Part shown: in pieces, positions 1 through 64,000 of the stretch
How positions within the stretch are numbered: position 1 is the stretch's first letter
Layout of the letters: each line of letters opens with the position of its first letter
Assembly (NCBI RefSeq): GCF_007097395.1
Contig: NZ_VKDC01000047.1
Location: 1-64,000 of the forward strand
DNA: 64,000 nt
From: Fulvivirga sp. M361
GTDB taxonomy: Bacteria > Bacteroidota > Bacteroidia > Cytophagales > Cyclobacteriaceae
Direction of reading: 5' to 3'
Program-made: the position numbers and the translations under genes
The notes under the pieces: generated by a model
Seen by the model: only the letters and a program-made list of their open reading frames with translations
What the model was told of the DNA's origin: nothing
Databases searched by the model: none

Positions 1-335
1 CTGTATCCTATCGGTAGGTTAACCATTTGGGTGAATTTAAAACTCCTTCAAAATCGCCCTTTAATTCCTTTATACAAAAAATTATTGCATTTTCTGAAAT
101 CCTATTGCATAATCGCGGTTAAACAAGAAATTGCAACGCCCTTTTGTTTCGGTTTGGCCATTGTATGCAACCCGAAGATGTGTAGAAATCATTCGCTGAA
201 ACAACATTACCTTATTATTAAATTGCGCTAACGGTCTTAATTTAACTCCCGGAATGCCGTAGTTTTATCCGCTGGATAAGTGATCAGTAATGTTGGTGAT
301 GATCTATAAAACATGCCGTTTTACAGCTTTAATAT
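1..335. other. Non-coding left edge
   Basis: No convincing gene is seen. A 66-codon GTG-started frame at 31-231 has no signal peptide, no recognisable motif and poor codon context, and is treated as chance. The stretch probably holds the promoter of the TonB receptor that starts at 336. A near-match to the Bacteroidota -7 box (TAGTTTTA, around 259) is the only hint and is weak. Confidence 0.4.
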
Positions 336-2837
336 GTGAGATCGATGAATGCTGCTAAAAGGAATTTTGGGGCTATAAAGCATATCTTTTTGGTTGGTAT
401 GTTATTGACAGTTACGTATGTGGCCAAATCGCAGGAATTGAATGGAAGGGTGATAGACTTTGCCCAGGGTGAGCCACTTGAATATGCGAGTATTGCTCTC
501 TATAACTTATCAGATAGCGGTCTGGTAGCAGGAGTGATCACCGATGAACAGGGAACCTTTTCCATCAAGGGAATGAAGGAAGGAAGTTATTACCTCATAG
601 GTCAGTTTCTTGGATATGAACCGTTGACTATCAGCGATATCAAACTTAAACAAGATCAACACCTCAACCTGGGTACGTTGAAACTTGAGCCTAACCAAAA
701 ACTATTGAAAGAAATAGAGATTACAGGAGAAAAGTTAACGGCTATACACAAAATTGACCGTCAGGTGTATACTGCTGAAAAGTTTCAGACAGCCCGGGGA
801 GGAACAGCAACTGACCTTATACGTAATATGCCCTCGGTATCTGTGGATGCATTAGGTAACATTTCGGTACGAGGTGCCACGGGTTTTGTAGTATTACTGA
901 ATGGTAAGCCTATTCAGACGGATGCTACCACTGTACTTAATCAGTTGCCGGCCAATGCTATTGAAAACATCGAACTTATTACTGTTCCGTCTGCAAAGTA
1001 CGATCCGGAAGGTAAGGGAGGTATCATTAATATACTTACCAAAAAGGGAGCTACAGACGGCCTTTTTTTACAGGTTAACGGGCGTTATGGTTTGCCTAGT
1101 ATAGCCCCATACGATAATGCTGAAAATGCACACAGGTATGGTGGAGATCTGGTAATGAATTATAGAAAAGACAAGTGGGATGTGTCGTTTGGCTTCAATT
1201 ATTTACGTAACGATATTTCAGGGAGAAGAGAGGGGAATGTCAATACTACCCAGGGAGATAGATTTACTTCTTTTCCTTCTGACGGGGAACGAAGTTTTGA
1301 TGAAATCAACTATTCGGGAAGGTTTACGGTAGGCTATTCACCCGGGAAAAATAACGAGATCAACCTGGGGTTTTTCGCTGGTAAAAGGACAAAAGACCGC
1401 ACCGCAGATATTCTTTATTTTAATAACAGGGCAGAGCGTCTTTCGACGGGAGAAGAGCTCTATGCTTTTCAATATTTCAATGAGAACCTGAGAGTAAGAA
1501 AAGGAGATTTTGTGTTGGGGAGTTTAGACTATGCGCATACATTCGGTAATCAGTCCAGCTTAAAAACCTCACTGTTGTTTGAATACACGTTGCTTGGAGG
1601 TCCTACCACAAATCTTAACCTTAACCCTGAGACCGGGTTCGTTTACCAAGACGAATTTAATACGAATGACAATCCTTTAAACGGTATCCGATATCAACTG
1701 GATTACTCATTAAAGCCAATGGAATGGGGTAAAATAGAAGTGGGATATCAATTCAGAAGCCTGGATCATACAGGCGATTTTATTTATGAGCGCAGGAATA
1801 ATGAAACAGGAGATTTTGAATTAGTTCCTGAATTTTCCAGTGAAGTCGATCTTCTGAGAAGTATTCATTCAGGTTATGGTGTACTATCCGGTGGCAAAGG
1901 TAAATGGAATTATGGTGTTGGCCTGAGAATAGAGGTAATGGATCGTGAATTAACGCTAAAAGACAAAGCAGGAACCCTGAATACAACGTTTGATTATGAC
2001 TTTGTCCAGGCTTATCCGTCCGCTAATTTGCAGTATGCGATGACTTCGGACTTCAGGCTAAAGGCAGCCTACAGCCGACGTGTGGAGCGCACCACTACAT
2101 TCAAAATGAACCCTTTTCCTGAACGCGAACATTCGGAAACATTGGAACAAGGTGACCCTGAGTTGCTTCCTGAGTTTATTGACGTGGTGGAACTGGGTGC
2201 GGTGAAAGACATCGGTGATCATTCCTTTTTTGGTAATGTGTATTACAGGCATGTTAATAACCTTGTCAACCGTGTCAATACAGTTTTTAACGATACCATA
2301 TTAAACAGGATTTACTCCAACGTCGGTACTGGCCGTTCATTAGGCTTTGAACTGGGAATGGAACTAAAACCTACAAATTGGTGGCAATTATTTTTGGGTG
2401 GGAATACCTATGAATACAGGGTCAAAGGTGTGTTTGATAATCGGCCCGTAAACACCTCAAGCTGGGTATATAATATCAATTTGAATACAACTTTTGACAT
2501 CGGAAAAGCCATATCACTTCAATGGACATTAAACTACATTTCAGATAGGAACACTGCTCAGGGGGAAGACTCCCGTTTCTTATCACCTAACCTCACCTTG
2601 CAAAAAACATTTTTAGACAACCGCCTGTCCACTACTTTACAATGGCTGAATATGGACGCAGGTCTGCTATCTACCAATGAACAACGTATTACCACTTCCA
2701 GTCCCGGAGAATTCTTCACTACCACCAATTACGTGTATGAAGTGGATGTACTCATGATCAACATTAGTTATAGGATCAATAAGATTGCCGATAAGACCAG
2801 GTTTATTAAGAGTGAATTTGGTGAAAAGGAGTTTTAA
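336..2837 (+). CDS. TonB-dependent receptor, outer-membrane beta-barrel family 3 type
   Basis: 833 residues. A signal peptide (about residues 1-32, ending near AKSQ) is followed by a carboxypeptidase-regulatory-like beta-sandwich (about 34-125), a plug domain (about 140-235, with the conserved run IRNMPSVSVD and the NGKP motif) and a long barrel rich in aromatic strands to the C-terminus. This layout matches outer-membrane receptors related to SusC/TonB receptors that import ligands using ExbBD-TonB energy. There is no SusD, sigma factor or anti-sigma beside it, so the substrate cannot be inferred. The last residues (KSEFGEKEF) do not end in a classical aromatic barrel signature except the final Phe. 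It converges with the enolase-family gene at 2996. Start 336 gives a good signal peptide; Met4 is an alternative. Confidence 0.9.
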   Translation: MRSMNAAKRNFGAIKHIFLVGMLLTVTYVAKSQELNGRVIDFAQGEPLEYASIALYNLSDSGLVAGVITDEQGTFSIKGMKEGSYYLIGQFLGYEPLTISDIKLKQDQHLNLGTLKLEPNQKLLKEIEITGEKLTAIHKIDRQVYTAEKFQTARGGTATDLIRNMPSVSVDALGNISVRGATGFVVLLNGKPIQTDATTVLNQLPANAIENIELITVPSAKYDPEGKGGIINILTKKGATDGLFLQVNGRYGLPSIAPYDNAENAHRYGGDLVMNYRKDKWDVSFGFNYLRNDISGRREGNVNTTQGDRFTSFPSDGERSFDEINYSGRFTVGYSPGKNNEINLGFFAGKRTKDRTADILYFNNRAERLSTGEELYAFQYFNENLRVRKGDFVLGSLDYAHTFGNQSSLKTSLLFEYTLLGGPTTNLNLNPETGFVYQDEFNTNDNPLNGIRYQLDYSLKPMEWGKIEVGYQFRSLDHTGDFIYERRNNETGDFELVPEFSSEVDLLRSIHSGYGVLSGGKGKWNYGVGLRIEVMDRELTLKDKAGTLNTTFDYDFVQAYPSANLQYAMTSDFRLKAAYSRRVERTTTFKMNPFPEREHSETLEQGDPELLPEFIDVVELGAVKDIGDHSFFGNVYYRHVNNLVNRVNTVFNDTILNRIYSNVGTGRSLGFELGMELKPTNWWQLFLGGNTYEYRVKGVFDNRPVNTSSWVYNINLNTTFDIGKAISLQWTLNYISDRNTAQGEDSRFLSPNLTLQKTFLDNRLSTTLQWLNMDAGLLSTNEQRITTSSPGEFFTTTNYVYEVDVLMINISYRINKIADKTRFIKSEFGEKEF

Positions 2838-2861
2838 CCTGCCGTATTGATCAGGTAGGTT
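2836..2861 (+). terminator. Weak hairpin after the TonB receptor
   Basis: Starting in the stop codon, an 8-bp stem AACCTGCC/GGTAGGTT (one wobble pair) with a 10-nt loop is followed by a short T-rich run. It could end the receptor transcript, but the tail is weak. Confidence 0.35.
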
Positions 2862-2995
2862 ATGTATTTTATACCTTAGATTGTGGTTCCGCAATGTCCT
2901 TGTGCCTTGAAAGCTATAGGTCATGGCTTCTGATATTATTGAAAGTCAGAGCTCTTGCTGTTTCACCTTATCTTCCCGGCTATAGCTCAAAAGCA

Positions 2996-4279
2996 CTATA
3001 TGGTCGTGATTTTTACGGCCTTTTCAATGAAACCAGGTTCAAATTCAACGCCTAAACCCGGTTCACCCGGAACAGTGATCTTACCTTCTTTAGGTTGCAA
3101 TGATGATGTAACAGAAAATACAGGCACTTTATCTTTATTACCTTTGAACTCCTGGTAATTACCTATATTGGGTACGCAGGATGCAAAGTGCATCATGTAT
3201 AAAAAACCAAGAGCCTTGCCAGAGATGTGAGGTGTACAGTCAATTCCGATGGATCTTGCCATCCGTGCTACTTTTATTGAACGTGTAAGTCCACCAAAAA
3301 AGAGGAGGTCCGGCTGTACTATGGATAGAATGTTATGATCCATTAACCACATGAACTGGCGCATGCTTACTTCTTCTTCTCCCCCTGCTATGGGAATATT
3401 TAATCCGTCGGCTACAGCTTTTGTTTCTTCATAATGGTCAAATCGACAAGGCTCTTCATAAAATGCTGTTTGATATTCTTCCAATAGTTTACCTATTTCT
3501 ATACCCATTTTGACATCGTATGACCCATTGGCATCTGTGTAAATCGTGGTGTCATCACCCAGCGTTTTGCGTACCAGTGGGATCAATGCCTTGTCCCTTT
3601 TTGTAGAGGCATCGTCGTAGGTCATGCGGGCGCCCAGGCGATATTTTACAGCCTTAGCGCCACTTTTTTCTATTAACCCCTGTAAGTATTCTACTTCCTC
3701 TTCAGGCCTGTTACCCCGATTTCCACTGGCATGGTAAATAGCAACTTCATTTCTTACCCTTCCGCCTAGAAGCTCACCAATGGGTTTTTTGGATACCTTG
3801 CCAAGCAGGTCCAAAATGGCCAGTTCAACATAGGCAACACCTACCCAAAAAGCCAGTCCTTGCCATTTGTAGTTTAATGCGGACATATACACTTTGTCCA
3901 TTAGCCTGTCCAGGTCACGGGCATCTTCATTGAGAAAGTGTGGGGTCACACGATTGTACATTAATGCATAGATACTCTCGATGTATTTTTTATTATTAAC
4001 AGAAATGCCTGTGACTCCATCTTTCGATGTTACTTTCGTAAAGAAATGCTCGCCGCTTTTAAATATTCCAATGGATTCGATCCACACGGAAGAAGAAATG
4101 AGCTCAGACCGCAATACCGGCTTTTGGACAATTTGCCTGAAAGTTGAAAGTCTTTCACTTGGAGCGTAGCCACTTAACTTTTTTTCAGGTGCCCGCTCTT
4201 GTATAGGTTCGCAGCTAACCAATGACGCCCCTAATGAAAGGGCAGTAGTGTTTTTGAGAAAGTCTCTACGTGATCTCAT
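2996..4279 (-). CDS. Enolase-superfamily (mandelate racemase/muconate lactonizing type) protein, Tat lipoprotein-like
   Basis: 427 residues. The N-terminus has a Tat-like motif (RSRRDFLK) and a possible lipobox ending at Cys23 (SLVSC), so it is probably exported and perhaps lipid-anchored, which is unusual for this superfamily. The barrel shows the expected metal-ligand strands: D in YTDANGSYD, E in FYEEPCR and E in AGGEEEVS. Lys of VKYRLG and a His/Asp pair (VQPD and TPHISG) fit the mandelate-racemase subgroup, whose members abstract a proton alpha to a carboxylate, for example acid-sugar dehydratases. It is the last of a same-strand cluster, 223 bp after the gene at 4503. The exact substrate is unknown. 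Confidence 0.88.
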   Translation of the reverse strand: MRSRRDFLKNTTALSLGASLVSCEPIQERAPEKKLSGYAPSERLSTFRQIVQKPVLRSELISSSVWIESIGIFKSGEHFFTKVTSKDGVTGISVNNKKYIESIYALMYNRVTPHFLNEDARDLDRLMDKVYMSALNYKWQGLAFWVGVAYVELAILDLLGKVSKKPIGELLGGRVRNEVAIYHASGNRGNRPEEEVEYLQGLIEKSGAKAVKYRLGARMTYDDASTKRDKALIPLVRKTLGDDTTIYTDANGSYDVKMGIEIGKLLEEYQTAFYEEPCRFDHYEETKAVADGLNIPIAGGEEEVSMRQFMWLMDHNILSIVQPDLLFFGGLTRSIKVARMARSIGIDCTPHISGKALGFLYMMHFASCVPNIGNYQEFKGNKDKVPVFSVTSSLQPKEGKITVPGEPGLGVEFEPGFIEKAVKITTI

Positions 4280-4431
4280 GACTATATGACGAAAATGAAT
4301 AATTCACCCCTCACGATACCGGGATTTTCTGTGTTATAAGCTTTGGTCGATCATGCCTTTGCTTTCTTGATATCAGTACAGTCTTTGTTTCTCTGAATAT
4401 TTAACAATGAAACTATTAGAGGAAGCCGCTC

Positions 4432-4506
4432 ATGGTTGCAGAGCTTGCAGCCATCAACCTTACTTTTGATGAGAATGATCTTCGACTGTTGAATGCGTTT
4501 GCTTAG
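4432..4506 (+). pseudogene. Possible 24-codon gene remnant
   Basis: In the gap between the two enolase-family genes, an open frame on the opposite strand reads as an amphipathic, protein-like C-terminus (about LTFDENDLRLLNAFA, then stop). It resembles the tail of a larger enzyme, perhaps an aldo/keto reductase, but it is too short to identify. Nothing upstream in the same frame continues it. The frame overlaps the stop codon of the minus-strand gene at 4503. This is speculative and may be chance. Confidence 0.15.
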
Positions 4507-5738
4507 ACCGGTTGAAATTTTTTCATATAATCTTCATCGTAATTTACTCCGAAGCCGGGCCCCTTAGGCACTTTTACTTTTCCATTCACTACCGGAAGAT
4601 CCGGGGACAATCTTGAGCTCTCTTCCAGTTCTGCCCGATATTCCTGGAAAGGGCCGATGTTTTTGGTCATAGATGTAAAATGTAGCATATATGCTGCAAT
4701 GGCATTCTTTTTTGGTGAATGTAAGGTGCAATTGATGCCTTGCGCTTCGGCCATTTTAGCTACTTTGATGGTCCTTATCATTCCTCCGTTATACATAATA
4801 TCCGGCTGTACAGTATCAAAACCTTTATTTTTGATCATCCAATCCCATTTGGGCATACTATGGTCCTGTTCGCCACCTACCACCGGAATATTCAGGGCAT
4901 CATTCACCGCTTTGGTGCCGGCAAAATCTTCCCAGGGTACCGGCTCTTCATAAAAACCCACCTTATACTCTTCCATAAGCCTCCCTATTTCTATGGCTTT
5001 AGGTACGTCATAAGATCCGTTGGCATCAAAGTAAAGCGTGAAGTCATCGCCCCAGGTTTTTCTGGACAGGCGTATCAGGTCTTCGGACCGTCCGGGATAT
5101 GCATCCTTATTTTTACTCATTCTACCGCCTATTTTTAATTTTACTGCCCGGGCACCGGTTTCCTGTACGCGATCAGCTACCCACGATACTTCTTCTTCAG
5201 CTGTAGTACTTCTCAACGTGCTTGACATATACACCGGTATTTCTGTTTGTAGTACTTCACCGAGAAGTTGATTAACAGGTAAGCCAGCTTCTTTCCCCAG
5301 CAGGTCCAGAATACTTAATTCTATTTGTGCCAGGCTGTTCCATAAGGACAGCCCGGAATATTTATAATTCCGCCGAAAGGTGTACAATCCTTCTATCAGG
5401 GACTCTATGCTCGTAGCATCTTTACCTATGAAGAAAGGCTTTACATTCTTATCATAAAAAGTGAGCATTTGATTTAACTTACCATTTCCTGTGCAAACCC
5501 CTCTGGCGCCGCTTTTTGAAGTAACCACAGTGATGTACTCACCCTTGTAAGTCTTTAATTCTATGGAATCAATAATAACTGCCTGGCCTACTTTCTTTTT
5601 TAGATCAGGGATGAGGTGATCGTTATCGTTATCTTCCACAAAAGATAGACCCTTCAATGGATTGGTGATCAAACAAGCGGCCCCTATTGATCCAATGGTG
5701 CCTTTGTTTATGAAGTCTCTTCGGTTCATGATATTCAC
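4503..5738 (-). CDS. Enolase-superfamily protein (mandelate racemase subgroup), Tat-like leader
   Basis: 411 residues. The leader has MNRRDF followed by a hydrophobic stretch (Tat-like); Met4 at 5729 is an equally good start. Catalytic features are Lys in VKLKIGG, ligands in YFDANGSYD, FYEEPVP and VGGEQDHS, and the His/Asp pair in VQPDIMYNGG and TLHSPKKN. It is clearly related to the gene at 2996 and more distantly to the one at 7594, so these are paralogs within one cluster and may act on related acid sugars or on successive steps. It lies 52 bp downstream of the ADP-ribosylglycohydrolase-like gene. Dehydratase, epimerase or racemase activity cannot be told apart from sequence alone. Confidence 0.88.
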   Translation of the reverse strand: MNIMNRRDFINKGTIGSIGAACLITNPLKGLSFVEDNDNDHLIPDLKKKVGQAVIIDSIELKTYKGEYITVVTSKSGARGVCTGNGKLNQMLTFYDKNVKPFFIGKDATSIESLIEGLYTFRRNYKYSGLSLWNSLAQIELSILDLLGKEAGLPVNQLLGEVLQTEIPVYMSSTLRSTTAEEEVSWVADRVQETGARAVKLKIGGRMSKNKDAYPGRSEDLIRLSRKTWGDDFTLYFDANGSYDVPKAIEIGRLMEEYKVGFYEEPVPWEDFAGTKAVNDALNIPVVGGEQDHSMPKWDWMIKNKGFDTVQPDIMYNGGMIRTIKVAKMAEAQGINCTLHSPKKNAIAAYMLHFTSMTKNIGPFQEYRAELEESSRLSPDLPVVNGKVKVPKGPGFGVNYDEDYMKKFQPV

Positions 5739-5790
5739 ATAGTCAATGTACTGGATACTAAATTCAGTGGGTTAAGGCTATAATGACCTT

Positions 5791-7008
5791 CTATTCATTT
5801 AACAATATCTCCCTATTCATCAAACGCTCTTTATCCTTTTGATGGATGATCTTTATGGTCTGAAGAAATTCCGCTGCTATTTTTGAGAAGTCGCGCTGGT
5901 TTGCTGTAACCGAGGCCTGCATTAAAGACCGTGGTAATATAGAACTTCCATGGATGGCAGCAAGTAACCCTGTGGCAACTGCAGCGATGGATTCACAGTC
6001 CCTGCCATAGTACATGATGGTTCTTAGCGTTTTCATATAGTCACCCTGCCCATATTTTAATGCGGCATAGATAACAGGCAGGTTTTCTATGGTTCCCGTA
6101 CGTGAAGGCCTTCCTACATTTGTTCCGGATTTATCCATATGTGGTACCTCAGGATCTTTTTGAGCTAATAATGCCGGTGGTAGCTGGGCATAATTCAGAT
6201 AGACCTGGCGGACCTTTTTTCGGAAGGTTTCAAAATCATCTTCATGGTCAGTAGCCTTTAACGCATCCTCTAAAGCTAGTTTAGTGCCATCGCGGGCTAC
6301 TTTTCTTGCCGTAGCTATCACGGATTCCAATGTGGCGTCAGGTGCAAAAGCAGCAGCAAAAGCGGCGGCATTTACAGCCCCTGCTTCCAGGGTGTATGAC
6401 TCTGTATGGGCTATACCATAGCTGGCTGTTTCGTCATAGGCCCGCCATGGATCACCCGCATTGACGGCTCCTGTGGGGAGCGTAAAGGCTGAAAACCCAT
6501 TCCCTAACCAGTTGCCTACACCGGCTTTGCGTGGATTTACCTGGTTCCATACCAAACGATGATACATGTACCTTTCCGGCCAGAACAAGGGTCTGTCCAA
6601 TGGATAACGGTCTTCTTTTCGTTCAGGAATATAAACTTTCTTTTTGCCAATTTCCCGGACGAATAACTCCGCATAATCATAGGCGTCCAGGTGGTCCTGG
6701 TGTGTGTTGTAGATGTTAATAATTGCTTCTATTGCCAAAAGATCATCGGTGAAACGGCCATTCCCTTTGCCGGTATCTTTTTCAAGGTCTTTTTGTTTTG
6801 TGGGGGGGAGAAACGTTGTGAAATCCCAATCCGGAAACCTTTCCTGTATTTTGTCCGGATGCCAACCTTCTATGGGCGCCCCCATAGCATCACCAATAGC
6901 TGCGGCAAAGAGTGCCGCAGTTAATCTGTCTTGAAATGCAGGTGATGAGGGTTGCGCAATAAGATAACTGCTTACCAGTAATAATATGGCTGGCAATAGC
7001 TTGAGCAT
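5791..7008 (-). CDS. ADP-ribosylglycohydrolase-family protein, exported
   Basis: 405 residues with a signal peptide (about 1-19, SSYLIAQ). Family motifs are GDAMGAPIEGW near residue 39, FTDD at 86-89 and a C-terminal GRDCESIAA near 335. These supply the acidic residues that bind two Mg ions in ADP-ribosylglycohydrolases such as DraG. Cytoplasmic members remove ADP-ribose from proteins, but this one has a leader and sits among acid-sugar enzymes, so a hydrolase for an N- or O-glycosidic metabolite is as likely. Its start is 1 bp from the stop of the DJ-1-family gene upstream, so the two are surely co-transcribed. Confidence 0.85.
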   Translation of the reverse strand: MLKLLPAILLLVSSYLIAQPSSPAFQDRLTAALFAAAIGDAMGAPIEGWHPDKIQERFPDWDFTTFLPPTKQKDLEKDTGKGNGRFTDDLLAIEAIINIYNTHQDHLDAYDYAELFVREIGKKKVYIPERKEDRYPLDRPLFWPERYMYHRLVWNQVNPRKAGVGNWLGNGFSAFTLPTGAVNAGDPWRAYDETASYGIAHTESYTLEAGAVNAAAFAAAFAPDATLESVIATARKVARDGTKLALEDALKATDHEDDFETFRKKVRQVYLNYAQLPPALLAQKDPEVPHMDKSGTNVGRPSRTGTIENLPVIYAALKYGQGDYMKTLRTIMYYGRDCESIAAVATGLLAAIHGSSILPRSLMQASVTANQRDFSKIAAEFLQTIKIIHQKDKERLMNREILLNE

Positions 7009-7009
7009 A

Positions 7010-7591
7010 TTAAAGGGAAATTTGAGTGCCCAAAATGTCCAGAAAACTTCTTATCCATTTCGGATGTCCGGGCCATGCCGGAGACGTTACCCAATTGCCA
7101 TCTGTAACCGCTTCGGTGGCACCTACCTCTATAAATTCGCCTCCGGCCATGGTCACTTCAGGACCTACTGCAGGATACGCCGTTAGTTTTTTTCCCCTTA
7201 CCACATCTGCTGCCGTCAATATCTGGATACCATGGCATATGGCTGCGATGGGCTTGTTAGCCTGAGCAAAGTGCTGCGTGATGGCGATGATCCGGTCATT
7301 TAAACGAAGGTATTCAGGCGCCCTTCCACCCGCGATCATCAGCGCATCATAGTTGGAAGGTTCAGCCGCATTAAAGTCATGATTCAGTACAAAATTATGT
7401 CCTCGTTTTTCCGAATAAGTCTGAAAACCGTCAAAATCGTGGATGGAAGTAGCTATGAAATCCCCCTCTTTTTTACCGGGGCATACAGCATGAACTTCAT
7501 GACCTACCATAGTCAGCATTTGAAAAGGGACCATGATCTCGTAATCTTCACCAAAGTCACCTACCAGGAAAAGGATCTTTTTCTTACTCAT
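7010..7591 (-). CDS. DJ-1/PfpI-family protein
   Basis: 193 residues with no signal peptide. The class I glutamine-amidotransferase-like fold is marked by the nucleophile elbow around Cys119 (AAICHGIQ), an early acidic residue in GDFGEDYE and the conserved AGGRAP loop near 87-91. Family members include glyoxalase III/deglycase-like enzymes, stress proteins and isocyanide hydratases. It lies 2 bp downstream of the enolase-family gene at 7594 and 1 bp upstream of the ADP-ribosylglycohydrolase-like gene. This points to a shared catabolic role, possibly handling a reactive carbonyl intermediate (inference). Confidence 0.88.
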
Positions 7592-7593
7592 TT

Positions 7594-8814
7594 TTATTGG
7601 TCTCCATTTTTTTCCATGGCTTTTTCATTTACTATCAATCCGAGTCCCGGCGTTTCGGGCACTTTCAGAAAACCATCTTCAAATTCAAAGTAATTTTCGA
7701 AAAGCTCATAAAGCGAGCCGTACCCCTGATGCAGACGTTTGCCGGCGTATTCCTGGAAACGAGCTCCGTTAGGAATAGAGGCAAGTAGCTGTAAGCTTGC
7801 TCCGGTAGCAAGTGTAGGTTTGGCATTGTGTACCATGATCTGCTTACCAAAAGCATGGGCCATAGAAGCAGTTTTGCGACAATCGGTAATACCTCCGCAC
7901 TTAATCACATCCGCGTTGATCACATCTACATTCGCCACAGTGATAAGGTCCTTCATCATCCATTTATTGTATTCATGTTCACCGGCCATTACCGGAATAT
8001 CAAGCGCATCTACCACCTGGCGTAATCCTGTATAGTCTTGTTGAAATACCGGCTCCTCTAAGGCATCAATGCCCAATTTTTCATGCAGCTTTTTACCCAT
8101 TATCACGGCCTGGGCCGGTGTGTACCCATTATTGAAATCAACAAACAGTTTTATGTTATCACCGATGGCAGACCGTATCTCTTTGACACATTCAAAAATG
8201 TCATCAGGATAAGGATTTACATTTTCCTGGCGGATTTGCATACGTGCTTTTACTGCTTTGTACCCCTGACCAACGAAGTCAGCAGCTATTTTGGCCATTT
8301 CCAAAGGAGTCTGGTAACGATCACCTTGAAAGCGCCCATAAGAGCCGTATACCTGGATCTTTTCCAATCCATTGCCTCCCAGTAGTTTATGTACCGGCAT
8401 TTTCAGGATTTTACCTTTCAAATCCCACAATGCACTATCAACTCCTGATAAGGTTCCGGGGTGGATACCTCCAATGCCCGCTTCCAGCCCTTTGAGATAA
8501 CATTCATGCCAAATGCCTTCACTATCAAAAGGGTTTTTACCTACAATGTATTTTTTTAAACCTTTTTTCAGGTAATCATTCGCATACAATTTGTTAGCGC
8601 CGTCACTTTCTCCCCAACCGGATATGCCGGCATCCGTTTCTATTTTTACAAAATGAGCTTTTCGAAAACGATACCCTTTCACATCGGTGATTTTGATATC
8701 AGCGGTGTTATCCGGAACAGGTATTAAGGACCTGTTTTCAGATCTTGCCGTCAGTGGTAAACTGGCCCCGGCCGTACCAAGAGCAGCGTATTTAAGAAAT
8801 GCTTTTCTATCCAT
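7594..8814 (-). CDS. Enolase-superfamily protein (mandelate racemase subgroup)
   Basis: 406 residues. A degenerate Tat-like leader ([18 protein letters not shown]) precedes the capping domain. Barrel markers are KAVKARM (general base Lys), [15 protein letters not shown] and MAGEHEYN (metal ligands), and NADVIKCGG with MVHNAKP (Asp/His dyad). The IKCGG and VHNAKP versions resemble acid-sugar dehydratases more than muconate lactonizing enzymes, but the substrate is unresolved. It is the second gene of the minus-strand operon, 8 bp after the WD40 gene and 2 bp before the DJ-1-family gene. It is more diverged from the other two cluster members than they are from each other. Confidence 0.9.
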
Positions 8815-8822
8815 GTGTGTGA

Positions 8823-9920
8823 TTATTTGCTTTTCATATGTTCCTTTTGGATCACTTTGACGTTTTTGTGGCGCCGTTCATTGAGGCTCGGATCTTCTCC
8901 CATCCAGGCCCATAGTTTTATAAGCCCGTTTTGATGGGCGCTTACAAGGAAACTGCCATCGTTGTTAAAATCGATATATTCAGCATGGTCACCGGCCCAT
9001 ACCTTGTGGGCTAAAGGAATACGATCATTTTTGTATGCAATGACTTCTTCTACCCTGTAAACACGTATATAAGGATCATGTCCTGCAAACAAAAGATAGT
9101 TGCCATTAGGATGCCAGGAGACCGTTTCTACCTTTTTACCTGTGTGCGAGAATTTTTTTAGCAATTTACCTGATTGCCATTCCCACAGGTAGAGGTGGCC
9201 ATCATTGGCACCTGCAAAAACATATTTGCTGTCAGGTGAGAATACCCCTGTAATGAATTTCATATAAGTATCGGCCTCAAGTGTTTGTAACAGAGACCAG
9301 TCAGAAGTGTTATAGATTTTTATTCCGCCATGGCCGGTAGCAAGAAGATAACGATCATCTGCAGAAAAAAACAGCTCGTTGATAGTGCCGCCGAAATCTA
9401 TGGCTTTGATCTCTCTTCCTGAGGGCACTTCAAATACTCTTATGAACGCCTCTTTGGACCCTTTTTTATTTTTGATCTCTTCTTCTCCGCTCACTACCAA
9501 TGAACCGGTATTGGACCATGTCAACCCGTCAATTCCATTTTGATGCGGTAGTTTTAAAATGATTTCTCCTGAGGCGGCAGAATATACCGTTACTAGAAAA
9601 TCTTCACTACAGGCTGCTACATATTTGTCATCGGCTGACCAACCTACCCGTTCTATTTCCTGAGCAGCATATTGCCGCCATATTTCAGTTCCGTCAGAAG
9701 TACGCCACATAATGACAGAATTGTCATATTTGGTACCACTTACAATGAATTTTCCATCCCGGGAAAACTCGGCCGATTCTACTGATCCGGCTTCGCCGAA
9801 TACGTCTGCCACGCGTGACCAAACAGGTTCTAGTCTTAGCTGATAATCATAATGACCCTGTGACAAAGACACATAGGACAGAAGAGAAAAAAGACTGGAT
9901 AAACCAATTGATTTTATCAT
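8823..9920 (-). CDS. Exported WD40-repeat protein
   Basis: 365 residues with a signal peptide (about 1-20, SYVSLSQ) and then about seven beta-propeller blades over the whole length. The blades are recognisable from recurring units such as FSRDGKFIVSG, WSADDKYVAAC, FSADDRYLLATG, FSPDSKYVFAG and WHPNGNYLLFAG. It has no catalytic residues, so it is probably a periplasmic scaffold or ligand-binding protein. It is the first gene of the operon with the enolase-superfamily and DJ-1 genes. WD40 proteins of this sort often accompany secreted sugar-metabolism genes in Bacteroidota (general knowledge), but its partner here is unknown. Confidence 0.85.
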   Translation of the reverse strand: MIKSIGLSSLFSLLSYVSLSQGHYDYQLRLEPVWSRVADVFGEAGSVESAEFSRDGKFIVSGTKYDNSVIMWRTSDGTEIWRQYAAQEIERVGWSADDKYVAACSEDFLVTVYSAASGEIILKLPHQNGIDGLTWSNTGSLVVSGEEEIKNKKGSKEAFIRVFEVPSGREIKAIDFGGTINELFFSADDRYLLATGHGGIKIYNTSDWSLLQTLEADTYMKFITGVFSPDSKYVFAGANDGHLYLWEWQSGKLLKKFSHTGKKVETVSWHPNGNYLLFAGHDPYIRVYRVEEVIAYKNDRIPLAHKVWAGDHAEYIDFNNDGSFLVSAHQNGLIKLWAWMGEDPSLNERRHKNVKVIQKEHMKSK

Positions 9921-9970
9921 GATAAATAGCTATTTATTGGTATGACGAAAATATCATGATTTACCATCAC

Positions 9971-9997
9971 AAGGCCATTTAATTTACTTATGGCCTT
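9971..9997. promoter_or_regulatory. Inverted repeat between divergent operons
   Basis: Perfect 8-bp arms AAGGCCAT/ATGGCCTT separated by 11 nt lie in the 137-bp divergent gap between the WD40 operon (minus) and the FAH-family gene (plus). It may be an operator controlling both directions. No regulator gene is adjacent. Confidence 0.35.
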
Positions 9998-10057
9998 AAG
10001 GGTTTACGTGATTTAAAACGTCAATAAAAAAGGTGTCACAAATCAACTTCATAAGAT

Positions 10058-10663
10058 ATGAAAATCATTGGTATAGGTGTTAACTACAATAAATCACCGG
10101 ATGAAAAAAAAGACATTCCGGATGACTTAATGATCTTTTCCAAACCAGAAACCGCACTGGCCTCAGGAAGTGTATTCCACTATCCGTCGTGCAGTGAAAA
10201 AGTTTTCTATGAAATGGAAATTGTCCTTAAACTGAACAAAACATTGAAAGAGGCAACGCTGGAGGAAGCCTTTAATTCATTTGATGAAATAGCCCTGGGT
10301 ATAGATTGGACGGCCAAAGATCTGCAAAGGGGGGCCAAAGAAAAAGGCTGGCCCTGGGTGTTCGCCAAAGGTTTTGACGAATCAGCTTTTTTATCGGACT
10401 GGATACCTGTAAGGGAATTTGAAAATGTACGTGATCTGGACCTTACCTTTAAAGTTAATGGTGAGATACGTCAACAGGGCAACACGCGTCAGATGATTGC
10501 AGCTTATGAGCATATCATTGCTTACGCATCACGCTTTATGACATTAGAACCCGGAGATATTATTATGTCTGGTACTCCTCCCACAGCCGGAGAAACCTTT
10601 AAGGGCGATCATGCAGAAGGATTTATTGGAAATACTAAATACCTGGATTTTAAAGTGGTTTGA
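10058..10663 (+). CDS. Fumarylacetoacetate hydrolase (FAH)-family protein, FAHD1/YcgM-like
   Basis: 201 residues, cytoplasmic. Metal-binding residues of the FAH fold are visible: the E-x-E pair in FYEMEIVLK (about 52-54), Asp in GIDWTAKD (about 83), and the conserved KGFD, VNGE-RQ and GDIIMSGTPP motifs. The short, single-domain form resembles FAHD1/YcgM, acylpyruvases and oxaloacetate decarboxylases. Related enzymes hydrolyse 2,4-diketo-3-deoxy acid sugars to pyruvate plus a 2- or 3-carbon acid, which would suit the neighbouring enolase-family cluster and the permease downstream (inference). The malate synthase gene follows after 72 bp. Confidence 0.88.
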   Translation: MKIIGIGVNYNKSPDEKKDIPDDLMIFSKPETALASGSVFHYPSCSEKVFYEMEIVLKLNKTLKEATLEEAFNSFDEIALGIDWTAKDLQRGAKEKGWPWVFAKGFDESAFLSDWIPVREFENVRDLDLTFKVNGEIRQQGNTRQMIAAYEHIIAYASRFMTLEPGDIIMSGTPPTAGETFKGDHAEGFIGNTKYLDFKVV

Positions 10664-10735
10664 GGGTTGAACAGTTGACACTCCAGTAATTCATCACAGA
10701 CCTAACAGGCCTAAGAATTTAACCAAAAAATATAA

Positions 10736-12331
10736 ATGAATACATCCAATGTAACTATTTCAGGACTTCTATTGCCTGGCTACGAAACTATACTCACAGA
10801 AGGTGCATTAAAGTTCGTCAGTCATATGCATGAAACATTTAATGCCCGGCGTGAAGCGCTGTTAGCTGCACGCGATGAACGTCAGAAAAGAATAGATCTT
10901 GGAGAGATGCCTGACTTTCTACCTGAAACGGAAAGCGTGAGGACGGGTGAATGGCAGGTCAATCCTTTACCGGATGACCTGCAAGATAGAAGAACTGAGA
11001 TTACGGGCCCTGTGGATCGAAAGATGGTGGTCAATGCGCTGAACTCAGGTGCCAAAGTATTCATGGCAGATTTTGAAGATGCAAATTCTCCCACCTGGAA
11101 AAATACCATCGATGGGCAGATCAACTTGTTCGATGCCATACGAAGACAAATAGATTTTACGGCTCCCAACGGTAAAGAATATAAGCTAAAAGAAGAAACA
11201 GCGGTGCTGAAAGTCAGGCCCCGGGGTTGGCATCTGGTAGAAAAGCATGTGCTGGTAGATGGAGTGCCGGTCTCTGCCTCAATTTTTGATTTTGGACTTT
11301 TCTTTTTTCATAATGCCAGGCAGTTAATAGCCAATGGATCAGGTCCCTATTTTTATCTTCCTAAAATGGAGAGTCACCTGGAGGCCAGGCTATGGAATGA
11401 AATTTTCAAAGAGGCCCAGCGGCTTCTTGATATTCCTTCCGGTACAGTCAAAGTCACCGTGCTCATAGAGACGATACTGGCAGCATTTGAAATGGAAGAG
11501 ATCATTTACGAGCTGCGTGAACATATGGCGGGGCTGAATGCAGGACGCTGGGATTATATATTCAGCATTGTAAAGAAATTCAGGAATCATCCTCAATACA
11601 CTCTACCTGATCGTGCGGAGGTTACCATGACGGTACCCTTTATGCGTTCGTATGCACAGTTGCTGGCCAAGACTTGCCATAAACGGGGAGCACATGCTAT
11701 GGGAGGAATGTCAGCCTTTATTCCAAGTCGTAGTGATGAAGAGGTGAACCGGACCGCTTTTGAAAAAGTAAAAGCAGACAAAAAATTAGAAGCTTCTACG
11801 GGTTATGATGGTACCTGGGTGGCACATCCCGACCTTGTGCCTGTCGCCATGGAGGAATTCAATGAATTTATAGGCACAGGAAAACATCAAAAAGAACAGC
11901 TGTTGGATGATGTTCAAATACAAGGAGAGGACCTTATTAATTTTTCTATTGAAGGAGCTAAGATCACAGAAGCCGGATTACGGATGAATATCAATGTGGG
12001 TATTTTGTATATCGAATCCTGGTTAATGGGAGTAGGAGCAGCTGCTTTATACAATCTTATGGAAGATGCTGCCACCGCTGAAATATCTCGCGCACAAGTT
12101 TGGCAGTGGCTTCATAACCCTTCCATCAAACTGGAAGATGGCAGGGCTATTGATGAGGCATTGTGTGACAATGTACAAAAAGAAGAGTTGGCAAAAATAA
12201 AGGATATGGTGGGCCAGGAGAGATATGAAAAAGGCCGGTTTCGGGAAGCTGCTGCTATTTTTGATCACCTGGTAAAGACCGAAGAATTTGTGGATTTTCT
12301 TACGCTAAAAGCTTACGATGCCATTGATTGA
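10736..12331 (+). CDS. aceB: Malate synthase A
   Basis: 531 residues, the usual length for the A isoform. It condenses glyoxylate with acetyl-CoA to malate in the cytoplasm. Recognisable conserved blocks are [13 protein letters not shown] (about 105), [21 protein letters not shown], the [14 protein letters not shown] run with metal/substrate residues, [13 protein letters not shown] and the C-terminal QWLHNPS. Isocitrate lyase, its usual glyoxylate-shunt partner, is not adjacent. Instead it is followed 33 bp later by an LctP-type permease. This suggests the glyoxylate here may come from imported glycolate or from acid-sugar breakdown (inference). Confidence 0.96.
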
Positions 12332-12364
12332 TATTAATCAACTGTTTATGAGTTCAATCTAACC

Positions 12365-14047
12365 ATGTCGTTATCTCTACAGGCTTTTTTTGCTGCGGTG
12401 CCTATACTATCCGGCGCTATTCTGATGGTAGGTTTTCGATGGCCTGCCAAGGTAGCTATGCCTTTAGTTTATCTGTTAGCCGTGATACTGGCTTTTTTTG
12501 CCTGGGAGATACCTTTTTTACACATTCTTGCGTCCACTTTTCAGGGTTTTTTTATCACTTTTGATATTATTTACATCATTTTCGGAGCCATTCTTTTGTT
12601 GAATGTGCTGAAATATTCAGGAGCGGTAAGTGTTATCAGATCAGGTTTTTCAGGAATAAGCAAAGACCGACGTGTTCAAATGGTGATCTGTGTTTGGCTA
12701 TTCGGTGCTTTTATTGAAGGTGCCGCAGGTTTTGGTACCCCTGCGGCTATTACTGCACCACTATTAGTGGCTTTAGGTTTTCCTGCTGCAGCTGCTGTAA
12801 TGCTGGGTATGATGGTGCAGAGTACACCTGTTACCTTTGGTTCGGCGGGTACCCCGGTGCTGGTAGGTGTAAAAGGTGGGCTTGAAAATCCTGATCTTAT
12901 GGCTACGCTGGCAGCTTCCGGGTGGACTTTTTCTGATTATATACAATGGGTGACTAATCATGCGGCACTGATGCATGCCATCACAGGAACACTGATGCCG
13001 TTATTTATGTGTGCCATGATGACCCGTTTTTTTGGTAAGAACAAGTCATGGAAGGAGGGTTTAGAACTATGGCCATTTGCCCTGTTTGCCGGAGCATCGT
13101 TTACTGTTCCATATTACCTGACCGGTATTTTTCTCGGACCGGAATTCCCTTCTTTGTTGGGATCATTGGTAGGCTTGGGTATTGTGACCAGTGCAGCAAA
13201 AAGAGGTTTCCTTATTCCTAAAAAGGTTTGGGATTTCCCTTCTGAAAAAGAATGGCCTTCTTCCTGGATGGGGAGCCTGAAAATGGATTTGAGTAAAGGG
13301 AATGATAGTATGAAACTCAGTAAGGCCTGGCTGCCGTATTTATTTGTGGCGCTTTTATTGGTACTGAGCCGGTTGAACCAATTGCCTCTTAAAGCCGCGC
13401 TCAACAGCCTGGCATTCCAATGGACTGACATTTTTGGTACGGGCATCGGCGCGTCGACTAAAATACTTTATTTACCAGGTACTATTTTGATGATAGTGGT
13501 GGTGGTGACCTACTTTCTGCACAATATGAAGCCTGTCCAATTTCGGGCTGCTTTCAAAGATTCTGCTAATGTGATCCTTGGTGCCGGTTTCGTTTTGATT
13601 TTTACCGTACCCATGGTACGAGTATATATTAATTCCGGAGTCAATGATCTTGGACTTTCCAGCATGCCGATTGCAATGGCTGAATGGGTAGCTGCTTCAG
13701 TGGGTAACATATGGCCCTTATTTGCTCCTTCGATAGGAGCTTTAGGAGCCTTTATAGCCGGCAGCAACACGGTAAGTAATTTAATGTTTTGTCTGTTTCA
13801 ATATGGAGTTGCTGAAAAGTTGAGTATTTCAAGCACCATAGTAGTTGCATTACAGGCAGTAGGTGCCGCAGCCGGAAATATGATCGCTATTCATAATGTA
13901 GTGGCTGCTTCGGCTACGGTAGGTCTAATGGGACAGGAAGGCGCAATACTTCGTAAAACTTTTTTGCCCACCCTATACTATGTGGTAGTAGTAGGTATTC
14001 TGGGCTATCTATCCATCTATGTTTTGCAGGTAACAGATCCTTTTTAG
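12365..14047 (+). CDS. lctP: L-lactate/glycolate permease, LctP family
   Basis: 560 residues, with about 13-14 hydrophobic segments across the whole length. Family-typical sequences are [16 protein letters not shown] (about 119-134), the [14 protein letters not shown] loop and the C-terminal [10 protein letters not shown] and [16 protein letters not shown] motifs. LctP/GlcA proteins import lactate or glycolate by proton symport. Its position directly after malate synthase favours glycolate/glyoxylate use, but lactate cannot be excluded; an FMN-dependent alpha-hydroxy-acid dehydrogenase lies elsewhere in the window at 49781. No terminator is obvious after it. Confidence 0.93.
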
Positions 14048-14447
14048 CTCACTCGGAGGTCTTTAGCTCTTAATCTGATCAAATCGGCTGAGATGAAAGG
14101 CTTTGCCTGAATTTTTATTTATAAGTAAGTAGTAAGATCAAACTATATTACTCTGACAGGTGAGGTGTCGGCTTTAGTAACTTTCTGTCTTTTCAGACTG
14201 TTTTGGTTCAAAGGTAAATTAGTGGAGGGGCTGAAGTTCAGGGATTTCTTACGCTTAAGATTTTCTTAAACATGAGTTATATCAAAAAAATGGCAAAGAT
14301 TCGTCATTGGAAATTTGATGTTGAAACGGCTTCTTTATTACTGTAAGGATATAGTCTGGCGAAAATATATGTTTTGTATATTTTTTTAAAGAAACCGTAG
14401 TTGTAATGTTCCTATTGATGTTCTGTTAATACATAAGCAATTTAGTT
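14048..14447. other. 400-bp intergenic region, probable promoter of beta-helix cluster
   Basis: No gene is seen. AT content rises toward the right. A near-match to the -7 box, TATGTTTT followed by G (14368-14376), lies 72 bp before the next start, but no clear TTG box stands 19-21 bp upstream of it. No repeat or tRNA is recognised. Confidence 0.35.
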
Positions 14448-16685
14448 ATGCGGCACTTTTTGTGGATAAGTATATGTACAATACCACTGTTGTGCTGGTC
14501 CCAGGAAAGCTATGTTGTGAATTCAATCAATTATTCCTACAAAACACTGACATCACCTACTGCTATAAGTAAAAATGCCATATCCGATGTGTCAATTCCC
14601 ATAGGATTTGATTTTACTTTTTATGATCAAAAGTATGACGAGGTTTATAGTAATATAAATGGGTATATTACTTTTCTGGAGTTACAAGGGGACAGTGATT
14701 TTGGAGGGCTGTCTATTCCTGGCAATGATATACCCAATGGGTTTATTGCCGGAAACTGGTCATTTTTGGCACCTTCCCAGGGTAGTTCAATTACTTATCA
14801 AACTATGGGAGAAGCTCCTGAAAGAGTCTTTATTATAGCACATGAAAACTTCTCCTTATCTGGTAATAACCTGGCTAACTCTCGTTTTCAAATACAACTT
14901 TTCGAAGGTTTAAACACGATTGAAATACATTGTGAAAACTGCACCAATAGTGGAAGTCCACAAACCCAGGGGATTGAAAATCAATTTGGTACAGAAGGTA
15001 TTACCTATCCCGGAAGAAACCGTAATGTTTATAATTTATGGAATGAAGGTGTCATCTTTGTACCAATAAGGGCCTTGCCAGGCTTAAATGAGATAACACT
15101 TTCCTGGCAGAATATCTTTAATAAAGCAGGGTATACTTTACAAAGGTCGGTGGATGGTAATAATTATACTACGATTGCGACACTCTCTCCCAGCCAGACT
15201 TCTTTTAACGACACGGCTTTAGATTCAGATACTGAATACTATTACCGGTTGATGATCCCCCGCACAGAAGGTACCAGGCAAATTGATATAGTATCAGGTA
15301 CTACACCGAACATACCTACGGGTTTATCGGCTGCGGTAAACGGAGCTATTGAAATTGAACTGAGATGGGTGGATGATTCAAATACAGAAGACGGGTATGT
15401 GATTGAGAGGTCTTTGCCAGATGAAGATGGCTTTGAGATCATAGCTTCCATACCTGCTAATTCCGAAAGTTATGTTGATAAATCGCTTAACTCGGAGACC
15501 ACATATGATTATCGTATATCAACATTTAATGCAAGAGGCACTTCTCCTGTTTCCAAACTGGCATCTGCTACCACCAGGGCTCGATCGTTGTATTTTGTGG
15601 ATAAGGATGCCACCGGAAGGAATAATGGAAAATCGTGGACCGATGCGTTTACAGATTTAAGTGCTGCTCTAAAGGTAATTGGCGATGGTGCTGATATCTG
15701 GATAGCCGATGGCACCTATAAGCCCGGTGGCATTGCTCCTATCGAAACCTCCTCTTTTGAAATTAATGTAGCTGGTCTGAGGATTTACGGCGGCTTTAAT
15801 GGAACTGAAGAGAAGCTGGAGGATCGGAAAGTAGAAATATATACGACCATACTAAGTGGAGATATAGGAATAATTGATGATCGATCGGACAACATTGATC
15901 AGATCATTTATTATTCGAACTCTTCTAATTTTTTACAGGTATTTGACCTTACCATAGAAGATGCTGATTCAGATACGGCAAAGGGAGGTGGATTGCAAAG
16001 TGTTGGTAAAGTGAGACTTGAAAATGTAACATTTAAAAATAACAGTGCTTCCAACGGTGGTGCCCTTTATGCCTTTGAAGATACTTACCTATCTGGTTGT
16101 ATATTTAAAAATAACAGTGCGGTAGGTAGTAGCCATGGTTATGGAGGAGCCATATATTATAATGGCACAGAGCATTCGAAAGTATGGATCAATAATTCTG
16201 AATTCACAAATAACGAGGCAATGCTTTTTGGCGGTGCCATTGCAACAGCTAATCGCAGATCAGGATTAAGTACTATCAGTATGAATGATGTTTATGTCTC
16301 AGAAAACGAGGCAAGCTATGGCGGAGGTATCTTTTTTCAGGATGTTAATGCGTTTGTGTCGAATACTATCATCAGCGATAATATGGCTTCTGCATCTGAC
16401 GGGTTTGGAGGAGGAGGAGGGTTATTTATATATCACAGTACCGTGACTATAGATAGTGCCACGATCTCAGGAAACCATACGGCAGCTACCGGGGGAGGAT
16501 TATACGTGGAACGTTCTTCTGAATTAAAGATGAACCGGGTGATCATTGTTAATAATCTGGCAAGTACTGATGGTGCCGGCCTTTGCCTTGAATATGTGAA
16601 TGATCTATCCAATGATCAGGTGCAAATTGTGAATACAGTAATAGCTGATAATGAAGGTATGGGGGCTTGCCATGAAGATATGTAG
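14448..16685 (+). CDS. Fibronectin III/right-handed beta-helix surface protein, C-terminally truncated paralog
   Basis: 745 residues: signal peptide (1-18), an N-terminal beta-sandwich (about 20-205), two fibronectin type III-like domains (near 215 and 303) and a parallel beta-helix beginning at YFVDKDATG (about 381) with repeated NNSA..GGALY turns. It matches the 1140-residue paralog at 17156 domain by domain up to the end of the helix (IVNTVIADN). It then stops after MGACHEDM, with no anchor-Q region, no cadherin-like Ig domains and no T9SS sorting domain. Without that signal it may be retained in the periplasm. It is a truncated copy, either decayed or a donor for recombination; the following 470 bp do not restore the missing part in any frame. 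Confidence 0.8.
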   Translation: MRHFLWISICTIPLLCWSQESYVVNSINYSYKTLTSPTAISKNAISDVSIPIGFDFTFYDQKYDEVYSNINGYITFLELQGDSDFGGLSIPGNDIPNGFIAGNWSFLAPSQGSSITYQTMGEAPERVFIIAHENFSLSGNNLANSRFQIQLFEGLNTIEIHCENCTNSGSPQTQGIENQFGTEGITYPGRNRNVYNLWNEGVIFVPIRALPGLNEITLSWQNIFNKAGYTLQRSVDGNNYTTIATLSPSQTSFNDTALDSDTEYYYRLMIPRTEGTRQIDIVSGTTPNIPTGLSAAVNGAIEIELRWVDDSNTEDGYVIERSLPDEDGFEIIASIPANSESYVDKSLNSETTYDYRISTFNARGTSPVSKLASATTRARSLYFVDKDATGRNNGKSWTDAFTDLSAALKVIGDGADIWIADGTYKPGGIAPIETSSFEINVAGLRIYGGFNGTEEKLEDRKVEIYTTILSGDIGIIDDRSDNIDQIIYYSNSSNFLQVFDLTIEDADSDTAKGGGLQSVGKVRLENVTFKNNSASNGGALYAFEDTYLSGCIFKNNSAVGSSHGYGGAIYYNGTEHSKVWINNSEFTNNEAMLFGGAIATANRRSGLSTISMNDVYVSENEASYGGGIFFQDVNAFVSNTIISDNMASASDGFGGGGGLFIYHSTVTIDSATISGNHTAATGGGLYVERSSELKMNRVIIVNNLASTDGAGLCLEYVNDLSNDQVQIVNTVIADNEGMGACHEDM

Positions 16686-17155
16686 GAAGAGATTTACTAT
16701 CCCGATGAATAACACGGACTCACCGAGCCCTGGTTTCAATGTAATTTTTAGTGTTGTACTAAAAAATGACAGATGAATCAGGCTATTCATGATGGTGATA
16801 ATCACATCCACAGTTTTGCAAATCTCGTTTTTCCTTTAGGTCAGAGATGATCGATCTTAAACAGTCTACAGAAGGTCTGTCTGCCAGGGCTTAATTTTAA
16901 GTTTCCCGATTCTTACAGTTTCAGGAAATAGTTAACGATGAACATTCTCCTAGAGGTGACAACTTTCAATTAAAATGATCATACATGCCCCTTTTTGGAC
17001 TAGCCATCTGATTTACAGGGATTAGTAAAAAATGACCAACCTTGGTCATTGACGTTAGCGTGTATAACCATTTGCTTTGTATTTATACCATTTTTTAAGC
17101 GTGCCGTTGTCATGAGCGGATTTTTTTAACAAATGCACCCAATTATCATCAGGTT
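16686..17155. other. 470-bp spacer between beta-helix paralogs
   Basis: No gene is supported. I looked for the missing C-terminal motifs of the upstream truncated paralog (AFEFN, DQRGLP, YPNP) and did not find them. The right part carries a perfect inverted repeat (17031-17050) and a promoter-like pair of boxes. Confidence 0.5.
17031..17079 (+). promoter_or_regulatory. Putative promoter with overlapping operator palindrome
   Basis: A perfect inverted repeat (arms AATGACCAA/TTGGTCATT, 2-bp centre, 17031-17050) ends on a TTG box at 17049-17051. A near-consensus -7 element TTGCTTTG (17072-17079; consensus TAnnTTTG) follows after 20 nt. The spacing fits the Bacteroidota -33/-7 promoter. The palindrome would let a dimeric regulator cover the -33 box of the 1140-residue beta-helix gene. 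Confidence 0.35.
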
Positions 17156-20100
17156 ATGAAGTATTTTTTATGGATAGGCTTATGGATCTATCCCTTACTA
17201 TGTTGGTCTCAAGAAGACTATATAATCGCAACTGCTCCGTTTTCTTATAAATCATTGACTTCTGCGAATGCGATTAATTTAACCCGTGGTGATGTGAAAG
17301 GCCCGATCCCTATTGGATTTACCTTTAATTTTTATGGAGAAAACTATACGGAGGTTTACATTGGCAGTGCTGGATTCATCACGTTTTTACCCTACCAGAA
17401 AGATGGATGTTGTGAAGGACAGACCATTCCCAACCCATCAAGTCCTAATGGTTTGATAGCAGGGTATTGGGAGGATTACGTGCCTGAAAGAGGAGGATCT
17501 ATTTCTTATCAAACCTTAGGAAATGCTCCCAACAGGATTTTTGTAGTGCAATATGCTGACATCAAACACAACTATGGACAAAATCCGGAAGTAAGCTTTC
17601 AGATACAATTATTTGAAGGAGCGAATACCATTGAAATACATTGCCTTGATTGTACGTCCGATGGTGATGAACATACACAAGGAATTGAAAGCCAGTCTGG
17701 TAATGAGGCTGCTGTGCGGGATGGAAGAAGCGCTGCTGATTTTAGCGTTGTAAATGGTGCAGACATTTTTGCCAGGTTTAATGTACAATCAAATAGCAAT
17801 GAAATTACACTTTCCTGGCCCGGTTTTCCCCAAGCAACGGGCTATACACTACAACGATTTGATGGCGGCACCCCGGTTGATATTGCAACGCTTTCGGCCA
17901 GTGAAACTTCTTTTACTGATAGCCAGTTATCCCCGGATACTAACTATGATTACCGGTTACAGGTGTCTTTGCCCGGGGAAGAGCTAATAGAATTTAACTT
18001 TACAGCAAGTACAATATCCAGCTTACCTGGTGACTTTAGGGGAGTGGTGAGTAGTCCAATAGAAGTTCAACTTAGCTGGACGGATAATTCTTCATCAGAA
18101 GATGGTTATATCATCGAACGGTCATTGACATCAGGTACCGGATTTGTCGAAATTGCCAGGGTTGGTGCAAATGAAGACGAATATGATGACAGATCACTGA
18201 CCAGCGAAACAACTTATTTTTACCGTATATCAGCCTATAATTCAACCAATACGAGTGAATTCACTGCCGAGGTGATGATCACTACACCGGGTCGGTCGCG
18301 GTATTTTGTAGATGCGGATGCAGAGGGGGGTAACGACGGAAGTTCATGGGAAAATGCCTTTGCAAACCTCTATGATGTTCTGGCCATTGCAGAAGATGGC
18401 GCTGAAGTGTGGGTTGCCGAAGGAATATACAAACCGGAACCAAAACCCAGATCTCGTTCTGCACGCTTTGACATCTCTCAGGCAGGTTTATCCATTTATG
18501 GTGGGTTTGCAGGAGATGAAAGTAGTATTTCAGCACGAAACATACAAGCCCATCCTACCATATTAAGTGGGGATATTGGAGAAATAGGAACCACATCGGA
18601 TAATGTTTATCAGTTAATTAGCAATACTTCAGAAGATAATTCACTTCACCTGAATGGTTTGACAATACGTGATGTCAGAGGGGGTGGGGCAAGGTCAGGC
18701 GGAGGTATGTATAGCCGAGGTCATATTAGGTTGCATAATGTTATTTTTGAAAACAACCAAGCTTCAACAGGTGGCGCTCTTTACGTGAACAGCGGTGTGG
18801 AACTAATCAACTGTACTTTTAAAAATAACAGTACAACCAATACATATGGGCGAGGAGATGGAGGTGGAGCGGTGTACCTGAGGATGCAGCCTGATGAAAA
18901 TGAAGACATTTATATCAAGGATTCAAGATTTATCGATAATGACTCTGATTATTATGGTGGTGCTCTTTATATCGATGTAAAGAGCAATTACACACCAAAG
19001 GTGAGTTTTAATCAGGTTGAAATACGAGGTAACACTGGAGGGTGGCATGTTGGTGGCCTGTACATTGAAGGTAATTGCGAAGTGGATATAACAAGTTCTA
19101 CCATCAGTGAGAATTTGGCTGATCGCCTGGGAGGAGGCGCGTGGATCAGAAATGATGGTAGCCTTAGTATCAGTAATTCTACGATTTCAGGCAATACGAG
19201 TCGCTTTAGTGGTGCGGGATTAGCTTTAAACATAGGTGGTAATGCTTCCTTAAATCATGTCACTGTTTTTAACAATAAAATAACCGGAAATGGTGATTGG
19301 GAAGGTGGAGGAATTTTGAATTATACTCCCTTGACCTTAAAAAACTGTATTGTGGCAGGTAACAAAGGTGTCAATTCAATAAATGACGATATCAGTGGAA
19401 ATAATGACGGGCAGTTTATCAGTTTAGGCAATAATATCATAGGGGATATCGGTTTACAACCCTTTGATGCTAATACTATCGGAGACGTTTATGGGGATAC
19501 GGAAGGAACCAGTGAGGCCAATGAAGGTGCTGTCAGGGTCACCGATGCACCGGTTGACCCGGGATTAGAAGACCTGGCAGAAAATGGTGGGTTTACACTT
19601 ACCCATGCATTGAAAAGTGATAGCCGGGCGCGTAACGGAGGTGCTCCTTCTGATTTGTCAGCTGATCAACGGGGATTACCTCACGTCGGACTTCCTGATA
19701 TTGGGGCTTTTGAGTTTAATGCACCCCCGTTTTTAGCGGACGGTATTCCGGATCAATTTGCTGCACGTTTACAGGATTTTTCTTTCACCATTCCTGAGGG
19801 AGCTTTTAATACCGGAGACGAAGGAGATGTATTTACATATACCGCTGTATTGACGGATGATACCGACCTTCCGGCCTGGCTCACGTTGGATGGGACTACC
19901 GGACAATTTACAGGAGTTCCAACAGAAGATGATGTTACTGTGGTGGTGAAAGTGACCGCTCAAGATAGACAAGATATCACCATTACGGATGAGTTTGAAA
20001 TTAGCGTGATCAATGGTCCTGCCGTGGATAATATCATACCGGATCAGGTAGCCTTTCAACTTCAGGAATTTTCATTTATTGTTCCTGCTAATTCGTTTAG

Positions 20101-20578
20101 TCCCGGAAATGAAGGGGATGTAATTACCTATAGCGCTACACTAAGTGATAATGCTCCTCTACCGGCATGGCTTACATTTGATGCTGATACACGGCAGTTT
20201 TCAGGCACACCTACGCTTACCGATATATCGGCCATAGTAATAAAGGTGGTAGCCACCGATCAACGGGGGTTTTTCATTTCGGATGAATTTGAGATCTCAA
20301 TTAACATTATTACCCGTGTGGATGAGGTGAACAATACTCAGTTGCATCTTTATCCTAATCCAGTGACAGATGTCCTTCATGTTTACCTGCCCGGAGAGGT
20401 TTCCGAAGAAGTACAAGTGAAGGTCTCAACACTCAATGGTCTGCTTTTACTTCACCATACCTTGACCAATCAGACCGGGGAATTGACACTTTCAACCTCC
20501 AGCCTCAAACCAGGCATATATGTAGTAGAACTATCTTCCAAAACCAATATCTACCAGAACAAAATCATCAAAGAGTAA
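17156..20578 (+). CDS. T9SS-exported fibronectin III/right-handed beta-helix/cadherin-like surface protein
   Basis: 1140 residues. Order: signal peptide (1-19, LLCWSQ); N-terminal beta-sandwich (to about 205); two fibronectin III-like domains (near 214 and 304, both with LSW and ER..); right-handed beta-helix starting at YFVDADAEG (about 380); choice-of-anchor Q-like region ending GLPDIGAFEFN (about 825-850); two cadherin-like putative Ig domains (near 861 and 959, each with PAWLTFD or PAWLTLD and a TG..F.G.P turn); T9SS type A sorting domain from YPNPV (about 1064) to KIIKE. It is predicted to be surface-attached. Polysaccharide lyase or binding function is possible for the helix, but I see no catalytic site. 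The lipoprotein gene at 20584 starts 5 bp later. Confidence 0.9.
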   Translation: MKYFLWIGLWIYPLLCWSQEDYIIATAPFSYKSLTSANAINLTRGDVKGPIPIGFTFNFYGENYTEVYIGSAGFITFLPYQKDGCCEGQTIPNPSSPNGLIAGYWEDYVPERGGSISYQTLGNAPNRIFVVQYADIKHNYGQNPEVSFQIQLFEGANTIEIHCLDCTSDGDEHTQGIESQSGNEAAVRDGRSAADFSVVNGADIFARFNVQSNSNEITLSWPGFPQATGYTLQRFDGGTPVDIATLSASETSFTDSQLSPDTNYDYRLQVSLPGEELIEFNFTASTISSLPGDFRGVVSSPIEVQLSWTDNSSSEDGYIIERSLTSGTGFVEIARVGANEDEYDDRSLTSETTYFYRISAYNSTNTSEFTAEVMITTPGRSRYFVDADAEGGNDGSSWENAFANLYDVLAIAEDGAEVWVAEGIYKPEPKPRSRSARFDISQAGLSIYGGFAGDESSISARNIQAHPTILSGDIGEIGTTSDNVYQLISNTSEDNSLHLNGLTIRDVRGGGARSGGGMYSRGHIRLHNVIFENNQASTGGALYVNSGVELINCTFKNNSTTNTYGRGDGGGAVYLRMQPDENEDIYIKDSRFIDNDSDYYGGALYIDVKSNYTPKVSFNQVEIRGNTGGWHVGGLYIEGNCEVDITSSTISENLADRLGGGAWIRNDGSLSISNSTISGNTSRFSGAGLALNIGGNASLNHVTVFNNKITGNGDWEGGGILNYTPLTLKNCIVAGNKGVNSINDDISGNNDGQFISLGNNIIGDIGLQPFDANTIGDVYGDTEGTSEANEGAVRVTDAPVDPGLEDLAENGGFTLTHALKSDSRARNGGAPSDLSADQRGLPHVGLPDIGAFEFNAPPFLADGIPDQFAARLQDFSFTIPEGAFNTGDEGDVFTYTAVLTDDTDLPAWLTLDGTTGQFTGVPTEDDVTVVVKVTAQDRQDITITDEFEISVINGPAVDNIIPDQVAFQLQEFSFIVPANSFSPGNEGDVITYSATLSDNAPLPAWLTFDADTRQFSGTPTLTDISAIVIKVVATDQRGFFISDEFEISINIITRVDEVNNTQLHLYPNPVTDVLHVYLPGEVSEEVQVKVSTLNGLLLLHHTLTNQTGELTLSTSSLKPGIYVVELSSKTNIYQNKIIKE

Positions 20579-20583
20579 AAGAT

Positions 20584-21024
20584 ATGAAAAGTATAAAAAA
20601 ATGGACTTACCTGTTAAATGCAGGTGTATTACTAGCTGTTTTTACATTGATAGGCTGTGGCAAAGATGATGATGGCCCGTCAGCGTCTGAAGTACTCCTT
20701 TCAGAGCTAAGTGCTAAAAAATGGACGGTAGAAAAAGTAATGCGTGACAATACAGAGGTCACTTCCGAATTTTCAGGGTTTACGTTTTCCTTTACTAAAG
20801 AAGGTAAATATGAGACAGAGAATGGTGGGTTAGCCTGGGAAGCAGAAGGCACGCTGATCTTACAAGAGGACTCATCGGATACGTTCACGAGAGATGACGA
20901 TGTAGTGGTGAAGATCACCATTCAGGAAGGAAGTGCCCTGACCATGGCATTCACAATTTCTGAAAATGTGCATAGTGGCCGAACCACAAGTTTGAAAGGG
21001 GTGTACAGTTTCGAGTTGAAGTAA
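20584..21024 (+). CDS. Small lipocalin-like lipoprotein (DUF5004-type)
   Basis: 146 residues. The lipoprotein signal ends at LIGCGKDDDGP (Cys about 25); the Asp-rich run after Cys is typical of surface or outer-membrane sorting in Bacteroidota. The rest is a compact beta-barrel-like pattern (KKWTVEKV, FTFSFTKEGKYET, GVYSFEL). It sits 5 bp after the large beta-helix gene and is probably translated from the same mRNA. A related protein occurs at 32178 in the same relative position to another T9SS beta-helix gene, so the pairing is probably functional. Confidence 0.8.
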   Translation: MKSIKKWTYLLNAGVLLAVFTLIGCGKDDDGPSASEVLLSELSAKKWTVEKVMRDNTEVTSEFSGFTFSFTKEGKYETENGGLAWEAEGTLILQEDSSDTFTRDDDVVVKITIQEGSALTMAFTISENVHSGRTTSLKGVYSFELK

Positions 21025-21195
21025 TCTGTTTATAGAAGCATAGACAGATCAACTTACTTATTTACTGCAAGGTAAATATCGAAATGCCTTTTGATGTCAT
21101 AACGGTCATAAGACGGTATGATCATGGTGTAAGCTTCCTCTAAGCTCCTTACGAAGCTATATTTTTTCAGATTTTATCTAATTAATTATCTAGTT

Positions 21196-23565
21196 ATGAA
21201 GTTTTTTTTATGCGCAGGCCTGTGTTTTTTACACTTCTTTGCTTTATCGCAAACCAGGTATTTTGTTGACGCGGATGCCTCGGGCTCAAACGACGGAAGT
21301 TCCTGGGAAAATGCCTTTCTCAATTTAAGTGATGCTTTGACTGTAATAGCGGAAGGAGATGAGATATGGATGGCCGAGGGGACCTATCTGCCGGGCAATA
21401 GCAGATTTTCCTCTTATAACATAAGAGTTTCTGACTTAAAGATATACGGAGGGTTCAACGGAACTGAAACCGATTTGACTGAACGTGATATAACCGCTAA
21501 TCCTACCATACTCAGCGGAGAGATTGGAGGAAGTGCTGCTTCTGACAATATTCACAGGATTATATTCTTCGGGTTAAGTTCAGGTACCTTAGAAATTAAC
21601 GGATTAACCATAAGAGATGCTTATAATATCTCTCGCGGAGCTTCCTCAAACGGAGGCGGTATCGTTTCATCCGGGCGGCTAAAACTTGAGAATATGACTT
21701 TCTTGAATAACAGGGCGCCGTATGGGGGTGCAGTTTATGTTGGCGGATCGATAGAAGTGGTCAATAGTCGATTTGAGGGGAATATGGCTTCGGGTAGTTC
21801 AGAAACAGGAGGTGGCGCTATAGTTATTTCTTCTGGTAGGGATGGTGGGAAGGTATCCTTTGTAAACACGGAGTTTATTAATAATGGTTGTACAACAGGA
21901 AATGGTGGCGCAATAGCAATTGGAGGCAGCGTTTTCTCTGTTTTTGAAGAAGTGATCCTGGATCAGGTGATGCTGGAAGGTAATTATGTCCGAAAGACGT
22001 CGTATGGTGAAAGAGGAAATGGCGGAGGCATTCACCTGGTGTGTGATTGTAAGGTAGTGATATCTAATACTACTATCAGCAGCAATGAGGCACAAGGTAC
22101 CGGTGGAGGGATGTATTGCTTTCCGCAGGATTCCTTACAGATTATAAACACAACTATTTCCGGCAATTATGCAGAAGAAGCATCAGGTGGTCTGATAACT
22201 ATCGGAGGAAATGTAACTACATTAGATCATGTAACCATTGTTGACAATAGCTCTAAAGGAGGGGTAGGAGGCTGGCTTAATAGCGAAGGTAGCCGTACAC
22301 AATCTGCCGTCAAAACCCAGGTGATTAACTCTATTATTGCAGCGAACAACTCTGAAGAAACCGATTTTCATGATATTTTCGAGGAAGTTGAAGAGGGTAA
22401 AATCACCAGTTTAGGCTATAATATCATAGGAAACATTGGAAATCAACCTTTTGACTCCAATACTATAGGTGATATTTATGGTGATCCAAACGGAATCAGT
22501 GAAGCCAATGAGGGCGCTGACCGGGTAACCACAGGAGCTGTCGATCCACTGATCGAGGCATTGGCAGATAATGGAGGTTTTACGTTAACACATGCATTGC
22601 GTGAAGATAGTCCTGCCCGAAATGGAGGTACCCCTTCCGATCTTTTGAATGACCAAAGAGGTTTGCCTTATGTAGGACGTCCTGATATAGGCGCTTTTGA
22701 GTTCAATGCGGCTCCATCGCTTGAGAATGACATGGCAGACCAACTGGCCATTCGGCATCGTGAATTTTCTTTTACGATACCTGGCACGACATTCAATTCG
22801 GGAGATGAAGGAGATATTTTATCTTTCACCGCCACAGCCGTGGGTGATGCCGTGCTGCCTTCGTGGCTTACGTTTGATCCTCAAAACACCCGGTTTACGG
22901 GGACCCCGCTCAATGAAGATGAAACCATTACGGTGAAAGTAACGGCCTTAGATCAACGATCAGAGGAAATAACAGATGAGTTTAAGATAATAGTGATTGA
23001 TGAGCCAATAGTGGGCAATACTATACCGGACCAGGCAGCTTTCCAGCTTCAGGCTTTTTCATTTACTATCCCAGAAAATACGTTTAGTTACAGCGATGAA
23101 GTGGCAGACAAAGTAAGCTATACCGCTACTCAAAGCGATGGTAGCGCTTTGCCGGCATGGCTTACTTTTGATGAGGACACAAGACAGTTTTCGGGTGCTC
23201 CTGCTGCCAATGACCAATCCATATCGGTTAAGGTAACCGCAACATATCAGGAAGGGTTTTCTATATCTGATGAGTTTGATATCACCATGAATGTGATCAC
23301 CAGCTTGCATGAACAGCATGGTGTGAAGCCATTCTTTTATCCTAACCCGGTAGGGAATGTCATGCATATCCGTTTCCCGGAGAGTACAGGAAATGAAATA
23401 CAGCTTATCATTTCATCCATCAATGGAAAAGCCTTTGTTCACCATACTTTTGTCAATGATCCGGGAGAATTATCACTTTCTATGAATGAGTTAGCTCAAG
23501 GAGTGTATATACTTGAATTCCATACAGAGGTTGATAATTACCAATACAAGATCATTAAACAATAA
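21196..23565 (+). CDS. T9SS-exported right-handed beta-helix/cadherin-like protein
   Basis: 789 residues. It is a shorter paralog of the 17156 product and lacks the N-terminal sandwich and both fibronectin domains: the signal peptide (1-18, FFALSQ) runs directly into the helix start RYFVDADASG (about 22). It then has the NGG..GGG-type helix turns, the anchor-Q-like segment ending GRPDIGAFEFN (about 475-500), two cadherin-like putative Ig domains (near 511 and 610) and a T9SS type A domain from YPNPVG (about 714) to KIIKQ. It follows the lipoprotein gene by 171 bp and may have its own promoter. Confidence 0.9.
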   Translation: MKFFLCAGLCFLHFFALSQTRYFVDADASGSNDGSSWENAFLNLSDALTVIAEGDEIWMAEGTYLPGNSRFSSYNIRVSDLKIYGGFNGTETDLTERDITANPTILSGEIGGSAASDNIHRIIFFGLSSGTLEINGLTIRDAYNISRGASSNGGGIVSSGRLKLENMTFLNNRAPYGGAVYVGGSIEVVNSRFEGNMASGSSETGGGAIVISSGRDGGKVSFVNTEFINNGCTTGNGGAIAIGGSVFSVFEEVILDQVMLEGNYVRKTSYGERGNGGGIHLVCDCKVVISNTTISSNEAQGTGGGMYCFPQDSLQIINTTISGNYAEEASGGLITIGGNVTTLDHVTIVDNSSKGGVGGWLNSEGSRTQSAVKTQVINSIIAANNSEETDFHDIFEEVEEGKITSLGYNIIGNIGNQPFDSNTIGDIYGDPNGISEANEGADRVTTGAVDPLIEALADNGGFTLTHALREDSPARNGGTPSDLLNDQRGLPYVGRPDIGAFEFNAAPSLENDMADQLAIRHREFSFTIPGTTFNSGDEGDILSFTATAVGDAVLPSWLTFDPQNTRFTGTPLNEDETITVKVTALDQRSEEITDEFKIIVIDEPIVGNTIPDQAAFQLQAFSFTIPENTFSYSDEVADKVSYTATQSDGSALPAWLTFDEDTRQFSGAPAANDQSISVKVTATYQEGFSISDEFDITMNVITSLHEQHGVKPFFYPNPVGNVMHIRFPESTGNEIQLIISSINGKAFVHHTFVNDPGELSLSMNELAQGVYILEFHTEVDNYQYKIIKQ

Positions 23566-23646
23566 GTGACTAGCAAAGAGTTTGGAGTCACGGCATGCGT
23601 GTAATAGAGGGATGTCGGTAGCTGAAGGTTGAAGTAAAAGGTTGAC

Positions 23647-25500
23647 TTAGTCATTGATTTTATAAGAATATCTTTTCTCCATCTCGTCATAAAAAGCTTT
23701 CAAAATGTAGAAAGCCTGTTTTTTGAATCCATTATCAGAGATCAGCCCCTTTCTGTTCCAACCGTCCTGAATGATGGGCAGGTTCCTTCTTGGTGAGCGG
23801 AAGTCAGCGAGTATCCAGGGGGTCATCCCTCTGAGTGTCGGGATTTTTTTCAGCATTTTGATCTGTTCACGATACAGATATGCCTGGTATTCTTCCGTCC
23901 ATCTGGTGAGAGAGTCTCCATGATGATTATATAAAGCCCCACCGCCAAACTCACTTACAAAAAAAGGTTTGTCCGAAGGTAGTTGCCAGGTGACCTTATC
24001 ACATTTGTCAGGAAGGCCTGAATACCATCCGATGTATTCATTACAACTAAGCATATCTACATCTCCGGCAAAAGGATCAGGTATCTTTACTACATTTTGT
24101 ATATCTTTTTCATCACGTTCCAGTGCGGCGCTGACGAACCGGGTGTTGTCAATGCCGGTAGCAATATCTTTCAGTTGGCGTAAAAATGCCAGGCGCGAAG
24201 GTACATCAGGCGTTTCATTGGCCACAGACCAGACAATGACACTCGCCCGGTTTTTATCACGATGTACCAGGGTTTCCAATTGGCTTTTTGCCTGGTTAAA
24301 AGCTGCAGGGTTTTCATAATCTATACCCCAGTAGACCGGAATCTCTTCCCATAGTAATAACCCCATTTCGTCTGCAAGTCGCGGCATATTTTCGTTATGT
24401 GGGTAGTGAGCCAGGCGTATGAAGTTACAGTTGAGTTCTTTGGCCCAGCCCATTAGCATCTGTGCGTCGTCCATTGAGTGGGCCCGACTCATACTTTTTG
24501 GATTTTCTTCATGTAGTGATATGCCCCTCAAAAAGATAGATTTTCCATTAAGTAAAATGTCAGCCCCTTTTGTTTCGATCGTTCTGAAACCTATCTGATC
24601 ATGGAGTAGGTCTGTACCGGCACTTACAGTGACATTATACAATTTCGGGCGTTCAGGATACCATTTTTTGATCTTTTTTGCTGAAAAAATGAATGAAGCC
24701 CGTCCATTATCGTCTGTAGTTATCGTTTCATTGATCCCCGCTTCAGGAATAGCTATGTTGACTTTTCGCTTAGAAGTAGCATTACGTAGTTGCACATAAC
24801 CTTTTATCTGTCCGGGTGAGTTTTTATCCAGTTGAATAAAATAATCCTGTATATAAACAGGAGGTACTTCCATCAGTTTTACGCCTCGGGTAATTCCCCC
24901 ATAATTCCACCAGTCGGTAGTATAGTTGGGTACGCGATCTTTCTCTCTGCGATTATCTACTCTAACCACCAGAGAATTATTCTTCGGCTTTACAAATGCG
25001 GTGATGTCAAAGTTAAAGGGATCAAAACCTCCTGAATGCTGGCCTGCTTTTTGGCCATTGACATATACATCCGTTTGATAATTAGCCGCGCCGAAGTAGA
25101 GGAACAACCTGTTTTTATCTTTTAGATCGTAGTCAAAAGTAGTCCGGTACCATATAGAACCTTCATAGTATAGCAGCATACGGTCCTGGGAATTCCAGTC
25201 TCCGGGTACCTTTATCTCGTCTGAGTTATTGAAATTATATTCCACACGGTCCCACCTTTCCTTGATCACTTTATCCGTGTAATAAGGTTTTGCCGAGTTT
25301 TTGGTGGATTTTGCTTGGTCAAAGGGTGCCCAGTTCCGGTGATTTCTGTAGCCGGTTTCATAAGGATCTACTACAAATTTCCAATTACCATTCAAACTGG
25401 CAGATGGCCTGTTATAAGCATTATGCAAAAGGCCATTTTGTGCCAAAACCTGCCCGAAGATACTTATAGCTATAAATAAGAGAGCTACTTTATTCATCAA
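23647..25500 (-). CDS. Glycoside hydrolase family 2 protein (beta-glucuronidase/galactosidase-like)
   Basis: 617 residues with a signal peptide (1-20, FGQVLAQ). Jelly-roll sugar-binding domain (about 25-210), Ig-like domain (about 215-320) and TIM-barrel domain to the end. The acid/base Glu is in WSVANETPD (about 425) and the nucleophile Glu in FFVSEFGGG (about 515). The RLAHYPHNENMPRLADEMG segment is typical of beta-glucuronidase-like GH2 enzymes. Glucuronidase is favoured over galactosidase from overall length, but specificity is unproven. It lies 53 bp downstream of the LacI-type regulator on the same strand and probably belongs to its regulon. Confidence 0.92.
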   Translation of the reverse strand: MMNKVALLFIAISIFGQVLAQNGLLHNAYNRPSASLNGNWKFVVDPYETGYRNHRNWAPFDQAKSTKNSAKPYYTDKVIKERWDRVEYNFNNSDEIKVPGDWNSQDRMLLYYEGSIWYRTTFDYDLKDKNRLFLYFGAANYQTDVYVNGQKAGQHSGGFDPFNFDITAFVKPKNNSLVVRVDNRREKDRVPNYTTDWWNYGGITRGVKLMEVPPVYIQDYFIQLDKNSPGQIKGYVQLRNATSKRKVNIAIPEAGINETITTDDNGRASFIFSAKKIKKWYPERPKLYNVTVSAGTDLLHDQIGFRTIETKGADILLNGKSIFLRGISLHEENPKSMSRAHSMDDAQMLMGWAKELNCNFIRLAHYPHNENMPRLADEMGLLLWEEIPVYWGIDYENPAAFNQAKSQLETLVHRDKNRASVIVWSVANETPDVPSRLAFLRQLKDIATGIDNTRFVSAALERDEKDIQNVVKIPDPFAGDVDMLSCNEYIGWYSGLPDKCDKVTWQLPSDKPFFVSEFGGGALYNHHGDSLTRWTEEYQAYLYREQIKMLKKIPTLRGMTPWILADFRSPRRNLPIIQDGWNRKGLISDNGFKKQAFYILKAFYDEMEKRYSYKIND

Positions 25501-25553
25501 TCTTTTTTTAGTTGATGACGTCTATCGAGGTAGCATTCCCCTACATCAGACTA

Positions 25554-26579
25554 TTATAAATATTTGCTTCTAAGAGAAGAATCTCTAACGATCAAATTGC
25601 TTTTAATGACCTTAGAGGAGGGGGGTAAGTTTTCATTTTCAATGTGTTTGAAAAGCAGTTCCGCAGCGGATTGTCCTAATTCTTCAGCGGGACTTTCTAC
25701 GCTGGACAATGGAGGGTCGAAGTATTGGCTAAGTTCATTGTTATTGAAACCTACAATGGCAATATCCTGTGGTATCTTTAGCCCCTCTTGTTTGATGTAA
25801 TACATTATCTGTATGGCAGACCGGTCATTAAGGGCAAAGATGCCATCCGGGGGTGAGTTTAAGGATAACAGACTTTTGGTGTAAGGTTTGGCATCCTGTT
25901 GGTAGTTAGAGGCAAATATGATCAATCGCTTATCAAGGTAAAGATCATGGTCTCTGATAGCATCTTTATAACCTTCCAGTCTTTTTCTGCTGTTGAACAG
26001 GTTTGGGGGGCCGGCTATATGTGCTATTCTTCTACACCCCTCATCTATCAGATGTTTGACCGCTTTATAAGAGGCTTCATAATCATCAATGACCACTTTA
26101 GAGGTATCAAGCCCTTCGTTTACACGATCAAAAAATACGATGGGTGTGTCCGTGTTAAGGATCTTATTAAAATGTTGAGCGTTAATGGTTTCTCTGGCAA
26201 GAGATACAATCAATCCATCCACCCGGTTGGCCATCATGACCTCTACGTTTTTCTTTTCTATTTCTAACGACTCATTTGATTGAGAAGTAATGATATTATA
26301 GGCATGTTGACTTACTACCTGTTGGATCCCGGTAAGTGCTTTGGCAAAGAAACGATTGTCAATGTTTGGCACGATCAGACCTATGACATTTGATTTTCTT
26401 TGTTTGAGATTAACGGCAATAGGGTCAGGGTAATAGTTTAACTCATCTGCCAGTTGATTAACCAGTTGACGTGTCTCTGCACTGACATCTGAATGACCTG
26501 CAAGGGCACGAGAGACGGTTGAGGTGGACAGGCTCAAACGGTCTGCTAAATCTTTAATACGTATTCGTCTGCCTCGCAT
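25554..26579 (-). CDS. LacI-family transcriptional regulator
   Basis: 341 residues. N-terminal helix-turn-helix (RIKDLADRLSLSTSTVSRALAG) and hinge helix (about 50-62), then a periplasmic-binding-protein-like sensor domain starting at VIGLIVPNIDNRFF. It binds operators as a dimer and releases them on sugar binding. A LacI-type operator candidate lies just upstream of its own promoter. It probably regulates itself, the GH2 gene and perhaps the divergent sigma factor-TonB receptor operon (inference). The ligand is unknown. Confidence 0.95.
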   Translation of the reverse strand: MRGRRIRIKDLADRLSLSTSTVSRALAGHSDVSAETRQLVNQLADELNYYPDPIAVNLKQRKSNVIGLIVPNIDNRFFAKALTGIQQVVSQHAYNIITSQSNESLEIEKKNVEVMMANRVDGLIVSLARETINAQHFNKILNTDTPIVFFDRVNEGLDTSKVVIDDYEASYKAVKHLIDEGCRRIAHIAGPPNLFNSRKRLEGYKDAIRDHDLYLDKRLIIFASNYQQDAKPYTKSLLSLNSPPDGIFALNDRSAIQIMYYIKQEGLKIPQDIAIVGFNNNELSQYFDPPLSSVESPAEELGQSAAELLFKHIENENLPPSSKVIKSNLIVRDSSLRSKYL

Positions 26580-26595
26580 AAGTGGTAAAGAAACG

Positions 26596-26643
26596 AAAAG
26601 ATACGGAACGGCAAGATAATATCAAATCGCAAACGTTTTCGAT
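26596..26643 (-). promoter_or_regulatory. LacI-gene promoter and probable LacI-type operator
   Basis: On the minus strand TTG (26623-26625), 19 nt, then TATCTTTT (26596-26603) fits the Bacteroidota -33/-7 promoter with one mismatch, 17 bp before the LacI start codon. Immediately upstream is an 18-bp near-palindrome at 26626-26643 (8 of 9 pairs) centred on AAACGTTT, the classic LacI-family core. Negative autoregulation is likely. Confidence 0.6.
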
Positions 26644-26657
26644 GTTGGCAAAATCCC

Positions 26658-26681
26658 GGGATCGTTCCCGGGAACGATCCC
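26658..26681. repeat. Perfect 24-bp GC-rich palindrome
   Basis: Arms GGGATCGTTCCC and GGGAACGATCCC abut with no spacer, in an otherwise AT-rich divergent promoter region between the LacI and ECF sigma genes. It may be a second operator or a cruciform-forming element. It has no T-run, so it is not an intrinsic terminator. Confidence 0.75.
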
Positions 26682-26781
26682 TATAAAATTTTATTAACAT
26701 TTGCAAGTAAATCATTTATTTTTTTGAAATAATTCTTTACTATCGTGTAGCTACTTTTTAAAAAACTATACTTTTTGGCTT

Positions 26782-27372
26782 ATGATATACGCAGAGACGC
26801 TCCGTGCAAATACATCTACGCATCCTATCTCAGATGAGGTTCTTATTGTAAAAACTCAACACCACGGAGAGTATTCTGCTTTTGAAAATTTGTATCGAAA
26901 GTTTTATGGTGCGCTGACTAATTATGCATATCGCTACATGAAATCCAGGGAAAAAGCGGATGATATGGTGAGCGAGGTGTTTTACAAACTTTGGAATAAA
27001 AGGAGTTCAATAGCTGTAACCACCTCGTTGCAGTCGTACTTGTTTACTTCAGTAAGAAATAAATGCCTGGATCAATTAAGAACAGAAGGTCGTGTAAACC
27101 AATGTGACGATTCTTTGTTAATAGAATTTGACTCAGCTTGTGCCACACCTTTACAATATACCGTAGGAGAAGAACTTCGGAAAAAAATTGAGTCAGCCAT
27201 TGAGGCATTGCCGAAAGACAGAAGAAGGATCTTTAGGATGAGCCGCGATAATGGCCTAAAATATAAGGAAATAGCTGCTACGTTGGGAATTTCTATAAAA
27301 ACAGTAGAAACCCAGATGGGGCGTGCACTTCGATTTCTCAGAGAGGAGTTAGACGAATACGTCCGGATGTAG
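26782..27372 (+). CDS. ECF-type RNA polymerase sigma factor, Bacteroidetes expansion family
   Basis: 196 residues. Region 2 (about 30-100) includes FENLYRKFYGALTNYAYRYM and the DMVSEVFYKLW helix. Region 4 (about 135-190) ends in a helix-turn-helix, LKYKEIAATLGISIKTVETQM. Such sigma factors are normally held by a FecR-type anti-sigma protein and released when a TonB receptor binds its ligand. Here the next genes are a stub anti-sigma gene and a TonB receptor, so this is very likely the sigma factor of a cell-surface signalling unit controlling the operon up to 34.2 kb. Confidence 0.95.
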   Translation: MIYAETLRANTSTHPISDEVLIVKTQHHGEYSAFENLYRKFYGALTNYAYRYMKSREKADDMVSEVFYKLWNKRSSIAVTTSLQSYLFTSVRNKCLDQLRTEGRVNQCDDSLLIEFDSACATPLQYTVGEELRKKIESAIEALPKDRRRIFRMSRDNGLKYKEIAATLGISIKTVETQMGRALRFLREELDEYVRM

Positions 27373-27405
27373 GGGTAGTTCAGAAAGCTTATCGTCATAT
27401 GATCA

Positions 27406-27645
27406 ATGTGTAAGCAAGAGATCATGACGGATGCTGACTGGGAACTTTTGGCTAAATGCCTGGCCGGAGAAGGTGATACTATTGATATGCTTTGGCTCAA
27501 AATGTGGATCAACTCAAACCCGGAAAACGAGAAGGTTTTTTTTAAGCTTTCTCAGATCTATCATACCCCCGTGTTAGATGAGATGAATGAAGATGAATCG
27601 TTTCAAAAGCTCACTGCCAGACTTAAAAAGGATGAATTGTTATAG
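27406..27645 (+). CDS. Stand-alone FecR-like cytoplasmic (anti-sigma) domain
   Basis: 79 residues (ATG at 27406; Met at 27424 is an alternative). The sequence pattern DWELLAKCLAGEG..., WLKMWINSNPENEKVFF and a final FQKLTARLKKDE matches the short N-terminal sigma-binding region of Bacteroidota FecR-type anti-sigma factors. It stops before the transmembrane helix and the periplasmic FecR domain that usually follow. No continuation exists in any frame before the TonB receptor starts 17 bp later. It may be a soluble anti-sigma factor or a remnant of a truncated one. It lies between the ECF sigma and TonB receptor genes, where a full FecR gene normally stands. Confidence 0.7.
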   Translation: MCKQEIMTDADWELLAKCLAGEGDTIDMLWLKMWINSNPENEKVFFKLSQIYHTPVLDEMNEDESFQKLTARLKKDELL

Positions 27646-27662
27646 TTTCAAATTATAGTTGC

Positions 27663-30554
27663 TTGAATATGTATAAAAAATTTACACACTTTTTTTTCTT
27701 TGTTCTGTTTTTTTTGGCGGCATCCACGCAAACGTTTGCTCAGAGATCCGGTGGTCTGACAGGCAAGATAACGGACGCCCAAAGCGGTGAAGAATTACCT
27801 GGCGCAACGGTACGTGTTAAAGGTACTACGGTGGGTGCAGTAACAGATATTTATGGAGAGTATTTACTCACCGTACCAGCGGGCAAGCATACGCTGGAAT
27901 TCAGTTTTTTGGGTTATGCATCCAAAGAATTGGAGGTTGATGTTGAAGTAGGAACCATCGCGGAACTTAATATTCAACTTTCTACAGATGCCCAACAGTT
28001 AGATGAGATTGTGGTAACCGGGCAGGCGTTGGGACAGATGGCCGCTATTAATCAGCAGATCAACTCAAATACCATTGTAAATGTTGTTTCTAAGGATAAA
28101 ATTGAGTCCATACCAGACCAGAATGCTGCGGAGTCCGTGGGTCGTTTGCCAGGTATTGCCATTCAGCGTGATGGAGGAGAAGGGCAAAAAGTTGTGGTGC
28201 GTGGGCTTTCACCGAGGTTCAACGCTATTACTATAAATGGTGAAAGAATCCCTTCCACAGACCCGCAGGATCGATCGGTAGATTTAAGTTTTATAGCCCC
28301 GGAGCAATTGGAAGGTATTGAAGTTTATAAAGCCTTGACCCCTGATAAAGATGCGGATGCAGTAGGCGGAACGATAAACTTCATTGCTAAAAAAGCCGAC
28401 AGCGGATGGTCGGGTAGAATCAGGGCCTCAGCCGGGTATAATAGTTTAGCAGAAGAGTATGGTCAACCTAGAATAAATGCGAGTGTAAGTAATCGTTTTT
28501 TAGATGATAAACTAGGGGTTTTACTTACCGGTAATTTTCAAAGGGCTAATAGAAGTTCTGATGTGCTCACAGCAGGCTATGAGTCATTTGGTAATGCTCA
28601 GGAAATTAGATTGATAGGTGGTGAAGCCTCTGATATAGATGAGATCCGTAAGCGCTTTGGAGGTAGTATGGGGCTTGATTATAAATTGGGTAAAGCTGGT
28701 TCCCTTACGCTCAACACTACTTGGGGAGAAACACAAAGGGATGAAACCAGATTTAGACATAGTCACAGTTTAGACGGTAATCAGGAAAGGTTTCAAATTA
28801 GGGAACGAGAACAACAAATAAGGGCTATTTCTAATACGTTGGCCGGCGAACATAATGTTTTTGGAGGTTGGATAGTAAATTGGAAAACCTCTTATTCATT
28901 TACAAGACAGGAAACCCCATTACAGCAAGAGATGCGTTTTCGTGTAAACGGTGCTTATCCTGCAGAGCAGCTTAGTGTAACAGGAAGAGGACCAACTCAG
29001 CTATTCAATGATTTAAGTTCAGAGTCATTAGAAAATGTGTCAGAAGCAGCATTGCAGAGAGGAGATGTAAGAGGTTTCGAGCAATTGACGAAGGAAGATA
29101 TTTACACTGCCAGTATGGATTTCTCTAAGGATTTTAATTTAGGATCTAAAATAACTGGAAAGCTAAAATTTGGCGGTAAGGCAAGGTTTTTTGATAGATC
29201 AAATGATGCCCAAAATTTCAGAGACAATGGGAATGGTCCAAATGACGGTCTTTCTGATCTTGTGGATGAATTTCCCGATGAATTCGAAACGGATGCATCG
29301 GGAAATATTTTGTTTGAGCAGTTTATCAGTAGCAATAGTTCAGATGATTTCTTAGATGGAGATCTGGACTTTGGTCCGTCCGTAGATATTAATAAATCCC
29401 GAAGGTTTTTTGATGTGTTTGGAAATGTTGTCTTAAACCGAAGAGACATATTGGATGCTAGTATAGGAAATGCAGATTATGAAGCTACAGAGTTAATTTC
29501 AGCAGGTTATGTGATGAGTGAGTTCAAGGTAAAAAAGTTGACACTGCTCGGCGGTGTACGTGTTGAACGAACGGATGCGAAATATACGGGGTTTGAGACG
29601 TTGTCTCAGGATGATGATAACACGGAAGAAGGTGAAGAGTTAGATGTAATCGTTCGTGAGCGTGTTAATGAAGTCTATTATGTAGACGTTCTGCCAATGG
29701 TCCATTTACGCTACAATTTTACGAATTGGTTTGATGTTAGGGCAGCGGTCACAAAATCACTATCCAGGCCAAATTTTCAAAATTGGGTGCCATGGCAAAA
29801 CATTGATAATGCTAATCGTGTGGTAAGACGGGGTAACCCTAATTTACGAAATGCCATAGCATGGAATTATGATCTTTTCTTTTCCTTTTACAATGAGTTA
29901 GGACTTTTTACCGTGGGTCTGTTTCATAAAGAAATTGATAACATCGATGTTCTCTCCACCAGAAGAAATATCACTGGCTTGGAATTTCGTGGTTTTACAA
30001 TAGAAGAACCCATTTTCCTTTCAGAGACATCTACTGTTCAAGGTATTGAAATAGACTTTCAAACCAACCTACGGCAACTGCCTTCCCCGTTTGATGGCAT
30101 TGTGTTTTCAGCTAATGCTACCTTTATAAAATCCGAAACATTTTACCCGGTTTTTGATTTAGGGGATGAAACCAGACAACCTGATTTATTCAACCCTAAT
30201 CCTATTCTTACCTTTCGGGAGGGTTCAATACCGGGTCAACCGGACTTGACAGCTAACCTTTCATTAGGCTATGAAAAAGGAGGGTTTTCCGGACGGGTTT
30301 CAGTGCTGGTTCAAGAAGATAGCTTTGATGAATTAGGCTCTCAGGAGTTATTTGACAGCTTTACCGGGCTTTTGACACGCTGGGATGCTTCAGTAAAACA
30401 AAATGTAACAGATCAATTACAAGTTTTTGCTAACTGGAATAACATTACTAATTCTCCACCTACAAGTTTCCAGGCCTCTGGTAGTAATGAGACTTTTCGT
30501 GAATTATTTGGTGCCACAGTGGACCTTGGTGTGAGTTACAAGTTTTTCAAATAA
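27663..30554 (+). CDS. TonB-dependent receptor, Xanthomonas-Caulobacter (TIGR01782-like) type
   Basis: 963 residues: signal peptide (1-21, TQTFAQ), carboxypeptidase-regulatory-like domain (about 25-110), plug (about 125-240; SIPDQNAAESVGRLPGI, VRGLSPRFNAITINGERIP) and a 22-strand-type barrel ending GVSYKFFK with a C-terminal aromatic. The plug signature is that of receptors which in Proteobacteria often import plant oligosaccharides, rather than of SusC. Consistently, no SusD gene follows. The gene follows the sigma/anti-sigma pair by 17 bp and precedes a T9SS beta-helix gene by 12 bp. It is probably both importer and signal sensor of the unit. Confidence 0.92.
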   Translation: MNMYKKFTHFFFFVLFFLAASTQTFAQRSGGLTGKITDAQSGEELPGATVRVKGTTVGAVTDIYGEYLLTVPAGKHTLEFSFLGYASKELEVDVEVGTIAELNIQLSTDAQQLDEIVVTGQALGQMAAINQQINSNTIVNVVSKDKIESIPDQNAAESVGRLPGIAIQRDGGEGQKVVVRGLSPRFNAITINGERIPSTDPQDRSVDLSFIAPEQLEGIEVYKALTPDKDADAVGGTINFIAKKADSGWSGRIRASAGYNSLAEEYGQPRINASVSNRFLDDKLGVLLTGNFQRANRSSDVLTAGYESFGNAQEIRLIGGEASDIDEIRKRFGGSMGLDYKLGKAGSLTLNTTWGETQRDETRFRHSHSLDGNQERFQIREREQQIRAISNTLAGEHNVFGGWIVNWKTSYSFTRQETPLQQEMRFRVNGAYPAEQLSVTGRGPTQLFNDLSSESLENVSEAALQRGDVRGFEQLTKEDIYTASMDFSKDFNLGSKITGKLKFGGKARFFDRSNDAQNFRDNGNGPNDGLSDLVDEFPDEFETDASGNILFEQFISSNSSDDFLDGDLDFGPSVDINKSRRFFDVFGNVVLNRRDILDASIGNADYEATELISAGYVMSEFKVKKLTLLGGVRVERTDAKYTGFETLSQDDDNTEEGEELDVIVRERVNEVYYVDVLPMVHLRYNFTNWFDVRAAVTKSLSRPNFQNWVPWQNIDNANRVVRRGNPNLRNAIAWNYDLFFSFYNELGLFTVGLFHKEIDNIDVLSTRRNITGLEFRGFTIEEPIFLSETSTVQGIEIDFQTNLRQLPSPFDGIVFSANATFIKSETFYPVFDLGDETRQPDLFNPNPILTFREGSIPGQPDLTANLSLGYEKGGFSGRVSVLVQEDSFDELGSQELFDSFTGLLTRWDASVKQNVTDQLQVFANWNNITNSPPTSFQASGSNETFRELFGATVDLGVSYKFFK

Positions 30555-30566
30555 AGAATTTAAAGA

Positions 30567-32174
30567 ATGAAAAGTATTTATAAAATAGGCTTAGCTGTAA
30601 CCTTTATAGCTGTACTTCCCCTTTATTTGAAGGCTCAAGCACCTCGTACGGTCATTATCGAGCCGGATACGCTAGCTGCTTTGAATAATACGATTAACGG
30701 TGATACGCTGGAAAATGGAGAGCGTGTGGACCCTAATACCGTTTATATCTTAAGAAGGAATTCCGTTTATAAAACCAATGCTTTTATATTAAATCCAGGT
30801 TTTAAGTTAGTAGTAAGGGCGGAAGAAGGGCCTGGTTCAATGCCTATTATACAACCAACACCAATCAGAGGCGGTGATGCATTCAGGGCGTTTACACTCT
30901 CAAGTGACTTTGAGCTGGACGGTGTATATGTAACCAATATTGATGATACCGGAGGTTCCTTAAATAGGATATTTCGTGTAAACACAGCTGCTACCATACG
31001 ATTAAAAAACTGTTGGTTAGATGGTACCAGCCAATCTGTGGTAAGATTTGATTCGCCAGGATCATCTGTTTTTATTGAAAACTCTATAATAAGCCATGTT
31101 GGTGAGACTTTTGATACAGGGAATGGCAGAGTAATAGATGTCCGCGGAGGAGGAGCTATAGCTGCCGATTCTATTGTTTTTAGGAACAATACAATTTTCA
31201 ATATTGCTCGACGCTTAGTTCGTCATAATAACAACCTGTCTTCTAATTACATCGAGATCAGTAATAATACTTTGGTCAATTCCATTTCTGCCATTGGGTC
31301 TTTTGAACAGACCAGAGAAATCAAAGTAGTTAATAACCTATTTGTAAATCCAAATATGGAAGGAGATACCCGGTCGGCTAATTTATTTTCAATCGATGCG
31401 TTTGATTCAGAAAATCTGTATACAGAAGCCGGTATAGACCCTACCAGAAGACTGGAAATTCATCATAATTGGTTTTATTTTGATCCTGTTATAACAGATG
31501 TCTGGGCTGATACCGTTGATATGCCAGACTTCTATGATGGTGATATTTTTGAAGATTTGGTTGATTTAAATGGTGACCTTTTTAATGATACCACAGCCGC
31601 AGAGAATGCACTTATGTCTGAGCCCTACACATTTACAGGGCCAATAAAATTCAGAAATGCTCCAAGGCCTTCAGAGGCAATTGTTATTGGTGTGGTAAAT
31701 GATGGCTTAACGGCACCATCGAGAGATGACGGCGTATCTCCCAATTGGAATTACGCTACTTCTCCATTTTTCCAGGTAATACAAGGTACATTGTCATTAC
31801 CATGGGAATTTCCTTATGATTTTACATATGATGCATCTTCACTAGCGGCTTCATCCGCTCTAAACGGTGGTCCGGTAGGAGATCCTAGGTGGGTACCTCA
31901 GGTTTTGAACGACGTCATTGTCAGTTTGGACGACCTTATGGCAAAAACATCTCTTTTTTACCCTAACCCTGTCACACATAATTATATAGCGTTTAAGAAC
32001 GCCTCTGACATTAAGTCTCTACAAATATACGCCCTTAACGGTTTGGAAGTGAAAAATAAGGAAGACATGATTTCCGGACGGATAGACTTGTCCGGCTTAC
32101 CTGACGGTATGTTTATTTTGAAAGTAACCAACAGTAGAAACCAAATATTGAATCAAAAAATTATAAAGAAATAA
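30567..32174 (+). CDS. T9SS-exported right-handed beta-helix protein (DUF4957/DUF5123-like)
   Basis: 535 residues: signal peptide (1-22, YLKAQ), a parallel beta-helix (about 50-300) with ladder motifs (VFIENSIISHVG, FRNNTIFNIARR, IEISNNTLVNS, IKVVNNLFVNP), a less repetitive domain to about 455, and a T9SS type A sorting domain from YPNPV (about 469) to KIIKK. Similar proteins sit in alginate/pectin utilisation loci and resemble polysaccharide lyases in fold. I cannot point to a catalytic site, so lyase or glycan binding remains open. It is co-transcribed with the TonB receptor. Confidence 0.85.
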   Translation: MKSIYKIGLAVTFIAVLPLYLKAQAPRTVIIEPDTLAALNNTINGDTLENGERVDPNTVYILRRNSVYKTNAFILNPGFKLVVRAEEGPGSMPIIQPTPIRGGDAFRAFTLSSDFELDGVYVTNIDDTGGSLNRIFRVNTAATIRLKNCWLDGTSQSVVRFDSPGSSVFIENSIISHVGETFDTGNGRVIDVRGGGAIAADSIVFRNNTIFNIARRLVRHNNNLSSNYIEISNNTLVNSISAIGSFEQTREIKVVNNLFVNPNMEGDTRSANLFSIDAFDSENLYTEAGIDPTRRLEIHHNWFYFDPVITDVWADTVDMPDFYDGDIFEDLVDLNGDLFNDTTAAENALMSEPYTFTGPIKFRNAPRPSEAIVIGVVNDGLTAPSRDDGVSPNWNYATSPFFQVIQGTLSLPWEFPYDFTYDASSLAASSALNGGPVGDPRWVPQVLNDVIVSLDDLMAKTSLFYPNPVTHNYIAFKNASDIKSLQIYALNGLEVKNKEDMISGRIDLSGLPDGMFILKVTNSRNQILNQKIIKK

Positions 32175-32177
32175 GCT

Positions 32178-32645
32178 ATGAAAAGCTATAAAAACTTAAC
32201 CATAGTAAGCTGTTTATTAGTGATTTGTTCATTGATGCTGAGTTGTGACAATTTTGTTGATGAAGCGGCTGATTTTAATGACATAGAAGCTCAAACCTTA
32301 GCTTTATCGAAGACCTGGAATGCTGATCAGGTAATTTTTGATGGAGTGGACGTTACTGACCAGGAAAGCTTTTCAGATTTTAGCATAACATTCAGTAGTG
32401 ATAATACCTGGACTGCTGAAAATGGCTCACCTATTATTTTGTCAAATGGTTCATGGAATTTTATTGAGGGGGATATAAATCGAGTGGATATGAGTGGAAC
32501 CACGGTAATTATTGGATTCTCCATCGACAAAACAACGAGCAGGGTAATCACATTGACATTTACCGCGGGCGGGAGCGCCATTGGTGCCAGAACTAAGGGC
32601 GTAGACGGCGAGTATGTCTTTAGACTCTCAACCCTAGAAGAATAA
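32178..32645 (+). CDS. Small lipocalin-like lipoprotein
   Basis: 155 residues. The lipoprotein signal ends at LMLSCDNFVDE (Cys about 23). The body pattern (LSKTWNADQVIFDG, DFSITFSSDNTWTAENG, GEYVFRL) is the same as in the lipoprotein at 20584, so they are paralogs of a lipocalin-like (DUF5004-type) family. It starts 3 bp after the T9SS beta-helix gene. Outer-membrane attachment on the cell surface is likely; function is unknown. Confidence 0.8.
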   Translation: MKSYKNLTIVSCLLVICSLMLSCDNFVDEAADFNDIEAQTLALSKTWNADQVIFDGVDVTDQESFSDFSITFSSDNTWTAENGSPIILSNGSWNFIEGDINRVDMSGTTVIIGFSIDKTTSRVITLTFTAGGSAIGARTKGVDGEYVFRLSTLEE

Positions 32646-32675
32646 TTTATTAAATCACAAACAAACTAATGGAAT

Positions 32676-34214
32676 ATGAAAGCTAATCTACATTTGCAAA
32701 TTTTCAAGCACATATCTATGGCAATGGTCTTACTATTAATACCATTGTTTTTCATAGCTTGTGGCGACGATGACGGAGATGATGTATTGCCACCCAAACC
32801 ACGTGTAAGTTTTACGAATGGTTCCACAGCTACTGTGGAAAGAGGACAGTCTGTGGAGATAGCGATTGAGATCACCGCTGAGGGTGGTGTGAAGGGGCTT
32901 ACAGTAAATGATGCTGATCAGACCTTTACCGTAGATGCTGCAGATGCTACAAAGGCCACTGCTACATACACTTTTGAAGCTGGTGACACTGAAGCGGTTG
33001 GAGATCAAATTTTAAGCTTTGAAGCGACAGATAACAGGGATCAGACTGGCACAGGGGAGTTTACAGTAACTGTAGTTGGACAGAATATTAGTTTAGCAGC
33101 AGATATCACTGAAGATTTAACCTTGGATCCTGATAATTCTTATACTATTGAAGATACAATAAAGGTGTCCGGCGCTACTCTTACCATTCCTGCCGGACTT
33201 ACCATTAAGTTTAAAGTATTTGAAAAGTCCGGAGATGCATTTACCAGAGTGGCGGGACTGGATGTAAACAATGATGCAAATATTGTAGTCGAAGGTACCG
33301 CTGCAAATCCTGTGATTTTCACCCCGGACAGTGATTCGCCTGAACCAGGCATGTGGTCCGGGATACGTATTAACCAGGAGGAGGCAGTTGCAAAACCTGG
33401 TGCAGATAAACTGAGTTATGTCAGAGTAGAATATGCTGGTACCGATGAAGAGGAATTGACAGCAAGCAGACCAGCTGTGAGACTTAATGGTACGGATGAG
33501 ACAGCGATTTTAGAATATATCCAGATCTTCAAACCACTGGATGCAGGTTTTAGGTTAGATGGATCTGAGGTAACTATGAAATACATCATGGTGACCAATG
33601 CAGGATCTTCTTCTTATCTTGTGCGTAATGGATCAATACTGAGAGGGCAATTTATCATTGCAAATTCACCGAGTTCTGATCATGGGGATAGAGATTTAAG
33701 AACGCGTGATGAAGGTTCAGTGGCAATTTTATCCAATTTCACTTTTTTAGGAAGTGGTATGGATGCGGGTACTTCACTAGACGGAATGAGGTTGGATGCT
33801 GAGGATGGTCAATATTATAACCTTTACAATGGAATTGTGGCCAATTATCCTGATGATGGCATAAGAGGAAGAAGTTATACTGCCGGACTAGACAGCATAG
33901 CCCATACTTATGTATTTCAGATAGGAGGAAGTGGAAATCCTGATTCTGAAGGGATAGAAGAGCTTAACTGGTCTCAGGCGCTTCGTGAAGGAGCAGTTAA
34001 TTTTTACAATATGCACGGAAATCAAGTAGATCCCGATAATACACTGATAGCAGGAATAGGTGTAGATGATTTTGTTCCGGATGCAGAGGAAAGTTCGGCA
34101 CTTGACCCATCTTCTTTAATTACAGGTTTTACGGCCGCAACATATGTAGGAGCCATTGGTGCTACCGACTGGACGTTAGGCTGGACGCTTAATGTCGATG
34201 GCAGTACACGATAA
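32676..34214 (+). CDS. Lipoprotein with Ig-like and beta-helix-like domains
   Basis: 512 residues. The lipoprotein signal ends FIACGDDDGDD (Cys about 29; the Asp-rich tail suggests surface export). An Ig-like domain (about 43-135, PRVSFTNGS to FTVTVVG) is followed by a beta-helix-like region (from about 145 with LTIPAGLTIKFK, VEGTAANPVIFTP, W.GIRIN). Proteins of this layout are common as surface glycan-binding lipoproteins in Bacteroidota utilisation loci, sometimes misnamed as transporters in databases. It may play the role of the missing SusD (inference). It is the last gene of the unit, with a strong terminator following. Confidence 0.8.
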   Translation: MKANLHLQIFKHISMAMVLLLIPLFFIACGDDDGDDVLPPKPRVSFTNGSTATVERGQSVEIAIEITAEGGVKGLTVNDADQTFTVDAADATKATATYTFEAGDTEAVGDQILSFEATDNRDQTGTGEFTVTVVGQNISLAADITEDLTLDPDNSYTIEDTIKVSGATLTIPAGLTIKFKVFEKSGDAFTRVAGLDVNNDANIVVEGTAANPVIFTPDSDSPEPGMWSGIRINQEEAVAKPGADKLSYVRVEYAGTDEEELTASRPAVRLNGTDETAILEYIQIFKPLDAGFRLDGSEVTMKYIMVTNAGSSSYLVRNGSILRGQFIIANSPSSDHGDRDLRTRDEGSVAILSNFTFLGSGMDAGTSLDGMRLDAEDGQYYNLYNGIVANYPDDGIRGRSYTAGLDSIAHTYVFQIGGSGNPDSEGIEELNWSQALREGAVNFYNMHGNQVDPDNTLIAGIGVDDFVPDAEESSALDPSSLITGFTAATYVGAIGATDWTLGWTLNVDGSTR

Positions 34215-34234
34215 TTAATTTCCGCTAATGACCA

Positions 34235-34274
34235 AAGAAGCCCTGATCATTTACTGGTCAGGGCTTCTTGTTTT
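34235..34274 (+). terminator. Intrinsic terminator of the TonB receptor/beta-helix operon
   Basis: A perfect 12-bp stem (AAGAAGCCCTGA/TCAGGGCTTCTT) with an 11-nt loop is followed by GTTTTA. It sits 20 bp after the last lipoprotein gene and fixes the operon end. Confidence 0.85.
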
Positions 34275-34377
34275 ATAGGCTAAGATAAAATTTGTAATGA
34301 TCGTTATTTACAGCATTACATAATGGCATTTCATTTAACAATGTTTAGCATTGCCAAATACTACTGAAAGTAACCAT

Positions 34378-35370
34378 ATGAAAGCCATCCTACTCAAATC
34401 CCCGGGCCGGGCCGATAACCTCTACATCGGAGAAGCTCCTACTCCACAAATCAGCAACCGCCAGCTTTTGATCAAAGTGCGTTCCTGTGGCGTTAACCGT
34501 GCCGATATTTTACAACGTGAAGGAAAGTATCCACCTCCCAAAGGGGAGTCGCCTATTATTGGATTAGAAGTCTCCGGGGTAGTGGAAGAAGTGGGTGGGG
34601 AATGTGAGCGGTTCCAGGCAGGCGACCATGTAGTTGCTTTATTGGCAGGCGGAGGTTATGCGGAATATGTCGCGGTAGATGAATCATTGGTCATGCCGGT
34701 TCCTGCGGGGCTCAGCTTTGAAGAAGCTGCCGGTATTGCCGAGGTGTTCATCACTGCTTACCAGGCCCTTTTTTATATCGCCAAGTTGGAAAAAGGGCAA
34801 ACAGCTTTAATACATGCCGGTGCGAGCGGAGTAGGCACTGCGGCTATTCAACTGTGTCATAGCATAGGAGCCAAATCGATCGTAACAGCCGGGTCAACAG
34901 AAAAGATACGTTTTTGTGAAGCGCTAGGGGCTTCTTCGGGGATTAACTATCGTGACACTCCTGCTTTTGACGGGCATGTTTTAGAGCATACGGGAGGTAA
35001 AGGTGCGGATGTGATCATTGACCCTATTGGGGCTTCTTATTTCGATCGCAACCTGAAGGCTATTGCTACTGACGGTCGTTGGGTACTGCTGGCGGCTATG
35101 GGAGGAGCAAAAGTTCCGGAGATGAACCTTGGCAAGTTGTTGGTGAAAAGAGTCAGTCTGACAGGTTCTACGTTAAGAAGCCGGGATTCAACCTACAAAG
35201 CCAGGTTAGTCAGGCAGTTCAGCGAACAATTCTTGAATAGTTTTGAAAGCGGGGCTTTGAAGCCCGTTATAGATCAGGTATTCCCTTGGGAAGAGGTGGC
35301 TAAAGCTCACCGCTATATGGAGCAGAACAGGAATACAGGTAAAATTATTCTCAGTATCACGCGTGAGTAA
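34378..35370 (+). CDS. NAD(P)H-quinone oxidoreductase, PIG3/zinc-free MDR family
   Basis: 330 residues from the ATG at 34378; a TTG upstream at 34351 adds nine residues with no conservation, so I prefer the ATG. GroES-like domain (about 1-120; IKVRSCGVNRADILQREGKYPPP), then a Rossmann domain with the AGASGVGTAAIQL nucleotide-binding loop. The PIG3-type signature GVNRADILQR and the lack of zinc ligands mark it as a quinone oxidoreductase of the medium-chain dehydrogenase family. It is monocistronic and follows the terminator of the previous operon. Confidence 0.92.
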   Translation: MKAILLKSPGRADNLYIGEAPTPQISNRQLLIKVRSCGVNRADILQREGKYPPPKGESPIIGLEVSGVVEEVGGECERFQAGDHVVALLAGGGYAEYVAVDESLVMPVPAGLSFEEAAGIAEVFITAYQALFYIAKLEKGQTALIHAGASGVGTAAIQLCHSIGAKSIVTAGSTEKIRFCEALGASSGINYRDTPAFDGHVLEHTGGKGADVIIDPIGASYFDRNLKAIATDGRWVLLAAMGGAKVPEMNLGKLLVKRVSLTGSTLRSRDSTYKARLVRQFSEQFLNSFESGALKPVIDQVFPWEEVAKAHRYMEQNRNTGKIILSITRE

Positions 35371-35378
35371 TGAATCCT

Positions 35379-35777
35379 CTATTCTTCCTGTAATTCTTTT
35401 AAAACCTTCTCTTCCTTTAGTTTTTTGTAGAGAGTGATGGGATCATTTGTATCCATTAATGTTTGCCACGTTTCCTTGGTTACATTATCGTATATTTTTT
35501 CGACATCTTTCGTTTCCCGTACGATGAGATATCCCGTTTGGCCGTCGCAGGAATAATACCAAGCCTGTTGCGGTATTTTGTAACGTGAAATTTTCATTTG
35601 CTCCTGGTAACGGAAAGAGGTGTTCCTTATTGTTTCAATCAGCCCTCCTGTATCCTCTTTTGTAATGGAAAGACTGTCGCACGTGGTTTTTGAAGGGCCT
35701 AGTACAAAATTATGTTCTACCTGGGCTCTTAGCGAGTTAGTAACACATAACAATGCTATACAAAGGATCAATTTCAT
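35379..35777 (-). CDS. Small exported protein of unknown function
   Basis: 132 residues. Signal peptide 1-18 (LLCVTNSLRAQ). The mature part contains two Cys (TCDSL, YSCDGQ) that could form a disulphide, and a charged C-terminal helix (LYKKLKEEKVLKELQEE). The mid-part (SFRYQEQMKISRYKIPQQAWYYSC) hints at a small beta-rich domain, but I do not recognise a family. It converges with the quinone oxidoreductase gene, 8 bp apart. Confidence 0.65.
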   Translation of the reverse strand: MKLILCIALLCVTNSLRAQVEHNFVLGPSKTTCDSLSITKEDTGGLIETIRNTSFRYQEQMKISRYKIPQQAWYYSCDGQTGYLIVRETKDVEKIYDNVTKETWQTLMDTNDPITLYKKLKEEKVLKELQEE

Positions 35778-35845
35778 GAAAAATCTAACGCAGGAGCAGT
35801 GGCTATGTTGTGTGTGCTATTCTGATACTACAACCTTTTAACACT

Positions 35846-36283
35846 TTAAAACCAACTGGTACCATAATTTTGGAAGGGCCATGGAATACCTGCCAGCATA
35901 ATCACCAACCCGATTAAATAAAAGATCAGTACAAGCTTGAATTTTTTACCATTATCCTGTGCTTTTTTAGATTTACTATAGCCTATCGTGATCAGTACAA
36001 CTGCAATTAGCATAATGAGGATATGTTCTACCAGGAAGAAGCGCAATACACTGTCTTTCATAGATGCACCGGAAAATACTACTTTAGGGCTTATAGAATA
36101 TAGAACAAGCCCTATCAGGAACTGCGTATGAGTGAAAATCAGTGCGAACAAGCCAAGCTTTTTGTCCTTTTCGGTGAAAGGAGTCGACCCGTTTGTTTTT
36201 CCGAGAGCGTTAAAAATGGCGAAAAGTAAGCTGGCCAGTACCAACCATCTGAGCCCTGAGTGGGCATGTTTAAGTATTTCCAT
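35846..36283 (-). CDS. Four-helix membrane protein of unknown function, cytochrome b561-like layout
   Basis: 145 residues from the ATG at 36283. An upstream start at 36328 is unlikely because it would read through a terminator stem (36299-36324). Four transmembrane helices; helix 1 begins MEILKHAHSGLRWLVLASL with a conserved His pair, and HTQFLIGLVLY and VEHILIMLIAVV carry further His. Such His placement resembles haem-binding four-helix proteins, and this family is widespread as an unnamed membrane protein in Bacteroidota. It is downstream of the subtilase gene but separated by the terminator. Confidence 0.75.
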   Translation of the reverse strand: MEILKHAHSGLRWLVLASLLFAIFNALGKTNGSTPFTEKDKKLGLFALIFTHTQFLIGLVLYSISPKVVFSGASMKDSVLRFFLVEHILIMLIAVVLITIGYSKSKKAQDNGKKFKLVLIFYLIGLVIMLAGIPWPFQNYGTSWF

Positions 36284-36298
36284 AGTGTATAAATAACA

Positions 36299-36324
36299 AA
36301 AGCAGTCTAAAGGTAGACTGCTTT
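36299..36324 (-). terminator. Terminator of the subtilase gene
   Basis: A perfect 11-bp stem (AAAGCAGTCTA/TAGACTGCTTT) with a 4-nt loop is followed on the minus strand by TTGTTATTT. It lies 23 bp after the subtilase stop codon. Confidence 0.8.
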
Positions 36325-36346
36325 CCATTCAGGACAAAAAACTTCT

Positions 36347-37978
36347 TTAATTTCCTTTCTTAAGTGTCATTGATTCTGCCATTTTCACCGCTTCATAAGC
36401 ATTGATGATCCCACCGGTAATGGATAGTTCTTCAAAATCGATTTTCTCTTTGTCTTTTCCCGGTTTAACCACTTTGAGGTGGTCAAAAGTTCGGGCTGAT
36501 TTCCGGATAATGTCCCTTACCTGAAATGCACTCAACTCAGGGTAGTAAGACATAAGCATGGCCGCTACACCACTGGTAGCGGGTGCAGCCATACTGGTTC
36601 CGTCAAAGGTCTTATAGGAATCACCTGGAGTGGTAGAATAGATCTGTACGCCTGGAGCAAATACGTCTACAGTATTTTTGCCGTAGTTGCTGAAAGAACC
36701 AACGAAGTTTTCATCGTCGCCCCAGGAAGAGGCCCCTATTTCCAACCAATTGTTTGCAGAAAGGTCTTCAGAATACTTTTTGGTGGGGTAGTTTTTACCG
36801 GTATCAATGTTCTTGGAACTATTGCCTGCTGCATGAACCAGCAGAACACCTTTACTCTCAGCATATTTAATTGCTTTGTCTACCGCCTCTTTTTGAGGAG
36901 AGTATGATTTGCCGAAACTCATGTTAACAATATGTGCTCCGTTATCAACAGCATAAATAATAGCATTGGCTACATCTTTATCCCGTTCGTCGCCATCAGG
37001 TACGGCACGGATCACCATTATTTCTACATTGTCGGCTATTCCATTTATTCCAAGGTCATTATTACGGTTAGCTGCTATGATGCCTGCTACATGCGTTCCA
37101 TGGCTCGGGTCATGACCTTTAACGTCATTATTTCCATAACCCTTTTCATAAGGGTCATCATAATTGTCACCGATCACGTTCCTGGGATCGAAATCCGTAT
37201 TGTAGGCGTAGTGTACTTGATTTCCAAAATATTCTACACCCTCTTCCAATTCTTCTGCCAATGCTTCAAAGTCTGCATCCGGGCCTACATTTTGAAAGAT
37301 CATACCAGTTACAGCCCTGGCGGCTAAAATGGTAGAATCCTGTGTATTGATTTTTTTAATGTCATCTATAGTAAGCTTCTCTACATCAAGATAAGCTTTG
37401 AGCAGATCATTGTACCTTACTATGTTTTTTTGAAGGCCATAGTAAAAATCGTATTGTTGCTGGGCTTTTTCCCGAGTCTTTTCAAAATCAGATTTTACTT
37501 TTTGCCAGAATTGATACTCTTCCTTTTGTTTCTTTTTGATCTTTTTTTCCGGTATCTCGTCATATTTGGCCTTCAATTCTACATAAATACGTGTTAATTC
37601 ATAAGTATCTTGCTCCACATTACCTTCTTTTCCACCAATAAAATTCCAACCATACCGATCGTCGATGTAACCATTGCCATCATCATCCACACCGTTACCT
37701 TCTACTTCATCTTCGTTAATCCATATTTTACCAGCTAAGTCTTCATGATCTATGTCTACTCCTGAGTCTATTACTGCTACCGTTACCTTTCTTGAAGACT
37801 TGCCCTGCAATAGTGTTCTGTAGGTCTTTTCAGCACTAACTCCCTGTGCCTTATCTTCTTCCGGGTCCATTACCTGCCACTCTTTGACATGCATTTCACT
37901 GCTGTCCTGGGCCATATCTTGCGCTACAATAGCATATGAGGACATAAGCATGCCTGCTATAATTATATTGCGTACCAT
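36347..37978 (-). CDS. Subtilisin-like serine peptidase (S8 family), exported
   Basis: 543 residues with a signal peptide (1-19, SYAIVAQ). Catalytic triad by motif: Asp in VAVIDSGVDIDHEDL (about 69), His in GHDPSHGTHVAGIIA (about 295) and Ser in DGTSMAAPATSGVAA (about 465). A large charged helical insertion (about 125-245, rich in KAKYDEIPEKKIKKKQKEEY-like sequence) separates Asp and His, a feature of Bacteroidota S8 peptidases. It has no T9SS domain, so it is probably periplasmic. It is monocistronic, with a terminator after it. Confidence 0.93.
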   Translation of the reverse strand: MVRNIIIAGMLMSSYAIVAQDMAQDSSEMHVKEWQVMDPEEDKAQGVSAEKTYRTLLQGKSSRKVTVAVIDSGVDIDHEDLAGKIWINEDEVEGNGVDDDGNGYIDDRYGWNFIGGKEGNVEQDTYELTRIYVELKAKYDEIPEKKIKKKQKEEYQFWQKVKSDFEKTREKAQQQYDFYYGLQKNIVRYNDLLKAYLDVEKLTIDDIKKINTQDSTILAARAVTGMIFQNVGPDADFEALAEELEEGVEYFGNQVHYAYNTDFDPRNVIGDNYDDPYEKGYGNNDVKGHDPSHGTHVAGIIAANRNNDLGINGIADNVEIMVIRAVPDGDERDKDVANAIIYAVDNGAHIVNMSFGKSYSPQKEAVDKAIKYAESKGVLLVHAAGNSSKNIDTGKNYPTKKYSEDLSANNWLEIGASSWGDDENFVGSFSNYGKNTVDVFAPGVQIYSTTPGDSYKTFDGTSMAAPATSGVAAMLMSYYPELSAFQVRDIIRKSARTFDHLKVVKPGKDKEKIDFEELSITGGIINAYEAVKMAESMTLKKGN

Positions 37979-38399
37979 ATAGTAGGTGTATTTTTATAAA
38001 GGCTACGAAGATACATCAAACCTATGATACTTTAATTATATTTTATATGGCTGGTGGCTGGGCTGTAAGCTTTTGTTTAAATAAGGAGAAAAACTTACAG
38101 CAGTCAGGGAAGGGCATGTTCAGGTTTTGATACGTTTTGTTGGTATGCGACATTTGTTGGTTCACTAGTGAGGGAGATATCATGTATTACCTGTGTTTGT
38201 TGTCCATAGCATTATTCTTTTTTCTTTTCTTTTTAGTAGCGTTCAAGGCTATAGTTGGCAGGGCGCGGCGACGTAAATTCACCAAAGACCTGTCCCGAAG
38301 ATATTTCGCAGAATAAATTTTTCGATCAATTAATCGGTGCAGGACTTTATCAGGAAGTAAAAGTCTTATAACTTTAAGAATAATTATTTCACCTGCCCG
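37979..38399. other. Intergenic region before the ergothioneine genes
   Basis: 421 bp. It contains one plausible small membrane-protein gene (38182-38316, listed separately) and an egtB promoter candidate: TTTA (38346-38349), 19 nt, TAACTTTA (38369-38376; one mismatch to TAnnTTTG), 24 bp before egtB. Nothing else is seen. Confidence 0.4.
38182..38316 (+). CDS. Putative 44-residue single-span membrane protein
   Basis: ATG at 38182, preceded by AGGGAG at a good ribosome-binding distance. The product starts MYYLCLLSIALFFFLFFLVAF, a strong transmembrane helix, then has a basic tail (GRARRRKFTKDLSRRY) obeying the positive-inside rule. Its codons look normal, and it stands in its own space between the subtilase and egtB. 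The family is unknown; a small regulatory or stress membrane protein is one possibility. Confidence 0.45.
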   Translation: MYYLCLLSIALFFFLFFLVAFKAIVGRARRRKFTKDLSRRYFAE

Positions 38400-39653
38400 A
38401 TGGTAATTGAAGGAAACCGTGTAAGAGAACGTTATTTACAAGTTAGAAACCAATCTGAGCAAATATGCAGTCCGTTAACGGCTGAAGATCATGTAGTTCA
38501 GCCTATAGTCGATGTCAGCCCACCTAAATGGCATTTAGGGCATACCACCTGGTTTTTTGAGACGTTGGTATTAGCTCAAAATGATCCGGATTATAATGTA
38601 TTTGATGATAACTATGGATTCCTTTTTAACAGCTACTATGAAACCGTAGGAGCCCGTACGATTCGTACAGACCGTGGTAATCTGACCAGACCAACGGTAA
38701 AAGAGATCCTTGAATACAGATCTTACGTAGACGAGAAGATGGAGGGCTTTCTTGAAAAAGTCGAAGACCCCGAAGTTCTTGAGCTCATTGAATTGGGCAT
38801 ACAACATGAACAACAGCATCAGGAACTCTTGTTTTACGATATTAAATATATCCTTGGGAACAATCCACTATTTCCTGTCTATGTTTCTAATTATATATCA
38901 CCGTGCACGACAGAACTTTCTTCAGCCAATGATTTGATCATTGAGGAAGGAGTCTACCAGATTGGTCACCAAGAAGAAAATTTTCATTTTGACAATGAAA
39001 AAGGAGTACATAATGTATTTCTCCATTCCTGCGCACTTCAGGACCGTCTGATAACCAACAAGGAGTACATAGAGTTCATAGAAGATGGAGGATATTCCGA
39101 TTTTAGGTTCTGGTTATCCGAAGGGTGGGATTGGGTAAAACAAAACGCAATTAAGGCGCCTTTTCATTGGCATTTTAAAGAGGGCGATTGGTTTATGTAT
39201 TCATTGAATGGTGGCTTGGTGAAAGTGGACCTATTTGCACCTGTCATACATATTAGCTTCTTTGAAGCGGATGCATATGCCAAATGGAGCGGGCTTAGAA
39301 TGCCTACGGAATTTGAATGGGAAGTAGCATGTAATCAATACGGGACTATAGACAAACAGACCAATTTCATGGAGTCCAATCATTATGCACCTGTATCTCC
39401 ACTGAATGGAAATAATCAGTTGTATGGAGATGTTTGGGAATGGACTTCGAGCGCTTACAGACCTTATCCTTATTACAAAGCTCCTGAAGGCGCTGTTGGT
39501 GAATACAATGGAAAGTTTATGGTGAACCAAATGGTCCTTCGGGGAGGGTCCTGTGCAACTTCCCGCACACATATCCGTAACACCTACAGAAACTTTTTTC
39601 ACCCACATTTGAGATGGATGTTCTCTGGCGTTCGTCTTGCTAAAGATCTTTAA
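38400..39653 (+). CDS. egtB: Ergothioneine biosynthesis protein EgtB (sulfoxide synthase)
   Basis: 417 residues. A DinB-like N-terminal domain carries the iron ligands: His45/His48 in WHLGHTTWFFE and the H-x3-H pair His136/His140 in HEQQHQE. The C-terminal formylglycine-generating-enzyme-like domain shows YGDVWEWTSSAY, YNGKFMVNQMVLRGGS and ATSRTHIRNTYRNFF. EgtB uses oxygen and iron to join trimethylhistidine (hercynine) to a thiol donor, glutamylcysteine or cysteine. The egtD gene follows 17 bp later. No egtA, egtC or egtE is in the window, as in other bacteria with a minimal egtB-egtD pair. Confidence 0.95.
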   Translation: MVIEGNRVRERYLQVRNQSEQICSPLTAEDHVVQPIVDVSPPKWHLGHTTWFFETLVLAQNDPDYNVFDDNYGFLFNSYYETVGARTIRTDRGNLTRPTVKEILEYRSYVDEKMEGFLEKVEDPEVLELIELGIQHEQQHQELLFYDIKYILGNNPLFPVYVSNYISPCTTELSSANDLIIEEGVYQIGHQEENFHFDNEKGVHNVFLHSCALQDRLITNKEYIEFIEDGGYSDFRFWLSEGWDWVKQNAIKAPFHWHFKEGDWFMYSLNGGLVKVDLFAPVIHISFFEADAYAKWSGLRMPTEFEWEVACNQYGTIDKQTNFMESNHYAPVSPLNGNNQLYGDVWEWTSSAYRPYPYYKAPEGAVGEYNGKFMVNQMVLRGGSCATSRTHIRNTYRNFFHPHLRWMFSGVRLAKDL

Positions 39654-39670
39654 TTCGATATACCCATTTC

Positions 39671-40606
39671 ATGATTGAACAGTTTGCACGTGATGTGCTG
39701 GATGGCTTACAACAGTATCCAAAAACGTTACCATCGAAATATTTTTATGATAAAAAAGGCGATGAGCTGTTTCAACAGATCATGGAGCTGGATGAATACT
39801 ATTTAACCCGTTGCGAATATGAGATATTCCGAACACATAAAGCTTCCTGGCTGGAGATGTTTGCCAACGCTACCGAAAAATTTAACCTGATAGAATTTGG
39901 AGCAGGCGATGGTTTCAAAACCAAGGTATTGCTAAAGCACTTTTTAGATAATGGCGCCAACTTCCAATATGTACCTATTGACATTTCCGGAAATGTCTTA
40001 AAGCTTTTAGAGACCTCACTGGGGAAAGAATATCCTGATCTCTCAGTAAGATGTATTCAGAATGACTATTTCAAAGCGCTTGAAAGCATGGAAAACGGAG
40101 GATCAAGAAATATTGTGTTGTTTCTCGGCTCTAACATTGGCAACTTTTATGATGAAAGCGCTATAACGTTTTTAACTACACTCTCACAACGTCTTAAGCC
40201 GGGAGATCTGGTGCTTATTGGTTTTGATCTTATGAAGGACCCTGACGTAATCCTAAAAGCCTATAATGATGATAAAGGGGTTACTGCAGCATTTAACTTT
40301 AATTTGTTTGATAGAATCAATACAGAACTTGAGGGAAATTTTGACCTGACAAAGTTCAGGCATTGTCCTGTTTATGACCCCTTAACAGGGACAACTTCCA
40401 GCTATTTAGTAAGCACAGAACAACAGACCATAGAGATAATGGATACAGCGATACACTTTGAAGCCTGGGAGGCGATTCATACGGAGATATCGCAAAAATA
40501 TAACCTCAAAGAGATTACCAGGCTGGCAGAAACATCGGGCTTCAGCGTAAAACAAAACTTCTTTGATGGCAGGAGGTATTTTGTAAATTCTGTGTGGCAG
40601 CGTTGA
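39671..40606 (+). CDS. egtD: L-histidine N-alpha-methyltransferase EgtD
   Basis: 311 residues. SAM-dependent methyltransferase with a Rossmann motif I at LIEFGAGDGFKTKVLL (about 75) and an N-terminal LPSKYFYDKKGDELFQQI segment characteristic of the EgtD/DUF2260 family; also LFLGSNIGNF and LKPGDLVLIGFDLMKDP. It trimethylates histidine to hercynine, the first step of ergothioneine synthesis. It is coupled to egtB by a 17-bp gap. No clear terminator is seen before the tRNA promoter region. Confidence 0.95.
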   Translation: MIEQFARDVLDGLQQYPKTLPSKYFYDKKGDELFQQIMELDEYYLTRCEYEIFRTHKASWLEMFANATEKFNLIEFGAGDGFKTKVLLKHFLDNGANFQYVPIDISGNVLKLLETSLGKEYPDLSVRCIQNDYFKALESMENGGSRNIVLFLGSNIGNFYDESAITFLTTLSQRLKPGDLVLIGFDLMKDPDVILKAYNDDKGVTAAFNFNLFDRINTELEGNFDLTKFRHCPVYDPLTGTTSSYLVSTEQQTIEIMDTAIHFEAWEAIHTEISQKYNLKEITRLAETSGFSVKQNFFDGRRYFVNSVWQR

Positions 40607-40656
40607 GAGATTGTTAAATGAACTATTGATATCATCAGATTAGCTTTTACAGTTTA

Positions 40657-40687
40657 TTGTTAATCAAACAAAAGGTTGTTAAATTTG
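40657..40687 (+). promoter_or_regulatory. Consensus Bacteroidota promoter upstream of tRNA-Leu
   Basis: TTG (40657-40659), 20 nt, then TAAATTTG (40680-40687), an exact match to TAnnTTTG with ideal spacing. It would give a leader of about 65 nt before the tRNA. Confidence 0.55.
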
Positions 40688-40718
40688 CGCTTCGTTTTTA
40701 ACGCGGTGCTTAAGTGCA

Positions 40719-40747
40719 TTTACTGAAAAGGGTGCTGCGTAATTTTG
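40719..40747 (+). promoter_or_regulatory. Second tRNA-Leu promoter candidate
   Basis: TAATTTTG (40740-40747) is an exact -7 box placed so that transcription would start a few bases before the tRNA at 40760. Its -33 box is weak (TTTA at 40719, 17 nt upstream). Either this or the 40657 promoter, or both, drives the tRNA. Confidence 0.45.
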
Positions 40748-40759
40748 ACATAGTAGTTT

Positions 40760-40843
40760 GCCCAGGTGCTGGAATTGGTAGACGGGCTCGGTTGAGGGCC
40801 GAGTGTCCTAACGGACGTGGGGGTTCGACTCCCCCCCTGGGCA
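40760..40843 (+). tRNA. tRNA-Leu (anticodon GAG)
   Basis: 84 nt without encoded CCA. The acceptor stem GCCCAGG pairs with CCTGGGC, discriminator A. The anticodon stem CTCGG/CCGAG encloses loop TTGAGGG, giving anticodon GAG (reads CUC and CUU). The long variable arm (about TGTCCTAACGGACGTG) marks a class II tRNA, as expected for leucine. The T arm is GGGGG-TTCGACT-CCCCC. Confidence 0.96.
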
Positions 40844-40891
40844 CATAAAAATGGCTATATTTACTGAAAGGACAGCTGTTTATTAAACGAG

Positions 40892-40925
40892 AACCTGATA
40901 CTGTATCAGGCTTTTTATATTTTTA
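40892..40925 (+). terminator. Terminator after tRNA-Leu
   Basis: A perfect 7-bp stem CCTGATA/TATCAGG with a 3-nt loop is followed by CTTTTTATATTTTT, about 50 nt after the tRNA. Confidence 0.8.
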
Positions 40926-41334
40926 TTGCATGCTTCCCTTCCTTTGATATTTGAGGAAATAGCAAGGTCAAATCAAGAAGTGTACTGCCTCAGTTATATA
41001 GGGCTCTCTCGAAAATTCCATTTTCAAGGTTTGTTTCTGGGCGCTGGTCACTGGGCCACTGGCAATACAGCGCACAATTTATTGATTATCATCATATTAC
41101 AAATACACTTGAAAAATGATATTGCTCAGTCGCTTATTGCAAATCAGACCGTGATAGAAGACAAAAACCTCGAAAATGGCATAATACCGATGATTTTGAG
41201 GTTCAAAACACCAAAACCTCCCATAAAAGGTGCATTTAAGCGTCAAAAACACACTTTTTGAGCTAAAACTATTTTTCATGAGTGGCCTATATAAGATAAG
41301 TTTTGAGGTAAAAAACTATTAAAGGCCTGAAATA
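40926..41334. other. Non-coding stretch after the tRNA
   Basis: 409 bp with low-complexity, unlike-gene reading frames on both strands. A 111-codon TTG-started frame (40926-41261) and a 60-codon frame opposite it have no motif or signal peptide, and neither is supported. No attachment-site duplication of the tRNA 3' end was found nearby. Confidence 0.5.
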
Positions 41335-41688
41335 TCAAATTTCCTCATCTGATTCTTCCACAGGTATTTCTTCCTGTTTCACATGCAGGATAAACTGTTT
41401 ATCCAATGTAAACTCATAAATAGCGGTAGAAGTGAGTTCTTGAGCCTTTCCGGATTGTTGAAGGATGAGTAACAGATGTTGTGCCACTATTGAAGTTTTG
41501 ATATCATTTATCACCTTACCCTTAAAGGAACGTAGTGTGAAGGAATAGCCCCCTTTTTGCCTTGGATCAATATCCAGGAATTCATGTTTTGAAAGCGCAT
41601 ACTCCTGTGGCCCTTGAGCAGCGTCTAACATAAGTTTTAGAAGGACAGGGCGGTATTTATGCCATACAGGTGTATATTTTTCAATCAC
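41335..41688 (-). CDS. Conserved-looking small cytoplasmic protein of unknown function
   Basis: 117 residues. No signal peptide or membrane helix. Notable segments are YTPVWHKYRPVLLKLMLDAAQGPQEYALSKHEF-type text in the N-terminal half (Trp and Tyr rich) and an acidic tail (EEIPVEESDEEI). The codon use and composition look like a real gene, but I do not recognise the family with certainty. It is the last gene of a small minus-strand pair with the CsbD-like gene. Confidence 0.6.
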   Translation of the reverse strand: MIEKYTPVWHKYRPVLLKLMLDAAQGPQEYALSKHEFLDIDPRQKGGYSFTLRSFKGKVINDIKTSIVAQHLLLILQQSGKAQELTSTAIYEFTLDKQFILHVKQEEIPVEESDEEI

Positions 41689-41789
41689 GTGTTCAAATTT
41701 TAAAATAAATCTTGATCTTTTTTCTAAAAGTACTCTTTTAGCCTTTTGAATAGGTTATTCTTACATTCAATATTTGAAAGGGCTGAAAA

Positions 41790-42032
41790 TCAGTAGCGTT
41801 GTAAGTCGGCAAAAACTAACTCTAGTTGCGCCCTCGTCTTATCAAGTTTGGCAGCCAGTTTGTCCAGCATTGTTTCCCTGTCTTTATCTTCCAATGCGAA
41901 GTCTTCGTCATTAATTACTGGAAATATTCTTTTAAGCAATATTTTCTGCTCTCTCCAGCTTCTAACTATTTGCATATTTGAAGCTACGAATAAATAATGC
42001 TTTTTCGTCATGCTGTTGAATAATAGTGTCAT
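41790..42032 (-). CDS. CsbD-like small stress protein
   Basis: 80 residues as listed; Met20 (at 41975) is a plausible later start because the first 19 residues do not fit the family. The core SWREQKILLKRIFPVINDEDF and the ending MLDKLAAKLDKTRAQLELV follow the CsbD pattern (W..QKG.LK..F..LTDDDL..., then a helical KLGKTR). CsbD-type proteins are small general-stress proteins of unknown mechanism. This member is divergent. It lies divergent from the NYN-domain gene at 42134. Confidence 0.55.
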   Translation of the reverse strand: MTLLFNSMTKKHYLFVASNMQIVRSWREQKILLKRIFPVINDEDFALEDKDRETMLDKLAAKLDKTRAQLELVFADLQRY

Positions 42033-42133
42033 AATAGGACAAAATTGATACCTTCACGACACCTTTTAGTTATAGATGAAAGGTTCACCGGACCCGATAG
42101 GATCATAAAAATCCCATCATTAACAGACAATTT

Positions 42134-42889
42134 ATGAATTTAAATCTGGCAGTACTTATAGATGGTGATAATATTCCATCATCTCATGTAAAGGAGATGA
42201 TGGAAGAAATAGCGAAATACGGTAATCCAACCATTAAGAGGATTTATGGCGATTGGACTAAACCTCATTTAACCAAATGGAAAAACCTATTGCTGGAAAA
42301 TGCTATTACTCCCATTCAACAATATGGGTACACTACTGGTAAAAATGCAACGGATTCGGCTATGATCATTGATGCCATGGATATACTGTATTCAGGTAAA
42401 GTCAGTGGTTTTTGCCTGGTTTCCAGTGATAGCGATTTTACAAGGTTAGCCACGCGTTTGAGAGAAGCAGGAATGCAGGTAATCGGTATAGGAGAAAGAA
42501 AGACGCCAAATCCATTTATAGTGGCTTGTGATAAATTTGTTTATATCGAGGTGTTGAAAAATCCATTGGATAAGAAGGAATCCGAAAGTGAAAAAAGACT
42601 CGGGAAAGAAGAGATAGATAAAATTACTGCAAAGGAAATTAAGCTCATTAAAACCTCCATCTCTGATCTGTCTGATGAAGAGGGTTGGGCATTTTTAGGA
42701 GATGTAGGAAGTTTAATACAAAAAAAACAACCCAATTTTGACTCACGGAATTACGGTTTTCAGAAATTAACTCCCCTGATCAAGTCTTTAGATGGTTTTG
42801 AAATAGAGCAACGGGAAGGTTCCAGTAGCCGAAACAAACTCATATTCGTTAAAAATAAAGAGAAACACTCCGGCAGGAGTAAAAAGTGA
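42134..42889 (+). CDS. NYN (LabA/DUF88) RNA-nuclease-like protein with OST-HTH/LOTUS domain
   Basis: 251 residues. The N-terminal NYN domain (about 1-145) has the PIN-like acidic residues: LIDGDNIPSS (Asp9 and Asp11 region), TDSAMIIDAMDILYS and LVSSDSDFTRLA. The C-terminal OST-HTH/LOTUS domain (about 170-245; EEGWAFLGDVGSLIQKKQPNFDSRNYGFQKL) binds RNA, including G-quadruplex RNA in other members. The combination suggests an RNA-processing or decay enzyme in the cytoplasm. It is monocistronic. Whether it is an active nuclease is untested. Confidence 0.9.
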   Translation: MNLNLAVLIDGDNIPSSHVKEMMEEIAKYGNPTIKRIYGDWTKPHLTKWKNLLLENAITPIQQYGYTTGKNATDSAMIIDAMDILYSGKVSGFCLVSSDSDFTRLATRLREAGMQVIGIGERKTPNPFIVACDKFVYIEVLKNPLDKKESESEKRLGKEEIDKITAKEIKLIKTSISDLSDEEGWAFLGDVGSLIQKKQPNFDSRNYGFQKLTPLIKSLDGFEIEQREGSSSRNKLIFVKNKEKHSGRSKK

Positions 42890-43050
42890 TATTCATTCAG
42901 TTCGTTTTCTTCATTATCAAGGCTGGTTCTATCATTAGGCCTGAAAATCATTAGGTAATGCCGCGGTAAGCAAGCCTTTCCCCGGAAATTAAAATTGTAG
43001 TCACCACCGAAAAGAGATCAAAATGAATTTTCTATGACATCCTAAGTGAG

Positions 43051-43872
43051 TCATACTGATGTTTTATACACCGGACTCACCCACTTCTCCGGACCGTCAT
43101 ACTTACTGGCACTGGCCCATCTTATACCGCGTTTAATAAGCTTTATAGCTTCAGGTACTTCTGTGACATGACTCAAATTATGCCCTAACGATGTATAGAA
43201 AATGCGTCCCTTACCATACATCTTTTTCCAGCAGACAGGCATCGTACACCCTTCTATCCAGTCGTCATGCTGTGCATCGAATTGTGTGGTAGCGAGCACT
43301 TTAACATTGGGGTCTACATGCATATAGTATTGTTCACTGGTCATGTCAAAATCCTTCAGGTCATGCGTAATGGTATCGTCATTATCAATGATATTTACTG
43401 TATAGTCAATAATACCTCCGGGATGAGCTACCCACTGACCTCCCGTCATGTATTGATAGTTTACATTTTGCCGGAACGCATCACACATGCCACCATGCCA
43501 GCCTGCCATTCCGGCCCCCTGCTTCACGGCTTTTAACAGGCCTTTTTCCTGCTCTTCGTTGATCGTCGACATGGTGTGAGTCTGAACAATCAGGTCTATA
43601 TCTTTCATCAATACTTCGTCCGAATAGGGGGTAAGGTTATCAAAAACGTGCACTGTGGCGCCTTCTTCTTTCATCCAGGGCACCAGGTAATCACGGAATT
43701 TTTCCGGCTCATGTCCTTTCCAACCGCCATATATGAACAAGACCTTACGACCTTTTAACTCAGGTAGTGGCTTAACTTCTGTTGAATGTGTTTGGGCCAA
43801 ACTTGCATTTAACCATGGGGTAGTGGCCAGTAAAAGGCCTGATTTGCGTAGGAACGATCTTCTTGATTTCAT
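43051..43872 (-). CDS. ThuA-like (trehalose-utilisation type) domain protein, Tat-exported
   Basis: 273 residues from the ATG at 43872, which gives a clean Tat leader (MKSRRSFLRKSGLLLA); the upstream start at 43917 would place 15 residues ahead of it. The body is a class I glutamine-amidotransferase-like fold of the ThuA type (GRKVLFIYGGWKGHEPEKF, TMSTINEEQEKGLLKAVKQG, GWHGGMCDAF, QWVAHPGG, SLGHNLSHV). ThuA proteins are linked to sugar-conjugate catabolism. The Tat leader echoes the exported enolase-family enzymes at the other end of the window. Confidence 0.88.
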   Translation of the reverse strand: MKSRRSFLRKSGLLLATTPWLNASLAQTHSTEVKPLPELKGRKVLFIYGGWKGHEPEKFRDYLVPWMKEEGATVHVFDNLTPYSDEVLMKDIDLIVQTHTMSTINEEQEKGLLKAVKQGAGMAGWHGGMCDAFRQNVNYQYMTGGQWVAHPGGIIDYTVNIIDNDDTITHDLKDFDMTSEQYYMHVDPNVKVLATTQFDAQHDDWIEGCTMPVCWKKMYGKGRIFYTSLGHNLSHVTEVPEAIKLIKRGIRWASASKYDGPEKWVSPVYKTSV

Positions 43873-44218
43873 ATTGACAGTGTTTTGGGCATAGATTGGC
43901 AAACTATGGCTTATCATGATTAAATGTAAAGGGTTTTAAAAATACGATTATATATATTCAATTGGAATAGGTGTGCTGTTTACGTGCCATGCTGTTTATT
44001 ATCAGGTTTTCCGGATAAAGCCCGGGTTAAAAAAATGTTACACCTTGTCATTTGTATTCAAACTTTTTAATCCATCATATAGCGGCATGATTTGTGGAAT
44101 TCCTCCACAAATTGGGGATGTATTCATTTATAATCAGTATGATTTTCATTAAATACATCACCTCTGCGCTTATGGCACGGCAATGGATACTATTTGGTAA
44201 CATCAAATAGGAAATCAT
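43873..44218. other. Intergenic region with perfect hairpin
   Basis: 346 bp between divergent genes, very AT-rich. It contains the inverted repeat at 44090-44112 (listed separately). No small gene is recognised. Confidence 0.45.
44090..44112. promoter_or_regulatory. Inverted repeat upstream of coiled-coil lipoprotein
   Basis: Perfect 9-bp arms ATTTGTGGA/TCCACAAAT flank a 5-nt centre, 106 bp before the next start codon. With no T-run it looks more like an operator or mRNA-leader hairpin than a terminator. Confidence 0.4.
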
Positions 44219-45121
44219 ATGAAACTGTTAAAAAAATACGGTCTTGTGTTGATGTTGGCACCCATAGTTTTGGCTTGTAATCAAAAAGAGATGAAAACGC
44301 TCTCCAGTGAGAATAAGGAGCTGGATTCAGCAAATCACCAGTTGGAAAGTGAGTTGGAAACCTATATGCGGACGTTCAATGAAATAGAAAGTAACCTGGC
44401 TGAAATAAAAGAACGGGAAAGCGCCATAGCGCTAAAAACACAGGATAATGTAGAATACGAAGGTGATGCTAAACAGGTGATAGTGGACGATATTAAGGCC
44501 ATTAATGCATTACTGGTCGAGAATCACGAAAAAATGGCACAACTTCAGTCTACGCTCAATACTACCAATGGTGAATTTAAAAAGATGGTAGGGCGCTTGA
44601 ACCAAAAGGTCAAAGAAAAAGACCAGGAGGTGGTTCTTTTGAAAGAAGAGCTTACAGCGCTTAACCTTGAAAAGGAAAGCCTTACCGAAAGTGTAGCAGA
44701 ATTGAACGGTTCGGTGGAAACGCTGGAGGGTAGGACTATGGTTCAGGACTCTGTTATTTCTGCTCAAACACAAATGATACAAGATCAATACAATGGTCTT
44801 ACTACGGCTTTTGTAGCGATAGGCACCTATAAAGACCTGGAAGAAAAGCAGGTATTGCAGAAGGAAGGGGGCTTGCTGGGATTAGGAAGGACTGAAAAAC
44901 TGAATGAGGATCCTGATTTAGCTGCTTTTACTCGTATTAATATTGATAATGAGTTGCAAATCGATGTACAAGGTAATAAGGCAGAACTTGTCACTAATCA
45001 TCCGAAAGGGTCTTACAAGTTTGAGATGAATGAGACAGAAGACATTGAAAAGCTGGTAATTTTAGACAAAGATGATTTTTGGAGATCATCAAAAATGCTG
45101 GTGGTGATGGTGAATGAGTAA
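44219..45121 (+). CDS. Coiled-coil lipoprotein of unknown function
   Basis: 300 residues. The lipoprotein signal ends APIVLACNQKE (Cys20). Residues about 25-190 are continuous heptad-type coiled coil (long runs of E, L, K, N, Q without Pro). The C-terminal ~95 residues form a small beta-rich domain (AFVAIGTYKDLEEKQVL, GGLLGLGRTEKL, DLAAFTRINI, LVTNHPKGSYKFE). This layout of anchor, stalk and head is seen in Bacteroidota envelope proteins of unknown role. It precedes the exported LRR gene run but has its own terminator. Confidence 0.75.
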   Translation: MKLLKKYGLVLMLAPIVLACNQKEMKTLSSENKELDSANHQLESELETYMRTFNEIESNLAEIKERESAIALKTQDNVEYEGDAKQVIVDDIKAINALLVENHEKMAQLQSTLNTTNGEFKKMVGRLNQKVKEKDQEVVLLKEELTALNLEKESLTESVAELNGSVETLEGRTMVQDSVISAQTQMIQDQYNGLTTAFVAIGTYKDLEEKQVLQKEGGLLGLGRTEKLNEDPDLAAFTRINIDNELQIDVQGNKAELVTNHPKGSYKFEMNETEDIEKLVILDKDDFWRSSKMLVVMVNE

Positions 45122-45144
45122 GAAAAAAGTAAAACATACATCAA

Positions 45145-45181
45145 ATACCGGCCCGTATGAACGGGTCGGTATATTTTTTTA
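45145..45181 (+). terminator. Terminator after coiled-coil lipoprotein
   Basis: A 12-bp stem ATACCGGCCCGT/ACGGGTCGGTAT (one G-T pair), 4-nt loop, then eight T. It separates this gene from the LRR operon. Confidence 0.9.
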
Positions 45182-45472
45182 CGGGCCAATGAAAGTGAAT
45201 GTCATCAGGTCAGGGTTTTAATAACATAACTATTCTATTGCCGTTGTATTTTTTGTTGTCCTCTTTAACGGCGAGTTACACATTTAGTGCATTGTACCTG
45301 GATGATAATCAATGAGATTTCATCCCAGATTTGTTATGAATAAACAATGTTAAATCGCAAAAGAAGGCGAATATTGTGATGCGGACACATTTGCGCCTCA
45401 AGTAATGGTTTTTGGCGTACATTTTGCTAATAACGGACATAATCAGTGATCACTAAAATCAAATCTACCATT
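45182..45472. other. Leader region of the LRR operon
   Basis: 291 bp with no gene. It should contain the operon promoter; a loose -7 match (TACATTTTG near 45418) is the only candidate. Nothing else is visible. Confidence 0.35.
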
Positions 45473-45949
45473 ATGAAAAACATACCTTGGAATTATTTAG
45501 TATTCATTTTTTTATTTGGAGTAGCGGTTGGCTGCAAGAGTAAAAAAAAGGTAGCCGATATTACCACACCTCAGGAATCTGCCCCATCGGAGGTTGTGGA
45601 AAAAACACCTGAGAAGGAATACCCTGATCATGATGAAAACATTAAAACGGTTGAAAAAGAAGTAACCACTGAGCGTAAGTTAACGGAATATTTAACCGCT
45701 ATTTCCACTGCCCCTAGTACTACCTCTGCCAACAAAACCATTGGTGAAACTCTTAATATGTTTTCGTCACCCGATGCACTGGTATTGATCATCATCAGCG
45801 AGTCGGATGGTATTAAAGACTATGACCGGCCTACTACCATCCAAAAGTATCTGAACTATCTCAAAGATCAGAAAAAAGAGATGGACGAGGTGCACAGTAT
45901 TAAAAAAGATGCTAATGGTAAAATAACCGAGCTTGAACTAAAGAAATAA
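45473..45949 (+). CDS. Lipoprotein, first gene of LRR operon
   Basis: 158 residues from the ATG at 45473; a GTG at 45446 would add nine residues before the signal and is less likely. The lipoprotein signal ends FLFGVAVGCKSKKK (Cys about 22). A low-complexity charged linker (to about 75) follows, then a compact domain (TEYLTAISTAPSTTSANKTI, MFSSPDALVLIIISESDGIKDYDRPTTIQKYLNYLKD). That domain recalls small alpha/beta folds, but I assign no family. The next gene starts 19 bp after it. Confidence 0.75.
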   Translation: MKNIPWNYLVFIFLFGVAVGCKSKKKVADITTPQESAPSEVVEKTPEKEYPDHDENIKTVEKEVTTERKLTEYLTAISTAPSTTSANKTIGETLNMFSSPDALVLIIISESDGIKDYDRPTTIQKYLNYLKDQKKEMDEVHSIKKDANGKITELELKK

Positions 45950-45968
45950 CGCACTAAATAACACTATC

Positions 45969-46538
45969 ATGAGAGTATTGAAATACGGTATTATGCTGAC
46001 GTTTTTTGCCCTGACATCTGCGGCCATGGCACAAGAGATCAGTCCCGAAAGAAAACAAGCTATAGATTCACTGGCGTTGGAGAAAGTTCGCGACCTGAGT
46101 AAATACATCAGCATCATAGGCGATAAAGAAACACCATTCTCAGAAGCCCAACGCGTGATGGATCGTGCAGAAGAGTTGTTTGCACCTGACAGTGAGATGG
46201 GTGTGTCATCTCTTTCAAGAGACGAAATAAATTACTACAAAGTCCGTGAGTATTTTGAACGGCTAATAGCTTTGAATTATGATAAAGTAAATATCAAGTG
46301 GTATGATATTCACTACATCAGCGACCTGGAAAGACAGCCGGATGGCAAGTACGTCGGGGTAGTGACTGTTTACCAACGCTTTGAGGGATCATCGGATGAT
46401 GAGCTCACTTACAAGGACACCACCAAAAAGGACATTACCATTTATGTGGAGAGAAAAAAGACACAGATACAAGGTCGAACCATTGCTTTTTGGGATGTAT
46501 TGTTAGGCGATATTCGTGTAACGGAGACATCCGCATAA
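45969..46538 (+). CDS. Exported protein of unknown function, LRR operon
   Basis: 189 residues with a signal peptide (1-21, SAAMAQ). The mature part alternates helices and strands: LRR-operon-style N-terminal helices, then YYKVREYFERLIALNYDKVNIKWYDIHY, then two to four strands with YVGVVTVYQRFEG and KDITIYVERKKT. The pattern resembles the N-terminal domain of the 806-residue LRR protein in the same operon (LF or IF near 60, then paired strands). The shared fold may be NTF2-like, which is inference. It lies 19 bp after and 4 bp before its neighbours. Confidence 0.75.
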   Translation: MRVLKYGIMLTFFALTSAAMAQEISPERKQAIDSLALEKVRDLSKYISIIGDKETPFSEAQRVMDRAEELFAPDSEMGVSSLSRDEINYYKVREYFERLIALNYDKVNIKWYDIHYISDLERQPDGKYVGVVTVYQRFEGSSDDELTYKDTTKKDITIYVERKKTQIQGRTIAFWDVLLGDIRVTETSA

Positions 46539-46542
46539 CCAG

Positions 46543-47370
46543 ATGCAGAAATTCATCGTATTCGTTTTCCTTCTGGGTACTTTCAGTTTCCGGGTCAGTG
46601 CACAGCTAGTCACTGACCTGGAAGATGAGTCAAAGTTATATGCACAAACCAAGCAGGTAGGGCAGTTTTTCAGAAGGTTCAACGGGGAAGAAGATGAAAA
46701 CGGAGACAGGTACTATCCGAAAGATAAAAAGTACAGAAGCCAGAAGCTGAGGAAATCTTATCTGGGCCTTTTATTTGACAGGGAAAATACCTCTATCAAA
46801 AATGAGCTGAAGGTGGCTTTTGCTAAAGAAATGCTGGATAAAGATCAGCCCCGGTACCTGGATTTTCATGGAGGTCAATGGTATGCAGAGGTGAATGCGT
46901 TATTCAGGAATAGTGGGAAAAAAGAGATTTTTACCCTATTTATGAAATTGGAAAAAGACCGCCTTGGGTCAAAATGGGTCATTGAAGGGGTAGCTGGGGA
47001 GCGTTATGACAGGCATTTTGAAAAAGCTGAAAAGGGAAGTAAGCAATTTCTACACCCCATGAGTCATGAGTTGTCCTTCATGAATTTGCGTAAGGCCTTT
47101 GATGAGCCTGATAGTATTTCAGAGTATACCACATCCACATTTGAGCCGGATTATCTGACCTTGTTTATTTATGAATTGGAACTGGGCAAAATGAAGTTTG
47201 AGACTGTACAACATGTGAAATTTCATTTCTTTCAATTGGATAACTGGTATTTTGAACTGTCGAATTTTAATCGCCCGGGATACAATACCGGCTGGTTGAT
47301 ATCAAATTTGGTACAAGTGAATGAAGAGACCTCTGAAAGGCTAAAAAAACACCTGTTTTATGAGCAATAA
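46543..47370 (+). CDS. Exported protein of unknown function, LRR operon
   Basis: 275 residues with a signal peptide (1-20, SFRVSAQ). An N-terminal helix pair (VGQFFRRFNGEED, YRSQKLRKSYLGLLFD), then two similar alpha+beta halves: WYAEVNALFRNSGKKEIFTLFMKLEKD with KWVIEGV, and YLTLFIYELELGKMKFETVQHVKFHFFQLDNWYFEL. This could be an internal duplication of an NTF2-like fold. It begins 4 bp after the previous gene, and its end overlaps the LRR gene start by 11 bp, so translation is probably coupled. Confidence 0.75.
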   Translation: MQKFIVFVFLLGTFSFRVSAQLVTDLEDESKLYAQTKQVGQFFRRFNGEEDENGDRYYPKDKKYRSQKLRKSYLGLLFDRENTSIKNELKVAFAKEMLDKDQPRYLDFHGGQWYAEVNALFRNSGKKEIFTLFMKLEKDRLGSKWVIEGVAGERYDRHFEKAEKGSKQFLHPMSHELSFMNLRKAFDEPDSISEYTTSTFEPDYLTLFIYELELGKMKFETVQHVKFHFFQLDNWYFELSNFNRPGYNTGWLISNLVQVNEETSERLKKHLFYEQ

Positions 47371-49780
47371 GATCATATCCTTTTGTTGTTGGCTAAGTCT
47401 CATTCCATGGGTGGCATTTGCTCAACCCACTGAAGATGAAATAGCTACTTATGAAGGGGAGGCCAGGGAGATGGTGGGTTTTCTGGGATACATGATGAAT
47501 ACCATGGGAAACCCGAATACTTCTGCGCGTGATAAAGAAGTAATTGTTTCGCAAAGTTTCAAAAAAATATTCAGAGATGGTGAAGTTCAGATCCAGGATG
47601 ATCTGGATGAAGCGCGTAATGTTATCACCAATAAAGACGTTACGGCTTACTTAAAGGACATCGACTTTTTTTTCAGATCGGCCAATTTTGAAATTAACGT
47701 AGAGGACATTCAAAATGAAACGACCACGGAAGGAGGTTTGTTTTTCAAGATAACTGCCAGCAGGAGATTATCTGCCATTAGCATCAATGGAGATTCCGTT
47801 AATAACACGCAACCCCGTTTCATTGAGATCAACGTAGATCCTGAAAATAAGGAATTAAAAATAGTGAGCATGTATACACGTGCTTATGACAGGACCAAAT
47901 ATCTGACCACCTGGTGGAAGGAGCTTTCATACGAGTGGCGCTCTCTTTTTAAAAAGGAGTTAAACCTGATATCAGATAGTCTGACGCCTTCACAAATCAA
48001 TAAAGTTGTGGGTATAGCATCCCTGGATCTTTCGGGGAACAGATACATAAACTCCATAGCGCCATTAAGTGAGTTGACAGATTTAAAAAACCTCAACCTT
48101 CAGGGCACTAATATTAAAGACCTTTCTCCGTTACGAAACCTGAACCACCTTACGCACTTGAATGCATCAGGTACCCGGGTAACATTGCTGGAACCTTTGA
48201 AATATGCCGGCCGTTTGCGTGAACTTAACCTGAAAAATACTCAAATAGATACTTTAAGGGCATTGGCCAGGTTAAGCCAACTGGAATATCTGGATATTAG
48301 CCGTAGTGCTGTAAATTCCTTGCAAGACCTCTCCGAACTGACCAAATTGAACCGATTGGATATATCCGGTACGAGGGTGAATGACCTGACCGGTGTGGGA
48401 CGTATGGCGGATTTGAAAGAGTTCAGAATAAATTCAACTACCGTGGCGGAGTTGGGCCCATTGGCAGGCTTGCAACAACTTACTGCACTGCATATGGATT
48501 CCACCCTCGTAAACGATCTAACCCCTTTGAAAGAGTCGAAGGCGCTGGAGATCCTGAGCATCAATAGTTGCAACGTTACCAGCCTTGATCCTCTGAATGG
48601 ACTTGAGGCATTACGAAAGATCTATTGTGACCGTACCGGTATTAATCATCAAATGGCAAAGAGCTTCATGGATGCCCATAATGGAGTGATTGTGGTGTAT
48701 GATTCTGAAGACCTGTTGACATGGTGGTCTGCCCTTCCTGAAGTTTGGCAATCTATATTCAATGCGTCCACAGGCATAAACACTTCTCCCTCAAAAGAGG
48801 AGCTGGCTAAAGTGGTGTTTATAGACTCTTTGAACATATCCGGACGAAAAGTATTTTCCCTTGATCCGATTATTAACCTGGACAAATTACGTTACCTCAA
48901 TGCCAGTAATACCTCCGTATCACGCCTTGAACCTCTTACACAACTGAGTGAACTGACTTACCTGGACCTGAGTAGTACGGATGTTGAAAGCGTAGATGAC
49001 CTGGCACGTCTTGATGGCTTGGAAACCTTGATCATTCAGGATACTTATGTAGATAATTTACAGTCACTGCATGCTTTGGCTAAACTGACATTCCTGGATT
49101 TGAACGATACCCAAATTTCAGAAGAGGATATCATTGATTACCTGGAGACTCATTCGAAAAGCCTTGTGCTGTATAAAACAGAACATCTCACAGGGTGGTG
49201 GCAAGGATTGAACAGTTTGTGGAAAAGTGTACTTGGTACGGCTATTAGTGCTATTGACTCACCCTCGGCGATTGAACTTCATCAGGCAGCGCAAGTGAAA
49301 AGCCTTGAATTTGAAAATGTAGCGGTACAGGACCTTAGTCCTTTGCAAGAGCTTATGCTTCTGAAAGACCTGGCCTTGTCAGGTACACGAGTGACGTCCC
49401 TGTCCCCTCTAAACACGCTGGATAAATTAAGGCGATTAAAAGTAAATAAGACCCCGATAGTGGACCTAAGTCCAATTGCTGATCTTAAATTAACTGATCT
49501 GGATGTATCAAATACAGGGGTAGTAACCCTGGAACCATTACAGGATATGATCAGTCTCAATGCTATTAATTGTTCGGGTACTCCTTTAAAACGTCTGAGA
49601 GGGCTTGAAAACCTGTCAGATCTCCAGTCGTTGGATTGTTCAAATACTGCAGTTAAAAAGCTGGATGAGGTAAAATACTTAAACCTTAAGGCCCTTTCCT
49701 GCTTTAATACTAAGATCTCAGATAGCCGGTTAGATAGTTACAGGGAGGAAAACCCTGATTGTAAAATCACTTTTTACTGA
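47360..49780 (+). CDS. Exported leucine-rich-repeat protein with triplicated W-W..W module
   Basis: 806 residues: signal peptide (1-22, PWVAFAQ), an N-terminal domain (about 25-175) like the 45969 product, then three blocks. Each starts with a W-W-x2-L-x3-W motif (TTWWKELSYEW near 185, LTWWSALPEVW near 455, GWWQGLNSLW near 612) and a short helical segment. Each block continues with SDS22-like LRRs of about 21-22 residues (pattern L..L..L.LS.T.V..L.PL). It has no T9SS domain and no anchor, so it should be periplasmic or loosely attached. LRR arrays bind proteins, and the partners may be the three preceding gene products. The stop codon abuts the stop of the convergent gene at 49781. Confidence 0.85.
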   Translation: MSNKIISFCCWLSLIPWVAFAQPTEDEIATYEGEAREMVGFLGYMMNTMGNPNTSARDKEVIVSQSFKKIFRDGEVQIQDDLDEARNVITNKDVTAYLKDIDFFFRSANFEINVEDIQNETTTEGGLFFKITASRRLSAISINGDSVNNTQPRFIEINVDPENKELKIVSMYTRAYDRTKYLTTWWKELSYEWRSLFKKELNLISDSLTPSQINKVVGIASLDLSGNRYINSIAPLSELTDLKNLNLQGTNIKDLSPLRNLNHLTHLNASGTRVTLLEPLKYAGRLRELNLKNTQIDTLRALARLSQLEYLDISRSAVNSLQDLSELTKLNRLDISGTRVNDLTGVGRMADLKEFRINSTTVAELGPLAGLQQLTALHMDSTLVNDLTPLKESKALEILSINSCNVTSLDPLNGLEALRKIYCDRTGINHQMAKSFMDAHNGVIVVYDSEDLLTWWSALPEVWQSIFNASTGINTSPSKEELAKVVFIDSLNISGRKVFSLDPIINLDKLRYLNASNTSVSRLEPLTQLSELTYLDLSSTDVESVDDLARLDGLETLIIQDTYVDNLQSLHALAKLTFLDLNDTQISEEDIIDYLETHSKSLVLYKTEHLTGWWQGLNSLWKSVLGTAISAIDSPSAIELHQAAQVKSLEFENVAVQDLSPLQELMLLKDLALSGTRVTSLSPLNTLDKLRRLKVNKTPIVDLSPIADLKLTDLDVSNTGVVTLEPLQDMISLNAINCSGTPLKRLRGLENLSDLQSLDCSNTAVKKLDEVKYLNLKALSCFNTKISDSRLDSYREENPDCKITFY

Positions 49781-50926
49781 TCATGATGGCAGTATCAATC
49801 GTTGTGGCAATTCTTCCATTTTTTCGCACCCCAGTTGTTCCATCACTTGCTGAAGTTGCATTTTCAATAACTCCATAGTATGGTTTCCGCCTTCATTACC
49901 TAATGCACCCACACCATACATAAATGGACGGCCCAGAAAAACAAACTTGGCGCCGCTGGCAATACAACGTGCGATGTCAGGCCCTGATCTGACACCACCA
50001 TCCATCATGACTGTCATTTTATCTTCGAATGATTTTGCCAGGTGCCCCAAAGGCTTAATCGTAGACTGACCTGCATCTAACTGTCTGCCCCCGTGGTTAG
50101 ACACAATTATACCGTCCGCACCAAGTAAAAGCGCTTTTTGTGCATCCATTTCATTTACCACTCCCTTAATTACCAGTTTGCCTTTCCAACGGTCTCTTAA
50201 CCCTTTGATTTTTTCTTCATTCAGGCGCCCGTTGAATGTTTTATTCATAAACTGTCCCAGCTGGCTCATATTCATATTTTTGGGCATATAAGGAAGTAAG
50301 GTAGTAAACTCTGGTTTACCATGATACAGCGTTTTTAAAGCCCATATTGGTTTGGCCAATATTTGAAGCACATTACGTAAAGACATGCTGGGTGGCATTG
50401 AAAGTCCGTTTCTAATGTCTTTGTAACGTATTCCAAAGCTCGGTGTATCTGCCAGGGCCACTAATACATCACACCCGGCATCGCTCGCTCTTTTTAGTAA
50501 TTTATCTCTTAAGCTGTCTTCAGCCGGATGATACAGCTGAAACCAGAATTTCCCTTCTGTTAGGTCACTGATCCGTTCGATACTTGCGGTAGTGACGGTG
50601 CTTAAAATAAAAGGAACGTTGTATGCTAATGCGGCTTTAGCCAGTATTTCCGGAGAATTAGGCCAGATCAGCCCCTGTAAACCAATGGGAGAGATGCCAA
50701 AAGGTGCATTATATTCATGACCAAATAGCTCTGTGCTCAAGTCAGCCTTGTCAAAGTCTTTTAAGTATTGAGGCATGAGCTCTACCTGCTGAATATCAGA
50801 TTTATTTCTGGCCAGATTAATTTCTTCATTGGCTCCTCCGGTAAGGTAATCAAAGGCGAATGTTGGAATATTTCTGCTTGCCTTCTTTTTTAAGTCTTGT
50901 ATGGATGGATAGTTCGGGTTGAACAT
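49781..50926 (-). CDS. FMN-dependent alpha-hydroxy-acid dehydrogenase (LldD/glycolate-oxidase family)
   Basis: 381 residues, the family's normal length. TIM barrel with ISPIGLQGLIWP near 79, the active-site His in IIVSNHGGRQLD (about 278) and the FMN phosphate loop DGGVRSGPDIARCIASGAKFVFLGRP. It oxidises a 2-hydroxy acid (lactate, glycolate or mandelate) to the keto acid. L-lactate is most likely for Bacteroidota, while glycolate would feed the malate synthase at 10736 (inference). It has no signal peptide. It converges with the LRR gene with no spacer at all. Confidence 0.93.
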   Translation of the reverse strand: MFNPNYPSIQDLKKKASRNIPTFAFDYLTGGANEEINLARNKSDIQQVELMPQYLKDFDKADLSTELFGHEYNAPFGISPIGLQGLIWPNSPEILAKAALAYNVPFILSTVTTASIERISDLTEGKFWFQLYHPAEDSLRDKLLKRASDAGCDVLVALADTPSFGIRYKDIRNGLSMPPSMSLRNVLQILAKPIWALKTLYHGKPEFTTLLPYMPKNMNMSQLGQFMNKTFNGRLNEEKIKGLRDRWKGKLVIKGVVNEMDAQKALLLGADGIIVSNHGGRQLDAGQSTIKPLGHLAKSFEDKMTVMMDGGVRSGPDIARCIASGAKFVFLGRPFMYGVGALGNEGGNHTMELLKMQLQQVMEQLGCEKMEELPQRLILPS

Positions 50927-51005
50927 GGGTGGTAGCGTTTAATGATCTGGTGCTCGCCTGTCAGGTACGATGTTAATAAACTAACAGGTTCATGGCTTAC
51001 ATCTT

Positions 51006-51134
51006 TTATGTCTTACTCTTGCATATCATCCGGAGCAGGAAAATCAGGATTAAGATAAAAAGAAAGATTATTTTTTGCTTCCTGCTGTATCCTGTTCGAC
51101 TCAGAGAGTATACCGCTCGGTCTTTATCAGGCAC
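51006..51134 (-). CDS. Putative 42-residue single-span membrane protein
   Basis: A GTG-started frame. The product begins MPDKDRAVYSLSRTGY, then a basic RKQK and a strong hydrophobic helix (IIFLFILILIFLLR), ending CKSKT. Composition is protein-like and the topology is sensible, but there is no ATG and no independent support. It would precede the FMN dehydrogenase gene by 79 bp on the same strand. Confidence 0.3.
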   Translation of the reverse strand: MPDKDRAVYSLSRTGYSRKQKIIFLFILILIFLLRMICKSKT

Positions 51135-51168
51135 AATGGTCCTGGGGGTCAGATGAGCTGACAGTTAA

Positions 51169-51202
51169 AGGTTCTTCCTCCTTTTTGGGTCAGGAAGAAC
51201 CT
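51169..51202. repeat. Perfect 11-bp hairpin without T-run
   Basis: Arms AGGTTCTTCCT/AGGAAGAACCT enclose a 12-nt loop with a CCTTTTTGGG core. It could act as an attenuator or a transcription barrier in the divergent region; no U-tract is present in either direction except a weak TTTAA on the minus side. Confidence 0.5.
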
Positions 51203-51531
51203 GGAAGGAATTCTGCGGGTACTTACGTTAAGTCAGCTTCATTATAAAATAAGAGGTTTCCCTTACTTCGTTTTACCCGCGAACTCTTACAGGATTTTTA
51301 ACTACAGAGTTTAATAAATCTGTGAGATGATAAAAAGAAGCTTTAACGAGTAATTAAGCCCCTTTTTCTAAGTGATACACTGATATGTCTATTTAAGATT
51401 TACACTAAGGAGCGGACCGCGATTAATTCCAACATTTGTTATGCAATTAGTTCTTACATAGAAACTAATTCTTAATCAATCACAAGTCTGATGCTACCGG
51501 ACAATCACGACAAAAGTTAAATAACACAAAA

Positions 51532-52032
51532 ATGGCAGAATTTGATCACGAAATAGCCTCTCTTCACGGAACGTTGCAATTGTTTACAAAGCGATTCACT
51601 AACAATCAGGAGGAATCAGAAGACCTAATCCAGGATACTATCTTAAAAGCGCTTACCTATAGAGATAAATTCAAACAAAATACGAATCTCAAAGGGTGGC
51701 TTTACACCATAATGCGTAATGTGTTTATCAATAACTACCGTAAAATGCAAAGGGCACGTACTACTTTGGATGATACGAAAGATTCCTATTACCTTCATGT
51801 ACCGGATACACATACATTCTCCACGCCGGATGGGAGTTATGAGTATAAGGACATAACAAAATGTGTGAATGAGATCAGGGCAGATCTCCTTGTGCCCTTC
51901 AAACTGCGGACAGAAGGTTATAAATACCATGAAATAGCCGATAAACTCAATGTACCTATCGGCACGGTGAAAAACAGGATATTCCATGCCCGGAAAGAGA
52001 TCCAGAAGAAATTAGTGGCCTATTCTTGTTGA
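51532..52032 (+). CDS. ECF-type RNA polymerase sigma factor
   Basis: 166 residues. Region 2 helix ESEDLIQDTILKALTYRD and the core-binding segment LKGWLYTIMRNVFINNYRK (about 30-75); region 4 helix-turn-helix GYKYHEIADKLNVPIGTVKNRIFHARKEI (about 130-160). It is a different subfamily from the sigma factor at 26782. No anti-sigma gene is next to it, so it may be controlled by expression level or by a distant partner. Very similar short sigma factors are widespread in Cytophagales. Confidence 0.93.
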   Translation: MAEFDHEIASLHGTLQLFTKRFTNNQEESEDLIQDTILKALTYRDKFKQNTNLKGWLYTIMRNVFINNYRKMQRARTTLDDTKDSYYLHVPDTHTFSTPDGSYEYKDITKCVNEIRADLLVPFKLRTEGYKYHEIADKLNVPIGTVKNRIFHARKEIQKKLVAYSC

Positions 52033-52199
52033 ATTACAAGCACTGCAAAAATGATGGTCAAAAGATTGGATGGCTGACTTTTCAATGGCTTATGATCAGT
52101 TCATGTCTTTAGCAAAGGTATTCTTTGATTTAAAATCAAACGGAAATGCAATCAATCACCTGGTTTATTCAGTAGTGTGATGTGATAAGAAATTGGAAT

Positions 52200-52775
52200 T
52201 TATTGAATTGCTTTTTTAAGAAGATAAAGATCATAACCCATATCGATCTTGTGATACACCTGAAAGCCAAAAGAGCTATACCAGGGCAGGTTTCTATTTA
52301 CTGACGTTTCTAAATAAAAGGGTAGTGAACTGTCGGAGTAGTGTTTTATGATCTGTTGGAGCAACAGGCTTCCTACACCTTTCTGTTGTTGGTCCGGGTC
52401 AACACCAATGAACCAGATATAAACATAGGAATAATCCGTATAATATTGTTTTATTTGTTTTTCTCTACCCATAACTTTTAAGACCCGACGAATTCCAATC
52501 GCCTTTATAGCCAGGCGTAAATCCAGTAAGACTGATCTCAAAGTAGTTTTCTTTTGGTCTGAAAGCAGGATCATCGCTGCTGCACTGCGGTCTTCCGAGA
52601 TCCATACCTCACCGAAAAGCATACATACATCAAAAGAATAAGAAATCAGCTCCTCTATTCTTTTTTCACGGAGGTGGTCTTGTTTAATCACATCATTGAC
52701 ACTAGGGTTTTGATGGAATGACCGGCTGATGATATCCAGGACGAGTGCTTTGTTGGAGAGTGTGGCTTTATTCAT
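52200..52775 (-). CDS. GNAT-family N-acetyltransferase
   Basis: 191 residues, cytoplasmic. The acetyl-CoA-binding motif A is recognisable at WFIGVDPDQQQKGVGSLLLQQII (about 135-160), followed by FYLETSVNRNLPWYSSFGFQVY (motif B). It transfers an acetyl group from acetyl-CoA to an amine, with unknown substrate. It lies 78 bp after the TfoX-like gene and may be co-transcribed with it. Confidence 0.9.
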   Translation of the reverse strand: MNKATLSNKALVLDIISRSFHQNPSVNDVIKQDHLREKRIEELISYSFDVCMLFGEVWISEDRSAAAMILLSDQKKTTLRSVLLDLRLAIKAIGIRRVLKVMGREKQIKQYYTDYSYVYIWFIGVDPDQQQKGVGSLLLQQIIKHYSDSSLPFYLETSVNRNLPWYSSFGFQVYHKIDMGYDLYLLKKAIQ

Positions 52776-52853
52776 TGAATTATTGACAGAAATTAAAGCG
52801 AATCTAAATCTAATGTGGAAGCTTGGGAGCCAGTAATCGAATTTATGAGAACT

Positions 52854-53174
52854 TTACTTACAATTAAAATCATGGGTAATACCCATCCAATAATCAAACC
52901 CTTCCTGGCTTTTTAGTCCTTCAGAACCTATAAGTAACCAGTCTTTCATGTTGGTTTTACCTTTCATTTCAAATCGTCGGGCGCCTTCCTTTTTCAATAG
53001 CTCTTCTGTCACGTTTTTATCACAACGGACCATGAGGTCATTGTCCTGAATCCGGGCGTATAGTTTTCTATCCTTCATGAAAGTCAAACCACCCATTTTT
53101 TCTTTTTCGACCACACCGGAAATGCCTTTGAGTTTTGTTTTTACTCTTTCTGCCAATTCTTTATTGTAAGCCAT
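52854..53174 (-). CDS. TfoX N-terminal domain protein
   Basis: 106 residues, a single TfoX-N domain: the VEKEKMGGLTFMKDRKLYARIQDNDLMVRC stretch and the terminal WLLIGSEGLKSQEGFDYWM segment are typical. In Proteobacteria TfoX/Sxy regulates competence, but stand-alone N-domain proteins in Bacteroidota are of unknown role and lack the TfoX-C domain. It is divergent from the aldehyde dehydrogenase gene. Confidence 0.88.
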   Translation of the reverse strand: MAYNKELAERVKTKLKGISGVVEKEKMGGLTFMKDRKLYARIQDNDLMVRCDKNVTEELLKKEGARRFEMKGKTNMKDWLLIGSEGLKSQEGFDYWMGITHDFNCK

Positions 53175-53380
53175 GTTGTTTCTGTATTAATAGAAAGTAA
53201 CAAAAATATGTTCGGTAATAAAACAGGTACAGATGCATTACATTATTTACACCACCTATATTTTGTTCGGATTGTTCCGGTTAAGTATGGTGAAGCTTAA
53301 AACTAAACTAAGTAAATCTTATAGTATAGTGTTGAGCCATTACTCATTCAATTTATGAACTTTACAAGAAATGTTCACTT

Positions 53381-54739
53381 ATGCTATTTCAAAGTATTAA
53401 CCCTAATGATCTTTCAGTAGTTGCCGAACATGAAACCATGACTGATCATCAGATACAGCAGGTACTGGAACTTTCTGAAAAAGCCTTTAAACACTGGCGT
53501 AGAACGAGGTTTACAGAGCGGGCTGTTTTAATGAATAAAGTAGCAGATCTGCTTCGTGAGCAAAAAGAAACACATGCCGGCCACATTACTACCGAAATGG
53601 GGAAAGTATGGCAGGAATCAATGGCTGAAGTGGAAAAATCTGCTCAACACTGCAATTACTATGCTCAAAATGCAGAGCAATTTCTCCGGGAAGAATTCAT
53701 TCAAAGTGAAATAAAAAGATCTTCTGTAGTTTTTGATCCTATAGGATGTGTGTTTGCCATCATGCCGTGGAATTTCCCCTATTGGCAGGTGTTCAGGTAT
53801 GCGGCAAAGGCACTTATGGCAGGGAATGTGACTATCTTAAAACATGCTCCTAATGTATGTGACTGTGCTAAGGCTATTGCAGGTCTTTTCAAAGAAGCAG
53901 GTTTTCCGGAAGGCGTTTTTCAAACAGTTATTATAGACATTCCAAAAGTGGAGGCGATTGTGGCGTCAGATGTAATACAAGGAGTAACCTTTACCGGAAG
54001 TGAAATGGCAGGAACCTCTGTAGGCGCCTTTGCCGGGAAATATATTAAAAAATCAGTACTTGAATTGGGAGGATCAGATGCTTTGCTGGTATTGGAAGAT
54101 GCAGACGTGTCTCGTGCAGCACAAGTGGCTGTCCAGTCCAGAATGTTGAATGCCGGGCAGGCCTGTAATATTGCCAAACGGTTCATTGTAGAAGAAAAAG
54201 TGGCGGATACCTTCTTGACTGAGATCATCCAAAACATCCGTCAACTCAAACAGGGTGATCCAATGAAGGAGGAGACGGATATAGGCCCTGTGGCGCGTAT
54301 TGACCTGGCCGAGAAATTAATGGGCCAGATAAGTGACTCCGTCGATCAGGGAGCCCGGTTGGTGGTAGGAGGTAATCAGGACCAGTGCCATATTCAACCA
54401 TCATTGTTGGTGAATGTTCAACCCGGAGTAACGGCGTTCGATGAAGAATTATTTGGCCCCGTTGCTGCCATGACCATCGTTAAGAGCGAGCAGGAAGCTA
54501 TTACCATGGCGAATCATCACAGGTACGGGCTGGATGCGTCTATCTGGACTAGAGACCTGGACAAAGCTGCTCATATAGCACGCCGACTTGATGTAGGAGG
54601 TGTATTCGTAAATACCCATTCCAGGTCGGACTCACGTTTCCCTTTCGGAGGGGTAAAGAAATCAGGTTATGGACGGGAGTTATCCGTTTACGGGCTGAAA
54701 GAGTTTGTGAATATTAAGACCTTGATCATAGAATCTTAG
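53381..54739 (+). CDS. NAD(P)-dependent succinate-semialdehyde dehydrogenase
   Basis: 452 residues, the short form of this aldehyde dehydrogenase family. Substrate/NAD residues are visible: FAIMPWNFPYWQ (about 125), VTFTGSEMAG, the general-base Glu in VLELGGSDAL (about 228) and catalytic Cys262 in NAGQACNI. The C-terminal HSRSDSRFPFGGVKKSGYGRE is typical of Sad/GabD-type enzymes. It oxidises succinate semialdehyde (or a similar aldehyde) to succinate. No aminotransferase neighbour is present. It converges with the metal-efflux adaptor gene. Confidence 0.92.
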   Translation: MLFQSINPNDLSVVAEHETMTDHQIQQVLELSEKAFKHWRRTRFTERAVLMNKVADLLREQKETHAGHITTEMGKVWQESMAEVEKSAQHCNYYAQNAEQFLREEFIQSEIKRSSVVFDPIGCVFAIMPWNFPYWQVFRYAAKALMAGNVTILKHAPNVCDCAKAIAGLFKEAGFPEGVFQTVIIDIPKVEAIVASDVIQGVTFTGSEMAGTSVGAFAGKYIKKSVLELGGSDALLVLEDADVSRAAQVAVQSRMLNAGQACNIAKRFIVEEKVADTFLTEIIQNIRQLKQGDPMKEETDIGPVARIDLAEKLMGQISDSVDQGARLVVGGNQDQCHIQPSLLVNVQPGVTAFDEELFGPVAAMTIVKSEQEAITMANHHRYGLDASIWTRDLDKAAHIARRLDVGGVFVNTHSRSDSRFPFGGVKKSGYGRELSVYGLKEFVNIKTLIIES

Positions 54740-54810
54740 TCCGGATTGGGTACTTCTCCGGATGGGTAAAATGATGGCAGCTTGAGGCATCGTCAGGGAT
54801 AAGATAATTG

Positions 54811-55929
54811 CTAAAGGGTGGACAAGTAATAAGCACCTTTAGAAACATATTCAGTATCCGGATCAAGGTCAGTGACTTCGACCCATCCTTTACTTTTTGA
54901 ACCGGTTTTTATCTCAACAGGTTTAAGCTGATATCCTTCTGTATCTTTTGACATCACAGCATAAATAAACACCTTATCGTCGATGGATATAAGGGACTGC
55001 TCCTCTACCGCGGCCACTTCCTTCCGTTCCGTAGTGATTTCAGCTTCTATATAAGCACCAATTTTGAATGACTCATTGTCACCATTGACATGTGCGTGTA
55101 CTCTTACGTAACGTTCGGCATCATCAATGATAGTACTTACGAGGTAAACGGCCCCCAGGTAGGTTTGCTCACTTAGCTGAGGAATGGCAAATTGAACTTG
55201 CTGATCAATAGAAACTTTATTCATATCACTTTCAAATATCTTGAGCTCCGCATGTAAATGATCGCTGCTGATGATTTGGAATAAAGGTTTCGAAGGTTCC
55301 ACCTGTTTACCGATGACCGTATGTATTTCAGAAACCTCACCCTCTATTGGGGCTGTGATGTATAAGTGGCCCGATATCTTTCCGTTATTCAGGTCATCTA
55401 AATTGACTCCCAGAAGATTCAGTGTTTTGCCGGTGGCGTCTAATTTAGTCTTAGAGGAAAGATATTCAGCCTCGGACTTCAGTAGATCTTTCTTCGCGTT
55501 GATCTTTTCCTCTGACAGCATTTTGTTACGTTCATAAGTAGCTTGAATGTAGCTGAATTGGCTCTTGAGTTCCGTATACTCTTGTTGAAGCCTTAAAAAC
55601 TCCGGTGAGCTTATCACCGCAAGTACTTGTCCTTTCGTCACCTTTTCACCTACCAGTACCTTGATGCTACTCACATACCCGGTTACAAATGTGCTGACTT
55701 CAGCTTTTTGGTTCGGAGGTGCTTCCAGGTATCCGTTTGCATGGACCGTTTGGGTCAGTACCTGTTGTTTTACCACACTGGTCTCAAGTTCTGTTATTTT
55801 TACCTGTTCCATACTTAAAGTGATCATATCATTATCATCGTTTTTCACTTCGTTTTTGGCCGGTTGTTCCTGGGTGCAGGATATCAGGGCGGTGAAAATA
55901 AGTAAGATTATTGTTCTCAATAGTTTCAT
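54811..55929 (-). CDS. czcB: Efflux RND periplasmic adaptor subunit (CzcB/CusB-like)
   Basis: 372 residues. The lipoprotein signal ends FTALISCTQEQ (Cys about 18). Order: beta-barrel/lipoyl half-motifs (VSTFVTGYVSSIKVLVGEKVTKGQVLAVI), a coiled-coil hairpin (about 115-175; LQQEYTELKSQFSYIQATYERNKML), second lipoyl half (ITAPIEGEVSEIHTVIGKQV) and a membrane-proximal domain. It links the RND pump in the inner membrane to the outer-membrane factor. It is 11 bp downstream of the fused pump gene, so the two are co-transcribed. Confidence 0.93.
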   Translation of the reverse strand: MKLLRTIILLIFTALISCTQEQPAKNEVKNDDNDMITLSMEQVKITELETSVVKQQVLTQTVHANGYLEAPPNQKAEVSTFVTGYVSSIKVLVGEKVTKGQVLAVISSPEFLRLQQEYTELKSQFSYIQATYERNKMLSEEKINAKKDLLKSEAEYLSSKTKLDATGKTLNLLGVNLDDLNNGKISGHLYITAPIEGEVSEIHTVIGKQVEPSKPLFQIISSDHLHAELKIFESDMNKVSIDQQVQFAIPQLSEQTYLGAVYLVSTIIDDAERYVRVHAHVNGDNESFKIGAYIEAEITTERKEVAAVEEQSLISIDDKVFIYAVMSKDTEGYQLKPVEIKTGSKSKGWVEVTDLDPDTEYVSKGAYYLSTL

Positions 55930-55940
55930 GGTCTGGGGTT

Positions 55941-58900
55941 TTATTCTATGGTCAAATAGTTGAGGTCAAGGACCAGCTGATTGTATGTATTCAGTTGATC
56001 CAGGTAGGATAGCTTTATTCGTTGTACGTTTTCCATACTTTGTATGAATGTGATAAAGCCCGTTTCTCCCAATGTATATTTTTTACGGGCCATTTCAGCG
56101 ATTTCTTCTGCCATTGACAGTCCTTCATCTTCGTAGAATTTTAGTTTTGTGAGACTGTTTTGAATTTCATTCGCTCCTCTTTTGTACTCGGATGACAGCC
56201 GTAGCTGATAGAGGTCAGACAGGTTTTGATACATAGCGTATTCAACATTTTTAGCCTTGATCCTGGCTTTCTGTGTATGGTAGAATAAAGGGAAACTAAC
56301 CCCTAGCTGGTAGCCGAAAAGATTTTGTGCATTTTCGTTAATACCTCTGCCCATAAAGTACTCCAGGTTAATGTCAGGCAGTAGCTTATTTCGTTCCAGC
56401 TTTACTTCCGACTTTCTGGCCACTAAAATGGCTTGCTGTAACCTGAGACCTGCATGGTTGATCAAAGCGCTGCTCACGTTCTGGCGTGTAAAAGGAAGTT
56501 TTTTTACAAATGCGAAAGGAAGGTCCGGTGGTTTATCTAATCGTAGCAGTTGCGTAAATTCTAACTCGGCCGAAGTATACTGTGTGGTGACATCATTTTT
56601 TTGCTGGAGGAGACTTACACGATGTGCTTTGGCGTTCAGTACTTCAAGGTAATCGGATTCTCCCAACTCAAACTTTCGATTAACCGCTTGAAGTGAGACC
56701 TTAAATAAGCTGTCAAGCTGCTTCAAAACGGTTATTTTCTGTTGGAGAAACTGAAGGCGGTAAAAAAGTTTTGAAACTTGCCGTGTGATCCTGACCTTTT
56801 CCAGTTCATAAGATTCTTCACTCACGGATATTCTTTGTGAGGCTAGCTGTCGCTGTGTACTCATTACGGAAGGGAAAGGTATGGACTGTGATATCCCATA
56901 CACGTTAAGAGGAAACCCGTTTTCAGCAATGTTGTTTTCGTCGTAAGCATGGTAAAAAGATGTTTTTCCCAGGTCAAATGCTGTGCGCTTTAAGAGTTGA
57001 TTTCGGTCGATATCCAGCTCCAGGGCTTTCAATTTCAGGTTGTTTTCCAGGGCTACAGTAATGGACTCTGTCAAACTCAGCTCAATTTTGGTTTGAGCAC
57101 TACTAACGGAGGGGATCAAAAAAGCAGCTATCAACAAGAGGAGTGCTATTGACTTTGGTGAAATATTGGAGGGGACTTTTTTAGTTTTGCTCACCCCGAA
57201 TAACATGTATAGAACGGGAAGTATTACCAGTGTGAGAATCGTGGAAGTAAATAATCCGCCAATAACTACTGTGGCCAAAGGTCTTTGAACTTCAGCTCCG
57301 GCAGAGGTAGACACGGCCATGGGAAGAAAACCCAGTGCAGCAGCCGAAGCTGTTAATAATACAGGTCTCAAACGTTGTTTCGCGCCCATCAATATCCTTT
57401 CTCTGATATTTGTGATGCCTTCGCCTTCTAATTGAGTGAAAAACTCTATCAATACAATTCCATTGAGTACGGCAATGCCAAACAGCGCTATGAAGCCTAC
57501 ACCGGCAGATATGCTGAAAGGTAGCCCACGTACCCATAACGCCAGGATACCCCCGATGGCCGCCAGTGGAATGGCGGAATACACCAACAAAGCCCGTCGG
57601 AACGACCTTAAGGCGAAACGCAGCATAATAAAAATCATAGCCAAAGCTGCAGGAACAGCCAATTGTAATCTTTTTATAGCATTTTGAAGGTTTTCGAATT
57701 GCCCGCCATATGTAAGAGAATATCCATAAGGTAGTTTAAATTTATCTTTGACAATTTCCTGAATCTCTTCCACAAGAGAGCTAACATCTCGATTTCTTAC
57801 ATTGATGCCTATTACTATTCGTCGTTTGGTATTGTCACGAGATATTTTGGCGGGCCCTTTTTTATAGTCGATAGTGGCAACTTCCCGCAAAGGGATCTGG
57901 CTACCGTTGGGAAGGTCCACATACAGGTCTTTCATATTTTCGATGTCTGTCCGAAAGCGCTCCTGGAATCTGACTACCAGGTCAAAACGTTTTTCGCCCT
58001 CATAAATGGCTCCGGCTGTTTCACCCCCAAATGCTAACCGTACCATTCGGTTGAGGTCTGAGGTATTGAGTCCCAGCTGGGCCAGCCGTTTCCGGTCGTA
58101 TTCTACCGAGATCTGTGGCAGGTCATCCGTCTTTTCTACTATGATATCTGCGGCGCCCTCTACATTATGGATGAGTTGCTTAAGGGTATTGGCATACCTG
58201 AAAAGCGTGTCAAGGTCTTCGCCATAAATTTTGATGGCCAGATCAGAGCGTACTCCTGTGATCAACTCGTTAAAACGCATTTCAATAGGCTGTGTAAACT
58301 CAAAATCCATACCTGGGATAACAGACATAGCAGATTTCATTTTTCCCGCCAATTCGGCTTTGGAAGAAGCGCTCCTCCATTCACCTTTTGGTTTTAGTTT
58401 AATGATCACATCAGTTTCTTCCATTGACATGGGGTCTGTAGGTACCTCAGCGGCGCCTATGCGGGACACGACCTGGTCTACTTCGGGGAAACTGTCCATC
58501 AGAATGTTTTCTAATTGGGTCATTAAGTCAATGGTTTTGGAGAGGGAGGTGCCTGTTTTTAATACAGGTTGTACTACATAATCCCCTTCATCCAAAGTGG
58601 GGATAAACTCTCCTCCCATGCGTGAAAATATGAACAGGCTTACGGTAAGAAAGATGACTGCCGAACCTAATACGAGCTTATGACGCTTTAAAGCCCATTG
58701 GATAACGGGTTTATATATTTTGTATAAAAACGCCATGATCCGGTCTGACACCTTGTCCAATATGCCTTTCTTTCGATGGTCCGATCTGCCACCGATCAAT
58801 GAACTTACCATCGGCACATAGGTCAGGCAAAGTAACATGGCGCCCAGGAGTGTAAAACCAAAGGAGAGCGCCATAGGGCCAAACATTTTTCCTTCTATTC

Positions 58901-60311
58901 CTGATAAGGCAAGAATGGGTATGAATACAATAAGAATAATGATCTGACCGAAGATGGCCGGCTCCATTACCTTACTGGCGCTTTCAATGGTGATATTATC
59001 TCGGATGGACTGGGTGATTTTTGTCTCATGGATCAATTGACCCTGATTTTTTGAGAACTGGAAGAGGATAAACTCAATAATGATCACGGCGCCATCAATA
59101 ATAATGCCGAAATCAATGGCACCCAGACTCATTAGGTTAGCGGATATGCCGAATAAATTCATCAAAGAGATCCCGAATAGCAGAGAAAGCGGAATAACAG
59201 AGGCAACGATCAATCCCGATCTGAAATTCCCCAGCAGTAACACCAACACGAAGATGACGATGAGAGCGCCTAAGAGCAGGTTTTCAGCTACCGTGTGAGT
59301 GGTTTTGTCAATTAATTCAGTACGTTCGAGAAACGGATTGATCGTGATCCCTTCAGGAAGCACCTTTTGAATTTCGTCTACCCGGGCTTTGACATTTTCA
59401 ATGACCTGTTTGGAATTCGCATTTTTTAGCATCATGATTTGTCCCATTACCTTTTCTCCCTGCCCGTTCCCGGTAATAGCTCCAAATCGTGTGGCATGGC
59501 CATACGTTACTTTGGCAACGTCCCTGATCAGTAGCGGTACGTTTCCTGTTGTTTTAACTACGATTTGCTCTATTTCTTCCAGTGATTTTATCAGACCCTC
59601 ACCACGTACAAAATAAGTTTGCTCGTATTTTTCAATGTATCCACCTCCGGTAACGTCATTATTTTTTTCCAGGGCATTGAAGATTTCGGCTATGGAGATG
59701 TTCAATGCTTTAAGTTTTTGCGGGTTAAGCGATACCTCATATTGTTTTAAATATCCTCCCCAGGTATTGACTTCCACTACCCCGGGTATTCCTGAAAGCT
59801 GACGTTTTACGACCCAGTCCTGGATGGTCCGAAGATCCATAACGGAGTATTGGGATTGATAAGCGGGTTCTACCTCCAGCACATACTGATAGATTTCGCC
59901 TAGTCCCGTGGATATCGGCCCCATTTCAGGGCTGCCGAAGTGAGGGGGGATTTTTTCCCGGGCGGATTTTAGTTTTTCAGCAATGAGTTGACGAGGCAGG
60001 TAAGTGCCCATATCATCTTCAAATACAACAGTTACTACGGATAAGCCGAACTTCGAAATGGACCTGATCTCCAACACCCCCGGCAAATTGGCCATTTCCA
60101 GTTCTACAGGGTAACTAATGAACTTTTCAACTTCTTCCGTAGCCAGATTCCGTGATGTGGTGATGATCTGTACCTGGTTATTTGTGATATCAGGAACGGC
60201 GCCAATGGGGATCTGGAAAATGGAATAGCCCCCCCAGGTTACCAGGCCAATGATCATCAGGGTCACTAATAATTTATTTTTGACACTAAAGGCAATAATT
60301 GAGTGAATCAT
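55941..60311 (-). CDS. czcA: Heavy-metal efflux RND pump (CzcA/CusA type) fused to a TolC-like outer-membrane factor
   Basis: 1456 residues. The first ~1035 are an HME-RND pump: 12 transmembrane helices, pore-domain motif GGEFIPTLDEGDYV near 570 and TM4 proton/metal residues in DFGIIIDGAVIIIE near 402. The two Asp and the Glu match CzcA-type (divalent) pumps rather than monovalent-type ones. From about 1050 a new hydrophobic segment (IALLLLIAAFLIPSVSSAQ) looks like an internal signal peptide and begins a CusC/TolC-like domain (LSLTESITVALENNLKLKALE) with long helices. So pump and outer-membrane factor are one reading frame, as known for some Bacteroidota. Signal-peptidase cleavage may separate them (inference). 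Confidence 0.95.
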   Translation of the reverse strand: MIHSIIAFSVKNKLLVTLMIIGLVTWGGYSIFQIPIGAVPDITNNQVQIITTSRNLATEEVEKFISYPVELEMANLPGVLEIRSISKFGLSVVTVVFEDDMGTYLPRQLIAEKLKSAREKIPPHFGSPEMGPISTGLGEIYQYVLEVEPAYQSQYSVMDLRTIQDWVVKRQLSGIPGVVEVNTWGGYLKQYEVSLNPQKLKALNISIAEIFNALEKNNDVTGGGYIEKYEQTYFVRGEGLIKSLEEIEQIVVKTTGNVPLLIRDVAKVTYGHATRFGAITGNGQGEKVMGQIMMLKNANSKQVIENVKARVDEIQKVLPEGITINPFLERTELIDKTTHTVAENLLLGALIVIFVLVLLLGNFRSGLIVASVIPLSLLFGISLMNLFGISANLMSLGAIDFGIIIDGAVIIIEFILFQFSKNQGQLIHETKITQSIRDNITIESASKVMEPAIFGQIIILIVFIPILALSGIEGKMFGPMALSFGFTLLGAMLLCLTYVPMVSSLIGGRSDHRKKGILDKVSDRIMAFLYKIYKPVIQWALKRHKLVLGSAVIFLTVSLFIFSRMGGEFIPTLDEGDYVVQPVLKTGTSLSKTIDLMTQLENILMDSFPEVDQVVSRIGAAEVPTDPMSMEETDVIIKLKPKGEWRSASSKAELAGKMKSAMSVIPGMDFEFTQPIEMRFNELITGVRSDLAIKIYGEDLDTLFRYANTLKQLIHNVEGAADIIVEKTDDLPQISVEYDRKRLAQLGLNTSDLNRMVRLAFGGETAGAIYEGEKRFDLVVRFQERFRTDIENMKDLYVDLPNGSQIPLREVATIDYKKGPAKISRDNTKRRIVIGINVRNRDVSSLVEEIQEIVKDKFKLPYGYSLTYGGQFENLQNAIKRLQLAVPAALAMIFIMLRFALRSFRRALLVYSAIPLAAIGGILALWVRGLPFSISAGVGFIALFGIAVLNGIVLIEFFTQLEGEGITNIRERILMGAKQRLRPVLLTASAAALGFLPMAVSTSAGAEVQRPLATVVIGGLFTSTILTLVILPVLYMLFGVSKTKKVPSNISPKSIALLLLIAAFLIPSVSSAQTKIELSLTESITVALENNLKLKALELDIDRNQLLKRTAFDLGKTSFYHAYDENNIAENGFPLNVYGISQSIPFPSVMSTQRQLASQRISVSEESYELEKVRITRQVSKLFYRLQFLQQKITVLKQLDSLFKVSLQAVNRKFELGESDYLEVLNAKAHRVSLLQQKNDVTTQYTSAELEFTQLLRLDKPPDLPFAFVKKLPFTRQNVSSALINHAGLRLQQAILVARKSEVKLERNKLLPDINLEYFMGRGINENAQNLFGYQLGVSFPLFYHTQKARIKAKNVEYAMYQNLSDLYQLRLSSEYKRGANEIQNSLTKLKFYEDEGLSMAEEIAEMARKKYTLGETGFITFIQSMENVQRIKLSYLDQLNTYNQLVLDLNYLTIE

Positions 60312-60400
60312 TTTTAACTCGTTAAAAAGTGGGATAATGAGTACGGGTATAGGTACCCGGTAATGGTCAGGCCAATGAAGGCCCTGACATATTCAGAAGA

Positions 60401-60781
60401 TTAACTCAAAGACGGTGGGCCCCTTAACGGAAAGCATTTGTTCGTCCACTTGTCTGTTATGGGGAAATCACAAACGAAATAGGAAGGAGTAGCATCATGT
60501 GTTGATAACGTGATGATAGACAGTTGCCCCAGGGCAGGGGGAAATAAATAAATAGTACTGAAGGAGGACGGTTTGAAACTTTCTTTTGCGATTTGAAAAT
60601 CCTCCAGGTGCCCGTCTCCTAAGTCATTATTTACAATGTCAGAAAGGAACCCTATCCAATCAGGAAGTGGAGATTCATGATCAGGTAAGACACAATCATG
60701 ATGATGCGGTACAAACTGGTGTACCTGGATCAGAAAAAGCGAAAAGGTAAAAAAAGTAATATGTAGTGCCTTTTTTATCAT
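60401..60781 (-). CDS. Small His-rich exported protein of metal-efflux operon
   Basis: 126 residues. Hydrophobic N-terminus (ALHITFFTFSLFLIQVHQF), then HHHDCVLPDHE, a His/Cys-rich potential metal-binding stretch, and the C-terminal CFPLRGPPSLS. The position directly upstream of the czcA fusion (89 bp, same strand) and the His cluster suggest a periplasmic metal-sensing or buffering role (inference). No recognised domain. It probably heads the operon, with a -7-like TATTTTTG on the minus strand near 60861-60868. Confidence 0.7.
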   Translation of the reverse strand: MIKKALHITFFTFSLFLIQVHQFVPHHHDCVLPDHESPLPDWIGFLSDIVNNDLGDGHLEDFQIAKESFKPSSFSTIYLFPPALGQLSIITLSTHDATPSYFVCDFPITDKWTNKCFPLRGPPSLS

Positions 60782-60988
60782 TTCAAAAATTATCTTTCAG
60801 ATCTTATCGTCTGAATAAAAATACGGTTTTGACCCGGAAGCTTTAGTGACTTTTGTGCCTCAAAAATATGATTTAAATCGTTTAGACTGTTTCTAAAAAA
60901 CAGAGCATTCACAGAGTGTTAAAGTACAAAACAGACTGAGTATTTTGTTAGGAGCACTCTGTTTTAATCCAACTATGGATGCTTTTGA
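60782..60988. other. Gap between metal-efflux and oxidase operons
   Basis: 207 bp. Repeats of AAACAGAG (near 60897) and its inverse CTCTGTTTT (near 60956) form a weak inverted pair that may help end the oxidase transcript. The exact -7 match TATTTTTG (minus strand, 60861-60868) could start the metal-efflux operon. Confidence 0.35.
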
Positions 60989-61537
60989 TTAATGTATGAA
61001 CAATAAGAAAACCACCCAAACGATCCCCAAAAAATGCCAGAACCTGAAAACGTTGGAAGCAAACCCCAGTGCTTTTGAGTGTATTTGAAAGCGTTTTATA
61101 CGTGTAAGAACTATTGTGATCAAAATTAGCCCGGCAACAACGTGCACAAAATGGAGAATTGAAAATGGGAACAGAATGTTTCTGAAGGCATCGTTAACGG
61201 TCAGTAGTTTTTCCAGCCCTAATAGTTGAATGAGTCCAAACACAATACCCACCCAAAGGCCGAAACCCGTCAACAGAAAAGCTTTTCTGATTTCATTTTT
61301 TTTGATGGCCGCCTGTCCAAGAAAGATCGACATGCTGCTACCTGTTACTACTAAAATGTTCCAATAGTATAATTTGGGAATGTTCAATTTCGGCGTTTTT
61401 TGAACGAGCCAGATAAACGCCAGCGTTCCAAAAATTAAGATACTTGACAGGATAAAAAGCTCTACGATTTGTCGATGAGCGTTCTGTCTTTTAGACTTCT
61501 CCTCTAACCTTGCCGCTATAATTTGACGTTCTCTCAT
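60989..61537 (-). CDS. ctaE: Cytochrome c oxidase subunit III-like protein
   Basis: 182 residues with five predicted transmembrane helices and the conserved C-terminal FRFWHFLGIVWVVFLLF and HFVHVVAGLI motifs of the heme-copper oxidase subunit III family. This short form lacks the first two helices of the seven-helix type. Its start overlaps the end of the DUF983 gene by 47 bp; no later Met would keep the first helix, so the overlap is likely real. It acts in the inner membrane, stabilising subunit I. It is the last gene of the oxidase cluster in this window. Confidence 0.88.
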   Translation of the reverse strand: MRERQIIAARLEEKSKRQNAHRQIVELFILSSILIFGTLAFIWLVQKTPKLNIPKLYYWNILVVTGSSMSIFLGQAAIKKNEIRKAFLLTGFGLWVGIVFGLIQLLGLEKLLTVNDAFRNILFPFSILHFVHVVAGLILITIVLTRIKRFQIHSKALGFASNVFRFWHFLGIVWVVFLLFIH

Positions 61538-61925
61538 TGCTATACTTCACATTTGCGTTGCGCTGGTCATAGGAAACAAAAAAATGGATCCATAATGACC
61601 TGCTAAGTCGAAAGATCATTGGACTAAGTAAAATAGCCAATGTAATAACCCCACCTATGTACCACGCTGTCCCGGCGTTGGGGTGCAATACGTTCAGGGC
61701 CACAGATACGGTTGCGAATAAAGCCACTTGCATGGCATAACTTACATACATCGCTCCATCATAGAAACCCGGTTCCATCTGAAATGTTTGACCACAGCAA
61801 TTGCATGTGTTATTCATTTTAGAGAATTTCTTTAAATTATACGGTCTGGAAGAAAATAATCTTCCCTTTCTGCATTTTGGACAACACTGCGCTAAAACAC
61901 TTTGAAGATAATTTTTATTGCTCAT
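61491..61925 (-). CDS. DUF983 zinc-ribbon membrane protein
   Basis: 144 residues. Two CxxC pairs form a zinc ribbon (CCPKCRKGRLF near 14 and NTCNCCGQTF near 39), then a two-helix membrane region (VSYAMQVALFATVSVAL, YIGGVITLAILLSPMIF). DUF983 proteins often accompany cytochrome oxidase genes and may help assembly. It starts 8 bp after ctaD and overlaps ctaE by 47 bp, so translation of ctaE is probably coupled. The role is unproven. Confidence 0.88.
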   Translation of the reverse strand: MSNKNYLQSVLAQCCPKCRKGRLFSSRPYNLKKFSKMNNTCNCCGQTFQMEPGFYDGAMYVSYAMQVALFATVSVALNVLHPNAGTAWYIGGVITLAILLSPMIFRLSRSLWIHFFVSYDQRNANVKYSNERTSNYSGKVRGEV

Positions 61926-61933
61926 TCCCGGCT

Positions 61934-63793
61934 TTAATTATTTTGAGTATTCGTAATTTCTTTTTTCAGTTGAATGAGCCGTTGATTTTCGTAGTCTGTG
62001 TTAGACTCAATGGTTTCTGTTAGAGAGACAGTTTGTGGTATGAAATCTTCTTTGGCCCCCGGCTTACTGTAATCATAAGGCCATCGATATACTTCAGGTA
62101 TATCGCCTTCCCAGTTCCCATGTCCTGGTACTACTTTTTCAGTGGTCCATTCCAGCGAATTGGAGCCCCATGGGTTGGCAGGGGCTTTTTTACCTCTCCA
62201 AATGCTGTAAAAGAAATTAAATAAGAAGATCAACTGGGCCGATGCGGTAACAATAGCTGCGACGGATATAAACCAGTTGAGATCAATGAAGTTATTCATG
62301 TATTCAAAATTGGTAAAGCTATAGTACCTTCTCGGGTAACCGGCATAGCCCATGTAATGCATTGGAATAAACATAAGGTAAGAACCTGTGAGGGTGATCC
62401 AGAAGTGGAGCTTCCCCAGCCCTTCATGCATCATCCTGCCAAACATTTTTGGAAACCAGTGATATACTCCGGCAAAGGTTCCGAAAAAGGCCAGAACACC
62501 CATGACCAGGTGAAAGTGCGCTACGACGAAATACGTATCATGCAGGTGAATGTCCAGTGGAGCATTACCTAAAATAATACCGGTGAGCCCACCGGAAATG
62601 ATGAATGAGATCAGCCCGATAGAAAAAAGCATGGCTGCCGTGAATCGGATATTACCTCCCCAAAGTGTGGTGATGTAGTTGAATACCTTAATGGCAGAAG
62701 GAATAGCAATGGCCAGGGTAGTTACCATAAAGGCAGTACCCAGAAATGGATTCATGCCCGAGGTGAACATATGGTGGGCCCAAACTACAAAAGATAAAAC
62801 TACAATGCCAGCCATGGAAAGGATCATGGCTTTGTACCCGAAAATAGGCTTTCTGGCGTGCGTGGCCACAATTTCAGAGGTAAGCCCCAGGGCAGGAAGG
62901 AAGATAATGTATACCTCCGGGTGCCCCAAAAACCAAAATAAATGCTGATATAGCACAGGGCTGCCTCCCATGTTAGGTAGCGCTTCACCGGCTATGTAAA
63001 TTTCAGACAGGTAAAAACTTGTGCCAAAAGACCGGTCAAAAAAGAGTAGCAATAAGGCGGCAAACAGTACAGGAAAAGATAAGGTGGCGATGACTGCCGT
63101 CAAAAACAGAGCCCAGACAGTTAGCGGCATTCTGGCCATAGACATACCCTTGGTTCTGAGGTTAATAACCGTAGTGATATAATTAAGTCCTCCCATAAGC
63201 GTAGAGACTATGAAAAGTATAAAACCTATGATGTAGAGGGTCATTCCAAGGCCTGACCCGGAGATGGCCTGAGGTATGGCACTTAGTGGCGGATAAACAG
63301 TCCACCCACCCATAGCAGGTCCTGACTCGACAAAAAAGGAAACAAAAAAGAGAACACTTGATAACATGTAAAACCAGAAAGACAACATGTTCATAAAAGG
63401 AGAAGCCATATCTCTGGCACCGATTTGCAAAGGGATCAAAAAATTGCTGAACGTTCCACTGAGGCCGGCAGTAAGCACGAGAAACATCATGATCGTGCCG
63501 TGCATCGTTACCGTGCCCAAATAAAATCCGGGGTCGAGTTTGCCATCTACGATCCATTTACCGAGGATAGGTTCCAGCCATGCCAGATTTGATTCCGGCA
63601 TACCTAGTTGTATCCGGATAAGTACAGACAGAAGTCCGCCGATAATGGCCCAGAAAATTCCCATGATCAGGAATTGCTTTCCTATTACCTTGTGGTCTGT
63701 ACTGAAAATGTATTTTGTCCAGAAATTCAGTGAATGGTCATCGTGCTGATGATGTTCCGGAGTGGGCGCTATTTGTATATCTGCTATTGACAT
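61934..63793 (-). CDS. ctaD: Cytochrome c oxidase subunit I (aa3-type)
   Basis: 619 residues, twelve transmembrane helices. Haem and copper ligands are recognisable: HPEVYIIFLPALG (CuB His and cross-linked Tyr, near 292), WAHHMFTSG (CuB His pair, near 340), HDTYFVVAHFHLV (haem a/a3 His, near 417). The HPEVY Tyr and the TSG and DTY motifs place it in the A-type oxidases. It catalyses oxygen reduction with proton pumping. The upstream gene on the same strand is ctaC (partial). DUF983 and ctaE follow with 8 bp and a 47-bp overlap. Confidence 0.96.
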   Translation of the reverse strand: MSIADIQIAPTPEHHQHDDHSLNFWTKYIFSTDHKVIGKQFLIMGIFWAIIGGLLSVLIRIQLGMPESNLAWLEPILGKWIVDGKLDPGFYLGTVTMHGTIMMFLVLTAGLSGTFSNFLIPLQIGARDMASPFMNMLSFWFYMLSSVLFFVSFFVESGPAMGGWTVYPPLSAIPQAISGSGLGMTLYIIGFILFIVSTLMGGLNYITTVINLRTKGMSMARMPLTVWALFLTAVIATLSFPVLFAALLLLFFDRSFGTSFYLSEIYIAGEALPNMGGSPVLYQHLFWFLGHPEVYIIFLPALGLTSEIVATHARKPIFGYKAMILSMAGIVVLSFVVWAHHMFTSGMNPFLGTAFMVTTLAIAIPSAIKVFNYITTLWGGNIRFTAAMLFSIGLISFIISGGLTGIILGNAPLDIHLHDTYFVVAHFHLVMGVLAFFGTFAGVYHWFPKMFGRMMHEGLGKLHFWITLTGSYLMFIPMHYMGYAGYPRRYYSFTNFEYMNNFIDLNWFISVAAIVTASAQLIFLFNFFYSIWRGKKAPANPWGSNSLEWTTEKVVPGHGNWEGDIPEVYRWPYDYSKPGAKEDFIPQTVSLTETIESNTDYENQRLIQLKKEITNTQNN

Positions 63794-63810
63794 GGTTTTT
63801 CTTTGTCTTG

Positions 63811-64000
63811 TTATTTAGCTACTATCGCAGGGAGTTGTTCTATTCCTGACTTGATCCTGGCTATCTCTTGGAGGTTTTCAGGGATCTTAGCCAGGTATTC
63901 GGGGTTCATTTTAAGCCAGGTAAGCTGAGAAGCTTTCCATTCTTCGTAGGCTTCGGGTTCGTCTACCACCACTACCATTCTCATGGCGAAATGACCGGTT
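63811..64000 (-). CDS. ctaC: Cytochrome c oxidase subunit II, 3' end only
   Basis: Only the C-terminal 63 residues lie in the window. They begin at GHFAMRMVVVVDEPEAYEEW, the end of the CuA domain (the Met ligand region, just after the G-H), and finish IEQLPAIVAK. The 17-bp spacing to ctaD and the matching strand show one operon. The rest, including the CuA Cys and His ligands, is beyond the right edge. Confidence 0.9.
   Translation of the reverse strand, partial: TGHFAMRMVVVVDEPEAYEEWKASQLTWLKMNPEYLAKIPENLQEIARIKSGIEQLPAIVAK

Follow-up and report, generated by a model that had tools for sequence, protein, structure and literature searches.

The fold of the CaMKII hub and of NTF2/p15 serves assembly, in CaMKII beside a kinase, and NTF2-like domains often pack together. 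For the extracytoplasmic NTF2-like families DUF3828, DUF3887, and DUF4878, non-catalytic ligand binding was proposed by Eberhardt et al. (2013), and such domains linked to kinases were proposed to be ligand sensors (PMC3924330, available part of the text). PorP-like proteins, in turn, bind type B substrates of the type IX secretion system, T9SS (available part of PMC9143113).

The locus described here, A-B-C-D, lies in a window of 64,000 nucleotides of Fulvivirga sp. M361. The unit, four genes for envelope proteins, occurs in roughly half of the 98 related genomes sampled, and outside its LRR region it belongs to no Pfam or NCBIfam family. So far as a limited search of the open-access literature reaches, its function is unstudied and no system of this composition has been described.

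Organization of the locus

The spacings calculated from the ORF coordinates (Table 1) are 19 bp for A/B, 4 bp for B/C, and -11 bp for C/D, identical to those originally given. All four products had been predicted to be exported or lipid-anchored, in agreement with the lipobox cysteine of A and the signal-peptide-like N-termini of B, C, and D, each with an A-Q junction (by eye). The original prediction also assigned its own terminator to the coiled-coil lipoprotein gene at 44219, and a hairpin with a T run indeed lies between this gene and A. The scan that revealed it gave 8 terminator-like sites where chance alone predicts 6.4; of these, the hairpin here has the longest stem, with 7 G-C among its 12 pairs, the runner-up having 10 pairs, 5 of them G-C.

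Table 1. Position and properties of the features of the A-B-C-D locus
Feature	Position	Strand	Remarks
Terminator-like hairpin, T run, 12-bp stem	45145..45172	+	divides the upstream lipoprotein gene from A-B-C-D
Gene A, predicted lipoprotein, 158 aa	45473..45949	+	lipobox Cys21, then KSKKK; C-terminal ~95 aa related to B
Gene B, predicted exported, 189 aa	45969..46538	+	best-conserved member; probably NTF2-like, via homology to D head
Gene C, predicted exported, 275 aa	46543..47370	+	alpha/beta model, pLDDT 82; no convincing PDB fold match
Gene D, predicted exported, 806 aa	47360..49780	+	predicted NTF2-like head and LRR solenoid; 11 bp overlap with C
D head, NTF2-like domain, residues 23-205 (aligned core 25-174)	47426..47974	+	predicted structure
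D LRR solenoid	47975..49777	+	three segments bounded by WW-x2-L motifs

The encoded proteins

The lipobox of A (...GVAVGC-KSKKK, C21, by eye) marks it as a predicted lipoprotein, one that lacks the known surface-export signal. The acidic signal of Bacteroidota lipoproteins, defined after the available part of PMC5080379 as at least two D/E at positions +2 to +6, occurs in 0 of 108 scored A proteins, and KSKKK follows the cysteine in 63 of them; the set numbered 110 proteins (97 distinct, some genomes being entered twice), of which two off-pattern ones, both basic by eye, were left out. Profile-profile comparison (hhalign) links A to B with a probability of 93% for whole A and 92% for its tail of ~95 aa, pointing to the tail as a relative of B, while between the tail and D a direct profile link is absent. 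A resemblance of A to Rz-like spanins (E 0.014) was too weak and was dismissed.

B, with a median identity of 84% over 79 loci, matches the head of D in the same type of comparison with a probability of 96% (E 1e-9, 164 columns), and an HMM of the D head recognizes B proteins with E down to 3e-10. B is thus a sequence relative of the D head, and through that homology would probably share its NTF2-like fold. No PDB sequence is a credible match to B (best E 0.066). A match to the RnlA toxin (E 0.0014 in the window protein, which is below cut-off, and 2.6e-4 at best among 26 B members) covers only 30 residues in 3 of the 26 and was judged to be due to chance.

The profile of C was built from the window sequence and 45 of 50 non-redundant locus sequences; the other five were dropped for over-long ORF starts. 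By profile comparison C has no sequence link to A, B, or D, and an internal repeat was rejected at a probability of 0.5%. In the fold search with VIA its predicted structure gave no row at Z 5 or above, which does not imply a novel fold; the best row has Z 3.8 and weak NTF2-like rows lie at Z 2.9-3.7. Its best PDB sequence match, E 0.036, is not credible either. Beyond the order, L173 and L174 have a distant B-like gene with a candidate C-like neighbor, which was discarded at E 0.12. Of the resemblances suggested originally, that of the N-terminal domain of D to B is borne out by the above comparison, whereas a fold relationship between B and C was rejected on sequence (2.8% for the whole length, <1% for the halves of C), the model of C giving the weak NTF2-like rows just mentioned; the A-B relation had been overlooked.

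The head of D is predicted to have the NTF2-like fold, a helix-helix-sheet cone. Its AlphaFold2 model (pLDDT 90) superimposes on 3rob with Z 14.7 and rmsd 2.1 over 124 residues, 738 of the 1000 chains in the VIA list reach Z>=8, and the best Foldseek value is 4.8e-5. The sequence model of the head comprises 53 of 60 sequences plus that of the window; L097 and L144 were odd, and five more were dropped for brevity. WW-x2-L motifs occur at residues 185, just ahead of the LRR span, 455, and 613. The arm varies on a constant head, being LRR in the window and TPR or others in other genomes, so the LRR is the replaceable part, and B and the NTF2-like head persist across variants more than the arm does. 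The title of the original prediction stressed the LRR, the part that is swapped elsewhere.

Searches of A-D against Pfam and NCBIfam revealed no enzyme or uptake family above the curated cut-offs, no T9SS C-terminal sorting domain (Por_Secre_tail, CHU_C), and no family of T9SS core or PorP/SprF components, and the PADLOC anti-phage models gave no match at E<=0.01. DUF3828, DUF3887, and DUF4878 (Pfam, E<=0.01) were found in none of 26 B, 17 D-head, 27 C, and 12 A-tail sequences. The view of the locus as an unassigned, conserved, tightly spaced set of genes for exported proteins with no characterized match therefore stands for Pfam, NCBIfam, and PADLOC, and for PDB sequences in the case of B and C.

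Conservation of the gene set

Of 79 named loci, 72 have A-B-C-D contiguous and on a single strand, between flanking genes that vary with lineage, so the gene order, proposed as a check, is strongly kept across genomes; an earlier set of loci had shown it in 30 of 40, plus one locus with an extra gene. Eight of 80 loci fall outside the strict count, of which L094, L120, and probably L137 reach contig ends, and the others (L078, L097, L108, L123, L144) may represent ORF-picking conflicts or broken genes.

Across the 98 related genomes, B (strong matches, E<1e-20) and C (listed matches, E<=1e-3) are present in the identical 52, D (E<1e-20) in 51, and A (E<1e-20) in 46, every time with B, C, and D. 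The cut-off excludes six weak A matches (G022, G043, G044, G050, G060, G093); a looser one places B in 54 genomes, two of them weak (G025, G060). D is present without B or C in G044; G069 and G076 have B and C but no match to D, and the C of G076 is close to a contig end. A B-type gene is accompanied by no C match in G463 and by no adjoining C at L158-L160, L162, L166, L167, L169, L170, and L172; C appears, at the level of sequence, not to be obligate beyond close relatives.

In one genus A-D are dispersed on three contigs, yet all are kept in three of three genomes (L064-L066, L178-L180, L200-L202), and in a fourth dispersed case, G535, A and B lie on separate contigs. Scattering of the genes had been named as an argument against a functional unit; it does occur in this genus, but the retention of all four genes despite dispersal argues for a joint function, not against it.

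Divergent loci with a kinase

In two divergent genomes a Ser/Thr kinase with a transmembrane segment (by eye) ends in an A-like domain, and among its neighbors are genes for PorP/SprF, for a CHU_C protein of type IX secretion, and for D-TPR. The order is kinase-B-C-D in L072 (G041) and kinase-PP2C-D in L181 (G044), in both cases in line with the PorP/SprF and CHU_C genes. The L072 kinase tail scores 20.5 bits against A (best shuffle 9.1 bits, 979 scored of 1000), although in the whole-genome A search of G041 it lies above E<=1e-3 and is not significant; the L181 tail has E 4.6e-5 when the ORFs of six loci are searched and 3.5e-4 in the whole genome. No further kinase with such a tail was found among 194 genomes, a sample that may exclude G041 and G044, and kinase, PP2C, PorP/SprF, and CHU_C have no match in the 80 named loci (single-sequence search, E<=1e-5).

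In L200 D is followed by an ORF for a SpoIIE-type phosphatase, with a similar one, by length and end sequence, in L201, and the second ORF after D combines a PorP/SprF-like start (by eye) with an OmpA-like domain at its end; in L202, from the third genome of that genus, different genes adjoin D. In L075, L158, L162, L168, and L203, D is followed by a large protein matching T9SS tail families, only the L162 match exceeding the Pfam cut-off. Also noted in the first locus set were L076, where a PP2C-like ORF is five ORFs away from B, and L039, where CHU_C is weakly matched in the vicinity of B.

Putative function

The 84% median identity of B and its spread in relatives indicate a definite outer-membrane or periplasmic function. 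We consider it about evenly balanced that A-D assemble into a single complex in the periplasm, which would probably sit on the inner side of the outer membrane, with an NTF2-like scaffold, A as the tether, and D for client binding. In this complex A, B, and D would pack together through their NTF2-like portions, around B, C would join as a partner of this assembly, the lipid anchor of A would tether it, and the D solenoid would recognize a client, either a protein or a cell-wall component. With lower confidence, the complex could work as a non-catalytic ligand or client sensor or adaptor, because the A-like domain forms the tail of a transmembrane kinase in the two divergent genomes, beside PorP/SprF, CHU_C, and D-TPR. 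That the four exported proteins share an operon for some lineage-specific metabolic or uptake function and form no complex is improbable: C is unrelated to the others by sequence, as this would have it, but the presence of B matches that of C, A and D are retained after dispersal, the A tail, B, and the D head have common ancestry, and no enzyme or uptake family was matched.

The neighbors in the divergent loci suggest two further explanations. A-D could be a T9SS or gliding accessory, a periplasmic adaptor assembling or retaining PorP/SprF-type outer-membrane proteins and type B surface adhesins, in keeping with the gene orders of L072 and L181, the PorP/SprF-like ORF of L200, the large proteins with T9SS tail-family matches after D in five loci (only that of L162 above cut-off), and the binding of type B substrates by PorP-like proteins (PMC9143113, available part). 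We regard this as rather unlikely, as the 80 named loci contain no PorP/SprF or CHU_C matches and the G041 and G044 loci, with their common backbone, may represent a single event. GldM occurs in 95 of the 98 relatives against 52 for C; being nearly everywhere, it makes presence and absence uninformative, and a specific T9SS link by this approach was abandoned. It is similarly doubtful that A-D are an envelope stress or ligand sensor reporting to Ser/Thr phosphorylation, with A as a sensor domain wired to a kinase elsewhere and lipoprotein-borne here. The two kinases, the PP2C of L181, the phosphatase ORFs of L200 and L201, and the ligand-sensing role proposed for kinase-linked NTF2-like domains (PMC3924330, available part) are consistent with it, but only two such kinases were found, the 194 genomes add none, the 80 named loci have no kinase or PP2C match, and other genes adjoin D in L202.

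Beyond the periplasmic complex itself, A-D might, quite tentatively, be a branch of an undescribed class of envelope-signaling systems of this Bacteroidota order, built on a modular periplasmic NTF2 scaffold. Its sensor domain would reside on a transmembrane Ser/Thr kinase or on a lipoprotein, and an exchangeable LRR/TPR solenoid on the constant NTF2-like head would read the state of a client, e.g., the cell wall or an assembly of PorP/SprF and adhesin. With its NTF2-like head plus solenoid and its A domain in kinase-borne form, the unit makes a sensor or adaptor role directly testable.

Comparison with known systems

The D head has its predicted fold in common with the CaMKII hub and NTF2/p15 domains of the fold-search lists, at an identity of ~7-14%, and a common fold shows no common function. 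The LRR region of D is recognized by internalin models of NCBIfam, with scores far below their cut-offs (139.1 vs 1275 bits and 128 vs 1600), and D differs from internalin-like LRR proteins in its predicted NTF2-like head. D-type genes lie in some genomes beside PorP/SprF, which recalls PorE-PorP-PG1035 and SprF-SprB, each combining an outer-membrane protein, a surface protein, and a periplasmic partner (PMC9143113, available part), but, unlike the PorP/SprF type B adhesin systems, the unit in the window encodes neither PorP/SprF nor a CTD protein. With DUF3828, DUF3887, and DUF4878, as described in the available part of PMC3924330, the locus shares the NTF2-like fold (predicted for the D head), secretion or lipid anchoring, and, in some cases, association with protein kinases or TPRs, and it differs from them as described there in the LRR arm, in C, and in the fixed four-gene unit.

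Gene organization

Genes A, B, C and D, coding for a lipoprotein, two exported proteins and an exported LRR protein, respectively, are separated by gaps of 19, 4 and −11 bp (A/B, B/C and C/D). Downstream of D an lldD-like gene (named by eye) is located convergently with it. Above the cut-offs, only the LRRs of D are recognised by Pfam within A–D, and no member by NCBIfam. The coiled-coil lipoprotein upstream of A scores 184 bits, above the cut-off of 90, with NCBIfam NF052320 (Cbp1-family collagen-binding adhesin) and is also encoded near the unit in L040, L042–L045 and L047, loci of the same genus.

Features of the window and of locus L069
Feature	Position	Strand	Basis or remark
Three large exported proteins close together	14448–23565		polymorphic-repeat-like stretches; two of three with T9SS-like (type IX secretion) tail ends, by eye
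Coiled-coil lipoprotein gene, upstream of A	44219–45121		
Terminator-like hairpin, past the end of the coiled-coil lipoprotein gene	45145–45172		
Gene A, 158 aa	45473–45949	+	ORF; lipobox
Gene B, 189 aa	45969–46538	+	ORF; signal-peptide-like start read by eye
Gene C, 275 aa	46543–47370	+	ORF; signal-peptide-like start read by eye
Gene D, 806 aa	47360–49780	+	ORF; signal-peptide-like start read by eye
D stop codon abutting the end of the lldD-like gene	49778–49781		zero gap
1456-aa ORF, RND heavy-metal pump fused to a TolC-like protein	55941–60311		read by eye
Additional 125-aa B-like gene between A and B	L069:11003–11380	−	

Conservation and distribution

A–B–C–D is a real unit. Scanning genome contigs with a B profile yielded at least 533 relatives, and 80 loci were kept from them, in genera including Fulvivirga, Marivirga, Chryseolinea, Belliella, Cyclobacterium, Echinicola and Roseivirga; the four genes are adjacent on one strand in 72 of the 79 loci where a B gene was called. 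In an earlier set (L038–L077), drawn partly from the same genomes, the order is found in 30 of 40 loci and, with an extra gene, in L069, while the remaining nine are divergent or dispersed. The extra B-like gene of L069 is likely a duplication inside the operon. In that earlier set, with the window counted and first-start ORFs used, 26 of 32 loci show an overlap between C and D. The genes flanking the unit vary with lineage. Belliella-type loci have alaS, gatB and a thioredoxin-like gene, Fulvivirga loci the coiled-coil lipoprotein together with a PBP1a-like gene, and others a phosphoesterase or an amylase.

In a panel of 98 relatives, strong B matches (two weaker ones left out) and C matches fall in the identical 52 genomes. 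D is present in 51 and A in 46, all of the latter containing B, C and D; genome G044 has D alone, and no D match was found in G069 and G076. Since the 98 genomes are related, no probability is claimed for this matching presence. Three genomes of one genus (L064, L065, L066) carry B–C between lgt-like and menA-like genes (named by eye), A on a second contig and D on a third, all four genes being kept; in a fourth genome B and A are on separate contigs. Of 390 genomes sampled across the order, 155 have B; of 395 sampled across the phylum, 11 have B, three of these not belonging to the order, and 7 have C. The unit is thus common within one order and rare beyond it. L173 and L174, outside the order, code for a distant B-like protein (E 4e-16 in one search, about 1e-13 in another), followed in the place of C by a 309–311-aa exported protein with no detectable similarity.

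Folds, kinship and sequence conservation

The N-terminal domain of D (D head, residues 1–205) was modelled with pLDDT 90 as helix-helix-strand-strand-helix-four strands, and it matches NTF2-like structures in both Foldseek (best E 4.8e-5) and VIA (top Z 14.7, with an rmsd of 2.1 across 124 residues). B is related to the D head by profile-profile comparison (96%, E 1e-9, 164 columns) and HMM search (E down to about 3e-10), and A to B (92–93%); profile-profile comparison detected no relation between A and D. C served as the negative control: it scored at most 3% with A and B, and each of its halves stayed below 1% with the C-terminal ~95 aa of A (A tail), B and the D head; whole C against the D head gave 27% (E 7e-4) in an alignment running partly across signal peptides. 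For the C model (pLDDT 82) no fold match was convincing: the top VIA Z was 3.8, and no entry reached Z 5.

Median identity to the window over 78–79 loci is 84% for B, 51% for the A tail, 49% for C, 46% for the D head and 33% for the D LRR, so that B varies least and the LRR most. Window D carries three WW-x2-L motifs (residues 185, 455 and 613), as do 79 of 110 scored D proteins (about 103 distinct).

According to PMC5080379, the Bacteroidetes surface-lipoprotein export signal requires acidic residues at +2 to +6; the test host was Capnocytophaga, and the motifs came from Capnocytophaga, Bacteroides and Flavobacterium. Among 108 A proteins scored, not one has two acidic residues there and 63 have KSKKK after the Cys; given the missing acidic residues, A probably faces the periplasm.

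Variants in divergent relatives

Both the D arm (the part beyond the head) and the A anchor can be replaced. Divergent genomes have the D head joined to TPRs (e.g., L072, L073, L181) or to shorter tails, and a motif count found zero LRR-like units in these non-LRR D proteins. In the loci read, the A lipoprotein goes with a D of the LRR type, also in the dispersed-gene genus, whose D has 10–11 LRR-like units; no strong A match was found in G041, G044, G082, G085 and G097, where every fetched D is non-LRR (one G082 D was not fetched). L158, L160, L162 and L172 have the order B–OmpA-like–(x)–D without C, and L159, L166, L167, L169 and L170 further B-type genes without C; C is thus not universal.

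Two loci of divergent genomes have a kinase ending in an A-like domain. L072 reads, on one strand, CHU_C protein (cut by the contig end)–PorP/SprF–kinase–B–C–D(TPR), and L181 CHU_C protein (2334 aa)–PorP/SprF–kinase–PP2C–D(TPR), PorP/SprF and CHU_C being T9SS-linked families. The L072 kinase tail scores 20.5 bits (highest value among 979 shuffles scored, 9.1), and a whole-genome search found no A match there at E<=1e-3; the L181 tail (genome-wide E 3.5e-4) was the basis for selecting that locus, the adjoining D match coming from a separate search. Of 194 genomes from the order, 45 had matches to a profile including both tails, and every matching ORF was of lipoprotein length. Downstream of D, L200 has a SpoIIE-type phosphatase ORF and another ORF that begins like a PorP/SprF protein (by eye) and has an OmpA-like end; L201 resembles it there by length and end sequence, and L202 does not.

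Proposed function

NTF2-like domains can assemble together, as in the CaMKII hub. In the simplest model A, B and D would join in the periplasm via their related domains, with C as a partner, A as the tether and the solenoid arm of D binding a client; complex formation and the identity of the client we infer. The two leading specific versions give the unit a role with T9SS/PorP-SprF or in Ser/Thr signalling. Both draw on the divergent relatives, and for the latter PMC3924330 proposes extracytoplasmic NTF2-like domains as non-catalytic ligand binders regulating linked domains such as Ser/Thr kinases. Neither is supported at the window locus. In the 80 named loci, single-sequence searches (E<=1e-5) gave no kinase, PP2C, PorP/SprF, OmpA or CHU_C match.

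Relation to known systems

Outside the LRRs of D, no family or system was matched in Pfam, NCBIfam or PADLOC, and B and C have no match among PDB sequences. No paper on the unit was found in searches of the open-access literature, so the unit is undescribed within this scope. The NTF2-like fold is already known, as is the concept of extracytoplasmic sensors of this type; the four-gene unit, the swapping of solenoids on an NTF2-like head and the correspondence between A and the kinase tails appear to be new.
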